Shown here one piece after another: positions 1 through 52,027 of a stretch of DNA of 52,027 bases. The translations under genes were made by a program, and so were the position numbers. The notes below the pieces were generated by a model. The model searched no databases. It had not been told where the DNA came from and saw only the letters and a program-made list of their open reading frames with translations. Source of the DNA: Chloroflexota bacterium (lineage in GTDB: Bacteria; Chloroflexota; Limnocylindria; P2-11E); the NCBI GenBank assembly GCA_028876375.1, contig JAGWSB010000006.1:1-52027 (forward strand), in the 5' to 3' direction. Numbering within the stretch: the stretch's first letter is position 1; every line of letters begins with the position of its first letter.

Positions 1-2
1 AG

Positions 3-110
3 TACTTCGTCGGCAAGGGGACGCAGGCGAAGGCGGTCGACCTCTCGACGGCGGTCGATCCCTCGTTCGCCTCCGACGCCGTCACGATCCTCGGCGGTCC
101 GTACCAGTAA
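3..110 (+). CDS. C-terminal fragment of a protein cut by the window edge, probably an ABC transporter substrate-binding protein
   Basis: Open frame from the window edge ending ...YFVGKGTQAKAVDLSTAVDPSFASDAVTILGGPYQ* at 110; adjacent to ABC transporter genes. Confidence 0.45.
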   Translation, partial: YFVGKGTQAKAVDLSTAVDPSFASDAVTILGGPYQ

Positions 111-113
111 GCG

Positions 114-875
114 TCAGTGCTGCTTCCACGGGAGCAGCACGCGCTCGAGGAACGTCATGACGACCGCGGTCCCGAACCCGATGACGGCGGTCACGAGCAG
201 GTACACGAACATCCGGTCGACCTGGAAGACCTGCCAGCTCGTCCAGATCTGGTAGCCGACCCCACTGCGCGCGCCGACGAACTCCGCGGCGACGATGACG
301 AGGAGAGCGACGCCCATCCCGAGGCGCAGGCCGGCGAGGATCAGCGGCGCCGCGCCCGGCAGCGCGACGTCGGTGAACATCATCCAGCGCGTGGCGTGGT
401 AGTTCTTGCCGACGTCGAGGTAGATGCGGTCGATGTTGCGGACGCCGGCCTGCGTGTTGATGAGGACGAGATAGACGACGGCAACGGCGATGATCGCGTA
501 CTTCGACTCCTCACCCAGGCCGAAGATGAGGATGAAGAGCGGGAGGATGGCGATCTTCGGGATCGGGAACGTGCCGTCGACGAGCGGCTGGAGGATCGCG
601 CGGACGGGGCTGAAGAGCCCCATCGCGAGCCCGACGACGATCCCGGGGACGGCGCCGAGGAGGAACCCCACCGCGAGACGGACGAGCGTGATCGAGAGGT
701 TGTCCCACAGCTCGCCGGTCCGGATGAGGGTCACCGCGGCGGCGAAGATGTCGCTCGGCGCGGGGAAGAAGCGAGTGTCGATCGCGTTCGTCCGCGCGGC
801 GAGCTCCCAGAGCGCGAGGAGGAGGACCGGCGACAGGACGGAGAGGAGCCGCTCCCCTCCCCAGCGCAGCCTCAC
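114..875 (-). CDS. ABC transporter permease (nitrate/sulfonate/taurine type, SsuC/TauC-like)
   Basis: Hydrophobic protein VRLRWGGERLLSVLSPVLLLALWELAARTNAIDTRFFPAPSDIF...; GTG start overlaps the ATPase stop; the longer 114..1571 ORF is an artefactual N-terminal extension. Confidence 0.85.
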   Translation of the reverse strand: MRLRWGGERLLSVLSPVLLLALWELAARTNAIDTRFFPAPSDIFAAAVTLIRTGELWDNLSITLVRLAVGFLLGAVPGIVVGLAMGLFSPVRAILQPLVDGTFPIPKIAILPLFILIFGLGEESKYAIIAVAVVYLVLINTQAGVRNIDRIYLDVGKNYHATRWMMFTDVALPGAAPLILAGLRLGMGVALLVIVAAEFVGARSGVGYQIWTSWQVFQVDRMFVYLLVTAVIGFGTAVVMTFLERVLLPWKQH

Positions 876-1693
876 GAGACGGCCTCCGCCGCCTGCGCGC
901 CCATGACCTCCTCGCGGAGCGCGCCCCACACGCGGCCGAAGAGCTCGCCGTACTGCGCGCTCTCCTTCACCGCCTCGACGCGTCGCGGACGGCCGAAGAC
1001 GGACGCGACGTCGACGACGTCCTTCACCCGTCCGGGCCGGGCGGTCATGACGAGGATGCGGTCGGCGAGCACGATCGCCTCGTCGATGCTGTGCGTCACG
1101 TAGAGGACGGTCTTGCGGCTCTCCTCCCAGATCCGAAGGAGCTCGGCCTGGAGGATGAGCTTCGTCTGCTCGTCGAGCGCGGCGAAGGGCTCGTCCATGA
1201 GGAGCATCTCCGGGTCGTTCGCGAACGCGCGGGTGATGGAGACGCGCTGCTTCATCCCGCCCGAGAGCTGATGCGGCAGGGCGTCCTCGAACCCACCGAG
1301 GTTCGCGCGCCGAATGAACGGCTCGACGATCGCGTAGCGGTCGCGCCCGGAGAAGCCGCGCGCCTTGAGGCCGAACGCGACGTTGTCGCGCACGGTCATC
1401 CAGGGGAAGATGCTCTGCTCCTGGAACACCATCGCGTTCACCGGACGCTCGCGGGCGTCCTTCCCCGCGGCGTCGCGCGCGACCTCGATCGTGCCGGCCG
1501 TCTTCTCCTCGAGGCCGGCGAGGATCCGCAGGAGCGTGGTCTTGCCGCAGCCGGATGGCCCGACGATGCACAGGAAGGCGCCAGCCTCCACGTCGACGTC
1601 GATCCCGTCGAGCGCCTCGATCGGCCGGCCCTTCACCGAGAAGCGCTTGCGCAGCCCGCGGATGCGGACCTTGACGGGCGCGGTCGAGGTCAC
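872..1693 (-). CDS. ABC transporter ATP-binding protein (SsuB/TauB-like)
   Basis: Walker A GPSGCGKTT, signature LSGGMKQRV, Walker B LLMDEPFAALD. Confidence 0.93.
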   Translation of the reverse strand: MTSTAPVKVRIRGLRKRFSVKGRPIEALDGIDVDVEAGAFLCIVGPSGCGKTTLLRILAGLEEKTAGTIEVARDAAGKDARERPVNAMVFQEQSIFPWMTVRDNVAFGLKARGFSGRDRYAIVEPFIRRANLGGFEDALPHQLSGGMKQRVSITRAFANDPEMLLMDEPFAALDEQTKLILQAELLRIWEESRKTVLYVTHSIDEAIVLADRILVMTARPGRVKDVVDVASVFGRPRRVEAVKESAQYGELFGRVWGALREEVMGAQAAEAVS

Positions 1694-2694
1694 CGCAGAC
1701 CGAGGAGGCGCCGCGCGTTCGCCTCGAACAGCGCCGCCCGCGTCGCGTCGTCGAGCGCGGCCTCCCTCACGGCCTCGATGGTCTCACGCACGAACATCGC
1801 GCCGCCCTCGGCCCCCCACGGCATGTCCGTTCCGAAGAGGATGTGGTCCGTTCCGAAGTAGGCGAGCGCGCAGTCGAGCGGGTGGTGCATCCCCGAGAAG
1901 ACCGTGTCGCCGTAGAAGCGCTTGTACGCGGCGTGCACCGCGTCGCGGTCCCACTTCGGGTCGACCCCGATCTCGCGCCGCGTCTCCGGCGTCTCGTGCT
2001 GGAGATGCAGGCGCCCCGCGACGTGGGGGATGAATCCGCCGGCATGGTGCGTGAGGACGCGCAGCGACGGGTAGCGCTCCATGATCCCGGAGTAGATGAA
2101 GCGCGACATGAAGAGCGCCGTCTCGTAGGGCCACCCCAGCTTGATGAAGAGGCCGTACTTCGAGTCGGGCTCGCCGGCGTAGTCGGGCACGCTCTGCGGT
2201 CGCGTCGGGTGCACCCAGAGCGTCTTCCCCGACCGCTCGAGGAGCGCGTACAGCGGCTCGAAGCGCGGATCGTCCATCGGCCGTCCGTTCACCGTCGTGT
2301 AGATCTGGACGCCGAGCGCTCCCAGCTCGGCCATCGCGCGCTCCGCTTCGCGCAGCGAGGCGTCGACGTCCTCGAGGTAGAGGGCGGCCGCGAAACCGAG
2401 GAATCGGTCCGGATACCGTCGGACGAGATCGGCCAAGCCGTCGTTCGCGAGGCGCGCGAGGTCCATGCCGCCGCGGCGATCGGCGAACTCCTCGATCGCG
2501 GGAGACGACAGCGTGAGCACCTGCACGTATCCGGGATGCGCGTCCATGATCCGGAAGCGCGCGTCGAGGTCCCACAGCGCGGGGCGCGCCTGTACGTTCG
2601 CGCGCGCGACGTAGCGCGCGTTCACCGTCATCAGCCGCTCCCAGAACGCCGGCGGAAAGATGTGCGGGAACGCGTCGATCATCCGCGTGCTCAT
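1690..2694 (-). CDS. Amidohydrolase family protein (ACMSD/amidohydrolase_2-like)
   Basis: MIDAFPHIFPPAFWERL...; LTHHAGGFIPH, ILFGTDMPWGAEGG motifs; 4-nt overlap with the ATPase gene. Confidence 0.85.
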   Translation of the reverse strand: MSTRMIDAFPHIFPPAFWERLMTVNARYVARANVQARPALWDLDARFRIMDAHPGYVQVLTLSSPAIEEFADRRGGMDLARLANDGLADLVRRYPDRFLGFAAALYLEDVDASLREAERAMAELGALGVQIYTTVNGRPMDDPRFEPLYALLERSGKTLWVHPTRPQSVPDYAGEPDSKYGLFIKLGWPYETALFMSRFIYSGIMERYPSLRVLTHHAGGFIPHVAGRLHLQHETPETRREIGVDPKWDRDAVHAAYKRFYGDTVFSGMHHPLDCALAYFGTDHILFGTDMPWGAEGGAMFVRETIEAVREAALDDATRAALFEANARRLLGLR

Positions 2695-2786
2695 CGTCGC
2701 GACCCTCCTCGTCACCCCACGTGGGCCGTCTGCTACCCTACCGCAGTAGTGAATACTGCTGCTGCGAGCGTGGGGAGGGTGTCACG

Positions 2787-3896
2787 ATGAGCGCGAGCAC
2801 CACGACGCGTCGCCGTTTCCTGAGGATCATGGGCGTCAGCGCCGCCGCGGGCATCGCCGCCGCGTGCGCGCCCGCCGCCGCACCGAGCGCCGCGCCCTCG
2901 ACCACGGCGAGCGCCGCCGCGAGCGCGAAGGCGTCGCCGACTGCGCGCCCGGTGAGCATCGTCAAGATCACCGACATCCAGATCACGTCGGCCGCCGGCA
3001 GCTACATCGCGGCGGACCGCGGCTATTTCAAGGACGAAGGCATCGATCCCCAGTTCCTGCCGATGGGCGCGGGCGATCAGATCACCGCGCTCGTCTCGGG
3101 AACGGCCGACGTCGCGGGGAGCGTCATCACCGCGCAGCTGTACAACGCCCTCGGGCGGGGCCTCTCGCTGAAGATGGTCGGCGACCACGGCTCGAACCTG
3201 AAGAACGCGTCCGCCGGAGGCGTCGTCGTCCGCAAGGACCTCGCCGACAGCGGCCAGTGGAAGGGTCCGGCCGACCTCAAGGGCAAGAAGGTCGCCCTCG
3301 CGCTCGTCGACGCGGTCTCCGAGATCGACATGTACAAGTACCTGCAGCAGGCGCACCTCACCTGGAAGGACGTCGACCAGGTCGTCCTCGGCTTCCCCGA
3401 GCAGCTCGCGGCCTTCGCGAACAAGTCGCTCGACTACGCGTACGGGCAGGAGCCGTTCACCACGAACGGCGTCGCGAAGAAGATCTGCGTCCGCGGTCCC
3501 ATCGGCTACGACCTCTATCCCGGCCAGCAGATCGCGGCGCTGACGTTCGGCCAGAAGCTGTACGCCGACAAGCAGCTGACGCTGGCGTACCTCCGCGCCT
3601 ACGTGCGCGGGGCGCGCGACTACGTGAAGGCGCTCATCGACAAGGACAAGGCCACCTTCGACATCGTCGTGCCGATCCTCGTCAAGCACACGAGCATGAA
3701 GGACCCGACGCTCTACTCGACGACGATCCCGTCGGGCCTGAAGCCCGACCCGCTGGTGAACGAGAAGTCGGTCACCGACGACCTGCAGTACTTCATCGAC
3801 AAGGGCAGCGTGAAGCAGAAGTACGACATCGCGCCCTTCATCGACAACGGCCCGGTCAAGCAGGTCATCCAGGCGCTCGGGCCGTACACGAAGTAG
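2787..3896 (+). CDS. ABC transporter substrate-binding protein (NMT1/SsuA-like), Tat/lipoprotein signal
   Basis: MSASTTTRRRFLRIMGVSAAAGIAAACAPAAAPS...; RRRFLR Tat-like motif, lipobox-like AAC, then periplasmic-binding fold sequence SYIAADRGYFKDEGID. Confidence 0.88.
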   Translation: MSASTTTRRRFLRIMGVSAAAGIAAACAPAAAPSAAPSTTASAAASAKASPTARPVSIVKITDIQITSAAGSYIAADRGYFKDEGIDPQFLPMGAGDQITALVSGTADVAGSVITAQLYNALGRGLSLKMVGDHGSNLKNASAGGVVVRKDLADSGQWKGPADLKGKKVALALVDAVSEIDMYKYLQQAHLTWKDVDQVVLGFPEQLAAFANKSLDYAYGQEPFTTNGVAKKICVRGPIGYDLYPGQQIAALTFGQKLYADKQLTLAYLRAYVRGARDYVKALIDKDKATFDIVVPILVKHTSMKDPTLYSTTIPSGLKPDPLVNEKSVTDDLQYFIDKGSVKQKYDIAPFIDNGPVKQVIQALGPYTK

Positions 3897-3907
3897 GAGG
3901 ACGGGGG

Positions 3908-4987
3908 ATGCCGCGCGCGGAGTGGCACGACGGACGCTTCGACCGCCTCTGGGTCGCATCGCTCACGCCGTACAAGGCGGGGAGCTTCGACGTCGACGAG
4001 GACGCGCTTCGCCGCCTGCTGCGCTACTTCCTCGCGCCGAAGAACGTCGCCGCCGGGATGGCGGTCATCGTCAACCCCGAGGCCGGGGAGCTCTTCTACC
4101 TCACGCGGCAGGAGAAGCGGCGCAACGTCGAGATCGCCCTCGAGGAGTCGCGCGGCAAGGCGCCGCTCTTCGCCGGCGTCATCGATCTCCGCACCGAGGA
4201 CGTCGTGCGCGACGCCAAGGAGATGGCGGAGATGGGCGTCGACGGCCTCTTCGTCATGCCGCCGCTCGGCGCCATCGACATCACGACGTCGTGGAACGCC
4301 CAGGCCTATCCCGAGGTGTGGATCGACCAGGTGAAGGCGATCGCCGAAGAGGTCGACCTCCCGATGATCGCGCACCCCGTCGCGACCCCGAACATCGCCT
4401 ACGGCAACGGCTTCCCCCTCGAGGCGACGCTGCGCATGTGCAGCGAGGTCCCGAACATGGTCGGCTGGAAGATGACCTACAACTGGGACGGGGCGCGCCG
4501 GATCGCGCGCGGCCTGCGCTCGCTCGAGGCGCACGTCGGGATCCTCGGCGCGCCGGCCGTGTACTTCCACGAGCTGGCGGCGACGGGGATCTTCGACGGC
4601 ACCGTGAGCGGCTCGTACAACTACTCGCTCGAGCCGATGCTCGAGCACATCCTGGCCTGGCGCCGCAACGACCTCGCGGAGGCGCGCCGCATCTGGGCGA
4701 ACGGCCTCGCCGAGATGCAGGAGTGGGTGTACTCGGACTACTCGCGGCTGCACGTGCGCTACAAGCTGTGCGCGTGGCTGCGCGGCCTCGTCGCCCATCC
4801 GTACATGCGGCCGCCGATGCCACGGCCGCGCGCCGACGAGGCGAGCATCGCGCGGCGGCTCCTCCTCGGCGCGGGCCTCGACGTCGTCGGCGACGACGTC
4901 TTCCGCGCTGGCATCGCGGATATCGAGAGCGGGAGGCGCTTCACCGTCCTCCGCGAGGCGCCGCCGCGCGCCGCGGCGGCGCGGTAG
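3908..4987 (+). CDS. Dihydrodipicolinate synthase/N-acetylneuraminate lyase family protein
   Basis: LWVASLTPYKAGSFDVDEDALRRLLRYFL...; candidate Schiff-base lysine in MVGWKMTYN. Confidence 0.85.
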   Translation: MPRAEWHDGRFDRLWVASLTPYKAGSFDVDEDALRRLLRYFLAPKNVAAGMAVIVNPEAGELFYLTRQEKRRNVEIALEESRGKAPLFAGVIDLRTEDVVRDAKEMAEMGVDGLFVMPPLGAIDITTSWNAQAYPEVWIDQVKAIAEEVDLPMIAHPVATPNIAYGNGFPLEATLRMCSEVPNMVGWKMTYNWDGARRIARGLRSLEAHVGILGAPAVYFHELAATGIFDGTVSGSYNYSLEPMLEHILAWRRNDLAEARRIWANGLAEMQEWVYSDYSRLHVRYKLCAWLRGLVAHPYMRPPMPRPRADEASIARRLLLGAGLDVVGDDVFRAGIADIESGRRFTVLREAPPRAAAAR

Positions 4988-4991
4988 CGGC

Positions 4992-5846
4992 ATGACGAGC
5001 GAGCACGACCGCATCGCCGACCGCCTCGTCGAGCTCGGCTTCTCGCAGTACGAGGCGCGGACGTACGTCGGCCTGCTTCGGACGCGCGCCGCGACGGGCT
5101 ACACGGTCGCGAACGTGACCGGCGTGCCGCAGCCGAAGGTGTACGAGACGCTGCGGCGGCTCGTGGAGCGTGGCGCCGCCGTCCGCACCGCGGAGCGCCC
5201 GGCCCGCTACGAGGCCGTCGCGCCCGCGACGCTCCTCGCGGACCTGGAGGACGGTTTCCGCCGCCGCGTCGAGGAGGCTCGACGCGGGCTCGCGAAGCTC
5301 CCCGGATCGTTCGCCGTGGAGCGGCCGCTCGCTGCCTATGGCGTGTCGAGCTTCCCGCTCGCCGCCGAGCGCGCGACGGAGGCGATCCGGTCGGCGAAGC
5401 GCCGCGTGTACCTCTCCGGCCGCGCCGAAGAGCTCGCGCCGCTCGCCTCGTCGGTGGCGGCCGCCTCGGCGCGCGGGGTCGAGTTCGTCATCGTGCACTT
5501 CGGCCGACTGCCGTTCCCCGCCCCGCACGGACAGGTGCTGCGCCACGCGAGCACCGACAGCGCGGTGCACAGCTCGCGGCGCGCGCGACACCTCGGCGTC
5601 GTCGTCGACTCGCAGTGGTCGCTGTGGATCCTCGCCCGCGACGGCAAGAGCTGGGAGGGGATCTGCGGGACGGTGCCGCTCATCGCGAGCCTCATCAAGA
5701 CGTACGTCCGGCACGACCTGTTCGTCCAGCGCATCTACGCCGACGCGCCCGCGGAGCTCGAGGCACGCTACGGTCCCGGGCTCATGCGGCTCGCCGAGAT
5801 CCCCGACGACGGCGAGGTGGAGGCGACGGGGACGAAGGACGCGTAG
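4992..5846 (+). CDS. TrmB family transcriptional regulator
   Basis: LVELGFSQYEARTYVGLLRTRAATGYTVANVTGVPQPKVYETLRRLVERGAA... is a TrmB-type winged HTH; long C-terminal domain. Confidence 0.85.
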   Translation: MTSEHDRIADRLVELGFSQYEARTYVGLLRTRAATGYTVANVTGVPQPKVYETLRRLVERGAAVRTAERPARYEAVAPATLLADLEDGFRRRVEEARRGLAKLPGSFAVERPLAAYGVSSFPLAAERATEAIRSAKRRVYLSGRAEELAPLASSVAAASARGVEFVIVHFGRLPFPAPHGQVLRHASTDSAVHSSRRARHLGVVVDSQWSLWILARDGKSWEGICGTVPLIASLIKTYVRHDLFVQRIYADAPAELEARYGPGLMRLAEIPDDGEVEATGTKDA

Positions 5847-5856
5847 GGGAGAGGGC

Positions 5857-6732
5857 ATGCGCAAGATCGACCTGCACTGCTACCCGGGAACACAGGAGTG
5901 GGTGGACTCCTACGGTCCGTTCGCGGACGCGCTCGCGGCGTACTGGCACCACCCGTGGGTCGGGAAGCCCGAGGACGAGGTCATTCGCGAGTTCGGGTCG
6001 GCTGGCGTCGAGGTCGTCCTCGTCGCCTTCGACATCGAGTCGGTGCACGGCGCCCCGCCGCTCTCGAACGACCACGTCGCCGCGATGCGCGACCGGCATC
6101 CCGGGACGATCCTGCAGGCGTGGGCCGCGGTCGACCCGTGGAAGGGCGCGGCGGCGCTGCGCGACGCGGAGCACGCGATCAAGGATCTCGGCATGTTCGG
6201 CTTCCACTTTCACCCCATCGTCGGCCGCTACGCCGTCGACGATCCGAAGCTGCGCCCGCTGTTCGACCTCATCGCGTCCCTGAGGGTGCCGGTCATGATC
6301 GACGTCGGCACCACGGGCATGGGCGCGGGCGTGCGCGGCGGCCTCGGCTCGCGCATCGAGCACGCGCACCCGATGGCGCTCGACAACCTCGCCGCGGCGA
6401 TCCCCGATCTCACGATCGTCGCCGCACACCCCGGCTGGCCGTGGGTCGACGAGATGACCGCCGTCGCGCTCCACAAGGCGAACGTCTTCTGGGAGCTCTC
6501 GGGGTGGGCGCCCAAGTACTTCCCCGACCAGCTCAAGAAGGACATCCGCGGGAGGCTGCAGGACAAGGTCATGTTCGGCAGCGACTACCCGAGCATCCCC
6601 TACCCGCGGATCTTCGACGAGTGGGAGGGGCTCGGGTACACGCCCGAGGTGATGGAGAAGGTCTTCCACGGCAACGCCGAGCGCGCGCTCGGGATCGCCG
6701 TCCGGACGCCGGCCGGAGCGGCGGCGAGGTGA
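5857..6732 (+). CDS. Amidohydrolase family protein (amidohydrolase_2)
   Basis: MRKIDLHCYPGTQEWVDSYG..., IVAAHPGWPWVDE, VMFGSDYPSIPYPRIFDEW. Confidence 0.85.
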   Translation: MRKIDLHCYPGTQEWVDSYGPFADALAAYWHHPWVGKPEDEVIREFGSAGVEVVLVAFDIESVHGAPPLSNDHVAAMRDRHPGTILQAWAAVDPWKGAAALRDAEHAIKDLGMFGFHFHPIVGRYAVDDPKLRPLFDLIASLRVPVMIDVGTTGMGAGVRGGLGSRIEHAHPMALDNLAAAIPDLTIVAAHPGWPWVDEMTAVALHKANVFWELSGWAPKYFPDQLKKDIRGRLQDKVMFGSDYPSIPYPRIFDEWEGLGYTPEVMEKVFHGNAERALGIAVRTPAGAAAR

Positions 6733-7493
6733 GCTCGGAGCGGAAAGCCGCGCTCGTCACCGGATCGACCCGCGGCATGGGCCGTGCGGCGGTCCTCGAG
6801 CTCGCGCGCCACGGGTACGACGTCGCGGTGAACTACGCCAAGAGCCGCGAGCAGGCCGAGAAGGTCGTCGCCGAGGCGACGGCCCTGGGCGCGCGGTCCG
6901 TCGCCCTCGCGGCGGACGTCGCCGACGAGGCGGCCGTCATCCGGATGGCCGGCGCGGTGAAGGACGCCTTCGGGCGTCTCGACGCGCTCGTGAACAACGC
7001 GGGCGTGACGATCGCGACGCCGCCCTCGGACCTCGAGGGCCTCCGGATGTCCGACTGGGACCGCGTCTTCGCGGTCAACGTCCGCGGGACGTTCCAGGTG
7101 ACGCGCGCGTGCGTGCCCCTCCTGCGCGAAGCGCCGGCCCCGGCGATCGTGAACCTCGCGAGCATCGTGGGGCTGCGGCCGGGCCCACAGCCCTTCCCGT
7201 ACGCCGCGAGCAAGGCCGCGATCGTGAACCTGACGCGCACGCTCGCGGGCGCGCTCGGACCGAAGATCCGCGTGAACGCCGTCGCCCCCGGCTGGGTCGT
7301 GGGCGAGTGGATGGAGCAGCAGCTCGGCGACAGCTACGACCGGCTCATGGAGCGGCGGGCGAAGATGACGCCCCTTCGCCGCTGCGTCACTCCCGAGGAG
7401 GTCGCCGTCACGATCGTCGACCTCATCGAGCACAACCCCTTCGTCAACGGAGAGATCGTCGTCATCGATGGCGGCTACTCCGCGACGACCTAG
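6729..7493 (+). CDS. SDR family NAD(P)-dependent oxidoreductase
   Basis: ALVTGSTRGMGRAAVLELARHG (TGxxxGxG), NNAG, YAASKAA active site; GTG start overlapping the previous stop. Confidence 0.9.
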   Translation: MSSERKAALVTGSTRGMGRAAVLELARHGYDVAVNYAKSREQAEKVVAEATALGARSVALAADVADEAAVIRMAGAVKDAFGRLDALVNNAGVTIATPPSDLEGLRMSDWDRVFAVNVRGTFQVTRACVPLLREAPAPAIVNLASIVGLRPGPQPFPYAASKAAIVNLTRTLAGALGPKIRVNAVAPGWVVGEWMEQQLGDSYDRLMERRAKMTPLRRCVTPEEVAVTIVDLIEHNPFVNGEIVVIDGGYSATT

Positions 7494-7503
7494 CGCGCCG
7501 GGG

Positions 7504-9180
7504 ATGTCCGTGAAGCCGAGCGCGCCGTCCCTCGCGGGCGTCACGCCCTTCCCCCTCGAGTACGCCGCACGCTACCGCGCCCGAGGCTACTGGGAGGATC
7601 GGCCCCTCATCGCGCACTTCGAGGAGGTCTTCCGCCGGCACGCCGACCGCACCGCGGTCATCGACGGCGACCTCCACCTCACGTTCCGCGAGCTCGGCGA
7701 GCGCGCGCGGCGCGTCGGCCGGAACCTGCTCGACCTCGGGATCGGACCGCTCGACCGCATCCTCCTCCAGCTCCCGAACGGCATGGGCTTCGTCGACCTC
7801 TACTTCGGGCTGCAGACGATCGGCGCGATCCCCATCACCGCGCTCCCGTCGCACCGCTACCGCGAGGCGAGCCAGTTCGTGCGCCTCGCCGAGGCCGTCG
7901 CCACGGCGACGCCCCGCGCGGCGAAGGACTTCTCCTTCACCGAGATGGTCGCGCGCCTCCGCCGCGAGGTGCCTTCGCTGCGCCTCGCGTTCGTGGACGC
8001 CGACGCCGCGCCCGAAGGCTTCGTCCGGCTCGCGGACCTGGTCAGGCGCGAGCCGCGGCACACCGACGCGGACCTCGCGCGGATCCGGGAAGGGATCAAC
8101 GCGTGCGATCCGTGCGTTCTGCAGCTGTCGGGCGGCACGACGGGCGTACCCAAGCTCATCCCACGCACCCACAACGACTATCCCTTCAACTCGAAGCTCG
8201 CGGTCTCGGTGTGCGACGTCCACGAAGGCGACGTCCTGCTGGCGCCCATCCCGATCGCGCACAACCTTCCGCTGGCCTGTCCCGGGCTGCAGGGCTTCCT
8301 CTTCCAGGGCGCCGCGACCGTCCTCACCGGCGCGACGCGCGCCTCCGACGTGCTCCCGCTCATCGAGCGTCACCGCGTGACGCATCTCGAGGCCGTGCCC
8401 GCGCTCCTCATCTCCTGGCTGAACGACCCGCTCATCAGGGAGGTCGACCTCTCGTCGGTCCGCGTCATCCAGAGCGCGGCCCAGCGGACGCAGCCGGAGC
8501 TGAAGCTACGCGTCGAGCGCGCCTTCGCGAACGCGACGCTGCAGGAGAACTTCGGCATGACGGAGGGGCTGCTCATGTTCGTGCGCCTCGACGACCCGCC
8601 GGAGGTGCGCCTAGAGACCGTCGGCCGCCCCATCTGCCCCGACGACGAGGTCCGCCTCGTCGACGACGACGGCATCGACGTGGCGGACGGCGAGACGGGA
8701 GAGCTCCTCGCGCGCGGCCCGTACACGCTGCGCGGCTACTTCCGCGCTCCGGAGCACAACGAGCGCGCGTTCACCCCCGACGGCTTCTACCGCAGCGGCG
8801 ACCTCATGCGCCGCCACCCCTCCGGGAGCTACGTCGTGGAGGGCCGCAAGAAGGACGTCATCAACCGCGGCGGCGAGAAGATCAGCGCGGAAGAGGTCGA
8901 GAACCTCATCCTCGCGCACCCGGCGGTGCGCAACGTCGCGTGCGTGGCGATGCCGGACCCCGTCCTGGGCGAGCGGATGTGCGCGTGCGTCGTCCTGCAT
9001 CCCGGCGCATCGCTCACACTGGAGGAGCTCGTGCGGTACCTGCGCGCCGAGGAGATCCAGGTGCAGAAGCTCCCGGAGCGGCTCGAGATCGTGGGGTCGT
9101 TCCCGCTCTCGCCGATCGGGAAGGTGTCGAAGAAGGACCTCGCGGCCATGGTGGCGAAGAAGGTGGAGGCATCGTCGTGA
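7504..9180 (+). CDS. AMP-dependent aryl-acid ligase ((2,3-dihydroxybenzoyl)adenylate synthase/aryl-CoA ligase-like)
   Basis: LSGGTTGVPKLIPRTHNDYPFNSK, QENFGMTEGLLMF, GRKKDVINRGGEKISAEEVE, KVSKKDL: DhbE/EntE-like adenylation enzyme. Confidence 0.85.
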   Translation: MSVKPSAPSLAGVTPFPLEYAARYRARGYWEDRPLIAHFEEVFRRHADRTAVIDGDLHLTFRELGERARRVGRNLLDLGIGPLDRILLQLPNGMGFVDLYFGLQTIGAIPITALPSHRYREASQFVRLAEAVATATPRAAKDFSFTEMVARLRREVPSLRLAFVDADAAPEGFVRLADLVRREPRHTDADLARIREGINACDPCVLQLSGGTTGVPKLIPRTHNDYPFNSKLAVSVCDVHEGDVLLAPIPIAHNLPLACPGLQGFLFQGAATVLTGATRASDVLPLIERHRVTHLEAVPALLISWLNDPLIREVDLSSVRVIQSAAQRTQPELKLRVERAFANATLQENFGMTEGLLMFVRLDDPPEVRLETVGRPICPDDEVRLVDDDGIDVADGETGELLARGPYTLRGYFRAPEHNERAFTPDGFYRSGDLMRRHPSGSYVVEGRKKDVINRGGEKISAEEVENLILAHPAVRNVACVAMPDPVLGERMCACVVLHPGASLTLEELVRYLRAEEIQVQKLPERLEIVGSFPLSPIGKVSKKDLAAMVAKKVEASS

Positions 9181-10388
9181 CCCAAGACGCATTCATCTGT
9201 GACTACGTGCGCACCCCATTCGGGCGGTACGGCGGGATCCTCGCGCGGCAGCGCCCCGACGTCCTCGCGGCCCACGTCCTCCGGACGATCGTCGACCGCG
9301 CGAAGCTCGACCCGAAGACGATCGACGACGTGATCGTGGGCTGTACCAACCAGGCGGGCGAGGACAACCGCAACGTCGCGCGCATGGCGGTGCTCCTCGC
9401 CGACCTCCCCGTCGACGTGCCGGGCCAGACGGTGAACCGCCTGTGCGGATCGAGCCTGCAGGCCCTCGACTCCGCCGCGATGGCCATCTGGAGCGGCCAG
9501 GGGGACCTCTTCGTCGCGGGCGGCGTCGAGAGCATGACCCGCGCGCCGCTCGTCATGGGCAAGCCGGACAGCGCCTATCCGCGCGGCGGACCCGAGGTCT
9601 TCGATTCGACGATCGGCTGGCGCTTCACGCACCCGAAGATGCTCGCGGACAAGCACACCGCGTCGATGGGCGAGACGGCGGAGAACGTCGCCGAGCGCCG
9701 GCACATCGCGCGCGAGGACCAGGACGAGCTCGCCTACTGCACGCAGCAGAAGACGAAGCGCGCGATGGAGAACGGCCGGCTGGCGCAGGAGATCGTCGCG
9801 ACGCCGGTGCCGCAGCCGAAGGGTCCCGACGTCCTCGTGAGCGTCGACGAGCACCCGCGCCCGGAGACGACTCGCGAGCAGCTGGCGAAGCTCAAGCCCG
9901 CGTTCCGCCAGGGCGGCACCGTGACGGCCGGCAACGCCTCGGGCATCAACGACGGCGCGTCCGCGCTCCTGGTCGCTTCCGGCGAGCGCGCGAAGGCGCT
10001 GGGCCTGACGCCCATCGCCCGCGTGGTGAGCACGGCGGTGGCCGGCGTCCGCCCCGACGAGATGGGCCTCGGTCCCATCCCCGCGTCGCGCAAGGCGCTC
10101 GCGCGCGCCGGCCTCTCCGTCGACCTGATGGAGGTCGTCGAGCTCAACGAGGCGTTCGCCGCGCAGGCCATCGCCTGTCTCAACGAGCTGGGGATCGACT
10201 GGCGCGACGACGACCGCGTGAACCCCAGCGGCGGCGCGATCGCCCTCGGGCACCCGCTCGGCGCGTCGGGCGCGCGGCTCGCCGGCACGGCGGCGCTGCA
10301 GCTGCGGAACACGGGAAAGCGCTACGCGCTCGTGTCGATGTGCATCGGCGTCGGCCAGGGCATCGCGACGATCCTCGAGAGGGCCTAG
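9177..10388 (+). CDS. Thiolase (acetyl-CoA acetyltransferase / 3-oxoadipyl-CoA thiolase-like)
   Basis: VNRLCGSSLQALDSAA, NEAFAAQAIACLNELG, NPSGGAIALGHPLGASGAR; GTG start overlapping ligase stop. Confidence 0.93.
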   Translation: MTQDAFICDYVRTPFGRYGGILARQRPDVLAAHVLRTIVDRAKLDPKTIDDVIVGCTNQAGEDNRNVARMAVLLADLPVDVPGQTVNRLCGSSLQALDSAAMAIWSGQGDLFVAGGVESMTRAPLVMGKPDSAYPRGGPEVFDSTIGWRFTHPKMLADKHTASMGETAENVAERRHIAREDQDELAYCTQQKTKRAMENGRLAQEIVATPVPQPKGPDVLVSVDEHPRPETTREQLAKLKPAFRQGGTVTAGNASGINDGASALLVASGERAKALGLTPIARVVSTAVAGVRPDEMGLGPIPASRKALARAGLSVDLMEVVELNEAFAAQAIACLNELGIDWRDDDRVNPSGGAIALGHPLGASGARLAGTAALQLRNTGKRYALVSMCIGVGQGIATILERA

Positions 10389-10816
10389 AAGGGCCCGGCG
10401 AGCTCCGGCGGCGCGAAGAGCGACGCCGGATCCTGCCACCACTGCTCGGTGGCGGCCGCCTTCGCCTGCGCGAAGAGCGCGGCGAGCGTGTCCGGCGGCT
10501 GTCCGTCGGCGGCGACGGCGATGACGATCGCTCCGCGCTTCAGCGCGCCGGCGAAGCGGCGCCGCAGGTCCGCGGGCACGTTGCCGCCGGGGCGAAGGCG
10601 GCTGAGGAGCCCGTCGTTCCGATACGGCGTCCACGCTTCTTTCCCGGCGACGCGCTCCGCCAGGCCGCGGTCGCGCGCGACGATGGAGATGTCCTGCCAC
10701 CGGACGCCCGACGAGCGCAGCAGCTCGAGCGCCTCACGCGCCGCGGCCTGGTGAGGGAACGATGCCGCGACGACGACGCCGCCGGCCTCTTCCGAGAGAT
10801 ACGAGCTGACCGCCAC
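10385..10816 (-). CDS. Hypothetical protein, small alpha/beta stress-like domain
   Basis: VAVSSYLSEEAGGVVVAASFPHQAAAREALELLRSSGVRWQDISIVARD...; GTG start at 10816. Confidence 0.6.
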   Translation of the reverse strand: MAVSSYLSEEAGGVVVAASFPHQAAAREALELLRSSGVRWQDISIVARDRGLAERVAGKEAWTPYRNDGLLSRLRPGGNVPADLRRRFAGALKRGAIVIAVAADGQPPDTLAALFAQAKAAATEQWWQDPASLFAPPELAGPF

Positions 10817-10833
10817 CGCCTGATCGTATCGGG

Positions 10834-12090
10834 CTACGCGCGCCACACAAGGATGGGGATCTTCATCTCGTCCGGCGTCATGCCGCCGTGCGCGCCGCGG
10901 TGATGCACCGCCTGTCCTTCGACACGCTGGATCGTCGCGGCGTACGCGCCGCTGAGCATCGCGCACAGGTCGCCCACCCTCCGCCGCGCCGCGGACGCGT
11001 CGCCGCGGCCGAACAGGCCGGCCGCGATGGCCTCCTCGCGCTCCAAGAAGGTGAAGAGCCCGGGCCAGCGGCGCTCGAGGTACGCACGCACGTCGTCCGC
11101 GCGCTCGGTGTGGAAGAACGCGAGGCGCGGCTCGCCGGCCACCGGGTGCCGCAGGAGCGCGCGCAGCTCGGCGTCGCCGTCGAGGTCGACGAGGAGCGCG
11201 GGATCGACCTCGGCGTGGCCGTGATCGGCGGTGAGGATGACCAGCGTGTCGCCGGCCGGCCGTGTCGCGAGAGCGCGCTCGAGGGTGCGATCGACGAGCG
11301 CCGCCTCCATCGCGTGCTCGGCGCTGCGCGGCCCGTAGAGGTGGCCGGTCGTGTCGACCCCGGCCCAGTACGCGTACACGTACGCCAGGGCGCTCCCCCA
11401 CGGGCGCTGGTCGAGGAGCTGCCGCAGACGGACGCCCATCGTGCTCGGGAGGACGTAACCGACGTACTCCGCCTCGGCGGCGTGCATCCGCGTCATGGCC
11501 TCGTTGCGGAAGATCTCGGGCTCGATGACGTACGAGCGCGCGCCACGCTCTCGCAATCGGGCGTGGATCGAGGGCACGAGCCGATAGCGGACGGGATCGA
11601 TGCGGCCATCGTCGAAGTACGACCCGCGGCGGTGCACCGCCGGGCCCCACCGCAGCATCTGCGTCACCTGGCCGAACTCCTCGACCCAGCAGAAGTACGC
11701 GAGGTTCCCGTGCTCCTGCGGGGTGCGCCCGGTGTTGAGCGTCGTGATCGCCGCGGCGGTCGTGCTGGGGAAGATCGACGTCGCCTCGATCAGCTGCGCG
11801 CCGTCGCGCGCCCTCGCGCGCGCGACGAGCGACGCGAGGAACGGCATGTCGCCGCGCGCGGTGAGCCGCTCGAGCTGCGCGACGCCGAGGCCGTCGACGA
11901 GGATGACGACGACCTGCCGCGCGCCGTCGGCGAGCGTCGGGTCGAGGTCGCGCAGCGGCGGGATGTCTCGCTCCTCGCGCGCGCCGAGCGCGGCGAGCAC
12001 GGTGCCCGGGACGTTCGCCAGCCCCGCGCCGTCGTAGCTCGGCGGGAGCCAGCCCAGAGCGGCGAGCTGATCGCGCAGACCTTCGGCCAT
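10834..12090 (-). CDS. Alkaline phosphatase family protein (type I phosphodiesterase/nucleotide pyrophosphatase)
   Basis: VVVILVDGLGVAQLERL, EATSIFPSTTAAAITTLNTGRTPQEHG, LVILTADHGHAEVDP. Confidence 0.88.
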   Translation of the reverse strand: MAEGLRDQLAALGWLPPSYDGAGLANVPGTVLAALGAREERDIPPLRDLDPTLADGARQVVVILVDGLGVAQLERLTARGDMPFLASLVARARARDGAQLIEATSIFPSTTAAAITTLNTGRTPQEHGNLAYFCWVEEFGQVTQMLRWGPAVHRRGSYFDDGRIDPVRYRLVPSIHARLRERGARSYVIEPEIFRNEAMTRMHAAEAEYVGYVLPSTMGVRLRQLLDQRPWGSALAYVYAYWAGVDTTGHLYGPRSAEHAMEAALVDRTLERALATRPAGDTLVILTADHGHAEVDPALLVDLDGDAELRALLRHPVAGEPRLAFFHTERADDVRAYLERRWPGLFTFLEREEAIAAGLFGRGDASAARRRVGDLCAMLSGAYAATIQRVEGQAVHHRGAHGGMTPDEMKIPILVWRA

Positions 12091-12142
12091 CCGCGCAATG
12101 GTGCACGCGCGGGCGCTGGGCCGCCTCAGGGTCCGCGCAGTG

Positions 12143-13927
12143 CTACGCGCCGGAGAAGCGCTCCCTTATCCGCGCGAGCTCGCGCTGCAGCTCGCTCGGC
12201 TCGTGCAGCGGCGCCGAGCACACCGTCCCGACGCACACGTACGCGGCGGTCCGCTCCGGCGCGTAGCCGAGCGCGTCGAGACGCGCGCGATCGCGCGCGG
12301 GATCGAGGCGGCGCAGCGAGAGGGCCGGATCGTCCGCGCGACGGGCGACGGACCAGAGAGGAGCGGCGCCGTCGTCCTCGGGCCCCACGACGGACACGAC
12401 CGCCGGCTCGGCGAGCGCGCGCGCGACGGCGACCGCATACGAGCTCGCCTGCTGGCCCCACCGCCGGTAGCTCGGGACGAAGATCTCGAGCGCGCGCGCC
12501 GCGCTGTCGCGCCACGAGGCGTCGTCGGTGATCGCCGCGAGGCGAAGGAGCGCCTCCGCGGCGCTGGCGTTCTCCTCGATCGGCTTCTCGCGCGTCGTGA
12601 CCCGACCGACCTCGTCGCGCTCGGGCGCGTCGTAGAAGCCGCCGCCGGCTGCGTCCTCGAGCCTCTCCCGCATGCGCCGCGCGTAAAGGAGCGCGCCGTC
12701 GAGGGCGCTCGGCCAGCGCCCGGTCTCGTAGAGATCGAGCATCGCCGTGACGAGCGTCGCCGCGTCGGCGAGCAGCCCCGGCAAGCGCGGGCCGTCGCCG
12801 GCGTCGAAATGGTGGAGGTCGCCGCCGCTCACGAGCCTGTTCGCGACGGTGACGACGACGTCGTGCGCGCGGTCCTCGAGCGACGCGTCGCCGAGGGCGC
12901 GCGCCGCCGCGAGGTACGCGGACGCGGCGAGGCAGTTCCAGCTCGCGTACACGGTCCGGTCGACGTACGGCGCTCCGTGCCCCACGCGTGCCCGTGAGCC
13001 CAGTGAGTAGTAGTGCTCGTCCGCGTCCTGCGATCCGGCGAACGCCGCTCTCTCGGGACCTTCGGGAAGCCACAGCGTCGCGTCCATCCAACGCATGACG
13101 TCGCGCGCGACGGCGTCGTAGCCCGCGTCCGGGAAGGCGACGTGCGCCTCGCTGTAGATCCGCAGCAGCTCGGCGTTGTCCTCGAGCATCTTCTCGTAGT
13201 GCGGCACCTGCCACTGCCGCGTCGTCGCGTAGCGGAAGAAGCCGCCCTCGATGCGATCGTACATCCCGCCGCCGGCCATCGCGCCGAGCGTCTTCCGCAG
13301 CATCGCGGCGGCGTCGGCGCTCCCACGGCGGCGGTGCTCGTCGAGGAGGAAGCGCAAGACGCTCGGCTGCGGGAACTTCGGCTCTCTCCCGAATCCGCCG
13401 TACTCGGCGTCGTACTGCCCGCGCACGAGCGCGCCGACGCGCTCGACGATGTCGGGCGTGAGCGCGCCGCGCCGCTCCTCGGCGCGCGCGACGGCCTCCT
13501 TGTCGCGCGCCTCGGCGATCCGCGCGGCGAGCTCGTCGCGCCGGTCGCGCCACAGGTCGGCGACTTGCGCGAGGTACTGGCGCATCTGCTCCGGCGGGAT
13601 GTACGTGCCGCCGTGCAGGATCTCGCCCTGGGGAGCGAGGAACGCCGTCGTCGGCCAGCCGCCCAGGTTGTAGCGGCGGTTCACGTCGGGGCGGCGGTCG
13701 TTGTCGACGCGGATGGCCACGTAGCGCTCGTTGATCAGCCGGATGACCTCGTCGTCGCTGTAGGAGGTCTCGTCCATGACGTGGCACCAGTGGCACCACA
13801 CCGCGCTGATGCCAAGGAGGATCGGCTTGTCGGCCTCTTTCGCTTCGCGAAAGGCCTCGGGGGACCACTCGCGCCAATGGACGTCACCCGCTCGGTTCGG
13901 CCGGGGGGAGAAGTGAAAGGCCGCCAT
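12143..13927 (-). CDS. Thioredoxin domain-containing protein (YyaL/SPATA20-like, DUF255)
   Basis: DKPILLGISAVWCHWCHVMDETSYSDDEVIRLINERYVAIRVDNDRRPDVNRRY; long alpha-toroid-like C-terminus. Confidence 0.9.
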   Translation of the reverse strand: MAAFHFSPRPNRAGDVHWREWSPEAFREAKEADKPILLGISAVWCHWCHVMDETSYSDDEVIRLINERYVAIRVDNDRRPDVNRRYNLGGWPTTAFLAPQGEILHGGTYIPPEQMRQYLAQVADLWRDRRDELAARIAEARDKEAVARAEERRGALTPDIVERVGALVRGQYDAEYGGFGREPKFPQPSVLRFLLDEHRRRGSADAAAMLRKTLGAMAGGGMYDRIEGGFFRYATTRQWQVPHYEKMLEDNAELLRIYSEAHVAFPDAGYDAVARDVMRWMDATLWLPEGPERAAFAGSQDADEHYYSLGSRARVGHGAPYVDRTVYASWNCLAASAYLAAARALGDASLEDRAHDVVVTVANRLVSGGDLHHFDAGDGPRLPGLLADAATLVTAMLDLYETGRWPSALDGALLYARRMRERLEDAAGGGFYDAPERDEVGRVTTREKPIEENASAAEALLRLAAITDDASWRDSAARALEIFVPSYRRWGQQASSYAVAVARALAEPAVVSVVGPEDDGAAPLWSVARRADDPALSLRRLDPARDRARLDALGYAPERTAAYVCVGTVCSAPLHEPSELQRELARIRERFSGA

Positions 13928-14016
13928 GCCCCAAGTCTCGCAGCACCGCATCGGAGCTCCGACCCATGGAGACCGGGCTGTACGATGGTCTTCCGGAACA
14001 TCCAGGAGGTGGCATT

Positions 14017-14415
14017 TTGGCGATCGAGCAGAACGAGCCGACGACCGAGCAGCCGCTCGTCGCGATGACGTCGCGGGCCAGCGACAAGCTCAAGGAGATC
14101 ATCGAGAAGCAGGGCCGCAGCGACCTCGCTCTGCGCGTCTACGTCACGCCCGGCGGGTGCTCCGGCTTTTCCTATGGGATGACGTTCGCGGAAGGCACCG
14201 AGGAGGGCGACGCCGTCGTCGACCAGGACGGCGTGCGCATCGTCGTCGATCCGATGAGCGCCATGTACCTCAAGGGATCCGAGATCGACTTCGTCGACGC
14301 GCTCATGGGCGGCGGGTTCGCGCTACGCAATCCGAACGCCGTCTCGAGCTGCGGCTGCGGCCAGTCCTTCAAGACGGCCGACCAGCAGGGCACCGCGAAG
14401 GCCTGCAACCACTAA
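14017..14415 (+). CDS. HesB/IscA-type iron-sulfur cluster assembly accessory protein
   Basis: MTSRASDKLKEIIEKQGRSDLALRVYVTPGGCSGFSYGM...SCGCGQSF; TTG start preceded by AGGAGGT. Confidence 0.9.
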   Translation: MAIEQNEPTTEQPLVAMTSRASDKLKEIIEKQGRSDLALRVYVTPGGCSGFSYGMTFAEGTEEGDAVVDQDGVRIVVDPMSAMYLKGSEIDFVDALMGGGFALRNPNAVSSCGCGQSFKTADQQGTAKACNH

Positions 14416-14431
14416 CGGCCCGCTAGGGCCG
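14416..14431. repeat. Perfect inverted repeat cggccc-gcta-gggccg between convergent genes
   Basis: 6-bp arms, 4-nt loop; minus-strand stop codon lies in the loop. Confidence 0.6.
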
Positions 14432-14884
14432 CGCTCGTCTCGAACGTGACAGGAGGGCCGCGGGAGCGGCCCTCCTGTTCTTGTCGGGGGCCCCGCCCTT
14501 GCGCGCCGTCGTCGCCTCCGGCCGCGGCGGCGCGACCTCGACGCCGCGGGGCGAGGGCGGCGCGGTCTCGACGCCGCTCGAGGCGGCGCGGCACGCCGCC
14601 GGAACGAGCGAGCGCACGAACTCGACGTCCTCGTCCGAGACCACGTGGAGCCAGCCGCTCTCGGCATCGAACGTCGGCCGCGCCTCGAAGCGCTGACGAT
14701 CCTTCTCGGAAAGCCAAAGACGCGCGCGCACGACGTTCGCGCGCACGTCGATCTGCCCGACGGCGCGCTCGGCCAAGAGGAAGGCCTGCCCGGTGACCGT
14801 CTTGCGCTCGCGCATGTCCTTGCCGCCGGCGAGGAAGGCCTCGCGCAGCGCGTTGGCGAGCGCCGCGACGTCGGCACGGTCCAC
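14423..14884 (-). CDS. Hypothetical protein
   Basis: MDRADVAALANALREAFLAGGKDMRERKTVTGQAFLLAERAVGQIDVRANVVRARLWL...; plausible fold and codon use but no recognised family. Confidence 0.45.
   Translation of the reverse strand: MDRADVAALANALREAFLAGGKDMRERKTVTGQAFLLAERAVGQIDVRANVVRARLWLSEKDRQRFEARPTFDAESGWLHVVSDEDVEFVRSLVPAACRAASSGVETAPPSPRGVEVAPPRPEATTARKGGAPDKNRRAAPAALLSRSRRARP
14449..14484 (+). terminator. Strong intrinsic-terminator-like hairpin downstream of the HesB/IscA gene
   Basis: acaggagggccg / cggccctcctgt perfect 12-bp stem, loop cgggag, followed by T-rich tcttgt. Confidence 0.75.
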
Positions 14885-14968
14885 CGTCGCAGTCTATGCA
14901 CGGCCACTCGCGACACGCCCGCGGGGTGCGCGGGCTTGCGCCATGCCGTATCATCCCTCGTACAGCGT

Positions 14969-15673
14969 ATGGCCAGCAGTACGTTCCGCAGCAGCACGTT
15001 CCGCGTCGTGCCCGCGGTCGACAAGGCCGCCCGCCTCTTAGCGGAGCTTTCGACGCCCGAGCCCCTCGGCGTCTCGGAGCTCGCGCGCCGCATCGGCGCG
15101 TCGAAGGGCACCGTCCGCGACATCCTCATGACCCTCACCATGCACGGCCTCATCGAGCGCGACGAGGACGCCCGGTTCCGCATCCCGTCGCGCGACCTCG
15201 TGTCCCTCGCGGGCCCGCGCCTGACGGCGCTGATGAACGAGACGGGGCAGACCGTCATCCTCGGCGTCGTGCGCGACGGACGGCTCGAGATCGCGGCGCG
15301 CTCCGAGCCCGCCTCCGACCTGCACGTCACCGCGCCGCTGGGTCGCCGCCTGCCGCTCGACGCGGGCGCCCACGCGAAGGTGCTCTCCGGCGCCGAGCCG
15401 ATCGGCTACGACGACGAGGAGTACCTCCCCGGGGTGCGCGCGACGGCGGCGCCGATCGTCGACGCGCGCGGCCACTACGTCGCCGCGCTGCTCGTCGTCG
15501 GCCTGAAGGACAGCCTCGACCTGCGCACGCTGCGCCGCATCGGCGAGCGCTGCGCGCAAGTCGCGAGCGAGCTCTCGCGGAGCATCCAAGGTCCGGACGG
15601 GCAGCGAGCCCGATCCGGCTCTGCCGGTCGGGCGAGCGTACCGACTATGCACGCGGCGCAGCCGCGAGCCTGA
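14969..15673 (+). CDS. IclR-type transcriptional regulator
   Basis: FRVVPAVDKAARLLAELSTPEPLGVSELARRIGASKGTVRDILMTLTMHGLIERDED HTH; effector-like C-terminus. Confidence 0.8.
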   Translation: MASSTFRSSTFRVVPAVDKAARLLAELSTPEPLGVSELARRIGASKGTVRDILMTLTMHGLIERDEDARFRIPSRDLVSLAGPRLTALMNETGQTVILGVVRDGRLEIAARSEPASDLHVTAPLGRRLPLDAGAHAKVLSGAEPIGYDDEEYLPGVRATAAPIVDARGHYVAALLVVGLKDSLDLRTLRRIGERCAQVASELSRSIQGPDGQRARSGSAGRASVPTMHAAQPRA

Positions 15674-15686
15674 GAGGGGAGACCGC

Positions 15687-16184
15687 ATGGCCAAGGCACT
15701 CCTGACACTGCGCGTGAACGGCGAGCGGCAGACCGTCGCCGCCGAGCCGCATCACACGCTCCTCGAGGTCCTGCGCGAGGATCTCGGCCTCACCGGGACG
15801 AAGCACGGCTGCGAGCTCGGCGAGTGCGGCGCGTGCACCGTCCTCGTCGACGGCGTGCCCGTCCTCTCGTGCCTGACGCTGCCGAGCGAGATCGGCGACG
15901 CGGAGGTGACGACGGTCGAGGGCCTGGCCAAGGGACCGGAGCTGCACCCGCTGCAGACGGCGTTCGCCGAGGAGGCCGCGGCGCAGTGCGGCTACTGCAC
16001 TCCGGGGATGCTCCTGAGCGCGAAGTCGCTCCTCGACCACACGACGGCGCCCACGCGCGAGGAGATGGCCGAGGCCATCGCCGGCAATCTCTGCCGCTGC
16101 ACCGGGTACACCGCCATCTACGAGGCGATCGACAAAGCGGCCGAGCGGATCCGCGAGAAGCAGCCGGCCGGAGCGCGCTCGTGA
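15687..16184 (+). CDS. (2Fe-2S)-binding small subunit, xanthine dehydrogenase family (set 1)
   Basis: CELGECGACTVLVDG, CGYCTPGMLLSAKSLL, GNLCRCTGYTAIYEAI. Confidence 0.95.
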   Translation: MAKALLTLRVNGERQTVAAEPHHTLLEVLREDLGLTGTKHGCELGECGACTVLVDGVPVLSCLTLPSEIGDAEVTTVEGLAKGPELHPLQTAFAEEAAAQCGYCTPGMLLSAKSLLDHTTAPTREEMAEAIAGNLCRCTGYTAIYEAIDKAAERIREKQPAGARS

Positions 16185-18565
16185 GCGAGTTCAGCGTCGT
16201 CGGCAAGCGCCTCCCCAAGGTCAACGTCTGGGCCCACCTCACCGGCACCGCGCGATACGCGGACGACATCCAGCTCCCGCGGATGCTCTACGGCCGCCTG
16301 CTGCGTTCGCCGCACGCGCACGCCCGCATCAAGCGCATCGACACCTCGCGCGCGCTGGCGCGCGAGGGCGTCGTCGCCGTCTGCACCGGCGCGGACATGC
16401 CGGAGCGGATGGGGATCATGCCCTCCACTCAGGACGAGTACGCGCTGGCGCTGGACAAGGTCCGCTACGTCGGCGACCCGGTCGCGGCGGTCGCCGCGGT
16501 CGACGAGGACACCGCGTACGACGCGCTCTCGCTCATCGACGTCGAGTACGAGCCGCTCGAGCCGATCCTCACCGTCGAGGAGGCGCTCACGCGCGAGGAC
16601 GTGAAGATCCACGAGGACTCGGGCCGTCCGGCGAACGTGTTCAAGGACGTGCACCTCGAGTTCGGCGACGTCGAGGGCGGGTTCCAGCGCGCCCACCGGG
16701 TCTACGACAACTGGTACTTCTTCGAGGGGACGACGCACGCGCCGCTGGAGGCGCACTCCGCGGTCGCCTCGTACGACGGCGACGGCAAGCTGACGCTCTG
16801 GACGAGCACGCAGGTCCCCCACTACCTCCACCGCGAGCTCGAGAAGGTCCTCGGCGTACCGCGCTCGAAGATCCGCGTGGTCGCCACGCCCAACGGCGGC
16901 GGCTTCGGCGGCAAGAGCGACCCGTTCGCGCACGAATTCGCCGCGTGCCTCCTGTCGATGCGGACCAAGCGACCGGTGAAGTTCACCCTCGACCGCGAGG
17001 AGGTCTTCTACGCGCACCGCGGACGCCACCCGGTGCTCATGCACTTGAGGACGGGCGTCTCCGCCGAAGGCGACATCACCGCCGTCCACTTCGAGAGCTA
17101 CCTCGACGGCGGGGCGTACGCATCGTACGGGATCGCGACGACCTACTACACCGGCGCGCTCATGACCGTCACCTACAAGCTGCCGGCGTACAAGTTCGAC
17201 GGCGTTCGCGTGTACACGAACAAGCCGGCGTGCGGCCCCAAGCGCGGACACGGCACCACGCAGCCGCGCTTCGCCTTCGAGTGCCAGCTCGACCAGATCG
17301 CCGAGGACCTCGGCCTCGACCCCATCGCCTACCGCGAGCGGATCCTGCAGCCGGCCAACAGCCGGACGGTCAACGGCCTGCGCATCACCTCGATGGGGCT
17401 CGGGCAGTGCCTCGAGGAGGTCAAGCGCTCCACGCGCTTCCCGGAGAAGCACGGGCTGCTCCCGCGCGGCAAGGGCATCGGCGTCGCCGGCAGCGCCTAC
17501 ATCTCGGGCGCGGGGCTGCCCATCTACTGGAACGAGATGCCGCACTCCGGCGCGTCGGTGAAGATCGACCGCGGCGGCGGCGTCACCGTCTACTGCGGCA
17601 CGGCCGAGATCGGACAGGGCTCGGACAACGTCCTCGCGGTCGTCGCCGCGGAGCAGCTCGGCGTCCTCACCGACGACGTGCACGTCGTCTCCGGCGACAC
17701 CTCGCTCGCGCCGGTCGACCTCGGCTCGTACTCCAGCCGCGTCACGTTCATGGCCGGCAACGCCGTCCACGAGGCCGCCGGCAAGCTGCGCGCGCTCGTC
17801 GCCGAGGCCGCCGCGGCGAAGCTCGGGGTCCCGCCCGACCGGATCGGGCTCGCGCAGCGCCGCGTGTACGACCTGGCCGACCCGTCGAAGAGCCTGACCT
17901 TCGCCGAGGCCGCCGTGCTCGCCGAGGCTCGCAACGGCACGCTCGTCTCGGTCGGCTCGTACAAGCCGCCGAAGGGCATCTCCGGCGACTACAAGGGGTC
18001 GGGCGTCGGCCCGACGGCGGCGTACTCGTACCAGGCCGCGGTCGCGGAGGTGAGCGTCGACCTCGAGACGGGCATCGTCACCGTCGACCGCATCACCGAG
18101 GCGCACGACTGCGGACGCGCGCTCAACCCGCCCGCCGTCGAGGGTCAGATCGAGGGCGCCGCGTACATGGGCTACGGCGAGGCGCTCGCCGAGGAGCAGG
18201 TGTTCCGCGGCGGCCTGCACAAGAAGCCGTCGCTGCTCGAGTACAAGCTCCCGACGTCGATGGACACGCCCGAGATGAAGGCGATCATCGTCGAGACGAT
18301 CGACCCCGAGGGCCCCTTCGGCGCGAAGGAGGCGGGCGAGGGCCCGCTCAACCCGGTCATCCCGGCGATCGCGAACGCCGTCTACGACGCGATCGGCGTC
18401 CGCTTCGACGAGACGCCCATCACGCCGGCGAAGGTGCTCGACGCGCTGCAGAAGAGCAAGAGCCGGGTGGGTCCCGAGGGCCTCTCGTCGCAGCGCGACC
18501 CGAAGGCCGCGCTGCGGCGGCTCCACGCGACCACGGACGCGCGCGAGAAGAAGAAGGTGATGTGA
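16181..18565 (+). CDS. Molybdopterin-binding large subunit, xanthine dehydrogenase family; 4-hydroxybenzoyl-CoA reductase alpha-like (set 1)
   Basis: GTARYADDIQLPRMLYGRLLRSPHAHA, NGGGFGGKSDPFAHEFA, CGPKRGHGTTQPRFAFECQLD, PFGAKEAGEGPLNPVIPAIANAVYDA. Confidence 0.92.
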   Translation: MSEFSVVGKRLPKVNVWAHLTGTARYADDIQLPRMLYGRLLRSPHAHARIKRIDTSRALAREGVVAVCTGADMPERMGIMPSTQDEYALALDKVRYVGDPVAAVAAVDEDTAYDALSLIDVEYEPLEPILTVEEALTREDVKIHEDSGRPANVFKDVHLEFGDVEGGFQRAHRVYDNWYFFEGTTHAPLEAHSAVASYDGDGKLTLWTSTQVPHYLHRELEKVLGVPRSKIRVVATPNGGGFGGKSDPFAHEFAACLLSMRTKRPVKFTLDREEVFYAHRGRHPVLMHLRTGVSAEGDITAVHFESYLDGGAYASYGIATTYYTGALMTVTYKLPAYKFDGVRVYTNKPACGPKRGHGTTQPRFAFECQLDQIAEDLGLDPIAYRERILQPANSRTVNGLRITSMGLGQCLEEVKRSTRFPEKHGLLPRGKGIGVAGSAYISGAGLPIYWNEMPHSGASVKIDRGGGVTVYCGTAEIGQGSDNVLAVVAAEQLGVLTDDVHVVSGDTSLAPVDLGSYSSRVTFMAGNAVHEAAGKLRALVAEAAAAKLGVPPDRIGLAQRRVYDLADPSKSLTFAEAAVLAEARNGTLVSVGSYKPPKGISGDYKGSGVGPTAAYSYQAAVAEVSVDLETGIVTVDRITEAHDCGRALNPPAVEGQIEGAAYMGYGEALAEEQVFRGGLHKKPSLLEYKLPTSMDTPEMKAIIVETIDPEGPFGAKEAGEGPLNPVIPAIANAVYDAIGVRFDETPITPAKVLDALQKSKSRVGPEGLSSQRDPKAALRRLHATTDAREKKKVM

Positions 18566-18566
18566 G

Positions 18567-19607
18567 GTGTTGAGACTCCCGCGCTTCCGCATGGAGGTCC
18601 CGCGCACCCTCGACGAGGCCGCGCGCGTGCTGCGTGAGCTCGGCGCCGGTCAGCAGGATCCCGGAACGACGGGCATGCCCGGGATGAAGGTCCTGATGGT
18701 CGCCGGCGGCACCGACGTGTATCCGAACATGAAGCGCCGGCAGCTCACGCCCGAGGTCCTCGTGTCGCTCCGCCGTGCGCTCGCGCGTGACGTCCGCGCC
18801 GACGGTCCGTCGGCGGGCGTGACGATCGGCGCGGGCGCGACGCTCTCGAGCGTGAGCGCGCACCCGGTGGTCCGCTCGCGCTACGCCGCGCTCGCGATGG
18901 CCGCCGGCCTGGTGAGCACGCCGCAGCTGCGGAACATGGGGACGATCGGCGGGAACGTCTGCCTCGACACTCGCTGCAACTGGTACGACGAGTCGCAGTT
19001 CTGGCGGACCGCCGAGGGCTTCTGCATGAAGACGCACCCGAACGTGGTCTGCCGCGTCGCGACGTCGAGTCCGCGGTGCCTCGCCGTCGCCAGCGCCGAC
19101 ACCGTCCCCGCACTGCTCGCGCTCGGCGCGACGGTGCGGATCCAGAGCGCCCAGGGCGAGCGGAGCGTCGACCTCGGCGAGCTGTACCGCGAGGACGGCA
19201 TCCGCTACCTCACGATCGCGCGCGACGAGATCGTGAGCGCGGTCGAGCTCCCGCCCGCCGAGGGCTGGCGCAGCACGTACCTCAAGCTGCGCGACCGCGG
19301 CTCGTTCGACTTCCCCATCGTCGGCCTCGCGGCCGCCGTGCGCATGGACGGCGAACGCGTCGCCGGAGCGCGGGTGGCGCTCACGGCGGTGGCCTCGCGG
19401 CCGATCCTCGTCGACGCCGCGGCGGCGGCGCTGCGCGGGTCGCGCCTCGACGACGCGGCCATCGAGGCCGCGGCGGAGGCCGCGTTCAAGGCGGCGCGTC
19501 CGATGGACAACACCTCGGGGACGATCGCGCAGCGCAAGCGGACGGTGTCCGTGTTCGCGACCCGCGCGCTGCGGGAGCTGAGGGAGCGTCGAGCGGAGGC
19601 GGCCTGA
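18567..19607 (+). CDS. FAD-binding medium subunit, 4-hydroxybenzoyl-CoA reductase beta-like with extra Cys-rich ([4Fe-4S]-type) insert (set 1)
   Basis: VAGGTDVYPNMK, LRNMGTIGGNVCLDTRCNWYDESQFWRTAEGFCMKTHPNVVCRVATSSPRCLAVASADTVPALLALGA. Confidence 0.9.
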   Translation: MLRLPRFRMEVPRTLDEAARVLRELGAGQQDPGTTGMPGMKVLMVAGGTDVYPNMKRRQLTPEVLVSLRRALARDVRADGPSAGVTIGAGATLSSVSAHPVVRSRYAALAMAAGLVSTPQLRNMGTIGGNVCLDTRCNWYDESQFWRTAEGFCMKTHPNVVCRVATSSPRCLAVASADTVPALLALGATVRIQSAQGERSVDLGELYREDGIRYLTIARDEIVSAVELPPAEGWRSTYLKLRDRGSFDFPIVGLAAAVRMDGERVAGARVALTAVASRPILVDAAAAALRGSRLDDAAIEAAAEAAFKAARPMDNTSGTIAQRKRTVSVFATRALRELRERRAEAA

Positions 19608-20182
19608 TGGGATCCCTCGGCATCGTCCCGGCCGCCGGAGCGGCGGAGCGGTTCGGGAGCGCGAAGCTGCTCGCGGACGTCGGCGGCGCGCCGCTCCTCG
19701 AGCGCACCATCCGCGCGCTGCTCGACGGCGGCGTCGAGCGGGTCGTGGTGGTGCTCGGGCCCGAGGGCGCGCCCATGCGCGAGGGCATCCCCGTGCTCGG
19801 CGACGCGCGCGTCTCCGTCGGGGTGAACGAGCACCCCGAGAACGGGATGTTCTCCTCGATCCAGGCCGGACTGCGCGTCGGCGAGGGTGACCCCATCCTC
19901 GTCCTCCCGGGCGACATGCCGTACGTCGACAAGGCGACGGTCGCCTCGCTCCTCCGCTCGTACCGCGAGCGCGCGACCATCACCTCGCCGAAGTACCAGG
20001 GGAAGCGCGGCCATCCGGTCGTCATCCCCGGGAAGTACCGGGAGGAGATCCTGCGGGCCGAGCGCTCGGTGACGCTCCACGAGGTCATCAAGGCGCACCT
20101 GGCCGAGAGGGTGGACATGGACGTCTACGATCGTGGGATCGTGCGTGACGTCGACGTCCCGTCCGACCTGGAGGCGTCTTGA
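19607..20182 (+). CDS. MocA-like molybdenum cofactor nucleotidyltransferase (NTP transferase)
   Basis: LGIVPAAGAAERFGSAKLLADVGGAPLLERTIRALL..., LVLPGDMPYVDKATV; 1-nt overlap with set 1. Confidence 0.85.
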   Translation: MGSLGIVPAAGAAERFGSAKLLADVGGAPLLERTIRALLDGGVERVVVVLGPEGAPMREGIPVLGDARVSVGVNEHPENGMFSSIQAGLRVGEGDPILVLPGDMPYVDKATVASLLRSYRERATITSPKYQGKRGHPVVIPGKYREEILRAERSVTLHEVIKAHLAERVDMDVYDRGIVRDVDVPSDLEAS

Positions 20183-21330
20183 GAGAGATCTACCAGCGCA
20201 TGGCCGAGCTGGAGCGCGAGGGCCGCCGCTACGCGGTGTGCACCGTCGTGCGCACGGTCGGCTCCACGCCGCAGGTGGTGGGCGCGAAGATGATCGTCGA
20301 CGACCTCGGCCGGCTGACGGGCACGCTCGGCGGCGGATGCGTCGAGGGCGACGCGTTCGAGGAAGCGCGGACGGTCCTGCGGACCGGCGAGACCTCGCTG
20401 CGCGAGTACGAGCTGACCGAGGACCTGGCGTGGGACACGGGGCTCGTGTGCGGCGGGACGATGTGGATCTGGATCGAGCCCGGCGAGCGCGCGCTCACCG
20501 TCGACGGGCGCGACGTCCTCGGCGACCTCCTCGTGGCGTCGACGGGCGGGCATCCCGTGGCCCTCGCGACGCTGCTGCGGAAGAACGGGCGCGACATCGC
20601 GCCGGCGTCCCGCCTCGTCGTCGAGACCGACGGACGGACGGCAGGAGCGCTGGGCGACGCGACGCTCGACGCGAAAGCGCGCGAGGTCGCACTCGAGGCG
20701 CTGCGCCAGGGCACGGCGCGCGTCGTGCCGCTCGACGCGGGCAACGAGCTCCTGGTGGAGCCCGTCGTCGCGAAGCCGCGCCTGGTCATCGCGGGCGGCG
20801 GCCACGTCGGCCTCGCCATCGCTCGCATGGCGACGCTCCTCGAGTACGAGGTGACGGTCATCGACGACCGCCCCGACTTCGCGACGCGCGAGCGGTTCCC
20901 GGACGGCGTCGAGGTGATGCAGGCGGACATGGTCGAGGCGCTCGAGACGATGCCGATCGGCTGGAACACGTTCGTCGTCATCGCCACGCGCGGGCACAAG
21001 CTCGACTCGCACTGCCTGCGCGCGGCGGTGAAGACGCAGGCGCGCTACGTCGGGCTGCTCGGGAGCCGGCGCAAGACGATCCTCGTCGAGCGCATGCTGC
21101 GCGACGAGGGCGTGCCCGAGGAGCGGCTGCGCGACGTTCACGCGCCGATCGGGCTCGACCTCGGCGGCCGCACCCCGCCGGAGATCGCGCTCGCGATCAT
21201 GGCCGAGCTCTCGAAGGAGCGGTTCGGCGGCAGCGGCCGTCCGCTCCGCCTCTCCGGGGAGCTGTACGAGCGCGCCGTCGCGAAAGCGGCCGCGCCCGGA
21301 GGCAGCGAAGCCGTCCGCCGTGAAGACTGA
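20179..21330 (+). CDS. XdhC/CoxI family Mo-hydroxylase maturation protein
   Basis: CTVVRTVGSTPQVVGAKMIVDDLGRLTGTLGGGCVEG, LVIAGGGHVGLAIARMATLLEYEVTVIDDRPDFA, RYVGLLGSRRKT; TTG start. Confidence 0.93.
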   Translation: MREIYQRMAELEREGRRYAVCTVVRTVGSTPQVVGAKMIVDDLGRLTGTLGGGCVEGDAFEEARTVLRTGETSLREYELTEDLAWDTGLVCGGTMWIWIEPGERALTVDGRDVLGDLLVASTGGHPVALATLLRKNGRDIAPASRLVVETDGRTAGALGDATLDAKAREVALEALRQGTARVVPLDAGNELLVEPVVAKPRLVIAGGGHVGLAIARMATLLEYEVTVIDDRPDFATRERFPDGVEVMQADMVEALETMPIGWNTFVVIATRGHKLDSHCLRAAVKTQARYVGLLGSRRKTILVERMLRDEGVPEERLRDVHAPIGLDLGGRTPPEIALAIMAELSKERFGGSGRPLRLSGELYERAVAKAAAPGGSEAVRRED

Positions 21331-21898
21331 GGTCGACGCGATAGCGACCAGCGTCGCCGACCGTCGAGGCACGTTCGTCGGGTCCGCGCGGCTGGAGATG
21401 CCGCTCATGCCCGCCGTGCTCCTCGACGCGTTCGTGGCCCGCGATCGCGCCGCGATCGCGCGCATCGCCGGCTATGCCGTCCCGGACTCCTTCCCCGCCG
21501 ACGAGGACCTGCCGTTCCTGCGCTTCCGCAGGGAGCAGCTCGCGCGCGATCCCGCGCGCTATCCGTGGTCGGTGCGCGCCATCGTGCGCAAGGCCGACCG
21601 CAGGATGGTCGGGTTCGTGAACTTCCACGGCGCGCCCGGCGTCAACGACGTCGCCGCGCCGGACGCCCTCGAGCTCGGCTGGTCCGTGTTCCCCGAGGAG
21701 CGCCGTCGCGGCTACGCCACCGAGACCGCCCGCGCGCTCATGGAGTGGGCGGCCCGGTCGTACGGGATCACGCACTTCATCTCGGCGACGACGCGCGAGA
21801 ACGACGCGTCGCTGCGCGTCCACGCCAAGCTCGGGTTCGCCGCGACGGGCGAGGTCATCGACGGGGAGATCGTCTTCGAGCTGCGCCTCACGAAGTGA
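21320..21898 (+). CDS. GNAT family N-acetyltransferase
   Basis: LELGWSVFPEERRRGYATETARALMEWAARSYGITHFISATTRENDASLRVHAKLGF. Confidence 0.88.
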   Translation: MKTEVDAIATSVADRRGTFVGSARLEMPLMPAVLLDAFVARDRAAIARIAGYAVPDSFPADEDLPFLRFRREQLARDPARYPWSVRAIVRKADRRMVGFVNFHGAPGVNDVAAPDALELGWSVFPEERRRGYATETARALMEWAARSYGITHFISATTRENDASLRVHAKLGFAATGEVIDGEIVFELRLTK

Positions 21899-22557
21899 AG
21901 AGGCGCTGGCCGGTCGCGGCGGTCGCGGTCGCCGCGAGCGCCGCGGCCGTCGCACTGTCGCGGGACCGTCTCGCGCGCGCCATCGCCAACGTACGCGCGT
22001 TCTCCGCGCCGACCGCCGGCCTCTACGACGCGCTCGCCTCGCCGGTGCTCGACGGCTTCTTCACCCGCGTCGCGGACGACGTCCTCGCCGGCCGGGAGAG
22101 CGCGCGCATCGTCGAGATCGGAGCGGGGCCCGGCCGCCTCGCCTCACGGGTCGCCGAGCTGGGCCGCGGCGCGAGCGTCGTCGCCAGCGACGTCGCGCCG
22201 GCGATGCTGGCGCGCGCGGCATCGTGGGCCGACCGCTCCGGCGTCGGGGAGCGCGTGCGCTTCGTCCTCGCGGACGTGACGGCGCTCCCGTTCGCGGACG
22301 CGAGCTTCGACGCCGTGGTCACGACCCTCTCGCTCCATCACTGGCCCGATGCGCGCGTCGGCCTCGCCGAGGTGCGGCGCGTGCTGCGGCCGGGCGGCAT
22401 CGCGCGCGTGTACGACATCGCCGACTGGGTCACCCGCTTCGAGCCCGGCGGCAACCGCATCCGGGGCGAGACGCTCTTCACCGACGGCTGGACGAAGCGG
22501 ACCGAGGCGCACGTCGGGCCGGTACCGCTCCTCTACCGTGCCGACCTCAGCGTCTAG
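21895..22557 (+). CDS. Class I SAM-dependent methyltransferase with N-terminal hydrophobic segment
   Basis: IVEIGAGPGRLASRVAELGRGASVVASDVAPAML, LPFADASFDAVVTTLSLHHW; GTG start overlapping the acetyltransferase stop. Confidence 0.87.
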   Translation: MKRRWPVAAVAVAASAAAVALSRDRLARAIANVRAFSAPTAGLYDALASPVLDGFFTRVADDVLAGRESARIVEIGAGPGRLASRVAELGRGASVVASDVAPAMLARAASWADRSGVGERVRFVLADVTALPFADASFDAVVTTLSLHHWPDARVGLAEVRRVLRPGGIARVYDIADWVTRFEPGGNRIRGETLFTDGWTKRTEAHVGPVPLLYRADLSV

Positions 22558-23585
22558 CGCGGGGCGATCGACCCCTGGCGCGCGGCCGCGGCCTGCAGGC
22601 TCTCCGCGTTGTTGAGGATCCGCAGGGCCGTGCCGCTGAAGATCTCGTCGCGGTCGGCCTGCGGCACGTCGAGCTCCGCGATCGAGCTCACGGCGCGGTC
22701 GATCGATCCGAGCAGGTGCGGGTAGTCGCTCCCCATGAGCATGTGATCGGCGCCGACGAGGCCGCGGACGTACGTGAGCGACGGCCGGCTGAACGACACC
22801 GTGTCGTAGTAGAGGCGCTTGAGGTACACGCTCGGCAGCTCGTCGATGTTCGCCTTCGTCTCGGCGAAGTCGCGCCAGCCGTTGTCCATGCGCTCCATGA
22901 GGTAGGGCACGGCGCCCCCGAGGTGCGCGACGATCCAGCGGATGCCGGAGAGGTCGCGGAGCAGACCGCTGAAGCACAGCCGCGCGACGGCGAGCGTCGT
23001 GTCGAACGGGAAGCCGATGATCGGCCCGAGGACGTACTCGGAGAACGGCTCGGCCGCGGCGGGGAGCATGGGGTGGAGGAGGACGCAGACCCTCATGCGG
23101 TGCGCCTCCTCGAGGAACGGCCGGTAGCGCGGGTCGCTGAGCGGGCGGCCGTTGACGTTGCTGAGGAGGATCACGCCGCTGAGCTTCAGCTCGTCGATGG
23201 CGCGGTGGAGCTCGCGCAGGGCCGCGTCGGGATCGTCCATGGGGATCGAGGCGAAGCCGCGGAGGCGCGCCGGCCGTTCCGCGATCTCCTGGGCGTACGA
23301 ATCGTTGACCAGGCGGGCGACCTCGGGCTGTTGCGACGGCTCGGCGAAGTACACGTTGGGCGTGGAGAGCGACAGGACGGCGACGTCGATCCCGGCGCGG
23401 TCCATGTCCTCGATGCGCTTTCCGATGTCCGTCATCGGCGGCGTGATGCCGAAGAAGCGTGACCCCTTGTAGCGGATGATCCGCCGTCCCGTCGGATCGG
23501 CGGCGAAGGAGAAGTCCGACCGGCTGCGCTCGATCAGGCGGAAGAACTCGGCCGGGTAATGGTGCGTGTGGACGTCGATGCGCAT
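22554..23585 (-). CDS. Amidohydrolase family protein (ACMSD-like decarboxylase/hydrolase)
   Basis: MRIDVHTHHYPAEFFRLIERS, WIVAHLGGAVPYLMERMD, MLMGSDYPHLLGSIDRA. Confidence 0.9.
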   Translation of the reverse strand: MRIDVHTHHYPAEFFRLIERSRSDFSFAADPTGRRIIRYKGSRFFGITPPMTDIGKRIEDMDRAGIDVAVLSLSTPNVYFAEPSQQPEVARLVNDSYAQEIAERPARLRGFASIPMDDPDAALRELHRAIDELKLSGVILLSNVNGRPLSDPRYRPFLEEAHRMRVCVLLHPMLPAAAEPFSEYVLGPIIGFPFDTTLAVARLCFSGLLRDLSGIRWIVAHLGGAVPYLMERMDNGWRDFAETKANIDELPSVYLKRLYYDTVSFSRPSLTYVRGLVGADHMLMGSDYPHLLGSIDRAVSSIAELDVPQADRDEIFSGTALRILNNAESLQAAAARQGSIAPR

Positions 23586-23606
23586 GCGCGGACGATATCC
23601 CTGGGC

Positions 23607-23831
23607 CTACTCCTCCCGGATCTCGTTCACGTCCTGCGGGTGCGGCGGACGGCGCTCGGGTCGGTCCGACGGCGCCGCCGGCGAGCCGCGGTCCCCGGGC
23701 GGGGCCCCCTGGTCGCGCTCGACCTCGCGCTCGCGCAGCATGCCCTCGGCGCGCTCGCCGCCCTTGCGCCCCGGCGGGGGCATCGGGATGGCTTCGTCGC
23801 TATGGCTGTCCTGCTCGTCCGGTCGGCCCAT
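23607..23831 (-). CDS. Small highly charged, probably disordered hypothetical protein
   Basis: 74-aa ORF MGRPDEQDSHSDEAIPMPPPGRKGGERAEGMLREREVERDQGAPPGDRGS...; no recognised family. Confidence 0.35.
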   Translation of the reverse strand: MGRPDEQDSHSDEAIPMPPPGRKGGERAEGMLREREVERDQGAPPGDRGSPAAPSDRPERRPPHPQDVNEIREE

Positions 23832-23889
23832 CACGCACCTCCCCGAACGACCGAGGGCAGGGCACGTGCCAGCGGTTATGGTGGGGAGG

Positions 23890-25092
23890 ATGGCCCGGAT
23901 CGTCGTGTACTCAGGCAAGGGCGGCGTCGGCAAGACGAGCATCGCCGCGGCGACCGCGCTGCTGTGCGCGGAGCGGGGGCTGCGCACCATCGTCATCTCG
24001 ACGGACATCGCTCACAGCCTCGCCGACTCCTTCGATCGCCCGCTGGGGCCCGAGCCGCGCGAGATCGCGCCGCGCCTCTGGGGCCAGCAGTCCGACGTCT
24101 ACTACAACATCCGCAAGTACTGGGGGACGATCCAGTCCTACGTCGCGAGCGTCTTCCGCTGGCGGGGCCTCGACGAGGTCCTCGCCGAGGAGATGACGGT
24201 CATCCCCGGGATGGACGAGCTCGCGAGCCTGCTCTGGATCGCGGAGCATCACGACACCGGCGAGTACGACGTCATCGTCGTCGACGCGGCTCCGACCGGC
24301 GAGACGCTGCGGCTGCTCTCCCTGCCCGAGGCCGGGAAGTGGTGGCTGGACAAGATGCTGCCGCTCGAGCGGAACATCGCGCGCATCGCGGGCCCGGTGC
24401 TCAACCGGACCATCGGGATGCCGACGCCGCGCGACGAGGTGTTCACGGCGGGCGAACAGCTCTTCCGCAGGCTCGAGCACATGCGGGCGCTCCTCGCGGA
24501 CTCCTCGCGCTCGTCGATCCGCGTCGTGCTCAACCTCGAGAAGATGGTCATCAAGGAGTCGCAGCGCGCGTTCACGTACTTCCACCTGTACGGCTACCTC
24601 TGCGACCTCGTCGTCGCGAACCGCGTGCTGCCGCACGACCTCGGCGGATACTTCCAGGCGTGGCGCCAGGCGCAGGAGCGCTACAAGCCGGAGGTCGACG
24701 AGATGTTCGCCCCCGTGCCGGTCCGGGAGGTGCCGTTCTTCGAGCAGGAGGTGGTGGGGCTCGACATGCTCCGGCGCGTGGGCGAGCAGCTCTTCCACGG
24801 CGAGGACCCGACGGCGTTCTATTACCGCGGCCGCCCGTACGAGGTCACCCGCGAGGACGGCGAGCACGTCATCTCCCTCGAGCTGCCGTTCACGACGAAG
24901 GACCAGGTGAAGATGACGCGCCACGCCGACGAGCTGGTGCTGGAGGTCGGCACCTTCCGGCGTAATCTGATCCTGCCGCGCCTCCTCGCCGATGCCCCGA
25001 CGAGGGGGGCCAAGCTCGAGGGCGACACTCTTCGCATCCGGTTCGCGGCGGCGCGACCGGCAGCCGCGCCGAAGGGCGCAGGAGGTGCATGA
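23890..25092 (+). CDS. ArsA/GET3-family ATPase with C-terminal HSP20-like domain
   Basis: MARIVVYSGKGGVGKTSIAAATALLCAERGLRTIVISTDIAHSLADSF; C-terminus YEVTREDGEHVISLELPFTTKDQVKMTRHADELVLEVGTFRRNLILPRLL. Confidence 0.92.
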   Translation: MARIVVYSGKGGVGKTSIAAATALLCAERGLRTIVISTDIAHSLADSFDRPLGPEPREIAPRLWGQQSDVYYNIRKYWGTIQSYVASVFRWRGLDEVLAEEMTVIPGMDELASLLWIAEHHDTGEYDVIVVDAAPTGETLRLLSLPEAGKWWLDKMLPLERNIARIAGPVLNRTIGMPTPRDEVFTAGEQLFRRLEHMRALLADSSRSSIRVVLNLEKMVIKESQRAFTYFHLYGYLCDLVVANRVLPHDLGGYFQAWRQAQERYKPEVDEMFAPVPVREVPFFEQEVVGLDMLRRVGEQLFHGEDPTAFYYRGRPYEVTREDGEHVISLELPFTTKDQVKMTRHADELVLEVGTFRRNLILPRLLADAPTRGAKLEGDTLRIRFAAARPAAAPKGAGGA

Positions 25093-25093
25093 C

Positions 25094-25360
25094 ATGGCGG
25101 ACATGACCGGGGCCACAGGAGGACTGGACGCGCGGCTGGCGGAGCTCGAGTCGCGCCTGCGCGAAATGGAGCGGCGCGAGCGCGAGGCCGGTCCGCTGCG
25201 CTCCTTCTTCAACGAGCTGTTCCCCTCCGAGGTGCGCGACCACCTGCACGCCGCGCAGAAGGAGCAGCTCCTCGCGGTGCGCGCCATGCTCGACCGCATG
25301 ATCGAGAAGACGGAAGAGCACGGGGCACCGCGCGGGCGCGAGCGGATCTCGGTCGACTAG
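25094..25360 (+). CDS. Small coiled-coil hypothetical protein, co-transcribed with ArsA-like ATPase
   Basis: MADMTGATGGLDARLAELESRLREMERREREAGPLRSFFNELFPSEVRDHLHAAQKEQLLAVRAMLDRMIE; 1-nt gap after the ATPase stop. Confidence 0.65.
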   Translation: MADMTGATGGLDARLAELESRLREMERREREAGPLRSFFNELFPSEVRDHLHAAQKEQLLAVRAMLDRMIEKTEEHGAPRGRERISVD

Positions 25361-25378
25361 CGGCTCACATCGCGCCCG

Positions 25379-25398
25379 CGCCGATCGTTCTATCGGCG
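25379..25398. repeat. Inverted repeat cgccgat-cgttct-atcggcg in the intergenic region
   Basis: 7-bp perfect arms, 6-nt loop, between the 25094 gene and the sigma factor; no clear T-tract. Confidence 0.5.
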
Positions 25399-25426
25399 TG
25401 AGGCACGACCCGGTAGCGTCGCGCTC

Positions 25427-25891
25427 GTGAGCGCGGCGCCACGGACGTTCGGCGAGCTGCTCGAGCGGCACGAGCGCGAGATCTTCGCGTACGCGCTGCG
25501 CCTCACCGGCTCGCGGCACGACGCCGACGACCTGTACCAGGAGACGTTCCTGGCCGCGTTCCGCGCCTGGCCGCCCCCGCGGCGAGGCAACGAGCGCGCC
25601 TGGCTCTATCGCATCGCGACGAACAAGGCGATCGACGGCGCCCGCTCGCGCCGGCGCGCCGTCTCCGTGGAGGACCTCCGCCTCGCGGCGCCGGAGCGCG
25701 ACGGCGTGACGCTCCTCGACCTCTCGCGCGCGATCGAGGTGCTTCCCGAGGGACAGCGCGCGGCGTTCGTGCTGCGCGCGGTCGAGGGCCGGCCGTACCG
25801 CGAGGTCGCGGCGGCGCTCGGGTGCAGCGAGGAAGCGGCGCGGACGCGCGTCGCCGACGCGATGAAGAAGGTGAGGGCGCAGGTCCGATGA
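25427..25891 (+). CDS. ECF-type RNA polymerase sigma factor
   Basis: LLERHEREIFAYALRLTGSRHDADDLYQETFLAAFRAW, RAWLYRIATNKAIDGARSRRR, sigma4 LPEGQRAAFVLRAVEGRPYREVAAALGCSEEAARTRVADAMKKVR. Confidence 0.92.
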   Translation: MSAAPRTFGELLERHEREIFAYALRLTGSRHDADDLYQETFLAAFRAWPPPRRGNERAWLYRIATNKAIDGARSRRRAVSVEDLRLAAPERDGVTLLDLSRAIEVLPEGQRAAFVLRAVEGRPYREVAAALGCSEEAARTRVADAMKKVRAQVR

Positions 25892-26493
25892 CGACGACAG
25901 AGAGCTGGGTGGCCGAGGCGCGCGAGCGCCTCGCGCTGCGCGCGCGGCGCGAAGGCCTCGCCGCGGTCGGCTACGCGGTCATCGACTCGCCGGTGGGGCC
26001 GCTGTGGGTGGCGGTGGGGCCCCAGGGCGTCTCGACCATCCACTTCGGGCGCGAGCCCAGCGCGTGGGAGCTGCGCCGTCTCGTCCGCCTCTTCGGAGCG
26101 GCGATCGTCCCCGACCGGGCGCGCGTCTCACGGCTCGCGCGCGAGCTCGACCAGTACTTCGCGGGGCGGCGCCGCGCGTTCGAGGTCCCCGCCGACCTGC
26201 GGGGGCTGACGCCCTTCCAGGGGCGCGTGCTGCGCCGCACGAGCCGCATCGCGTACGGCGACCTCGCGACCTACAAGACGGTCGCGCGGAGCGCGGGCAA
26301 CGAACGGGCATCGCGCGCGGCGGGCGCCGCCGTCGGCTCGAACCCCATCCCCATCGTGGTGCCCTGCCACCGCGTCGTCGCGAGCGACGGGACGCTCGGC
26401 GGATACGGCGGGGGGCTCGACGTGAAGCGCCGCCTCCTCGCCCTCGAGCGCAGCGAGGTCCCGGCGGGAGGCTGGCCGAAGGCGCGCGCCTGA
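25888..26493 (+). CDS. Methylated-DNA--[protein]-cysteine S-methyltransferase
   Basis: RIAYGDLATYKTVARSAGNERASRAAGAAVGSNPIPIVVPCHRVVASDGTLGGYGGG; PCHRV active site. Confidence 0.93.
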   Translation: MTTTESWVAEARERLALRARREGLAAVGYAVIDSPVGPLWVAVGPQGVSTIHFGREPSAWELRRLVRLFGAAIVPDRARVSRLARELDQYFAGRRRAFEVPADLRGLTPFQGRVLRRTSRIAYGDLATYKTVARSAGNERASRAAGAAVGSNPIPIVVPCHRVVASDGTLGGYGGGLDVKRRLLALERSEVPAGGWPKARA

Positions 26494-26501
26494 GCGCGCC
26501 C

Positions 26502-26672
26502 TCATTTCACCTTCGCGCTCGCGAGGTCCGTCGTGCTCGTCGAGAACGTCGCGAACGTCGTGCCGCCGAGCCCGGCGGAAAGGAGGGCGAGAACGACGGC
26601 CGAGAGGAGGAGCTTGTTCGTGAGGACGGAAAGGGGGCCGGTACGTTCCGCGACGAACCGAGAACGGGTCAC
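26502..26672 (-). CDS. Very short protein resembling a SipW-dependent-type signal peptide with almost no mature domain
   Basis: 56 aa VTRSRFVAERTGPLSVLTNKLLLSAVVLALLSAGLGGTTFATFSTSTTDLASAKVK*. Confidence 0.4.
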   Translation of the reverse strand: MTRSRFVAERTGPLSVLTNKLLLSAVVLALLSAGLGGTTFATFSTSTTDLASAKVK

Positions 26673-26824
26673 GGGTCCGCCTCCCCAGCCCCCTCGCCGT
26701 CCCCGACCGAACGCGGGCACGCTAGGCAGCGCGACGGGCGAGCGGGAGAGGGCCGTTCGGTCAGTCGGAAGTACCCGCGACCGCTAGCTCTACCGGACAC
26801 GCTCCTGCATTACTTCTGCGCCAT

Positions 26825-26845
26825 CCGGCCCTTGGAGCGGGCCGG
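26825..26845. repeat. Inverted repeat ccggccc-ttggagc-gggccgg upstream of the yqeB-like gene
   Basis: 7-bp perfect arms, 7-nt loop, 22 nt before the GTG start. Confidence 0.5.
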
Positions 26846-26867
26846 CAGACCGGCGTAGTAGAGGCCT

Positions 26868-27683
26868 GTGCGGAACGTCGTTGTCAAGGGCGCCGGAGAC
26901 CTGGCCAGCGGCGTCGCCTACCGGCTGGCCAGAACGGGTTGGCCCGTGATCATGACGGAGCTCCCGCGTCCGCTGGTCGTCCGACGGACCGTCTCCTTCG
27001 CTGAGGCGGTCTTCGAGGGCATGGTCAGCGTGGAGGGGATGGTGGCCCGGCGGGTCGCCGCCCCGCTCGACGCCGCGTCCGTGACGGCGAACGGCGAGAT
27101 CGCCGTGGTCGTGGATCCCGCTGGCCGCACCATCGCCGAGCTGCGACCGGCGATCGTGGTCGACGCGATCATGGCGAAGCGCAACACGGGCACCTGCCTC
27201 GACGACGCTCCGGTGGTCATCGGGCTCGGGCCGGGCTTCCGTGCCCCGGTCGATGTGCACGCCGTCGTGGAGACGAATCGTGGCCATCGCCTCGGTCGTG
27301 TGATCTTCTCGGGAGAAGCCGAGGCGGACACAGGGGTCCCGGGCGTGGTGGATGGCCATGGCGCGGACCGCGTCCTGCGCGCGCCGATGGATGGCGTCTT
27401 CCGCGGCGCGCGCGAGATCGGCGACGCGGTCCGCGCCGGTGACGTGCTCGGCACGGTCGGCGGCGTTGCGCTCCATTGCCCGTTCGATGGCCGTTTGCGT
27501 GGGCTGATACACGACGGCATCCCGGTGCGAGCAGGGATGAAGGTCGGCGACGTCGACCCACGAGCGACGCGGGACCACTGCTTCACCATCTCGGACAAGG
27601 CGCTCGCGATCGGCGGCGGAGTCCTCGAAGCCGCGCTCTACCTCTTCGAGCGCGCGCCTTTGCCGCTCATAGCGGTCACCTGA
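26868..27683 (+). CDS. yqeB: YqeB/EF2563-family protein (selenium-dependent molybdenum hydroxylase system)
   Basis: VVVKGAGDLASGVAYRLARTGWPVIMTELPRPLVVRRTVSFAEAVFEG..., VDAIMAKRNTGT, VIGLGPGFRAPVDVHAVVETNRGHRLGRVI. Confidence 0.87.
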   Translation: MRNVVVKGAGDLASGVAYRLARTGWPVIMTELPRPLVVRRTVSFAEAVFEGMVSVEGMVARRVAAPLDAASVTANGEIAVVVDPAGRTIAELRPAIVVDAIMAKRNTGTCLDDAPVVIGLGPGFRAPVDVHAVVETNRGHRLGRVIFSGEAEADTGVPGVVDGHGADRVLRAPMDGVFRGAREIGDAVRAGDVLGTVGGVALHCPFDGRLRGLIHDGIPVRAGMKVGDVDPRATRDHCFTISDKALAIGGGVLEAALYLFERAPLPLIAVT

Positions 27684-28506
27684 CCTCGCGGCGGTCGACG
27701 CGCAGGATCGCCTCGCGTCGGCGCAGGGCGGCGATGACGACATGGCGCGCGCCTCCAGCGAGAAGCTCGCGCGACAGCACGTGCGCGTGTTCGATGCGCG
27801 CCGCGGTATCGGCCTTGTTGATCAGATAGACGATGCGCGCGCGCGGAGGGGTGCCCTTGCGGCCTCCCGCCGGATCGAGAAGGACGCGCGCGATCGTGCG
27901 TGGTCCCAGAACGTCCTCCCCCGCCGCGCGGGCGATCGCCCGCACGGGAGCGACGTGATGGGCCGCCGTGCGCAGCCGGTACCCGACGGCGTCGATCCCG
28001 ACGACGACGATGACGAGGCTCGCCGCCGCGGGAATGACGGGCTCGTGGCGACGAGGCGCCTTGAAGGGCTTCCCGCGCGCCCCGTCCGCCTCCACGAGGA
28101 CGTGGTCGACGGCGCGCAGGTGCGCCAACCGCGCCACCTCGGCGGCCACGACGCCGATCACCTTTCCGTCAGCGGCGACCGCGTGTCCGGCGACGGGAAC
28201 GTCGCCGTCGGCCAACGCCGCCCGAACGCCGTCGTGCAGCTCGCGCGCGGTGCGACCCAGCACGAGCCGGAGGCGGTGGCGATGCCCCGGCGGGCGGATG
28301 CGCGTCGTCGTCGTCACGACCACGGCCTTCCCGCGAGCCTGGAGCTCGCGCGCGAGGCGCAGCATGGCCGTCGTCTTCCCGCCCGCGCCGACCAGGGCCA
28401 CGACATCGCCGTCGCGTAGAGCGATGGCTTCCGCCACGCCCCGCTCGAGATGGGTGCGCCCCCGCCCCACGCCGGGGACCCTGTCATCGGACGCCGACGG
28501 GCGCAT
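27676..28506 (-). CDS. yqeC: YqeC-family protein (putative selenium cofactor biosynthesis protein)
   Basis: DGDVVALVGAGGKTTAMLRLARELQARGKAVVVTTTTRIRPP..., LVEADGARGKPFKAPRRHEPVIPAAASLVIVVVGIDAVG; start codon uncertain. Confidence 0.8.
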   Translation of the reverse strand: MRPSASDDRVPGVGRGRTHLERGVAEAIALRDGDVVALVGAGGKTTAMLRLARELQARGKAVVVTTTTRIRPPGHRHRLRLVLGRTARELHDGVRAALADGDVPVAGHAVAADGKVIGVVAAEVARLAHLRAVDHVLVEADGARGKPFKAPRRHEPVIPAAASLVIVVVGIDAVGYRLRTAAHHVAPVRAIARAAGEDVLGPRTIARVLLDPAGGRKGTPPRARIVYLINKADTAARIEHAHVLSRELLAGGARHVVIAALRRREAILRVDRREVR

Positions 28507-28575
28507 GCGCTGTTCGGCCCTAGCGCATCCGGCGGATGGTCTCGTGCTCAGGCCGTTCGGCGGTCGACTGAAGTG

Positions 28576-29277
28576 ATGACCGCTCATAGCGTGGGTCGCA
28601 AGGGGGAGGCCATCGAAGAGCCGAGCGTCATCGGCGACGACATCCTGCGCACGCTCGACGCGTGCGGCGACCCCGTCTTCGTCGTCGACGACCACTGGTC
28701 GATCGTGTCGTGGAACAAGGCCGCCGAGAGCGCCTTCCATCGACCCGCCGCGGATGTGCGGGGGCAGCCGTGCTACGAGGTCATCGCCGGCGCCGACGAC
28801 TCCGGCCGGCAGGTCTGCCGCCTCCACTGCGAGAAGTGGGCCCTCGCCCGGCGGGGAGCGCGGATCCACAACTTCGACATCCAGGCGCTCGGCGACCACG
28901 GCGTGTGGGCGAACGTCGCCATCCTCCCCATCAGCAACAGCGAGGGACGCCCGCTCGGGCTCGCTCACCTCCTCCGCAACGTCAACAGGGCCAAACGTCT
29001 CGAGAGGTTCCTGCAGGAGCTCACGACCGACGCCGAGGACGTGCTCGCCGCGCGCGCGACGAACGGCGTGACCCAGCGGGCGCCCGCGCGCCTCACGCTC
29101 CGCGAGGCGGAGGTGCTCGGCCTTCTCGCGCACGGCGCGGGCACTCAGGGCATCGCCGACCGCCTCGGCGTCAGCCGCCACACCGTCCACAACCACATCG
29201 CGGTCATCCTCAACAAGCTCGGCGTGCACAGTCGTGCCGGGGCCGTCGCATACGCGTTCGAGCACCATCTCGCGTAG
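28576..29277 (+). CDS. PAS domain-containing LuxR-type transcriptional regulator
   Basis: PAS DACGDPVFVVDDHWSIVSWNKAAESAFHRPAADVRGQPCYEVI; HTH LTLREAEVLGLLAHGAGTQGIADRLGVSRHTVHNHIAVILNKLGVHSRAGAVAYA. Confidence 0.9.
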   Translation: MTAHSVGRKGEAIEEPSVIGDDILRTLDACGDPVFVVDDHWSIVSWNKAAESAFHRPAADVRGQPCYEVIAGADDSGRQVCRLHCEKWALARRGARIHNFDIQALGDHGVWANVAILPISNSEGRPLGLAHLLRNVNRAKRLERFLQELTTDAEDVLAARATNGVTQRAPARLTLREAEVLGLLAHGAGTQGIADRLGVSRHTVHNHIAVILNKLGVHSRAGAVAYAFEHHLA

Positions 29278-29439
29278 CCCCGGCGGCGTTGCGGCGCGCG
29301 CTCGCCGCGACCGTGAATGGAGACCGGAAAAGTCGGGCCACCCGTACTACGAACGTGGTATCGGCGTGTCATGCGGCCTCGACGCCCCCGAGCGATCCTC
29401 TCGCCGACGAGCCTTCGCGCTCGACCCACAGCGTCGCGT

Positions 29440-29453
29440 CGATCGGCCGATCG
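29440..29453. promoter_or_regulatory. 14-bp perfect palindrome cgatcggccgatcg just upstream of the RBS of the Tat Mo-hydroxylase operon
   Basis: Direct sequence reading; ends 11 nt before the GTG at 29465. Confidence 0.5.
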
Positions 29454-29464
29454 GGAGGGAAAGC

Positions 29465-30109
29465 GTGTCGACTGCTCGATCCACGAAGCGCTTCTCACGC
29501 CGCGCATTCCTGAAAGTGGCGGGCGCGACGACGGCGGGCACCGCCGCCGCCGTGAGCTGCACGACGGCGGTGGGACCCACGCCGCCGCCGGCGGTGCCCA
29601 AGGCGGTCCGCGTCGGGCCTCCCGCCGGGGCCGGGCGGACGGCGCTCATGCAAGTCACCGTCAACGGCACGCTGTTCGAGGCGGCTGTCGATACGCGCTG
29701 GACCCTCGCCGAGATGCTGCGCGATCAACTACGGCTGACCGGCACCAAGGTCGGGTGCGACCGGGGGGAGTGCGGCTCCTGCACGGTGCTCGTCGACGGC
29801 ACGCCCGCGCTCTCGTGCATGACGCTGGCGCAGGAGATGGCGGGCCGGAAGATCACCACCGTCGAGGGCCTCGCCACGAACGGGCGGCTGAACGACCTCC
29901 AGCAGGCCTTCTGGGATCGCGGCGCGGCGCAGTGCGGGTTCTGCACGCCCGGGATGCTCATGAGCGCGACCGCGCTCCTCGCGGCGAACGCGAAGCCGAC
30001 GGAGGACGACGTTCGCCACGCGCTGTCCGGGAACCTCTGCCGGTGCACGGGCTACAAGAAGATCGTCGAAGCGGTCCTCGTGGCGTCGGGCCAGACGCCC
30101 GCCGCGTAG
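29465..30109 (+). CDS. (2Fe-2S)-binding small subunit of Mo hydroxylase with Tat signal (set 2)
   Basis: VSTARSTKRFSRRAFLKVAGATTAGTAAAVSC...: RRAFLK Tat motif; CDRGECGSCTVLVDG, CGFCTPGMLMSATALL, GNLCRCTGYKKIVEAV. Confidence 0.93.
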   Translation: MSTARSTKRFSRRAFLKVAGATTAGTAAAVSCTTAVGPTPPPAVPKAVRVGPPAGAGRTALMQVTVNGTLFEAAVDTRWTLAEMLRDQLRLTGTKVGCDRGECGSCTVLVDGTPALSCMTLAQEMAGRKITTVEGLATNGRLNDLQQAFWDRGAAQCGFCTPGMLMSATALLAANAKPTEDDVRHALSGNLCRCTGYKKIVEAVLVASGQTPAA

Positions 30110-30118
30110 GAGACGGAG

Positions 30119-32608
30119 ATGCCGAAGAAGATCTCGACCAAGCGCGTTCTCGAGCTCCTGGCCGACCCCGAGTTCCAGCTCATCGCCTCGGAGAGCCCGT
30201 GGGCGTACCAGGACGAGCTCGACGCGGTCAACGAGTACCTCATCGCGATCACGCCCAAGACGCCGGCCCATCTGCGCGCGGCGCAGCCTTCGCAGACGAG
30301 CATCGTCGGTCGCCGGCTGACGCGCCTCGAAGACCCCGCCCGCCTGACGGGGCAGGCCATCTTCTCGTCCGACGTCCAGCTCCCCGGGATGCTGCACGCC
30401 GCGATCCTCCGGTCACCGCACGCGCACGCGACGATCGACTCGATCGACACGTCCGCGGCCGAGGCGCTCGCCGGGGTGCGAGCGGTCATCACGTACAAGA
30501 ACGTGCCGCAGGTATCGCTCGGCGGGCCGCCGCCGCAGTTCATCCTCAACCAGGAGGTGCACTTCGCCGGCGAGGAGGTCGCCGTCGTCGCGGCGGACGA
30601 CATCCACACGGCGCGCGACGCCGTCGCGCTGATCAGGGTCCAGTACAAGGTCCTCCCTTCGATCACCGACCCTGTGGCCGCGCTCACAGCGGGTGCTCCG
30701 GACCTGCAGGGCGGCGGCAAGGGCAACAAGCTCGCTCAGTCGTATCCCCTCACGAAGCGCGGGAGCTTCGACAGCGCGTACGCGGCCGCGCCGTTCACGG
30801 TCGAGGGCCGCTACACGACGCAAACGCTCCAGCACGCGACGATGGAGCCCCGCAACGCCGTCGCCTTCTGGGAGGGGCCGGATCAACTCGTGGTCTACGC
30901 CGGCACCCAGTACATCATGGGGGTCCGCGCGGAGCTCGCGACGACCTTCAAGCTTCCGCGGAGCCACGTCCGCGTGATCGCGCCGTACGTCGGCGGGGGG
31001 TTCGGAGACAAGTCGAGCAGCAGCCGCCACGGCCGCTTCGCCGCGGTGCTCGCGCAGATGACGCAGCGACCGGTGAAGGTCGAGTACGACCGTCCCGGCA
31101 ACTTCAAGGCGGCGACGCATCGCTACGCGACCGTGGTCGATCTCAAGGCGGGCGCGGACCGATCGGGGAGGATCGCGGCGTACCGGGCGGACGCGATCAG
31201 CGACTCGGGCGCGTACAACGCCCCGTCCCTCACGGACGTCATGGTGTCGATCGCCCGCCTCTACCACGCCGACAACGCGTACTTCCAGCAGGCCGGAACG
31301 CTGACGAACCGCGGGCCGAGCGGTTTCCAGCGCTGCGTCGGCAATCCGCAGGGGACCTTCGCGCAAGAGGTCTTCATGGACGAGCTCGCCGAGAAGGCGG
31401 GCGTCGACCCGCTGGCGTTCCGTCTCATGAACGTCGAGACGAAGGTCAACCAGGACTCCGTCATGCCCGCCGACCTCGAGAACGCCTTCGGAGGCGGCGG
31501 CGAGGCCGCCGGATCGGTCCAGCGGAAGCTGCCGTGGGCGAGCTGCGGGATCGTCGACTGCCTGCAGCAGGGCGCCCGGTCGATCGGCTGGTCGCAGAAG
31601 TGGCACAAGCCCGCCACCGCGATCAAGGGCAACAAGGCCCACGGGATCGGGGTATCGGCGCACGCGTGCGCGCACGGCTCCATGACTATGCCGATGACCG
31701 CAATGATGAAGATCGACCAGGACGGCAGCCTCGACGTCATCCAGCCGACGACGGACATCGGCGGTGGCCAGTCGACGACGATGATGATGATCGGCGCCGA
31801 GACCGTGGGAGTGACGCTCGAGGACGCGCATCCCTCGTGGGGCGACTCGGCGTTCACCCCGGACTCGAGCGGAACGAACGGCAGCCGTCAGACGATCTCC
31901 GCCGGGAACGCGGTGCTCGAGGCCGGGCTCGACCTCAAGTGGCAGCTCCTTCAACAGGCGACGCGGCCGCTCCCGCCGAAGAACGCGCCGATGCTCCCCG
32001 GGAAGCCGGAGGACCTGGATACCCGTGACGGGTCCGTCTTCGTGAAGGCCGACCCGACGAAGAAGGTCGCTATCAAGGACGTCGTCGCCAGTACGGGCGG
32101 GCCGATGATGGGGCGCGGCGCCCACACCATCCCGCGCAACTACGGGATGTCCACCTTCGCCGCGGGATTCGCCGAGGTCGAGGTGGACCTCGACACCGGA
32201 GATGTGACGCTCCTTCGATACGTCGGCGCCAACGACGTCGGCAAGGCGGTCAATCCGCTGGGCGTCGAGCAGCAGATGGAGGGGGCCATCTCGATGAGCT
32301 TCGGAATGGCGCTGGGTGAGGAGATGAAGTTCGACCCCGAGCAGAAGTTCCCCGTCATGTGGAACTGGGAGAACTACGCGATGCCCACGGTCCTCGAACA
32401 TCCCCACATCGCCGACTTCCGGACGATCATCGTCGAACCCGGCGATGCGGTCGGCCCGTACGGCGCGAAGGGCGTCGGCGAGCCGCCCACGTCGCCTCCC
32501 GCCCCCGCGATAGCGAACGCCGTCTACAACGCGATCGGCGTCCGCATCCGCGATCTCCCGATCACCCGCGACAAGGTGCTCGCAGCGATCGCGCAGATGC
32601 AGAAGTGA
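30119..32608 (+). CDS. Molybdopterin-binding large subunit, xanthine dehydrogenase/aldehyde oxidase family (set 2), with N-terminal extension
   Basis: SIVGRRLTRLEDPARLTGQAIFSSDVQLPGMLHAAILRSPHAHA, VGGGFGDKSSSSRHGRFAAVLA, GPYGAKGVGEPPTSPPAPAIANAVYNAIGVRI. Confidence 0.93.
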   Translation: MPKKISTKRVLELLADPEFQLIASESPWAYQDELDAVNEYLIAITPKTPAHLRAAQPSQTSIVGRRLTRLEDPARLTGQAIFSSDVQLPGMLHAAILRSPHAHATIDSIDTSAAEALAGVRAVITYKNVPQVSLGGPPPQFILNQEVHFAGEEVAVVAADDIHTARDAVALIRVQYKVLPSITDPVAALTAGAPDLQGGGKGNKLAQSYPLTKRGSFDSAYAAAPFTVEGRYTTQTLQHATMEPRNAVAFWEGPDQLVVYAGTQYIMGVRAELATTFKLPRSHVRVIAPYVGGGFGDKSSSSRHGRFAAVLAQMTQRPVKVEYDRPGNFKAATHRYATVVDLKAGADRSGRIAAYRADAISDSGAYNAPSLTDVMVSIARLYHADNAYFQQAGTLTNRGPSGFQRCVGNPQGTFAQEVFMDELAEKAGVDPLAFRLMNVETKVNQDSVMPADLENAFGGGGEAAGSVQRKLPWASCGIVDCLQQGARSIGWSQKWHKPATAIKGNKAHGIGVSAHACAHGSMTMPMTAMMKIDQDGSLDVIQPTTDIGGGQSTTMMMIGAETVGVTLEDAHPSWGDSAFTPDSSGTNGSRQTISAGNAVLEAGLDLKWQLLQQATRPLPPKNAPMLPGKPEDLDTRDGSVFVKADPTKKVAIKDVVASTGGPMMGRGAHTIPRNYGMSTFAAGFAEVEVDLDTGDVTLLRYVGANDVGKAVNPLGVEQQMEGAISMSFGMALGEEMKFDPEQKFPVMWNWENYAMPTVLEHPHIADFRTIIVEPGDAVGPYGAKGVGEPPTSPPAPAIANAVYNAIGVRIRDLPITRDKVLAAIAQMQK

Positions 32609-32621
32609 GAGGGGGCCGACG

Positions 32622-33587
32622 ATGAAGGGCTTCGAGTACACCAGGCCGACCTCGGTCCAGGAAGCGGTGCAGCTCCTCTCGGCCCAGAACGCGCGCGCGC
32701 TCGGCGGCGGCACCGACCTCCTCGGGATCATGAAGGATGCGCTGCTGCCGACGGATCGCGTCGTCGACCTCAAGGGCATCCAGGGCCTCGACCACATCAA
32801 GGACGATTCCGGCACGCTCGCCATCGGCGCTCTCGCGCGCCTCAACGACATCGCGGCGTCGAGCTTGGTGGCGGGGAAGGCCCCCGCACTCGCGCAGGCC
32901 GCGAGCCTGGTGGCCTCGCCGCAGATCCGCAACATGGGCACGCTCGGCGGCAACCTCGCGCAGAAGGTGCGCTGCTGGTACTTCCGCGACGCCGACCGCA
33001 CCGACTGTTACAAGCGGAACGGCAGCTACTGCTACGCCGTCCTCGGAGCGAGCGACCTCCACGCCGTGTTCGATGGGGCTGCGTGCTTCGCCGTGCATCC
33101 TTCGGACACCGCGACCGCGCTCAGCGCGCTCGACGCGACCGTCGTCGTCGCCGGGCCGAAGGGCCAGCGGACGGTGCCCATCGCCTCGTTCTTCGTCGGC
33201 CCGGACACCGACTACCTGCGCGAGACCGTCCTCGCGCCCGACGAGATCATCACGGAGGTGCGTGTCCTGCTCGGCGCGCCGAGCGTCTTCCTCAAGGCCG
33301 CCCCGCGTCGCTCCATCGACTTCGCGCGGACCTCTGTGGGTGCGCAGGTCATCGGCACGAACGTCATCCAGACGGCGCGCATCGCCCTCGGCGCGGTCGC
33401 GCCGACCCCGCACCGCGCGACGAAGGCGGAGGCGTTCCTCGAAGGCAAGAGCCTGGCGCCGGACGTCATCGCGCAGGCTGCGGAGCTCGCAGCTGACGGC
33501 GCCAAGCCGCTGGCCTCCAACGCGTACAAGATCCCGCTGATCAAGGGCCTCGTGCGCCAGGCGCTGACGGCGCTTTCGGCCCGGTGA
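32622..33587 (+). CDS. FAD-binding medium subunit, PaoB/HcrB-like with Cys-rich insert (set 2)
   Basis: ALGGGTDLLGIMK, MGTLGGNLAQKVRCWYFRDADRTDCYKRNGSYCYAVLGASDLHAVFDGAACFAVHPSDTATALSALDA. Confidence 0.9.
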   Translation: MKGFEYTRPTSVQEAVQLLSAQNARALGGGTDLLGIMKDALLPTDRVVDLKGIQGLDHIKDDSGTLAIGALARLNDIAASSLVAGKAPALAQAASLVASPQIRNMGTLGGNLAQKVRCWYFRDADRTDCYKRNGSYCYAVLGASDLHAVFDGAACFAVHPSDTATALSALDATVVVAGPKGQRTVPIASFFVGPDTDYLRETVLAPDEIITEVRVLLGAPSVFLKAAPRRSIDFARTSVGAQVIGTNVIQTARIALGAVAPTPHRATKAEAFLEGKSLAPDVIAQAAELAADGAKPLASNAYKIPLIKGLVRQALTALSAR

Positions 33588-33597
33588 GGGAGGACAG

Positions 33598-34329
33598 ATG
33601 AGCGATCGGGACATCCCACGCTCCGGCGAGACCGCGCCGGAAGAGGCCCTTTCCCGGCGGCGCCTGGTCTTTGGCGGACTCGCCGCCGCGGGGGTCGTCG
33701 CCGCGACGGTGGGGACCTTCGGACGCGCCGCGACCGCGGTCGCGGCGCGGCAGCCCCTCTCCGACAAGGTCGTCGTGACCGACCCGACGCTGTGCGTCGG
33801 GTGCCTCGCGTGCGAGGTGAACTGCTCGACGTGGCACGCCTCCGTCGGGCGCTCGGGGGTCCCGCGGATCCGCATCCTGGCGACCCCCGAGGTGAAGCTG
33901 CAGACCCAGCTGGCGAGCTACCTTCCCGGGCGCACGGGCTTCTCGCCGTCGACTTGCCGGCAGTGCCCCACACCCTGGTGCGCGCCGAACTGCCCGACCG
34001 ATGCCCTGCGCGTCGACCCGGCGACGGGCGACCGCTACATCAGCGAGACCGAGTGCATCGACTGTGGCAAGTGCGAGGTCGATTGCCCCGTCGAGTGGAA
34101 GGGCACCCTCGCGCGGACCTCGCTGCCGATCGACAGCAAGCGCGTCATCCGCGATGCGACCAACAACGTGTACGTCAAGTGCGACCTCTGCATCGGCCGC
34201 CAGGGCGGACCGATCTGCGTGGAGCGCTGCCCGGTCAACGTGGCGATCCGCGCGGGGTACGTCAAGTCCGACCATCTCGCGCTCGACCTGAGGCCGAGCA
34301 CGCAAGAGCAGTGGGAGAAGCTGGTGTGA
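33598..34329 (+). CDS. Tat-signal-bearing 4Fe-4S dicluster-type ferredoxin (FdnH/NrfC/DmsB-like), four Cys motifs
   Basis: ALSRRRLVFGGLAAAGVVAATVGTF Tat-like leader; CVGCLACEVNC, CRQCPTPWCAPNC, CIDCGKCEVDC, CDLCIGRQGGPICVERC. Confidence 0.9.
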   Translation: MSDRDIPRSGETAPEEALSRRRLVFGGLAAAGVVAATVGTFGRAATAVAARQPLSDKVVVTDPTLCVGCLACEVNCSTWHASVGRSGVPRIRILATPEVKLQTQLASYLPGRTGFSPSTCRQCPTPWCAPNCPTDALRVDPATGDRYISETECIDCGKCEVDCPVEWKGTLARTSLPIDSKRVIRDATNNVYVKCDLCIGRQGGPICVERCPVNVAIRAGYVKSDHLALDLRPSTQEQWEKLV

Positions 34330-35321
34330 AGAAGACGAAAGCGTTCGCCCTCGCGAGCGACATCGTGCTGCTCCTCCTCACCATCGGAGGCGCCATTTGG
34401 CTCTTCGCGCTGGGATCGCCCGCGGTCGCGTGGCAGACGGACCGCTCGCTGCTGCCGCTCGTCGTCGACGGCTCTCGCCTCCTCATGCTCGTCACGGCGA
34501 TCGGTGTCGTCCTTGGTCTCATCGCCGCCGCCGTCGCACACCGCCGACCCGACCGCGTGGTGAACGGCGACGTCACCCGGTACGCCGTCGGCGATCGCCT
34601 GGCGCACTGGTCCATCGCGCTCGGCTTCGTCCTCGCGTTCGTGACGGGGGCATGGCTGCTGCGCCTCTTCGCGCTGGACACCACGGTCGACCTGCGCCCC
34701 ACCCTTTACGTCGTCCACTTCATCGGCGCCGGCCTCATCGTCCTCGCGGGGGCGGCCTTCGTCGCCTACAGCCGTGTGCGCGGCGAGGATGCGCTCTTCC
34801 CGCGCTGGCGCGACGTCGGGCCGGCGATCGCTCGCCTCTTCGGCTACCTCGGGACCTACGGCCAGCCGGGCGTCCTCGGTCTGCGCCTACGCATGGTCTG
34901 GCTGCAGGACGCGCTCGCGGCGATCGGCATCCGGCCGGCGAAGCGGGAGGGCAAGTTCCTCTCGGTCGAGAAGGTGCTCTCGTTCACGCCCCTCGCGATC
35001 CTCGCGGTCATCGTCGTCGCCACCGGGCTCATCAAGGCGGCGCACTACTTCTTCGCCGTGCCGCTCGAGGTGCTGAAGTGGTCCACGTGGCTGCACGACG
35101 TGTCCGTGTGGCTCACGCTCATCGTCGTCGGTCTGCACCTCGCGGCGATCTTCCTCGTGCCGCGCAACTGGCCGGGCATACGGTCGATGGTCACGGGCCG
35201 GATGCGCGTCGACCTCGTGGGCGAGGAGTTCCCCGCCTGGGCGGACGAGCTCAGGCAGCGCGAGATCCCCGCGCAGGGTCGGGAGGTCCCAGCGCACGGG
35301 ACCGCGGGAGGCGGCGACTAG
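34326..35321 (+). CDS. Cytochrome b561/formate dehydrogenase gamma-subunit-like membrane protein
   Basis: Multiple TM segments; DRLAHWSIALGFVLAFVTGAWLL, YVVHFIGAGLIVLAGAAFV, WLHDVSVWLTLIVVGLHLAAIFL with conserved-looking His; GTG start overlapping the ferredoxin stop. Confidence 0.85.
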   Translation: MKKTKAFALASDIVLLLLTIGGAIWLFALGSPAVAWQTDRSLLPLVVDGSRLLMLVTAIGVVLGLIAAAVAHRRPDRVVNGDVTRYAVGDRLAHWSIALGFVLAFVTGAWLLRLFALDTTVDLRPTLYVVHFIGAGLIVLAGAAFVAYSRVRGEDALFPRWRDVGPAIARLFGYLGTYGQPGVLGLRLRMVWLQDALAAIGIRPAKREGKFLSVEKVLSFTPLAILAVIVVATGLIKAAHYFFAVPLEVLKWSTWLHDVSVWLTLIVVGLHLAAIFLVPRNWPGIRSMVTGRMRVDLVGEEFPAWADELRQREIPAQGREVPAHGTAGGGD

Positions 35322-35911
35322 AGCGGCGGACGCGTCAACCGCGCGAGGTCGTCCGGGCTGTCGACGTCGTCGAGGCCGCCAAGGACCGGCGTGACCTCGA
35401 GGACGGCGACGTCGTCGCGCCGCCCGGCGAGCAGCTCGCGCGCGCCGACGTCGCCCGTGATGGTCGACAGCGCGGGCCACAGCTCGCGTCGCAGGAGCGT
35501 CGGAGGCGAGTGCCGGCCGTTCCAGGAGGAAATGACCGCCGCGGCGCCCGTCGCCTCCTGCCGGGCCACCAGTGCGTCCACCAAAGCCGGCGTGACGCGG
35601 GGCTGGTCGCCCAGAAGCACGACCGCCGCATCCGCGGCGGGGACGGCGGCGATCCCCGCGCGCAGCGACGTCGACTGACCCAGCGCGTGGTCCGCGTTGA
35701 CGACGACGCGCGCACGGCCGAGCCGTACGCTCGCTCGGACCTCGTCAGCGGCGTGTCCGAGGACGACCACGACCTCGTCGACCGCCGCGCCGTTGGCCGC
35801 GTCGAGCACGTGCTGCAGGAGCGGCAGCCCGTCGAGCGGGGCGAGCAGCTTGTGTCCGCCGAACCGGCTCGATGCGCCGGCCGCGAGAACGACGGCCGCG
35901 ACGCGGCTCAT
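35318..35911 (-). CDS. MocA-like molybdenum cofactor nucleotidyltransferase (NTP transferase)
   Basis: VAAVVLAAGASSRFGGHKLLAPLDGLPLLQHVLDAANG..., VVLLGDQPRVTPALVDAL. Confidence 0.9.
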   Translation of the reverse strand: MSRVAAVVLAAGASSRFGGHKLLAPLDGLPLLQHVLDAANGAAVDEVVVVLGHAADEVRASVRLGRARVVVNADHALGQSTSLRAGIAAVPAADAAVVLLGDQPRVTPALVDALVARQEATGAAAVISSWNGRHSPPTLLRRELWPALSTITGDVGARELLAGRRDDVAVLEVTPVLGGLDDVDSPDDLARLTRPPL

Positions 35912-36885
35912 GCCGCGGCGATGGCGGCGAGCGCGCGGCGGACGAGCTCCTTCGCGAGCGGGACCTTGTAGCCGTTCTTCGCGAGGGGCGCGGCGTCGGC
36001 GAGGAGCGCGTCCGCGGCGCGCCGCGCGAGCTCGTCGCTGAAGGGGTGTCCGTCGATCTCCGCCTCGGCGGCCTCGACGCGCCAGGGGACGGGCGCGACG
36101 CCGCCGAGCACGATGCGCGGGTTGCGCAGCTTCCCGTCACGGACGCGCGCCGCGGCCGCGACGGAGACGACGGCGAAGCTCCACGTCTTGCGCTCCATCG
36201 CCTTGAGGTACGTCCCGCGGCGCTGCAGTCCGGCCTCGGGGACGTGCACCTCGGTGAGGATCTCGCCGCGCTTGATGGTGTGCTCGTCGCGGCTGTGCAG
36301 CGCCGGGTCGGTGTAGAGGTCGGCGAGCGCGATCGAGCGCGTGCCGCGCGCGCCCACGAGCGTGACGCGCGCGTCGTGCGCGATGAGCGCGGGCGCGAGG
36401 TCGGAGGGAGCGACGCGGTTGCACCCGCGCGCCGTCCCGATGACGGCGTGGTGCTCGTTCTCGCCCTCCGACGCGAAGCAGCGCGTCCCGCCCTTGAGCC
36501 AGCACGGGATGGCCTCGTCGCGGAAGTACCAGCAGCGGTTGCGCTGCAGGAGGTTGCCGCCGACGGTGCCGGCGTTGCGCAGCTGGAGCGTCGCGGTGTC
36601 GGCGAGCGCGGCGCGCACGATGGGCAGGTGGCGCGCCAGCTGGTCGCTCGTCTCGAGGTCGACGAGCGGCGTCAGCGCGCCGATGCGCAGCCCCGCGCCC
36701 CGCTCACGCGACCAGCCTCGCAGCCCGTCGATGCCGGTGAGGTCGACGACGCGCGCGGGCGCCGCGATGCCGCCCTTCATCAGCCCGAGCAGGTCGGTGC
36801 CGCCCGCCATGGCCGCGGATCCGGCGCCGAGGAGGCGCGCCGCCTCGGCGACCGACGTCGCGCGGACGTAGGCGAAGGGCTTCAC
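35908..36885 (-). CDS. FAD-binding medium subunit, xanthine dehydrogenase family, with Cys-rich insert (set 3)
   Basis: MAGGTDLLGLMKGG, LRNAGTVGGNLLQRNRCWYFRDEAIPCWLKGGTRCFASEGENEHHAVIGTARGCNRVAPSDLAPALIAHDA. Confidence 0.92.
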   Translation of the reverse strand: MKPFAYVRATSVAEAARLLGAGSAAMAGGTDLLGLMKGGIAAPARVVDLTGIDGLRGWSRERGAGLRIGALTPLVDLETSDQLARHLPIVRAALADTATLQLRNAGTVGGNLLQRNRCWYFRDEAIPCWLKGGTRCFASEGENEHHAVIGTARGCNRVAPSDLAPALIAHDARVTLVGARGTRSIALADLYTDPALHSRDEHTIKRGEILTEVHVPEAGLQRRGTYLKAMERKTWSFAVVSVAAAARVRDGKLRNPRIVLGGVAPVPWRVEAAEAEIDGHPFSDELARRAADALLADAAPLAKNGYKVPLAKELVRRALAAIAAA

Positions 36886-39179
36886 GAGGCCGCCGCCAGC
36901 GCGTCGAGGACCCGCCGCCGCGTGAGCGGCAGGTGGCGGATGCGGACGCCGAGCGCGTTCGCGACGGCGTTCGCGACGGCCGCCGCGGCGGGGATGATCG
37001 GCGGCTCGCCGAGCCCCTTGGCACCCACGTTGTTCGCGGCGGTGTCGGGGACGTCGACGAAGCGCACGACGATGCGCGGGACGTCCCTCACGGTCGGCAC
37101 CTTGTACGTCTCGAGGCTGCGCGTCAGCACCCGGCCGGTCGGCTTGTCGACGACGCGCTCCTCCGAGAGCGCGAACCCGAGCGCCTGGATGACGCCGCCT
37201 TCGACCTGTGACCGCGCGGTGAGCGGGTTCACGATGCGACCCACGTCGTGCACCGCGACGACCCGCTCGACGAGCACGGCGCCCGTCGTCCGGTCGACCT
37301 CGACCTCGGCGAAGTGCGCGCCGAACGTCTTGAGCACGAGATCGTCGGGATTCGGACTACGCGACCCCCTGCCGATGACCGTGTAGTTGTCGAGGTCCTC
37401 GAAGACCTTCGCGATAGGGGTGCGCCCGCCGCGGCTCACGAGCGCGCCGCCTTCGACGCGCAGCTCGGAGCGCCCGACCTCGAGCACGCCCGCGGCCACG
37501 TCGAGGAGCTGCTCGCGCGCGTCCTTGGCCGCGAGCCGCACCGCCGGCGTGATCGACGCGACGGTGAGGGACCCGGCGGAGATGGGCGCGTACGTCGAGT
37601 CCGTGTCGCCGATCTCGACGCGCACGTCGCGCACGTCGATCCCGAGCTCCTCCGCGCACACCTGCGCGAGGACGGTGCGCGTGCCGGTGCCGATGTCCTG
37701 CGTCCCGATGCGCACGACGGCCGTGCCGTCGGGGTTGAGGTGCACCGTCGCGTAGGCCGGGGGCGTCCCGCCGCCGCTCCACAGCTGCGACGCCATCCCG
37801 AGACCGCGGCGCAGTCCGGGCGCCGAGCCGCGCAGCCCGCCGCGCTTGCGGCGCGACCACCCGATCTCCGCGGCGCCGATGTCGTAGCAGTCCACGAGAC
37901 GCTTGAGCGAGTAGCGCATCTTGCTGACCGGATCGATGGCGCCCTCGGCGTGGTGCCGGCGCAGCGCGAGCGGGTCGACGCCCATGCCGTCGGCGAGCTC
38001 GTCGATGGCCGACTCGAGCGCGAACGTGCCCTCCACGTACCCGGGCGCGCGGAAGGCGGCGAGCGATCCGGTGTTGGTCACGACGCGGTGCGCGTGGGCG
38101 AGGATGCTCGGTACGTCGTACAGCCCCTTCGTCGGTCCGGTCGGGTCGGCGACCCAGCGCGCCTGGCCGACGTTCGACCACGAATCGTGCGCGATCGCCG
38201 TGATGCGCCCGTCCTTCCCGGCGATCTTCACGCGCTGGAGCGTCGCGGATCGGTTCCCCGCCGCGACGTTCTCCTCGCGGCGGTCGAGGACGCAGCGCAC
38301 CGGCGCGCCGAGCTCGCGCGCGAAGAGCGCCGCGATGACGGTGTACTTGCCGATCCCGCCCTTCGAGCCGAAGCCGCCGCCCATGTGATCGCACAGCACG
38401 CGGATCTTCCCCAGCGGCAGGTGCAGCGCGGCGTGCAGCCCCTGGCGCACGCCGAAGACGTGCTGCGTCGACTCGTACACGGTCAGCTGATCGCCGTCCC
38501 AGGCCGCGACCGCGCCATGCGTCTCGAGGCAGTTGTGGAGCTGCGTCGACGTGCGATACGTCCCCTCGACGACGACGTCCGCGGACGCGAAGGCCTTCTT
38601 CACGTCGCCGCGCTCGTGGCGGTCGGCGTCGTGGACGTTCCCCTTCTCGTCGATGCGCGGCGCTGCGTCGTCGATCGCCTCCTCCAGGTCGACGACGTGG
38701 GGCAGGACCTCGTAGTCGACGACGATGAGGTCGAGCGCGGCATCCGCGGTCTCCTCGGTGTCGGCCGCGACGGCGGCGACCTCGTCGCCGACGAAGCGGA
38801 CCTCCTCGCGGAAGATCGTCTCCTCGCCGCGGAACGCGGTCTTCGGCGTGTTGAAGCGGTGGAGCACGGCGCGCACGCCGGGGAGGGCGAGCGCCCGGCT
38901 GGGGTCGACGTGCCGCACCCGGGCCCGCGGGTGCGGGCTGCGGAGGATGCGCGCGTGGAGCATCCCGGGGAGCCGGACGTCGTGCGTGTATCGGGCCCGC
39001 CCCGTCACCTTGGCCGCGCCCTCGACGCGCCGGTGCGCGCGGCCGACGATCCCGAGCTGGGCGCCCTCCGGCCACGCTTCGGCGTCCTCGTCCTGCACCA
39101 GGGCGAGCTGCTCCATGACCTCACCCTCGAACTCATTGCGCGTGCGGACGACGCGCGTCCTGCCTCGCTCGTCCTTCAT
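36882..39179 (-). CDS. Molybdopterin-binding large subunit, xanthine dehydrogenase family (set 3)
   Basis: GRARYTHDVRLPGMLHARILRSPHPRA, MGGGFGSKGGIGKYTVIAALFAREL, FRAPGYVEGTFALESAIDELA, NVGAKGLGEPPIIPAAAAVANAVANALGVRI. Confidence 0.93.
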   Translation of the reverse strand: MKDERGRTRVVRTRNEFEGEVMEQLALVQDEDAEAWPEGAQLGIVGRAHRRVEGAAKVTGRARYTHDVRLPGMLHARILRSPHPRARVRHVDPSRALALPGVRAVLHRFNTPKTAFRGEETIFREEVRFVGDEVAAVAADTEETADAALDLIVVDYEVLPHVVDLEEAIDDAAPRIDEKGNVHDADRHERGDVKKAFASADVVVEGTYRTSTQLHNCLETHGAVAAWDGDQLTVYESTQHVFGVRQGLHAALHLPLGKIRVLCDHMGGGFGSKGGIGKYTVIAALFARELGAPVRCVLDRREENVAAGNRSATLQRVKIAGKDGRITAIAHDSWSNVGQARWVADPTGPTKGLYDVPSILAHAHRVVTNTGSLAAFRAPGYVEGTFALESAIDELADGMGVDPLALRRHHAEGAIDPVSKMRYSLKRLVDCYDIGAAEIGWSRRKRGGLRGSAPGLRRGLGMASQLWSGGGTPPAYATVHLNPDGTAVVRIGTQDIGTGTRTVLAQVCAEELGIDVRDVRVEIGDTDSTYAPISAGSLTVASITPAVRLAAKDAREQLLDVAAGVLEVGRSELRVEGGALVSRGGRTPIAKVFEDLDNYTVIGRGSRSPNPDDLVLKTFGAHFAEVEVDRTTGAVLVERVVAVHDVGRIVNPLTARSQVEGGVIQALGFALSEERVVDKPTGRVLTRSLETYKVPTVRDVPRIVVRFVDVPDTAANNVGAKGLGEPPIIPAAAAVANAVANALGVRIRHLPLTRRRVLDALAAAS

Positions 39180-39673
39180 TTCGTTGCTTTACGCGCCGCC
39201 GCGAGCGCGGCCTCGACGATGTTCGGGTACGCGCCGCAGCGACAGAGGTTGCCGGACACCGCGCGCATGACGTCGTCCGCCGTCGGCGTCGCGTTAGCGC
39301 GAAGGAGCGCGACCACCGACATGATCTGCCCGGGCGTGCAGAAGCCGCACTGGAAGGCGTCGTGCGCGACGAACGCCTCCTGCACCGGATGCAGCTCGCC
39401 GTCGCGCGCGAGGCCCTCCACCGTCTCGACCGACCGCCCCGCGCAGGTGACCGCGAGCGTCATGCACGCGTACACCGGTCGCCCGTCGACGAGCACCGTG
39501 CACGCGCCGCACGTCCCCTCGTCGCACACCTTCTTCGCGCCCTGCAGCCCGAGGTCGTCGCGCAGCGCGTCGAGGAGCGTGCGGTGCGGCGGGACGTGGA
39601 GCGGCGCTCGCATCCCGTTGACGTCGACCTCGACGTCGACCGCGCCGGGGCCGAGGGGTCTCACCGTGGGCAC
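39176..39673 (-). CDS. (2Fe-2S)-binding small subunit, xanthine dehydrogenase family (set 3)
   Basis: CDEGTCGACTVLVDG, CGFCTPGQIMSVVALL, GNLCRCGAYPNIVEAALAA; GTG start. Confidence 0.94.
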   Translation of the reverse strand: MPTVRPLGPGAVDVEVDVNGMRAPLHVPPHRTLLDALRDDLGLQGAKKVCDEGTCGACTVLVDGRPVYACMTLAVTCAGRSVETVEGLARDGELHPVQEAFVAHDAFQCGFCTPGQIMSVVALLRANATPTADDVMRAVSGNLCRCGAYPNIVEAALAAARKATK

Positions 39674-39674
39674 G

Positions 39675-39720
39675 CCCGAAGCCTATCAACTAGCCTTCCC
39701 CGCGCTAGTTGCCGTTCGGG
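39675..39720. promoter_or_regulatory. Nested inverted repeats in the divergent promoter region between Mo hydroxylase set 3 and the 3-hydroxyacyl-CoA dehydrogenase
   Basis: cccgaa-6-caactagc-9-gctagttg-3-ttcggg; 8-bp inner arms and 6-bp outer arms, both perfect. Confidence 0.65.
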
Positions 39721-39729
39721 AGGCATGTG

Positions 39730-40599
39730 ATGGCGATCGAGCGCGTCGGCGTCGTGGGCTTCGGGGCGATGGGATCGGGGATCGCGCAGGTGTGCGCCTC
39801 CGCGGGATGCTCGGTGACGGTGCGCGAGGTCGATCAGGCGGCCATCGACCGAGGCTGGAAGGGCATCGATAGCTCGCTCGCACGCGTCGTGAAGGCCGGA
39901 CGGATGGCGGAGGACGAGGCGAAGGCCGCCCGCGCGCGGATCGGCGCGGCGACGACGTTCGACGCGTTCGCCGACCGCGACCTCGTCATCGAGGCGGTCC
40001 TCGAGATCGCCGACGTGAAGCGCAAGGTCTTCGAGGAGCTCGATCGCCTGTGCCCGCCGTCGACGATCTTCGCCTCGAACACGTCGAGCCTCCCCATCGT
40101 CGACATGGCCGTCACGACGAAGCGCCCGCAGCGCTTCGCGGGGCTCCACTTCTTCAACCCCGCGCCGGTCATGCCGCTCGTCGAGGTCGTGCAGGCGGTC
40201 ACGACGAGCGACGAGACGGTGGCCACGCTGAAGGCATTCGTCCAGAGGATCGGGAAGGTGCCGGTCGTCTCGAAGGACGTCGCCGGGTTCATCGTCAACC
40301 GGCTCCTCGTGCCCTACATGCTCGACGCCATCCGCGTCCTCGAGCAGGGCATCGCGAGCGTCGAGGACATCGACACGGCGGTGAAGAACGGGCTTCGCCA
40401 CCCGATGGGCCCCTTCGAGCTGCTCGACTACACCGGCCTCGACATCGCGTACCACGTGGCGAACGTGTTCTTCGAGGAGTTCAAGGAGCCGCGCATGGCC
40501 CCGCCGCCGCTGCTCAAGCGGATGGTCGCGGCCGGGCGTCTCGGGAAGAAGACGGGGCGCGGCTTCTACGAGTGGGACGACAAGGGGATCAAGAAGTAG
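39730..40599 (+). CDS. 3-hydroxyacyl-CoA (3-hydroxybutyryl-CoA) dehydrogenase
   Basis: VGVVGFGAMGSGIAQVCASAGCSVTVREV, GLHFFNPAPVMPLVEVV, KDVAGFIVNRLLVPYMLDAIRVLE, GRGFYEWD. Confidence 0.94.
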   Translation: MAIERVGVVGFGAMGSGIAQVCASAGCSVTVREVDQAAIDRGWKGIDSSLARVVKAGRMAEDEAKAARARIGAATTFDAFADRDLVIEAVLEIADVKRKVFEELDRLCPPSTIFASNTSSLPIVDMAVTTKRPQRFAGLHFFNPAPVMPLVEVVQAVTTSDETVATLKAFVQRIGKVPVVSKDVAGFIVNRLLVPYMLDAIRVLEQGIASVEDIDTAVKNGLRHPMGPFELLDYTGLDIAYHVANVFFEEFKEPRMAPPPLLKRMVAAGRLGKKTGRGFYEWDDKGIKK

Positions 40600-40604
40600 C
40601 GGCG

Positions 40605-41120
40605 GAGGCGGTCGACGCCCGCAAGGCGGCGATCTGGAGCGTCCTGGCCGCGCTCGGGCACCTCGGACTCGTCGCCGTCGGCGCGGGACACGCCGCCTCC
40701 GACGCGCTCCTCGCGATCGCGTATCCGCTCATGCTCCCGCTCGTCGCCGTACTGCACGTCCGTCATGCACCGGTGCGTCGCAGCGGCGCCGTCCTCGGAA
40801 CGCTCGCGGGCGTCGCCGTCGTCGCGATCGGACCGCTGGCGGCGGTCGAGCCCCGTCTGCTGCCGACCGCGCTCGTCTCGCTCACGGTCTGGTGGTGGAC
40901 GATCGGGAAGATGTGGCTGGAGACGGGCGTCCTCGCCCGTGCGCTCGGCGTCATCAGCGCGCTCCTCGCGGCGCTCGCGCTCGTCGCGGCTGCTCTCCCC
41001 ATCGTCATTGCCGCCGCGACGGCGAGCGCGGTCGCGGCGGGAGGCCACGTCGTGGTCGCGCTGTGGTTGATCGCCGTCGCCGCCGCGCTGTGGAGACGGC
41101 CGGACGTACCATCGGCCTGA
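40605..41120 (+). CDS. Hypothetical membrane protein (start uncertain)
   Basis: Hydrophobic ORF ...AAIWSVLAALGHLGLVAVGAGHAASDALLAIAYPLMLPLVAVLHVRHAPVRRSG...; no ATG/GTG/TTG clearly placed at the 5' end. Confidence 0.5.
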   Translation, partial: EAVDARKAAIWSVLAALGHLGLVAVGAGHAASDALLAIAYPLMLPLVAVLHVRHAPVRRSGAVLGTLAGVAVVAIGPLAAVEPRLLPTALVSLTVWWWTIGKMWLETGVLARALGVISALLAALALVAAALPIVIAAATASAVAAGGHVVVALWLIAVAAALWRRPDVPSA

Positions 41121-41122
41121 CG

Positions 41123-42169
41123 ATGGCGGTCCGAACGAAGACCTCTCCCCAGGCCACGCGGCCGCGTCACGAAGCACTCGGTCTGACGCTCGACGACGTC
41201 ACGGGCATGTACCGGAAGATGCTCGAGTGCCGGATGATCGGCGAGCGGATGATGCAGCTCAACCGCATGGGCCGCGCCGCGTTCGTCGGCGTCGCCGACG
41301 GCCACGAGGCCGCGGAGGTCGGATCGGCCTGGTGCATCCGCAAGGGCACGGACTGGGTGCACCCCTACTACCGCGACGTCGGCGTCGCGCTCGTGCTCGG
41401 CCAGGACGCCAGGGATCAATTCCTCGGCGTCTTCGCCAAGGCGACCGATCCGAACTCGGCGGGGCGCCAGATCGTGAACCAGTTCAGCGACCCGGACGCG
41501 AAGATCGTGACCGGATCGGTCTGCATCGCGACGCAGTTCCCGCAGGCGGCCGGCATCGGCCTCGCGCTCAAGATGCGCCACGAGGACGCCATCGTCTTCA
41601 CCTACGGCGGCGACGGCGCGACGAGCCCCGGCGACTTCCACGAGGCCGTCAATTTCGCCGCGATCCACGACCTGCCTGTCGTGTTCATCATCGAGAACAA
41701 CCTCTACTCGATCTCGACGCCGAACGCGCTGCAGATGTCGGCGGCGCCGCACGAGCGCGCCAAGGGCTACGGCATCCCCGGGCTCCTCGCCGACGGGATG
41801 GACGTCCTCGACGTCTACGAGAAGACCAAGGAGGCGGTGGAGCGCGCCCGGCGCGGCGAGGGACCGTCGATCGTCGAGACCAGGTGCTACCGCTACCGTC
41901 CGCACTCGAGCGACGACGACGACAGCCGCTACCGCTCGAAGGACGAGGTCACCGAGTGGCTCGCGCGCGACCCGGTCGCGCGCGGACGCGCGTACCTGCT
42001 CGAGCAGGGCGTCGCCGAGGCCGAGCTCGACGCGATGCGCGCCGAGATCGCCGCCGACATCGAGAGGGCCATCGACGCCGCGGAGGCCGAGCCCGACCCG
42101 CGGCCGGAAGACCTCCTGCGGCACGTCTACGCGGAGGGGCACGCGCTCCCCGACGGCACGCGCGCCTAG
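41123..42169 (+). CDS. Thiamine-pyrophosphate-dependent 2-oxo acid dehydrogenase E1 component subunit alpha
   Basis: GHEAAEVGSAWCIRKGTDWVHPYYRD, FTYGGDGATSPGDFHEAVNFAAIHDLPVVFIIENNLYSIST, YRYRPHSSDDDDSRYRSKDE. Confidence 0.92.
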   Translation: MAVRTKTSPQATRPRHEALGLTLDDVTGMYRKMLECRMIGERMMQLNRMGRAAFVGVADGHEAAEVGSAWCIRKGTDWVHPYYRDVGVALVLGQDARDQFLGVFAKATDPNSAGRQIVNQFSDPDAKIVTGSVCIATQFPQAAGIGLALKMRHEDAIVFTYGGDGATSPGDFHEAVNFAAIHDLPVVFIIENNLYSISTPNALQMSAAPHERAKGYGIPGLLADGMDVLDVYEKTKEAVERARRGEGPSIVETRCYRYRPHSSDDDDSRYRSKDEVTEWLARDPVARGRAYLLEQGVAEAELDAMRAEIAADIERAIDAAEAEPDPRPEDLLRHVYAEGHALPDGTRA

Positions 42170-42180
42170 AGACCCGCTCC

Positions 42181-43416
42181 GTGCGGGCGCTGGCCGGCCT
42201 CGCGCTCCTCGCGGTCGTCTCGGCGTGCAGCGCCGTCGCGCCGCCGGTCGCGACGCCCACGCCGACGCCGCAGCACGGCGTCCTCGCCGTCACCGCCCTC
42301 CTCGACCTCAGCGGGCCGCGTGCCGCGATCGGCACCGCGCAGCGCGACGCGCTGCAGCTGTGGCTCGACCAGCAGCAGGGAAAGACGCGCTTCCCGGTGA
42401 AGCTGCACGTCGTCGACGCCGGCGGCAGCGAGGCCAAGCTCCTCCTCGATCTCCACGCCGCCGCGGTCGATGCGGCGAGCGACGCCGTCATCGTCGGCGC
42501 TCCCGTCATCTACGACGCGACCTTCGGCGCGGCGGTCGAGGCCGCGGCGCTGCCCGTCCTCTTCACGCTGCCGCTTCCGGACGATCCCGTCGCGGGCGAC
42601 CCCGGCGGACGCTGGGCCTTCGCGCTCGCGCCGGCGCTCGCGCACCTCGCGTCGGACGAGGTCAACGACGCCGTGCTGCGCCGGACGCTGAGCCCGTCGC
42701 TCGTGCTCAGCGGCCCGCGCGAGCAGGTCGATCTCGCCGCGGACGCGCTCGAGGCGGAGCTTCAGGCTCGCGAGCTGGACCGCCTGACGCGGATCCCCCT
42801 GCCCACCGACGGCAGCGTCCCGCCGGTCGTGCGCTCGAGCCTGTCGGTCCTGCGGAGCGTTCACTGCACCGCCCCGGCCTCGTCGTGCGCCGCCGTCGCG
42901 CGGGCCGCGCAGTCGATGGGCGCGCCGACCTTCTTCTACCTCTCGTACCTCACCACGCCGCGCGATCTGCAGGATCACAAAGAGCTCGCCGCGCGCGCGG
43001 TGTGGCCCTCGAGCGCGCGCATCCTGCCCTTCAACGGACGTCCCCTGACCCCCGAGAACCAGGCGCGCGACGCCTTCATGCGCGCCTTCGGCGACCGCTT
43101 CGGGACGCCGAGCGCGCACGCCGCGACGGCGTACGACGCGCTCTCGCTGCTGACGGCCGCCGCGGACGCGGCCGGTCCGGACGACCGCGGCGCGCTGCGG
43201 AGCGCGCTCGAGAGGATCACGATGCCGCTCATCGCGACGACGTACACGTTCGGACCGGACCGCCACGCCGGCGACGACCTCCACGACGTCACGTACGTCC
43301 GGTGGACCGGCTCCGCCGTCGCGCCCGCGCTCGCGGCGACGCTCGGGACGGGCATCGCCACGCCGACGCCTTCGCCGACGGCATCGCCGACGGCGACGGG
43401 CAGCGCGCGCCCATGA
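42181..43416 (+). CDS. ABC transporter substrate-binding lipoprotein (LivK/branched-chain amino acid type)
   Basis: VRALAGLALLAVVSACSAVAPPVATPTPTPQ lipobox; VTALLDLSGPRAAIGTAQRDALQLWLDQQQG; ATAYDALSLLTAAADAAG. Confidence 0.8.
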   Translation: MRALAGLALLAVVSACSAVAPPVATPTPTPQHGVLAVTALLDLSGPRAAIGTAQRDALQLWLDQQQGKTRFPVKLHVVDAGGSEAKLLLDLHAAAVDAASDAVIVGAPVIYDATFGAAVEAAALPVLFTLPLPDDPVAGDPGGRWAFALAPALAHLASDEVNDAVLRRTLSPSLVLSGPREQVDLAADALEAELQARELDRLTRIPLPTDGSVPPVVRSSLSVLRSVHCTAPASSCAAVARAAQSMGAPTFFYLSYLTTPRDLQDHKELAARAVWPSSARILPFNGRPLTPENQARDAFMRAFGDRFGTPSAHAATAYDALSLLTAAADAAGPDDRGALRSALERITMPLIATTYTFGPDRHAGDDLHDVTYVRWTGSAVAPALAATLGTGIATPTPSPTASPTATGSARP

Positions 43417-44639
43417 GCAGCGACCTCGACCGCCTCGTCTACGACTGGAACCGCGACGGCCGCGCGCAGAAGGCCGGCTATCGCATGGTCGAGCTCGACG
43501 ACGAGACGCTCCGCGACGGCCTCCAGGGTCCGTCGGTGCGCAACCCCTCGACCGCGGTGAAGAAGCGTCTCCTCCACCTCATGGACGCGCTCGGCATCGA
43601 CAGCGCGGACATCGGGCTGCCCGGCGCGTCCGACCGCGCGCGCGCCGAGATCGTCGAGCTCGCGCGCGAGACGACGAAGCTCTCCAAGCTGAGGCCCAAC
43701 CAGGCCATCCGAACGCATCCGACCGACGTGCGGGGCGCGATCCGCGCCGCCGTCGAGTCGGGCGTCCCTATCGAGACATGCGCCTTCATCGGCTCGTCCC
43801 CCATCCGCCGCTACGCCGAGGACTGGTCGCTCGACGCGATGCTCCAGAACGTGGAGGACTCCGTCACCGCGCTCGCGCAGGAGGGGCTGCCGGTCATGTT
43901 CGTGACCGAGGACACGACGCGCGCCGATCCCGCCACGCTCGTCGCCCTGTACGAGACGGCGATCGCGTGCGGCGCGAAGCGCATCTGCTTCTCCGACACC
44001 GTCGGGCACGCGACGCCGGACGGCGTTCGCAACCTGCTGAAGTTCGCGCGCGACGACATCGTGCGCGGGCGCGACGTGAAGGTCGACTTCCACGGCCACA
44101 ACGACCGTGGGCTCGGGCTCGTCAACGCGCTCGCGGCGACGGAGCTCGCCGATCGCGTCCACGGCTGCGCCCTCGGGATCGGCGAGCGCGTCGGGAACAG
44201 CCCCATGGACCAGCTCCTGGTCAACCTCTACCTGTGGGGCTTCATCGACCGGGACCTCTCGCCGCTCGTCGAGTACGTGCAGCTCGTGTCGCGGGAGTGC
44301 GGCGTCGAGATCCCCCCGAGCTATCCGATGCTCGGGAGCGACGCGTTCCGGACGGCGACCGGCGTTCACGCCGCCGCGGTGGTGAAGGCGTTCCGCAAGA
44401 ACGACCGCGCGCTCGCCGACCGCGTGTACTCCGGCGTGCCCGCGAGCGTGATCGGGCGCGAGCAGCTCATCGAGATCGGGCCGATGAGCGGCGAGTCCAA
44501 CGTGGTCTTCTGGCTCGAGCAGCGCGGCTACGAGCCGACGCGCGAGCGCGTCGACCGCGTGATGGCGGCGGCCAAGGCGAGCGACCGGCTCCTCACCGAG
44601 GACGAGGTGCGCGCCGCGGCGGAGGCTCCGTCCGACTGA
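43413..44639 (+). CDS. HMGL-like/2-isopropylmalate synthase family protein
   Basis: VELDDETLRDGLQGP, FVTEDTTRADPATLVALYETAIACGAKRICFSDTVGHATPDGV, VDFHGHNDRGLGLVNALAA. Confidence 0.87.
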   Translation: MSSDLDRLVYDWNRDGRAQKAGYRMVELDDETLRDGLQGPSVRNPSTAVKKRLLHLMDALGIDSADIGLPGASDRARAEIVELARETTKLSKLRPNQAIRTHPTDVRGAIRAAVESGVPIETCAFIGSSPIRRYAEDWSLDAMLQNVEDSVTALAQEGLPVMFVTEDTTRADPATLVALYETAIACGAKRICFSDTVGHATPDGVRNLLKFARDDIVRGRDVKVDFHGHNDRGLGLVNALAATELADRVHGCALGIGERVGNSPMDQLLVNLYLWGFIDRDLSPLVEYVQLVSRECGVEIPPSYPMLGSDAFRTATGVHAAAVVKAFRKNDRALADRVYSGVPASVIGREQLIEIGPMSGESNVVFWLEQRGYEPTRERVDRVMAAAKASDRLLTEDEVRAAAEAPSD

Positions 44640-44660
44640 TCGTGGAATAGGATCTCGTCC

Positions 44661-45404
44661 GTGACTGCCGTGCGGTACCGGCCCGGTCGGATCGCCCGGA
44701 TCACGCTCGACCGGCCGAGCGTCCTCAACGCGGCCGACGAGGCCTGGGTCGCCGACCTCAACGCGTGCGCCGACGCCGCGGCCGTGGATCCCGCCGCGCG
44801 GGTCGTGGTGGTCGAAGGCGCGGGCACGTCCTTCTGCAGCGGTATCGACCTCAACGTCCTCGCCGCGGGGCGCATCGGGCGCTCCTGGTTCGAAGGCTGG
44901 GAGCGCGCGATGCGGGTCCTCGAGACGATGGACAAGCTCGTCGTCGCGGCGATCCACGGCTACTGCATCGGCGGCGGCCTCCAGGTCGCGCTCGCGTGCG
45001 ACGTACGGGTCGCGCGCGACGACGCGGTGCTCGGCCTACCCGCGGTGAAGGAGGGCCTCATCCCCGGCCTCGGGGTCTGGCGGCTGCCGCGCTTCGTGGG
45101 ACTCGGCCGCGCGCGGCGGATGGTGCTGACGGGCGAGGTGGTCGGAGCGCGCGAGGCCCTTGCCATCGGGCTCGTCGACGAGGTCGCGACGGCGGAGGGC
45201 TTCGCCGCGGCGGTCGAGGCGAGGGCCGAGCAGCTCGCCGGTGTCGCTTTCGCGAGCGCGATCGAAGCCAAGCATCTGCTCGACGGCGCGTTCGGCCCGT
45301 ACGCCGCGGCGCTCGATGCGTATCTCGCCGCGCAGGAGCGCGCGCTGGCTGCGCCGGATCACGCCGCGGCGATGGCGGCCTGGCGCTCGCGGCGCGCCAC
45401 GTAA
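44661..45404 (+). CDS. Enoyl-CoA hydratase/isomerase family protein
   Basis: RITLDRPSVLNAADEAWVADL, GAGTSFCSGIDLNVLA, VVAAIHGYCIGGGLQVALACDVRVARDDAVLGLPAVKEGLIPGLG; GTG start. Confidence 0.92.
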   Translation: MTAVRYRPGRIARITLDRPSVLNAADEAWVADLNACADAAAVDPAARVVVVEGAGTSFCSGIDLNVLAAGRIGRSWFEGWERAMRVLETMDKLVVAAIHGYCIGGGLQVALACDVRVARDDAVLGLPAVKEGLIPGLGVWRLPRFVGLGRARRMVLTGEVVGAREALAIGLVDEVATAEGFAAAVEARAEQLAGVAFASAIEAKHLLDGAFGPYAAALDAYLAAQERALAAPDHAAAMAAWRSRRAT

Positions 45405-45439
45405 GCGGAGCGGCCGCGGAGGGGAGCGGGGGCGGAGGG

Positions 45440-48400
45440 ATGGCCAGCGGTACGCCGATCGAGCTGAGCGACCGATACCTGCGCGAGCGCGGGTCGGTCT
45501 ACCTGAGCGGCATCCACGCCCTGGTGCGGATGCCCATCGATCAGCACCGGCGCGACGCGAGGGCGGGGCTGCGGATCGGCACGCTGATCAGCGGCTACCC
45601 GGGATCGCCTCTGGCCGGCTACGACCTCCAGCTGCAGCGGGCGCGCGCGGTGCTCGATCGCCATGACATCCGGCATCGCCCGGGGCAGAACGAGGAGCTC
45701 GCCGCGACCTCGCTCATCGGAACGCAGATGCTGGACCGCTACCCGCACAGCCGCTACGACGGCGTCCTGGGGATCTGGTACGGCAAGGGGCCGGGGGTGG
45801 ACCGCAGCGGGGACGCGCTCAAGCACGGCAACTTCGCCGGCACGAGCCGGCACGGAGCGGTGGTCCTTCTCAGCGGCGAGGACCACGAGGCCAAGTCGTC
45901 GACCATGCCGTATCAGGACGACTACGCGTTCGTGAGCGCCGGCATCCCGATCCTCTACCCCGCGACGATCGCGGACCTCCTCGAGCTCGGAGCCCACGCC
46001 GTGGGCATCTCGCGGTACTCCGGCTGCTGGGTCGCGCTGAAGCTCGCGAGCGCGCTGTGCGACGGAGGAGCGACGCTCGAGGTCGACGCCTATCGACCCG
46101 CCGTCATCGAGCCGGAGCTGGAGATCGATGGCCGGCCGTTCCACAAGAGGACCGACTTCGGCTTCTTCCCGGGGACGACGATCGATATGGAGCGGCACCT
46201 CCACTACGAACGGCATCCGGCGGTCCGCGCCTACGCGCGAGCGAACGGCGTCGACCGCGCCATCACCCGCTCCGCGCGGGATCGACTGGGCATCATCGCC
46301 AGCGGCAAGAGCTTCTCGGACACCGCGCAGGCACTGCGGGACATGGGGCTGGATGACGACGTCCTCGCCGCGAACGGCGTCCGGATGCTGCAGCCGCGCC
46401 TGATCTACCCCATCGACGAGACAGCGGTGCGCGACTTCGCGCAGGGCCTCGACCTCGTGATCGTCATCGAGGAGAAGCGCCCCTTCGTCGAGCAGCAGGT
46501 GCGAGACGCTCTCTACGGGACGCCCGGCGCCCCGCGGGTCATCGGGAAGCTCGACGAGCGCGGCGAGACGCTCTTCCCGATCCAGGGCGGGCTGGACGCC
46601 GACGCCATCGCGGAGCGCCTCGGTCCGCGCCTCGTCGAGCGCGGCCTCAGCGGCGCCGTCGCCGCGCGTCTCGAGGAGATCCGGCGGGTCCGGGCGCGAC
46701 GGTACGCGCCGTACGCGCTGCGGATGCCGAACTACTGCTCGGGATGCCCGCACAACACCTCGACGGTCCTCGCCGACGGGCAGGTGGCCTGGGGAAGCCC
46801 CGGCTGCCACTCGTTCGCCGAGGTCATGGAGCAGCCGGAGCGACGGATCGAGGCCATGACGCAGCTCGGCGGAGAGGGCCTGCCGTGGCTCGGCCTCGCG
46901 CCCTTCACCGACAAGCCGCACATGATCCAGAACGTCGGCGACGGCTCCTTCTTCCACTCGAGCCATCAGAACGTCCGCTTCGCCGTCGCCGCCGGCGTCG
47001 ACCTGACGTTCAAGCTCCTCTACAACGGCGCGGTCGCGAACACCGGCGGTCAGGCGCCGGTGGGCGGGGTGAGCGTTCCCGAGGTCACCCGGCTCCTCGA
47101 GCTCGACGGGGTGACCCGAACGGCCATCGTGACCAAGGAGCCGAAGCGCTACGCGCGCGCCCGCCTCGCCGCTAACACGACGGTCCATCCCGCGTCCGAC
47201 CTCACGCGCGTCGAGACGGAGCTCGAGCACGTCCGTGGCGTGACGGTGCTCATCTACGACGACGACTGCGCGAACGAGCGGCGCCGCCAGGAGAAGCGCG
47301 GGACGCGGCCGCGGCCCACTCGCTTCGTCGCGATAAACCCCGAGGTGTGCGAGGCGTGCGGTCACTGCGGGCAGCTGACGAATTGCATGTCGCTCCAGAA
47401 GATCGAGACGGAGCTCGGTCCGAAGACGTTCATCCACCAGTCGTCCTGCGACCACGACCGCTCGTGCGTCAACGGCGACTGCCCGTCCTTCATGGTGGTG
47501 GAGGTCGAGCCCGGCAGCGCTCTCGCGCGGCCGGCCACGCCGTCGCTCGGCGCCGACGCGCTGCCGGAGCCGGCGGCGCCCGCGCGGCTCGACCGGCCGT
47601 ACCACATCCACATGCCGGGGGTCGGCGGGACGGGCATGATCACGCTGAACGCGCTCCTCTGTCACGCGGCGCTCATCGACGGCGTCCACGCCGTCAGCTA
47701 CGACCAGACCGGCGCCGCGCAGAAGTGGGGCGCCGTCGTCTCCAGCTGCGTGATCTCGGCGGTGGACCTGCGCGAGCCGCCCGGCCGGGTCACGCTCGGC
47801 AGGGCCGATCTCTACCTCGTGTGCGACCTCCTCGGCGGCGTCGCCCCTCTCAACCTCGACCGCTGCGACCCCGGGCGGACGGCCGCCGTCGTCAACACGA
47901 CGTTCTTCCCCACCGCGGGGTCGATCCTGGATCCCTTCTACTCCGCTCCGACGCGGCCGATGCTGTCCGCGATACGCGGGGCCACGCGGACGGCGACGGA
48001 GCTCGAAGCGCGGCGGATCGCGGAGACGCTCTTCGGCGATCACATGATGACCAACCTCGTCCTGCTCGGCGCCGCGTATCAGTCCGGCCTCGTCCCCCTC
48101 TCGGCGGCGAGCATCGAGCGGGCGATCGCGCTGAACGACGTCCAGGTCGAGATGAACGTCCAGGCGTTCCGCTACGGCCGGCTGGCCGTCCACGATCCCA
48201 CGGCGGTCGCGCTGCTCGTCTCGCCGAGGGGACGCACGGCCGACGAAGAGCGCGCCGCACGCCGGACCGCCTCGTCGGATCCCGCCGCCTACGAACGGCT
48301 GCTCGACCGCGCCGGGAGCTTGGACGAGGGGTCACGGCGGCTCCTGGCCGTGCGGGTCGCGGAGCTGATCGCGTACCAGGACGCGCGGTATGCCGCGGCC

Positions 48401-48946
48401 TTCGTCGACCTGGTGCTCCGGGTGGCGGAGCGGGAGCGGTCCGTGGTCGACGGTGAGCCGCGCATCACCCACGCCGTGATCCGACAGCTCTACAAGCTCA
48501 TGGCCTACAAGGACGAGTACGAGGTCGCGCGCCTCCACCTGAAGGAGGACGCGCGCGCGTGGGTGCGCGGGCAGTTCGCGCGCCCGACGTCCGTCCGCTA
48601 CCTGCTGCATCCGCCTCTCCTGCGCGCGCTCGGGCTCCGCCACAAGATCGAGCTGGGCGCGTGGGCCGATCCGCTCCTGGGGCTCCTGCGCGCGATGCGG
48701 CGCCTGCGGGGGACGCCGTTCGATCCGTTCGGGCACACGCGCGTGCGCCGCGAGGAGCGGCGGCTCGTCGGCTGGTATCGCGAGGCGGTCGAGCGCGGCC
48801 TCGGCGTCCTCGCTCCCGACAGCTATGAGCGCGTCCTGGCGATCGCGAGCGTGCCCGACGGGATCCGCGGCTACGAGGAGATCAAGCTGCGGAGCATCGA
48901 CGCGGCCACGGCGCGCATGAGCGAGCTGCTCACGGGACTGAGCTGA
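45440..48946 (+). CDS. Fused indolepyruvate ferredoxin oxidoreductase family protein (IorA-IorB type, 1168 aa)
   Basis: LISGYPGSPLAGYD, NYCSGCPHNTSTVLADG, VGDGSFFHSSHQNVRFAVAAGVDLTFKLLYNGAVANTGGQ, CEACGHCGQLTNC, HMPGVGGTGMITLNALL. Confidence 0.93.
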   Translation: MASGTPIELSDRYLRERGSVYLSGIHALVRMPIDQHRRDARAGLRIGTLISGYPGSPLAGYDLQLQRARAVLDRHDIRHRPGQNEELAATSLIGTQMLDRYPHSRYDGVLGIWYGKGPGVDRSGDALKHGNFAGTSRHGAVVLLSGEDHEAKSSTMPYQDDYAFVSAGIPILYPATIADLLELGAHAVGISRYSGCWVALKLASALCDGGATLEVDAYRPAVIEPELEIDGRPFHKRTDFGFFPGTTIDMERHLHYERHPAVRAYARANGVDRAITRSARDRLGIIASGKSFSDTAQALRDMGLDDDVLAANGVRMLQPRLIYPIDETAVRDFAQGLDLVIVIEEKRPFVEQQVRDALYGTPGAPRVIGKLDERGETLFPIQGGLDADAIAERLGPRLVERGLSGAVAARLEEIRRVRARRYAPYALRMPNYCSGCPHNTSTVLADGQVAWGSPGCHSFAEVMEQPERRIEAMTQLGGEGLPWLGLAPFTDKPHMIQNVGDGSFFHSSHQNVRFAVAAGVDLTFKLLYNGAVANTGGQAPVGGVSVPEVTRLLELDGVTRTAIVTKEPKRYARARLAANTTVHPASDLTRVETELEHVRGVTVLIYDDDCANERRRQEKRGTRPRPTRFVAINPEVCEACGHCGQLTNCMSLQKIETELGPKTFIHQSSCDHDRSCVNGDCPSFMVVEVEPGSALARPATPSLGADALPEPAAPARLDRPYHIHMPGVGGTGMITLNALLCHAALIDGVHAVSYDQTGAAQKWGAVVSSCVISAVDLREPPGRVTLGRADLYLVCDLLGGVAPLNLDRCDPGRTAAVVNTTFFPTAGSILDPFYSAPTRPMLSAIRGATRTATELEARRIAETLFGDHMMTNLVLLGAAYQSGLVPLSAASIERAIALNDVQVEMNVQAFRYGRLAVHDPTAVALLVSPRGRTADEERAARRTASSDPAAYERLLDRAGSLDEGSRRLLAVRVAELIAYQDARYAAAFVDLVLRVAERERSVVDGEPRITHAVIRQLYKLMAYKDEYEVARLHLKEDARAWVRGQFARPTSVRYLLHPPLLRALGLRHKIELGAWADPLLGLLRAMRRLRGTPFDPFGHTRVRREERRLVGWYREAVERGLGVLAPDSYERVLAIASVPDGIRGYEEIKLRSIDAATARMSELLTGLS

Positions 48947-49976
48947 GCCGCGAGGCGCGGGCATCGTCGCCGAGCGTGGCCTCGGTGGACGCCGCGTCGT
49001 CGCGCCGGCGACTCGCCGCGCGAGCGGTCAGGGCGGGGACGATGCCGCTCGGGAGGAGCAGCATCACGACGATCAGCACGAGGGCGTAGACGGCGTACGA
49101 GAGCACGGCCGGTACCTGGGTGGGCATCCCGGGGAGCGAACCGACCTCCTGCAGCAGCTGCACCACGAGCGTGACGACGGCGGCGCCGACGAGGGACCCC
49201 CACACCGCGCCGAGGCCACCGACCGCGGCCATGACCAGGAACTGGATGGACAGCAGGATGGGGAACGACCCGGGCGCGATGTAGCTGAGGAAGAAGGCGT
49301 AGATCGCGCCGGCCAGGCCGGCGTACGCGGCCGAGAGCGCGAAGACCATCACCTTGTAGGCGGCCACCGGCACGCCGGCCGCGGCCGCGGCGGACTCGCT
49401 CGTCGCCAGCGCGCGCAGCGCGCGCCCCGGGCGGGACCGGACGACGTTGCGCGTGACCAGGAACACGGCCGCGACGGCGACCCAGGTGACGTACGCGTAC
49501 TCCACGGGGGTGACCGCCTGGACGCCCCCGAGCCCCAGCGGCGGGATGCCGCGCAGGCCGATGTCACCGCCGGTCAGGTCGCCCGCCTCGGCGATGAAGG
49601 TGAGAAGGATCAGCTGGAAGGCGAGCGTGCCGAAGGCCAGGTAGTGCCCGCGCAGGCGCAGCAGCGGGACGCCGATGGCGGCGGCGATCGCCGCCGCGAC
49701 CACGGTGCCGGCGAGCAGGCCGAGGGCGGGTGGCGCGCCGCGCACCGCCGGTATCGCGGCCGCGTAGGCGCCGATGGCGTAGAAGGCCGCCTGTCCGAGG
49801 GACACCTGGCCGGCGAAGCCCATGAGCAAAGAGAGGCCGCAGGTCACGATCGCGTACAGCCCGATGAACACGTACAGGCTCTGCCATTCCGGGGGGAGCA
49901 GGGGCGGCAGGGCCAGCGTCGCCGCCGCCAGGACCGCGACGACGACGCGCCGCGATCGAGCGCGCGGTCCGATCAC
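48930..49976 (-). CDS. Branched-chain amino acid ABC transporter permease (LivM-like)
   Basis: LYVFIGLYAIVTCGLSLLMGFAGQVSLGQAAFYAIGAYAAA..., HYLAFGTLAFQLILLTFI; GTG start. Confidence 0.9.
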   Translation of the reverse strand: MIGPRARSRRVVVAVLAAATLALPPLLPPEWQSLYVFIGLYAIVTCGLSLLMGFAGQVSLGQAAFYAIGAYAAAIPAVRGAPPALGLLAGTVVAAAIAAAIGVPLLRLRGHYLAFGTLAFQLILLTFIAEAGDLTGGDIGLRGIPPLGLGGVQAVTPVEYAYVTWVAVAAVFLVTRNVVRSRPGRALRALATSESAAAAAGVPVAAYKVMVFALSAAYAGLAGAIYAFFLSYIAPGSFPILLSIQFLVMAAVGGLGAVWGSLVGAAVVTLVVQLLQEVGSLPGMPTQVPAVLSYAVYALVLIVVMLLLPSGIVPALTARAASRRRDDAASTEATLGDDARASRLSSVP

Positions 49977-50824
49977 TCCTCGCTCGGTGCGCGGCGGCTC
50001 GCCTGCCACAGCATGAGCGCGAGCATGACGGCGAGCGCGATCGCCGTCTCGTACGAGGAGCGGTAGTACCCCGCCACCATCGCCTCCGCCACGCCGAGGA
50101 CGAGGCCGCCGGCGAACGCCGTGACCGGCCTCACCAGCCCGCCGAAGATCGCGGCGGCGAAGCCGTTGACGGCGATCCCGACGTCGGAGTCGAACTGGAC
50201 CGGCTGCAGCGGGGTCAGGAGCACGCCGGCGAGGCCGCCCAGCCCACCCCCGACCGCGAACGCCAGCAGCCCCATGCGCCACACGTCGATGCCCATGAGG
50301 CGCGCCGCGCGCTGGTCGCTGGAGCATGCGGTGAGGGCCATGCCGAGGTAGGTCCGCCCGAAGAGGAGCGCGAGCGCCAGGAACGTCACCACCGCGGCGC
50401 CGACGATGAGGACGTATTGCCGCTGCATGCTCACTCCGCCTATCGCGAGCAGGCCGGACAGGCCCTCGTAGGAGATGGGGTGATCGCCCCACGTGGTGAT
50501 CACGACCGCGTAGCTGAAGATGGCCAGGCCGAGAGTGACGATGAGCGACGCGAGCGGGGGCGTCCCGCGGCGGCCGAGCGCGACCAGGCCCACCACGAGA
50601 CCGATGGCCGCCGTGATCAGCACCGCCAAGCTCTCCGCGAGCCCGTGCGCGACGCCGGCCTGGAGGAGGCTGTAGGCCAGGAACCCGCCGAGGACGGCGA
50701 ACACGCCCTGGGCGAAGTTGATCACCCCGGTGACGCGGTAGATGACCACGAACCCGGTCGCGACCAGGGCGAACGTCGACCCGCTCGCGATCCCCGCGGC
50801 GAGGTACTGAAGGAAGAGCGTCAC
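49973..50824 (-). CDS. Branched-chain amino acid ABC transporter permease (LivH-like)
   Basis: LQYLAAGIASGSTFALVATGFVVIYRVTGVINFAQGVFAVLGGFLAY. Confidence 0.92.
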   Translation of the reverse strand: MTLFLQYLAAGIASGSTFALVATGFVVIYRVTGVINFAQGVFAVLGGFLAYSLLQAGVAHGLAESLAVLITAAIGLVVGLVALGRRGTPPLASLIVTLGLAIFSYAVVITTWGDHPISYEGLSGLLAIGGVSMQRQYVLIVGAAVVTFLALALLFGRTYLGMALTACSSDQRAARLMGIDVWRMGLLAFAVGGGLGGLAGVLLTPLQPVQFDSDVGIAVNGFAAAIFGGLVRPVTAFAGGLVLGVAEAMVAGYYRSSYETAIALAVMLALMLWQASRRAPSEE

Positions 50825-51504
50825 GCTTCGTACGCTCCACCGAGGTAGGCGGCCTGCACCGCGGGACTGTTCCGCAGCTGTTCCGAGGGGCCGGTCAGGG
50901 CGATGCGGCCGGCCTCGATGACGTAGGCGCGGGAGCAGATGTCGAGCGCGAGGCGCGCGTTCTGCTCGACGAGGAGGATGGCCATGCCCGACCGGCGGTT
51001 GAGGTCCTGCAGGTGCTCGGCGAGCGTGTCCACGATCTGCGGCGCCAGCCCGAGCGACAGCTCGTCGACGGCCAGCAGGTCGGGCTGGCCCATGAGCGCG
51101 CGGCCGACGGCGACCATCTGCTGCTCGCCGCAGGAGAGCGAGCCCGCCTTGCGGCGGCGCAGCTCGACCAGGTGGGGGAAGAGCTCGTAGACAGGGCCGA
51201 CGCGGCGGTCGCGCACGCGCCAGGCCCCGAGGCGAAGGTTGTCCTCGACGGTCATCTCCGGGAAGAGCCGGCGGCCCTCGGGCACCTGAGCGAGCCGCCC
51301 GCGCAGCTCGATCCGTCCCGCGGCGGGCGCGACGAGCCCCGAGACGGTGTCGAGCAGCGTCGTCTTGCCGGCGCCGTTGGGGCCGACGAGGGCGACCATC
51401 TCCGCTCGCCCGACGGCGAGGTCGACGCCGTCGAGCGCGGTGGCCGCGCCGTAGCGGACGACGAGATCGTGGACCTCGAGGAGGGGCTCGGAGCCCTCAG
51501 GCAC
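50821..51504 (-). CDS. Branched-chain amino acid ABC transporter ATP-binding protein (LivF-like)
   Basis: VGPNGAGKTTLLDTVSGLV, LSCGEQQMVAVGRALMGQPDLLAVDELSLGLAP. Confidence 0.93.
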   Translation of the reverse strand: MPEGSEPLLEVHDLVVRYGAATALDGVDLAVGRAEMVALVGPNGAGKTTLLDTVSGLVAPAAGRIELRGRLAQVPEGRRLFPEMTVEDNLRLGAWRVRDRRVGPVYELFPHLVELRRRKAGSLSCGEQQMVAVGRALMGQPDLLAVDELSLGLAPQIVDTLAEHLQDLNRRSGMAILLVEQNARLALDICSRAYVIEAGRIALTGPSEQLRNSPAVQAAYLGGAYEA

Positions 51505-52027
51505 TGGCCCGCTCCCGGCCGAGATAGGCGGCGATGACGGCGGGGTCGCGGCGGATCTCGTCGGGTACGCCGCTGGCGATCACGCGCCCGCGGTCCATGA
51601 CCGTGATGGCGCTCGCCAGCCGCGTCACGAACCGCACGTCGTGCTCGACGAGGAGGATCGCCAGGCCCTCGGCCCGCAGCTGAGCGAGCAGCGCCGAGAG
51701 CGACTCGCGCTCCGCCCAGCGCAGACCCGAGGCGGGCTCGTCGAGCAGGAGCACGCGCGGGCGGCCGCACAGGGCGCGCGCGACCTGGACGCAGCGCTGC
51801 TGGCCGAGCGGCAGCGACTCCGCGGCTCGCGACGCGAGGTGCGGCAGGCCGACGCGCTCGAGCGCCGAAGCCGCCTGCTCGCGGATCTCCGCCTCCTCGC
51901 GGCCGTGGAGCGGCAGCCGGAGCGCCGCGTCCAGGAGGCCGTGACGGGTCCAGGAGTGCGCTCCGACCATCACGTTCTCGAGCACGGTCATCCCGCGGAA
52001 CAGGCGCACGGCCTGGAAGGCGATGGA
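51497..52027 (-). CDS. Branched-chain amino acid ABC transporter ATP-binding protein (LivG-like), 5' end cut by the window
   Basis: IAFQAVRLFRGMTVLENVMVGAHSW..., SLPLGQQRCVQVARALCGRPRVLLLDEPASGL; frame open to the window edge. Confidence 0.92.
   Translation of the reverse strand, partial: SIAFQAVRLFRGMTVLENVMVGAHSWTRHGLLDAALRLPLHGREEAEIREQAASALERVGLPHLASRAAESLPLGQQRCVQVARALCGRPRVLLLDEPASGLRWAERESLSALLAQLRAEGLAILLVEHDVRFVTRLASAITVMDRGRVIASGVPDEIRRDPAVIAAYLGRERASA

What the first reader, a model, noticed from the sequence alone, without database searches (positions are those of the whole stretch)
26868..28506. YqeB and YqeC markers of selenium-dependent Mo hydroxylases beside three Mo hydroxylase gene sets
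A YqeB/EF2563-like and a YqeC-like gene lie between Mo-hydroxylase sets. These families are established bioinformatic markers for maturation of hydroxylases with a labile selenium atom. Two MocA-like genes (19607 and 35318) and XdhC (20179) complete the maturation kit in the window. Inference: at least one of the three hydroxylases, most likely the neighbouring Tat-exported one, may be selenium-dependent, and an exported seleno-Mo hydroxylase would be unusual.
Basis: partly seen in the sequence, partly recalled or inferred. Interest (0 to 1): 0.72.

Follow-up and report, generated by a model that had tools for sequence, protein, structure and literature searches.

The report
Candidate exported selenium-dependent molybdenum hydroxylase module
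An uncultured Chloroflexota bacterium carries a compact gene module that pairs two selenium-cofactor maturation markers (yqeB, yqeC) with one particular exported, membrane-linked molybdenum enzyme, which makes that enzyme a strong but biochemically unproven candidate for a selenium-dependent molybdenum hydroxylase that works outside the cytoplasm.

Summary
yqeB (26868-27683 +) and yqeC (27676-28506 -) score well above curated cut-offs; three complete Mo hydroxylase sets (A, B, C), two MocA genes and an XdhC lie in the window. Comparative genomics singles out the client. In a 151-genome class sample, orthologues of the Tat-exported set B occur only in the three family members that have yqeB. 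Sets A and C, and the genome's three other hydroxylases, have orthologues in yqeB-less relatives. yqeB, yqeC, a PAS-LuxR gene, the five-gene B operon and a second mocA keep the same order in all three genomes and are absent between A and C in relatives. Elsewhere in the class yqeB-yqeC follow a hydroxylase and XdhC, with selD next in two genomes. Best reading: B is a selenium-dependent hydroxylase assembled in the cytoplasm, exported by Tat, passing electrons through a Tat-exported 4x[4Fe-4S] protein and a cytochrome b to quinone. Selenium content, substrate and electron route are inferred, not shown. No Tat-exported hydroxylase was found beside 78 other yqeB genes.

The parts
26868..27683 (+). 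yqeB, selenium-dependent Mo hydroxylase maturation protein (TIGR03309)
   Evidence: 354.5 bits vs cut-off 220; AlphaFold model pLDDT 90.9, N-terminal Rossmann-like part and C-terminal biotinyl/lipoyl-like barrel; one nearly invariant Cys, C238
27676..28506 (-). yqeC (TIGR03172), P-loop NTPase-like, convergent with yqeB
   Evidence: 183 bits vs cut-off 73; invariant GxGGKT Walker A and EADG; best folds SRP/FtsY/MeaB-class GTPases
28576..29277 (+). PAS-LuxR regulator of the module
   Evidence: PAS and GerE domains; present at the same place in L024 and L025
29465..30109 (+). set B small subunit, [2Fe-2S], with Tat signal STKRFSRRAFLK, GTG start after GGGAGGGA
   Evidence: Fer2_2 domain; NCBIfam PaoA/4-HBCR gamma-like; Tat motif conserved in G091 and G278
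30119..32608 (+). set B Mo-binding subunit, no signal of its own
   Evidence: Ald_Xan_dh_C, MoCoBD_1, MoCoBD_2; orthologues only in yqeB+ genomes
32622..33587 (+). set B FAD-binding subunit
   Evidence: FAD_binding_5, CO_deh_flav_C
33598..34329 (+). set B polyferredoxin, Tat signal SRRRLVFGG, 16 Cys (4 x [4Fe-4S])
   Evidence: DmsB/HydN-like NCBIfam hits; Cys positions; Tat conserved
34326..35321 (+). set B cytochrome b561/FDH-gamma-like membrane subunit
   Evidence: Ni_hydr_CYTB 52 bits, TIGR01583 41 bits, six hydrophobic segments
35318..35911 (-). second mocA (Mo cofactor cytidylyltransferase-like), part of the B module
   Evidence: TIGR03310 137 bits, below cut-off 186; conserved only in the three B+ genomes
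15687..19607 (+). set A, 4-hydroxybenzoyl-CoA reductase-like hydroxylase: [2Fe-2S] 15687-16184, Mo 16181-18565, FAD 18567-19607; not yqeB-linked
   Evidence: 887 bits to TIGR03194, cut-off 995; orthologues in yqeB-less relatives
19604..20182 (+). first mocA, with set A
   Evidence: NTP_transf_3; TIGR03310 116 bits; kept in yqeB-less relatives
20179..21330 (+). XdhC-type maturation factor, with set A
   Evidence: XdhC_C and XdhC_CoxI; NF045664 274 bits; kept in G332 and G163
35908..39673 (-). set C hydroxylase: FAD 35908-36885, Mo 36882-39179, [2Fe-2S] 39176-39673; not yqeB-linked
   Evidence: orthologues in yqeB-less relatives

Best explanation
yqeB, yqeC, the PAS-LuxR gene, the five-gene B operon and the second mocA form one functional module. 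YqeB (with YqeC, a MocA-made CTP-type cofactor and the shared XdhC) uses SelD-activated selenium to place a terminal selenium ligand on the molybdenum of the set B hydroxylase while the enzyme is still in the cytoplasm. The folded B_g/B_a/B_b complex is then carried across the membrane by the Tat signal on the [2Fe-2S] subunit, as in PaoABC, where the Mo subunit has no signal of its own. Outside, electrons from substrate hydroxylation pass over [2Fe-2S] and FAD to the Tat-exported 4x[4Fe-4S] protein and the FDH-gamma-like cytochrome b, and so to quinone. Shown: the genes, the module's conservation, the exclusive link of yqeB with B, the Tat motifs and the cofactor-binding domains. Inferred: selenium in B, export, electron route, order of steps. 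Unknown: substrate.
For: yqeB and yqeC confirmed; published markers, TIGR03309 only in selD+ genomes (PMC2276186); yqeB needed for Se-dependent purine use in C. difficile (PMC11448449). In 28 sampled family genomes B (>=75% id) is in 3 of 3 yqeB+ and 0 of 25 yqeB- (Fisher p 3e-4, ignoring shared ancestry). A is in 20 and C in 21 yqeB-less family genomes. All six hydroxylases of the genome were checked: A, C, D, E, F have orthologues in yqeB-less relatives, B has none. Same gene order in L024 and L025. Relatives G317, G332, G163 have A and C but no yqeB, yqeC, LuxR or second mocA. In family f4 of the same class yqeB-yqeC follow a hydroxylase and XdhC, with selD next in two genomes. yqeB+ genomes of the class are selD+ 7 of 7, against 68 of 151 overall. 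Tat motifs conserved in three genomes.
Against: No sequence signature separates Mo=Se from Mo=S enzymes, and B is not close to any curated Se-dependent family (TIGR03311 308 bits vs cut-off 830; TIGR03313 257 vs 1102). The sister set D is equally exported and lacks yqeB, so B could be an ordinary Mo=S enzyme. The co-occurrence may be a single acquisition event in one genus. The assembly is about 90% complete, so a missing hydroxylase could be the real client. yqeC was dispensable in C. difficile.
Confidence: 0.6

Rival explanations
1. YqeB/YqeC serve another hydroxylase of the same genome (set A, set C, one outside the window, or one missing from the assembly), and the neighbourhood with B is incidental.
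For: In other species yqeB sits beside or away from varied hydroxylases (in C. difficile not beside yqeC or selD). The assembly is about 90% complete.
Against: All five other hydroxylases found have orthologues in relatives without yqeB. B, second mocA, LuxR, yqeC and yqeB stay together in three genomes down to 49-75% identity.
Confidence: 0.17
2. The YqeB/YqeC pair here acts without selenium (for example as a sulfuration or cofactor-loading chaperone), so B is an ordinary exported Mo=S hydroxylase with a dedicated maturation pair.
For: YqeB's biochemical activity is not known. Single yqeB or yqeC genes may have Se-unrelated roles (PMC5029168). The fold search shows only a Rossmann-like part plus a biotinyl-like barrel with no full-length solved relative.
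Against: yqeB and yqeC occur together here, which PMC5029168 takes as the signature of the Se-cofactor trait. yqeB is only in selD+ genomes of the class, and beside selD in two. The sister exported set D needs no yqeB, so export alone does not explain the pair.
Confidence: 0.16
3. B is selenium-dependent but stays in the cytoplasm or is not membrane-linked (the Tat motif on B_g is vestigial, and the polyferredoxin and cytochrome b serve something else).
For: The h-region of the B_g signal is short and only moderately hydrophobic (a strict scan flagged B_Fd but not B_g); B_a and B_b have no signal.
Against: SRR[AT]FLK is conserved in all three B_g proteins and a separate Tat motif in B_Fd. Sister set D has a clear Tat signal on its small subunit too.
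Confidence: 0.06

Closest known systems
Selenium-dependent molybdenum hydroxylases with yqeB/yqeC (E. faecalis EF2570, C. difficile purine enzymes; E. barkeri nicotinate dehydrogenase as the solved Se enzyme)
   Same: xanthine-oxidase-family enzyme encoded beside yqeB, yqeC and a mocA, in a selD+ genome
   Different: B is predicted to be exported by Tat and has a polyferredoxin and cytochrome b partner; it is not close in sequence to TIGR03311/TIGR03313; no selenium measured
E. coli PaoABC (YagTSR) periplasmic aldehyde oxidoreductase
   Same: three subunits, Tat signal on the [2Fe-2S] subunit, Mo subunit without signal; B_a 281 bits to PaoC
   Different: PaoABC has no yqeB/yqeC and no polyferredoxin or cytochrome b subunit (own knowledge)
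Set D of the same Chloroflexota family (G000:C6, L147; L141; L143)
   Same: sister clade of B (SH-aLRT 97), Tat-exported, with similar polyferredoxin and cytochrome b genes nearby, same RCV active-site loop
   Different: no yqeB/yqeC; about 36% identical; widespread in yqeB-less relatives
Respiratory formate dehydrogenase-type membrane module (FdnHI)
   Same: 4x[4Fe-4S] subunit and b-type cytochrome that would hand electrons to quinone
   Different: attached here to a xanthine-oxidase-family enzyme; similarity weak

Membership tests
YqeB (TIGR03309) | score over curated cut-off over full length | tested here: met
   354.5 bits vs 220, profile 1-255 of 256
YqeC (TIGR03172) | score over curated cut-off over full length | tested here: met
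   183 bits vs 73, profile 1-205 of 209
Selenium-cofactor trait (selD + yqeB + yqeC) | all three genes present in the genome | tested here: met
Selenium-cofactor trait (selD + yqeB + yqeC) | a Mo hydroxylase whose distribution follows yqeB | tested here: met
   set B only; A and C do not
Selenium-dependent Mo hydroxylase (enzyme) | labile, cyanide-sensitive selenium ligand at molybdenum | not testable with these tools
   needs ICP-MS, 75Se or a structure
Curated Se-dependent xanthine dehydrogenase TIGR03311 / TIGR03313 | score over cut-off | tested here: not met
   B_a 308 vs 830 and 257 vs 1102 bits; A and C also far below
Xanthine-oxidase family of molybdoenzymes | Mo, [2Fe-2S] and FAD subunits with family domains | tested here: met
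Tat-exported protein | twin-arginine motif plus hydrophobic region near the N-terminus | tested here: met
   B_g SRRAFLK and B_Fd SRRRLVFGG, conserved in three genomes
Tat-exported protein | actual export | not testable with these tools
   needs fractionation or a reporter
4-Hydroxybenzoyl-CoA reductase (set A) | score over TIGR03194 cut-off | tested here: not met
   887 vs 994.6 bits

The most novel reading that the evidence does not exclude
Set B is an exported, respiratory, quinone-linked selenium-dependent molybdenum hydroxylase, that is, a Mo=Se cofactor that is made in the cytoplasm and works outside it.
Probability: 0.54. Interest if true: 0.74.

Novelty: new variant of a known kind. 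Interest (0 to 1): 0.58.

Why it matters
The selenium-dependent Mo hydroxylases that have been characterised come mainly from clostridia and act inside the cell (own knowledge for location). If B carries selenium, a labile Mo=Se ligand would have to survive Tat export and work in a respiratory chain of an uncultured Chloroflexota. The natural comparison of B with its sister D (same architecture, same organism, no yqeB) would let the open questions of what YqeB does, and what selenium gains the enzyme, be tested with matched enzymes. The class-wide profile also gives a clean way to assign yqeB to its client enzyme.

Tried and rejected
Active-site Cys (QRCVGNPQG) of B_a, at the place of the CODH copper-binding Cys: it looked like a possible selenium marker, but the yqeB-less sister set D has the same RCV loop, and Se-containing nicotinate dehydrogenase has FRGFG there, so it marks the B/D clade and not selenium. 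selD presence as proof: rejected, because selA, selB, tRNA-Sec and a Sec-SelD explain it equally well. Fold search of YqeB and YqeC: partial folds only (TM 0.2-0.45), no mechanism. A protein search of plasmids gave only 35% relatives of B_a. Literature searches found no exported selenium-dependent hydroxylase, but the library is open-access only. A phylum-wide search for B was given up in favour of the census of all hydroxylases, so B outside the class was not looked for directly.

Full report
What is there. The window is contig C111 of a 2.6 Mb, 134-contig assembly, 89.8% complete, from a Chloroflexota lineage by its nearest named relatives, L024 (DBS2-1.bin91) and L025 (NC_groundwater_339). 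yqeB and yqeC are both real, full length and over their curated cut-offs, and lie tail to tail at 26868-27683 (+) and 27676-28506 (-). Around them are three three-subunit hydroxylases of the xanthine-oxidase family: set A (4-hydroxybenzoyl-CoA reductase-like, 654 bits to PDB 1rm6, but below the curated cut-off for that enzyme), set B, and set C (nearest PaoC).

Set B. The operon runs B_g ([2Fe-2S], GTG start at 29465 after GGGAGGGA), B_a (Mo), B_b (FAD), B_Fd (16 cysteines, enough for four [4Fe-4S] clusters) and B_cyt (cytochrome b561/formate dehydrogenase gamma-like, six hydrophobic segments). B_g carries SRRAFLK and B_Fd SRRRLVFGG; both Tat motifs are conserved in G091 and G278. B_a and B_b have no signal, so export would be by hitch-hiking on B_g, as known for PaoABC (own knowledge).

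Selenium machinery. The genome has selA (524 bits), selB (345 bits) and tRNA-Sec (75.5 bits). selD is present with an in-frame TGA at the catalytic position...CAGUGAKLG....

Which hydroxylase is the client. This was the open point, and a class-wide profile answers it. In 151 genomes of the class, yqeB occurs in seven, three of them in the window's family (G000, G091, G278). Orthologues of B_a (77% identity or more in that search) occur in exactly those three and nowhere else. Orthologues of A_a (76-95%) and C_a (56-90%) occur in 20 and 21 family genomes without yqeB. A census of all Mo hydroxylases in the genome found six; the three outside the window, D (C6), E (C72) and F (C26), also have orthologues at 52-71% identity in yqeB-less relatives. 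By elimination B is the only hydroxylase whose presence follows yqeB. The three B+ genomes are in one genus, so this is probably one acquisition, and the Fisher p value of 3e-4 overstates the independence.

The module. Order and orientation yqeB(+) yqeC(-) LuxR(+) B_g B_a B_b B_Fd B_cyt(+) mocA(-) are the same in the window, L024 and L025, although YqeC and LuxR have fallen to 49-55% identity in L025. The second mocA is absent near C in G317, G332 and G163 and present in all three B+ genomes, so it belongs to the module and not to set C. In relatives the stretch between A and C holds no yqeB, yqeC or B; in G332 and G163 it holds set D.

Yardstick in the same class. In family f4, yqeB and yqeC stand in a row after a fused [2Fe-2S]/Mo hydroxylase (709 bits to TIGR03313, below its cut-off) and XdhC, with selD next in two genomes. 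This ties yqeB to selD and to hydroxylases inside the same class. All seven yqeB+ genomes are selD+, against 68 of 151 overall.

Is export unusual. D is the sister clade of B (SH-aLRT 97) and is Tat-exported with similar redox partners, so exported hydroxylases are ordinary in this family. What is not ordinary is export together with yqeB/yqeC: among the other 78 yqeB loci fetched, none of the hydroxylase small subunits found has a Tat motif. That search was limited to about 10 kb each side and to recognisable relatives of the window's genes, and many loci were cut short by contig ends.

Mechanism. YqeB models well (pLDDT 90.9) as a Rossmann-like part and a C-terminal biotinyl/lipoyl-like barrel with no full-length solved relative, in line with the AccB likeness noted in PMC11448449. 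Of its cysteines only C238 (DHCFTISDK) is conserved, in 80 of 82 sequences, which makes it a candidate selenium carrier; this is an inference. YqeC has an invariant Walker A motif and its best folds are SRP/FtsY and MeaB GTPases, so it may be a nucleotide-driven loading factor. In C. difficile yqeB was needed and yqeC was not.

Verdict. Selenium in B is not shown. I put the best explanation at about 0.6 and the full novel reading (selenium, exported, respiratory) at 0.54.

Noticed in passing
L023:9150-10240 (-), G000:C28:88193-89119: SelD of this genome has an in-frame TGA at the catalytic position (CAGUGAKLG), so it looks like a Sec-containing SelD; an in-frame TGA is reported in selD of most family members.
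   Followed up: yes
window 30119-32608 (loop QRCVGNPQG); set D proteins in L107-L114, L141, L147 (loop YRCVSHPNG): The exported B/D clade has a Cys directly after the conserved Arg of the active-site loop, in register with the copper-binding Cys of CO dehydrogenase. It is shared by yqeB+ and yqeB- enzymes and is unexplained.
   Followed up: partly
L209, L210, L211, L212: In family f4 of the class yqeB-yqeC follow a [2Fe-2S]/Mo hydroxylase and XdhC, with selD next in two genomes; a compact, probably classical selenium-dependent hydroxylase operon.
   Followed up: partly
L028 and L041: Two Archaeoglobi MAGs have yqeB with XdhC, mocA and a hydroxylase that is the sister of set A (4-hydroxybenzoyl-CoA reductase-like, about 41% identical).
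   Followed up: no
window 23566-25092: ArsA/GET3-type ATPase with an HSP20-like domain between set A and the yqeB module.
   Followed up: no
window 27579-27581 (YqeB C238): The only conserved cysteine of YqeB, in 80 of 82 sequences, in the motif DHCFTISDK; a testable candidate for a selenium-carrying residue.
   Followed up: partly
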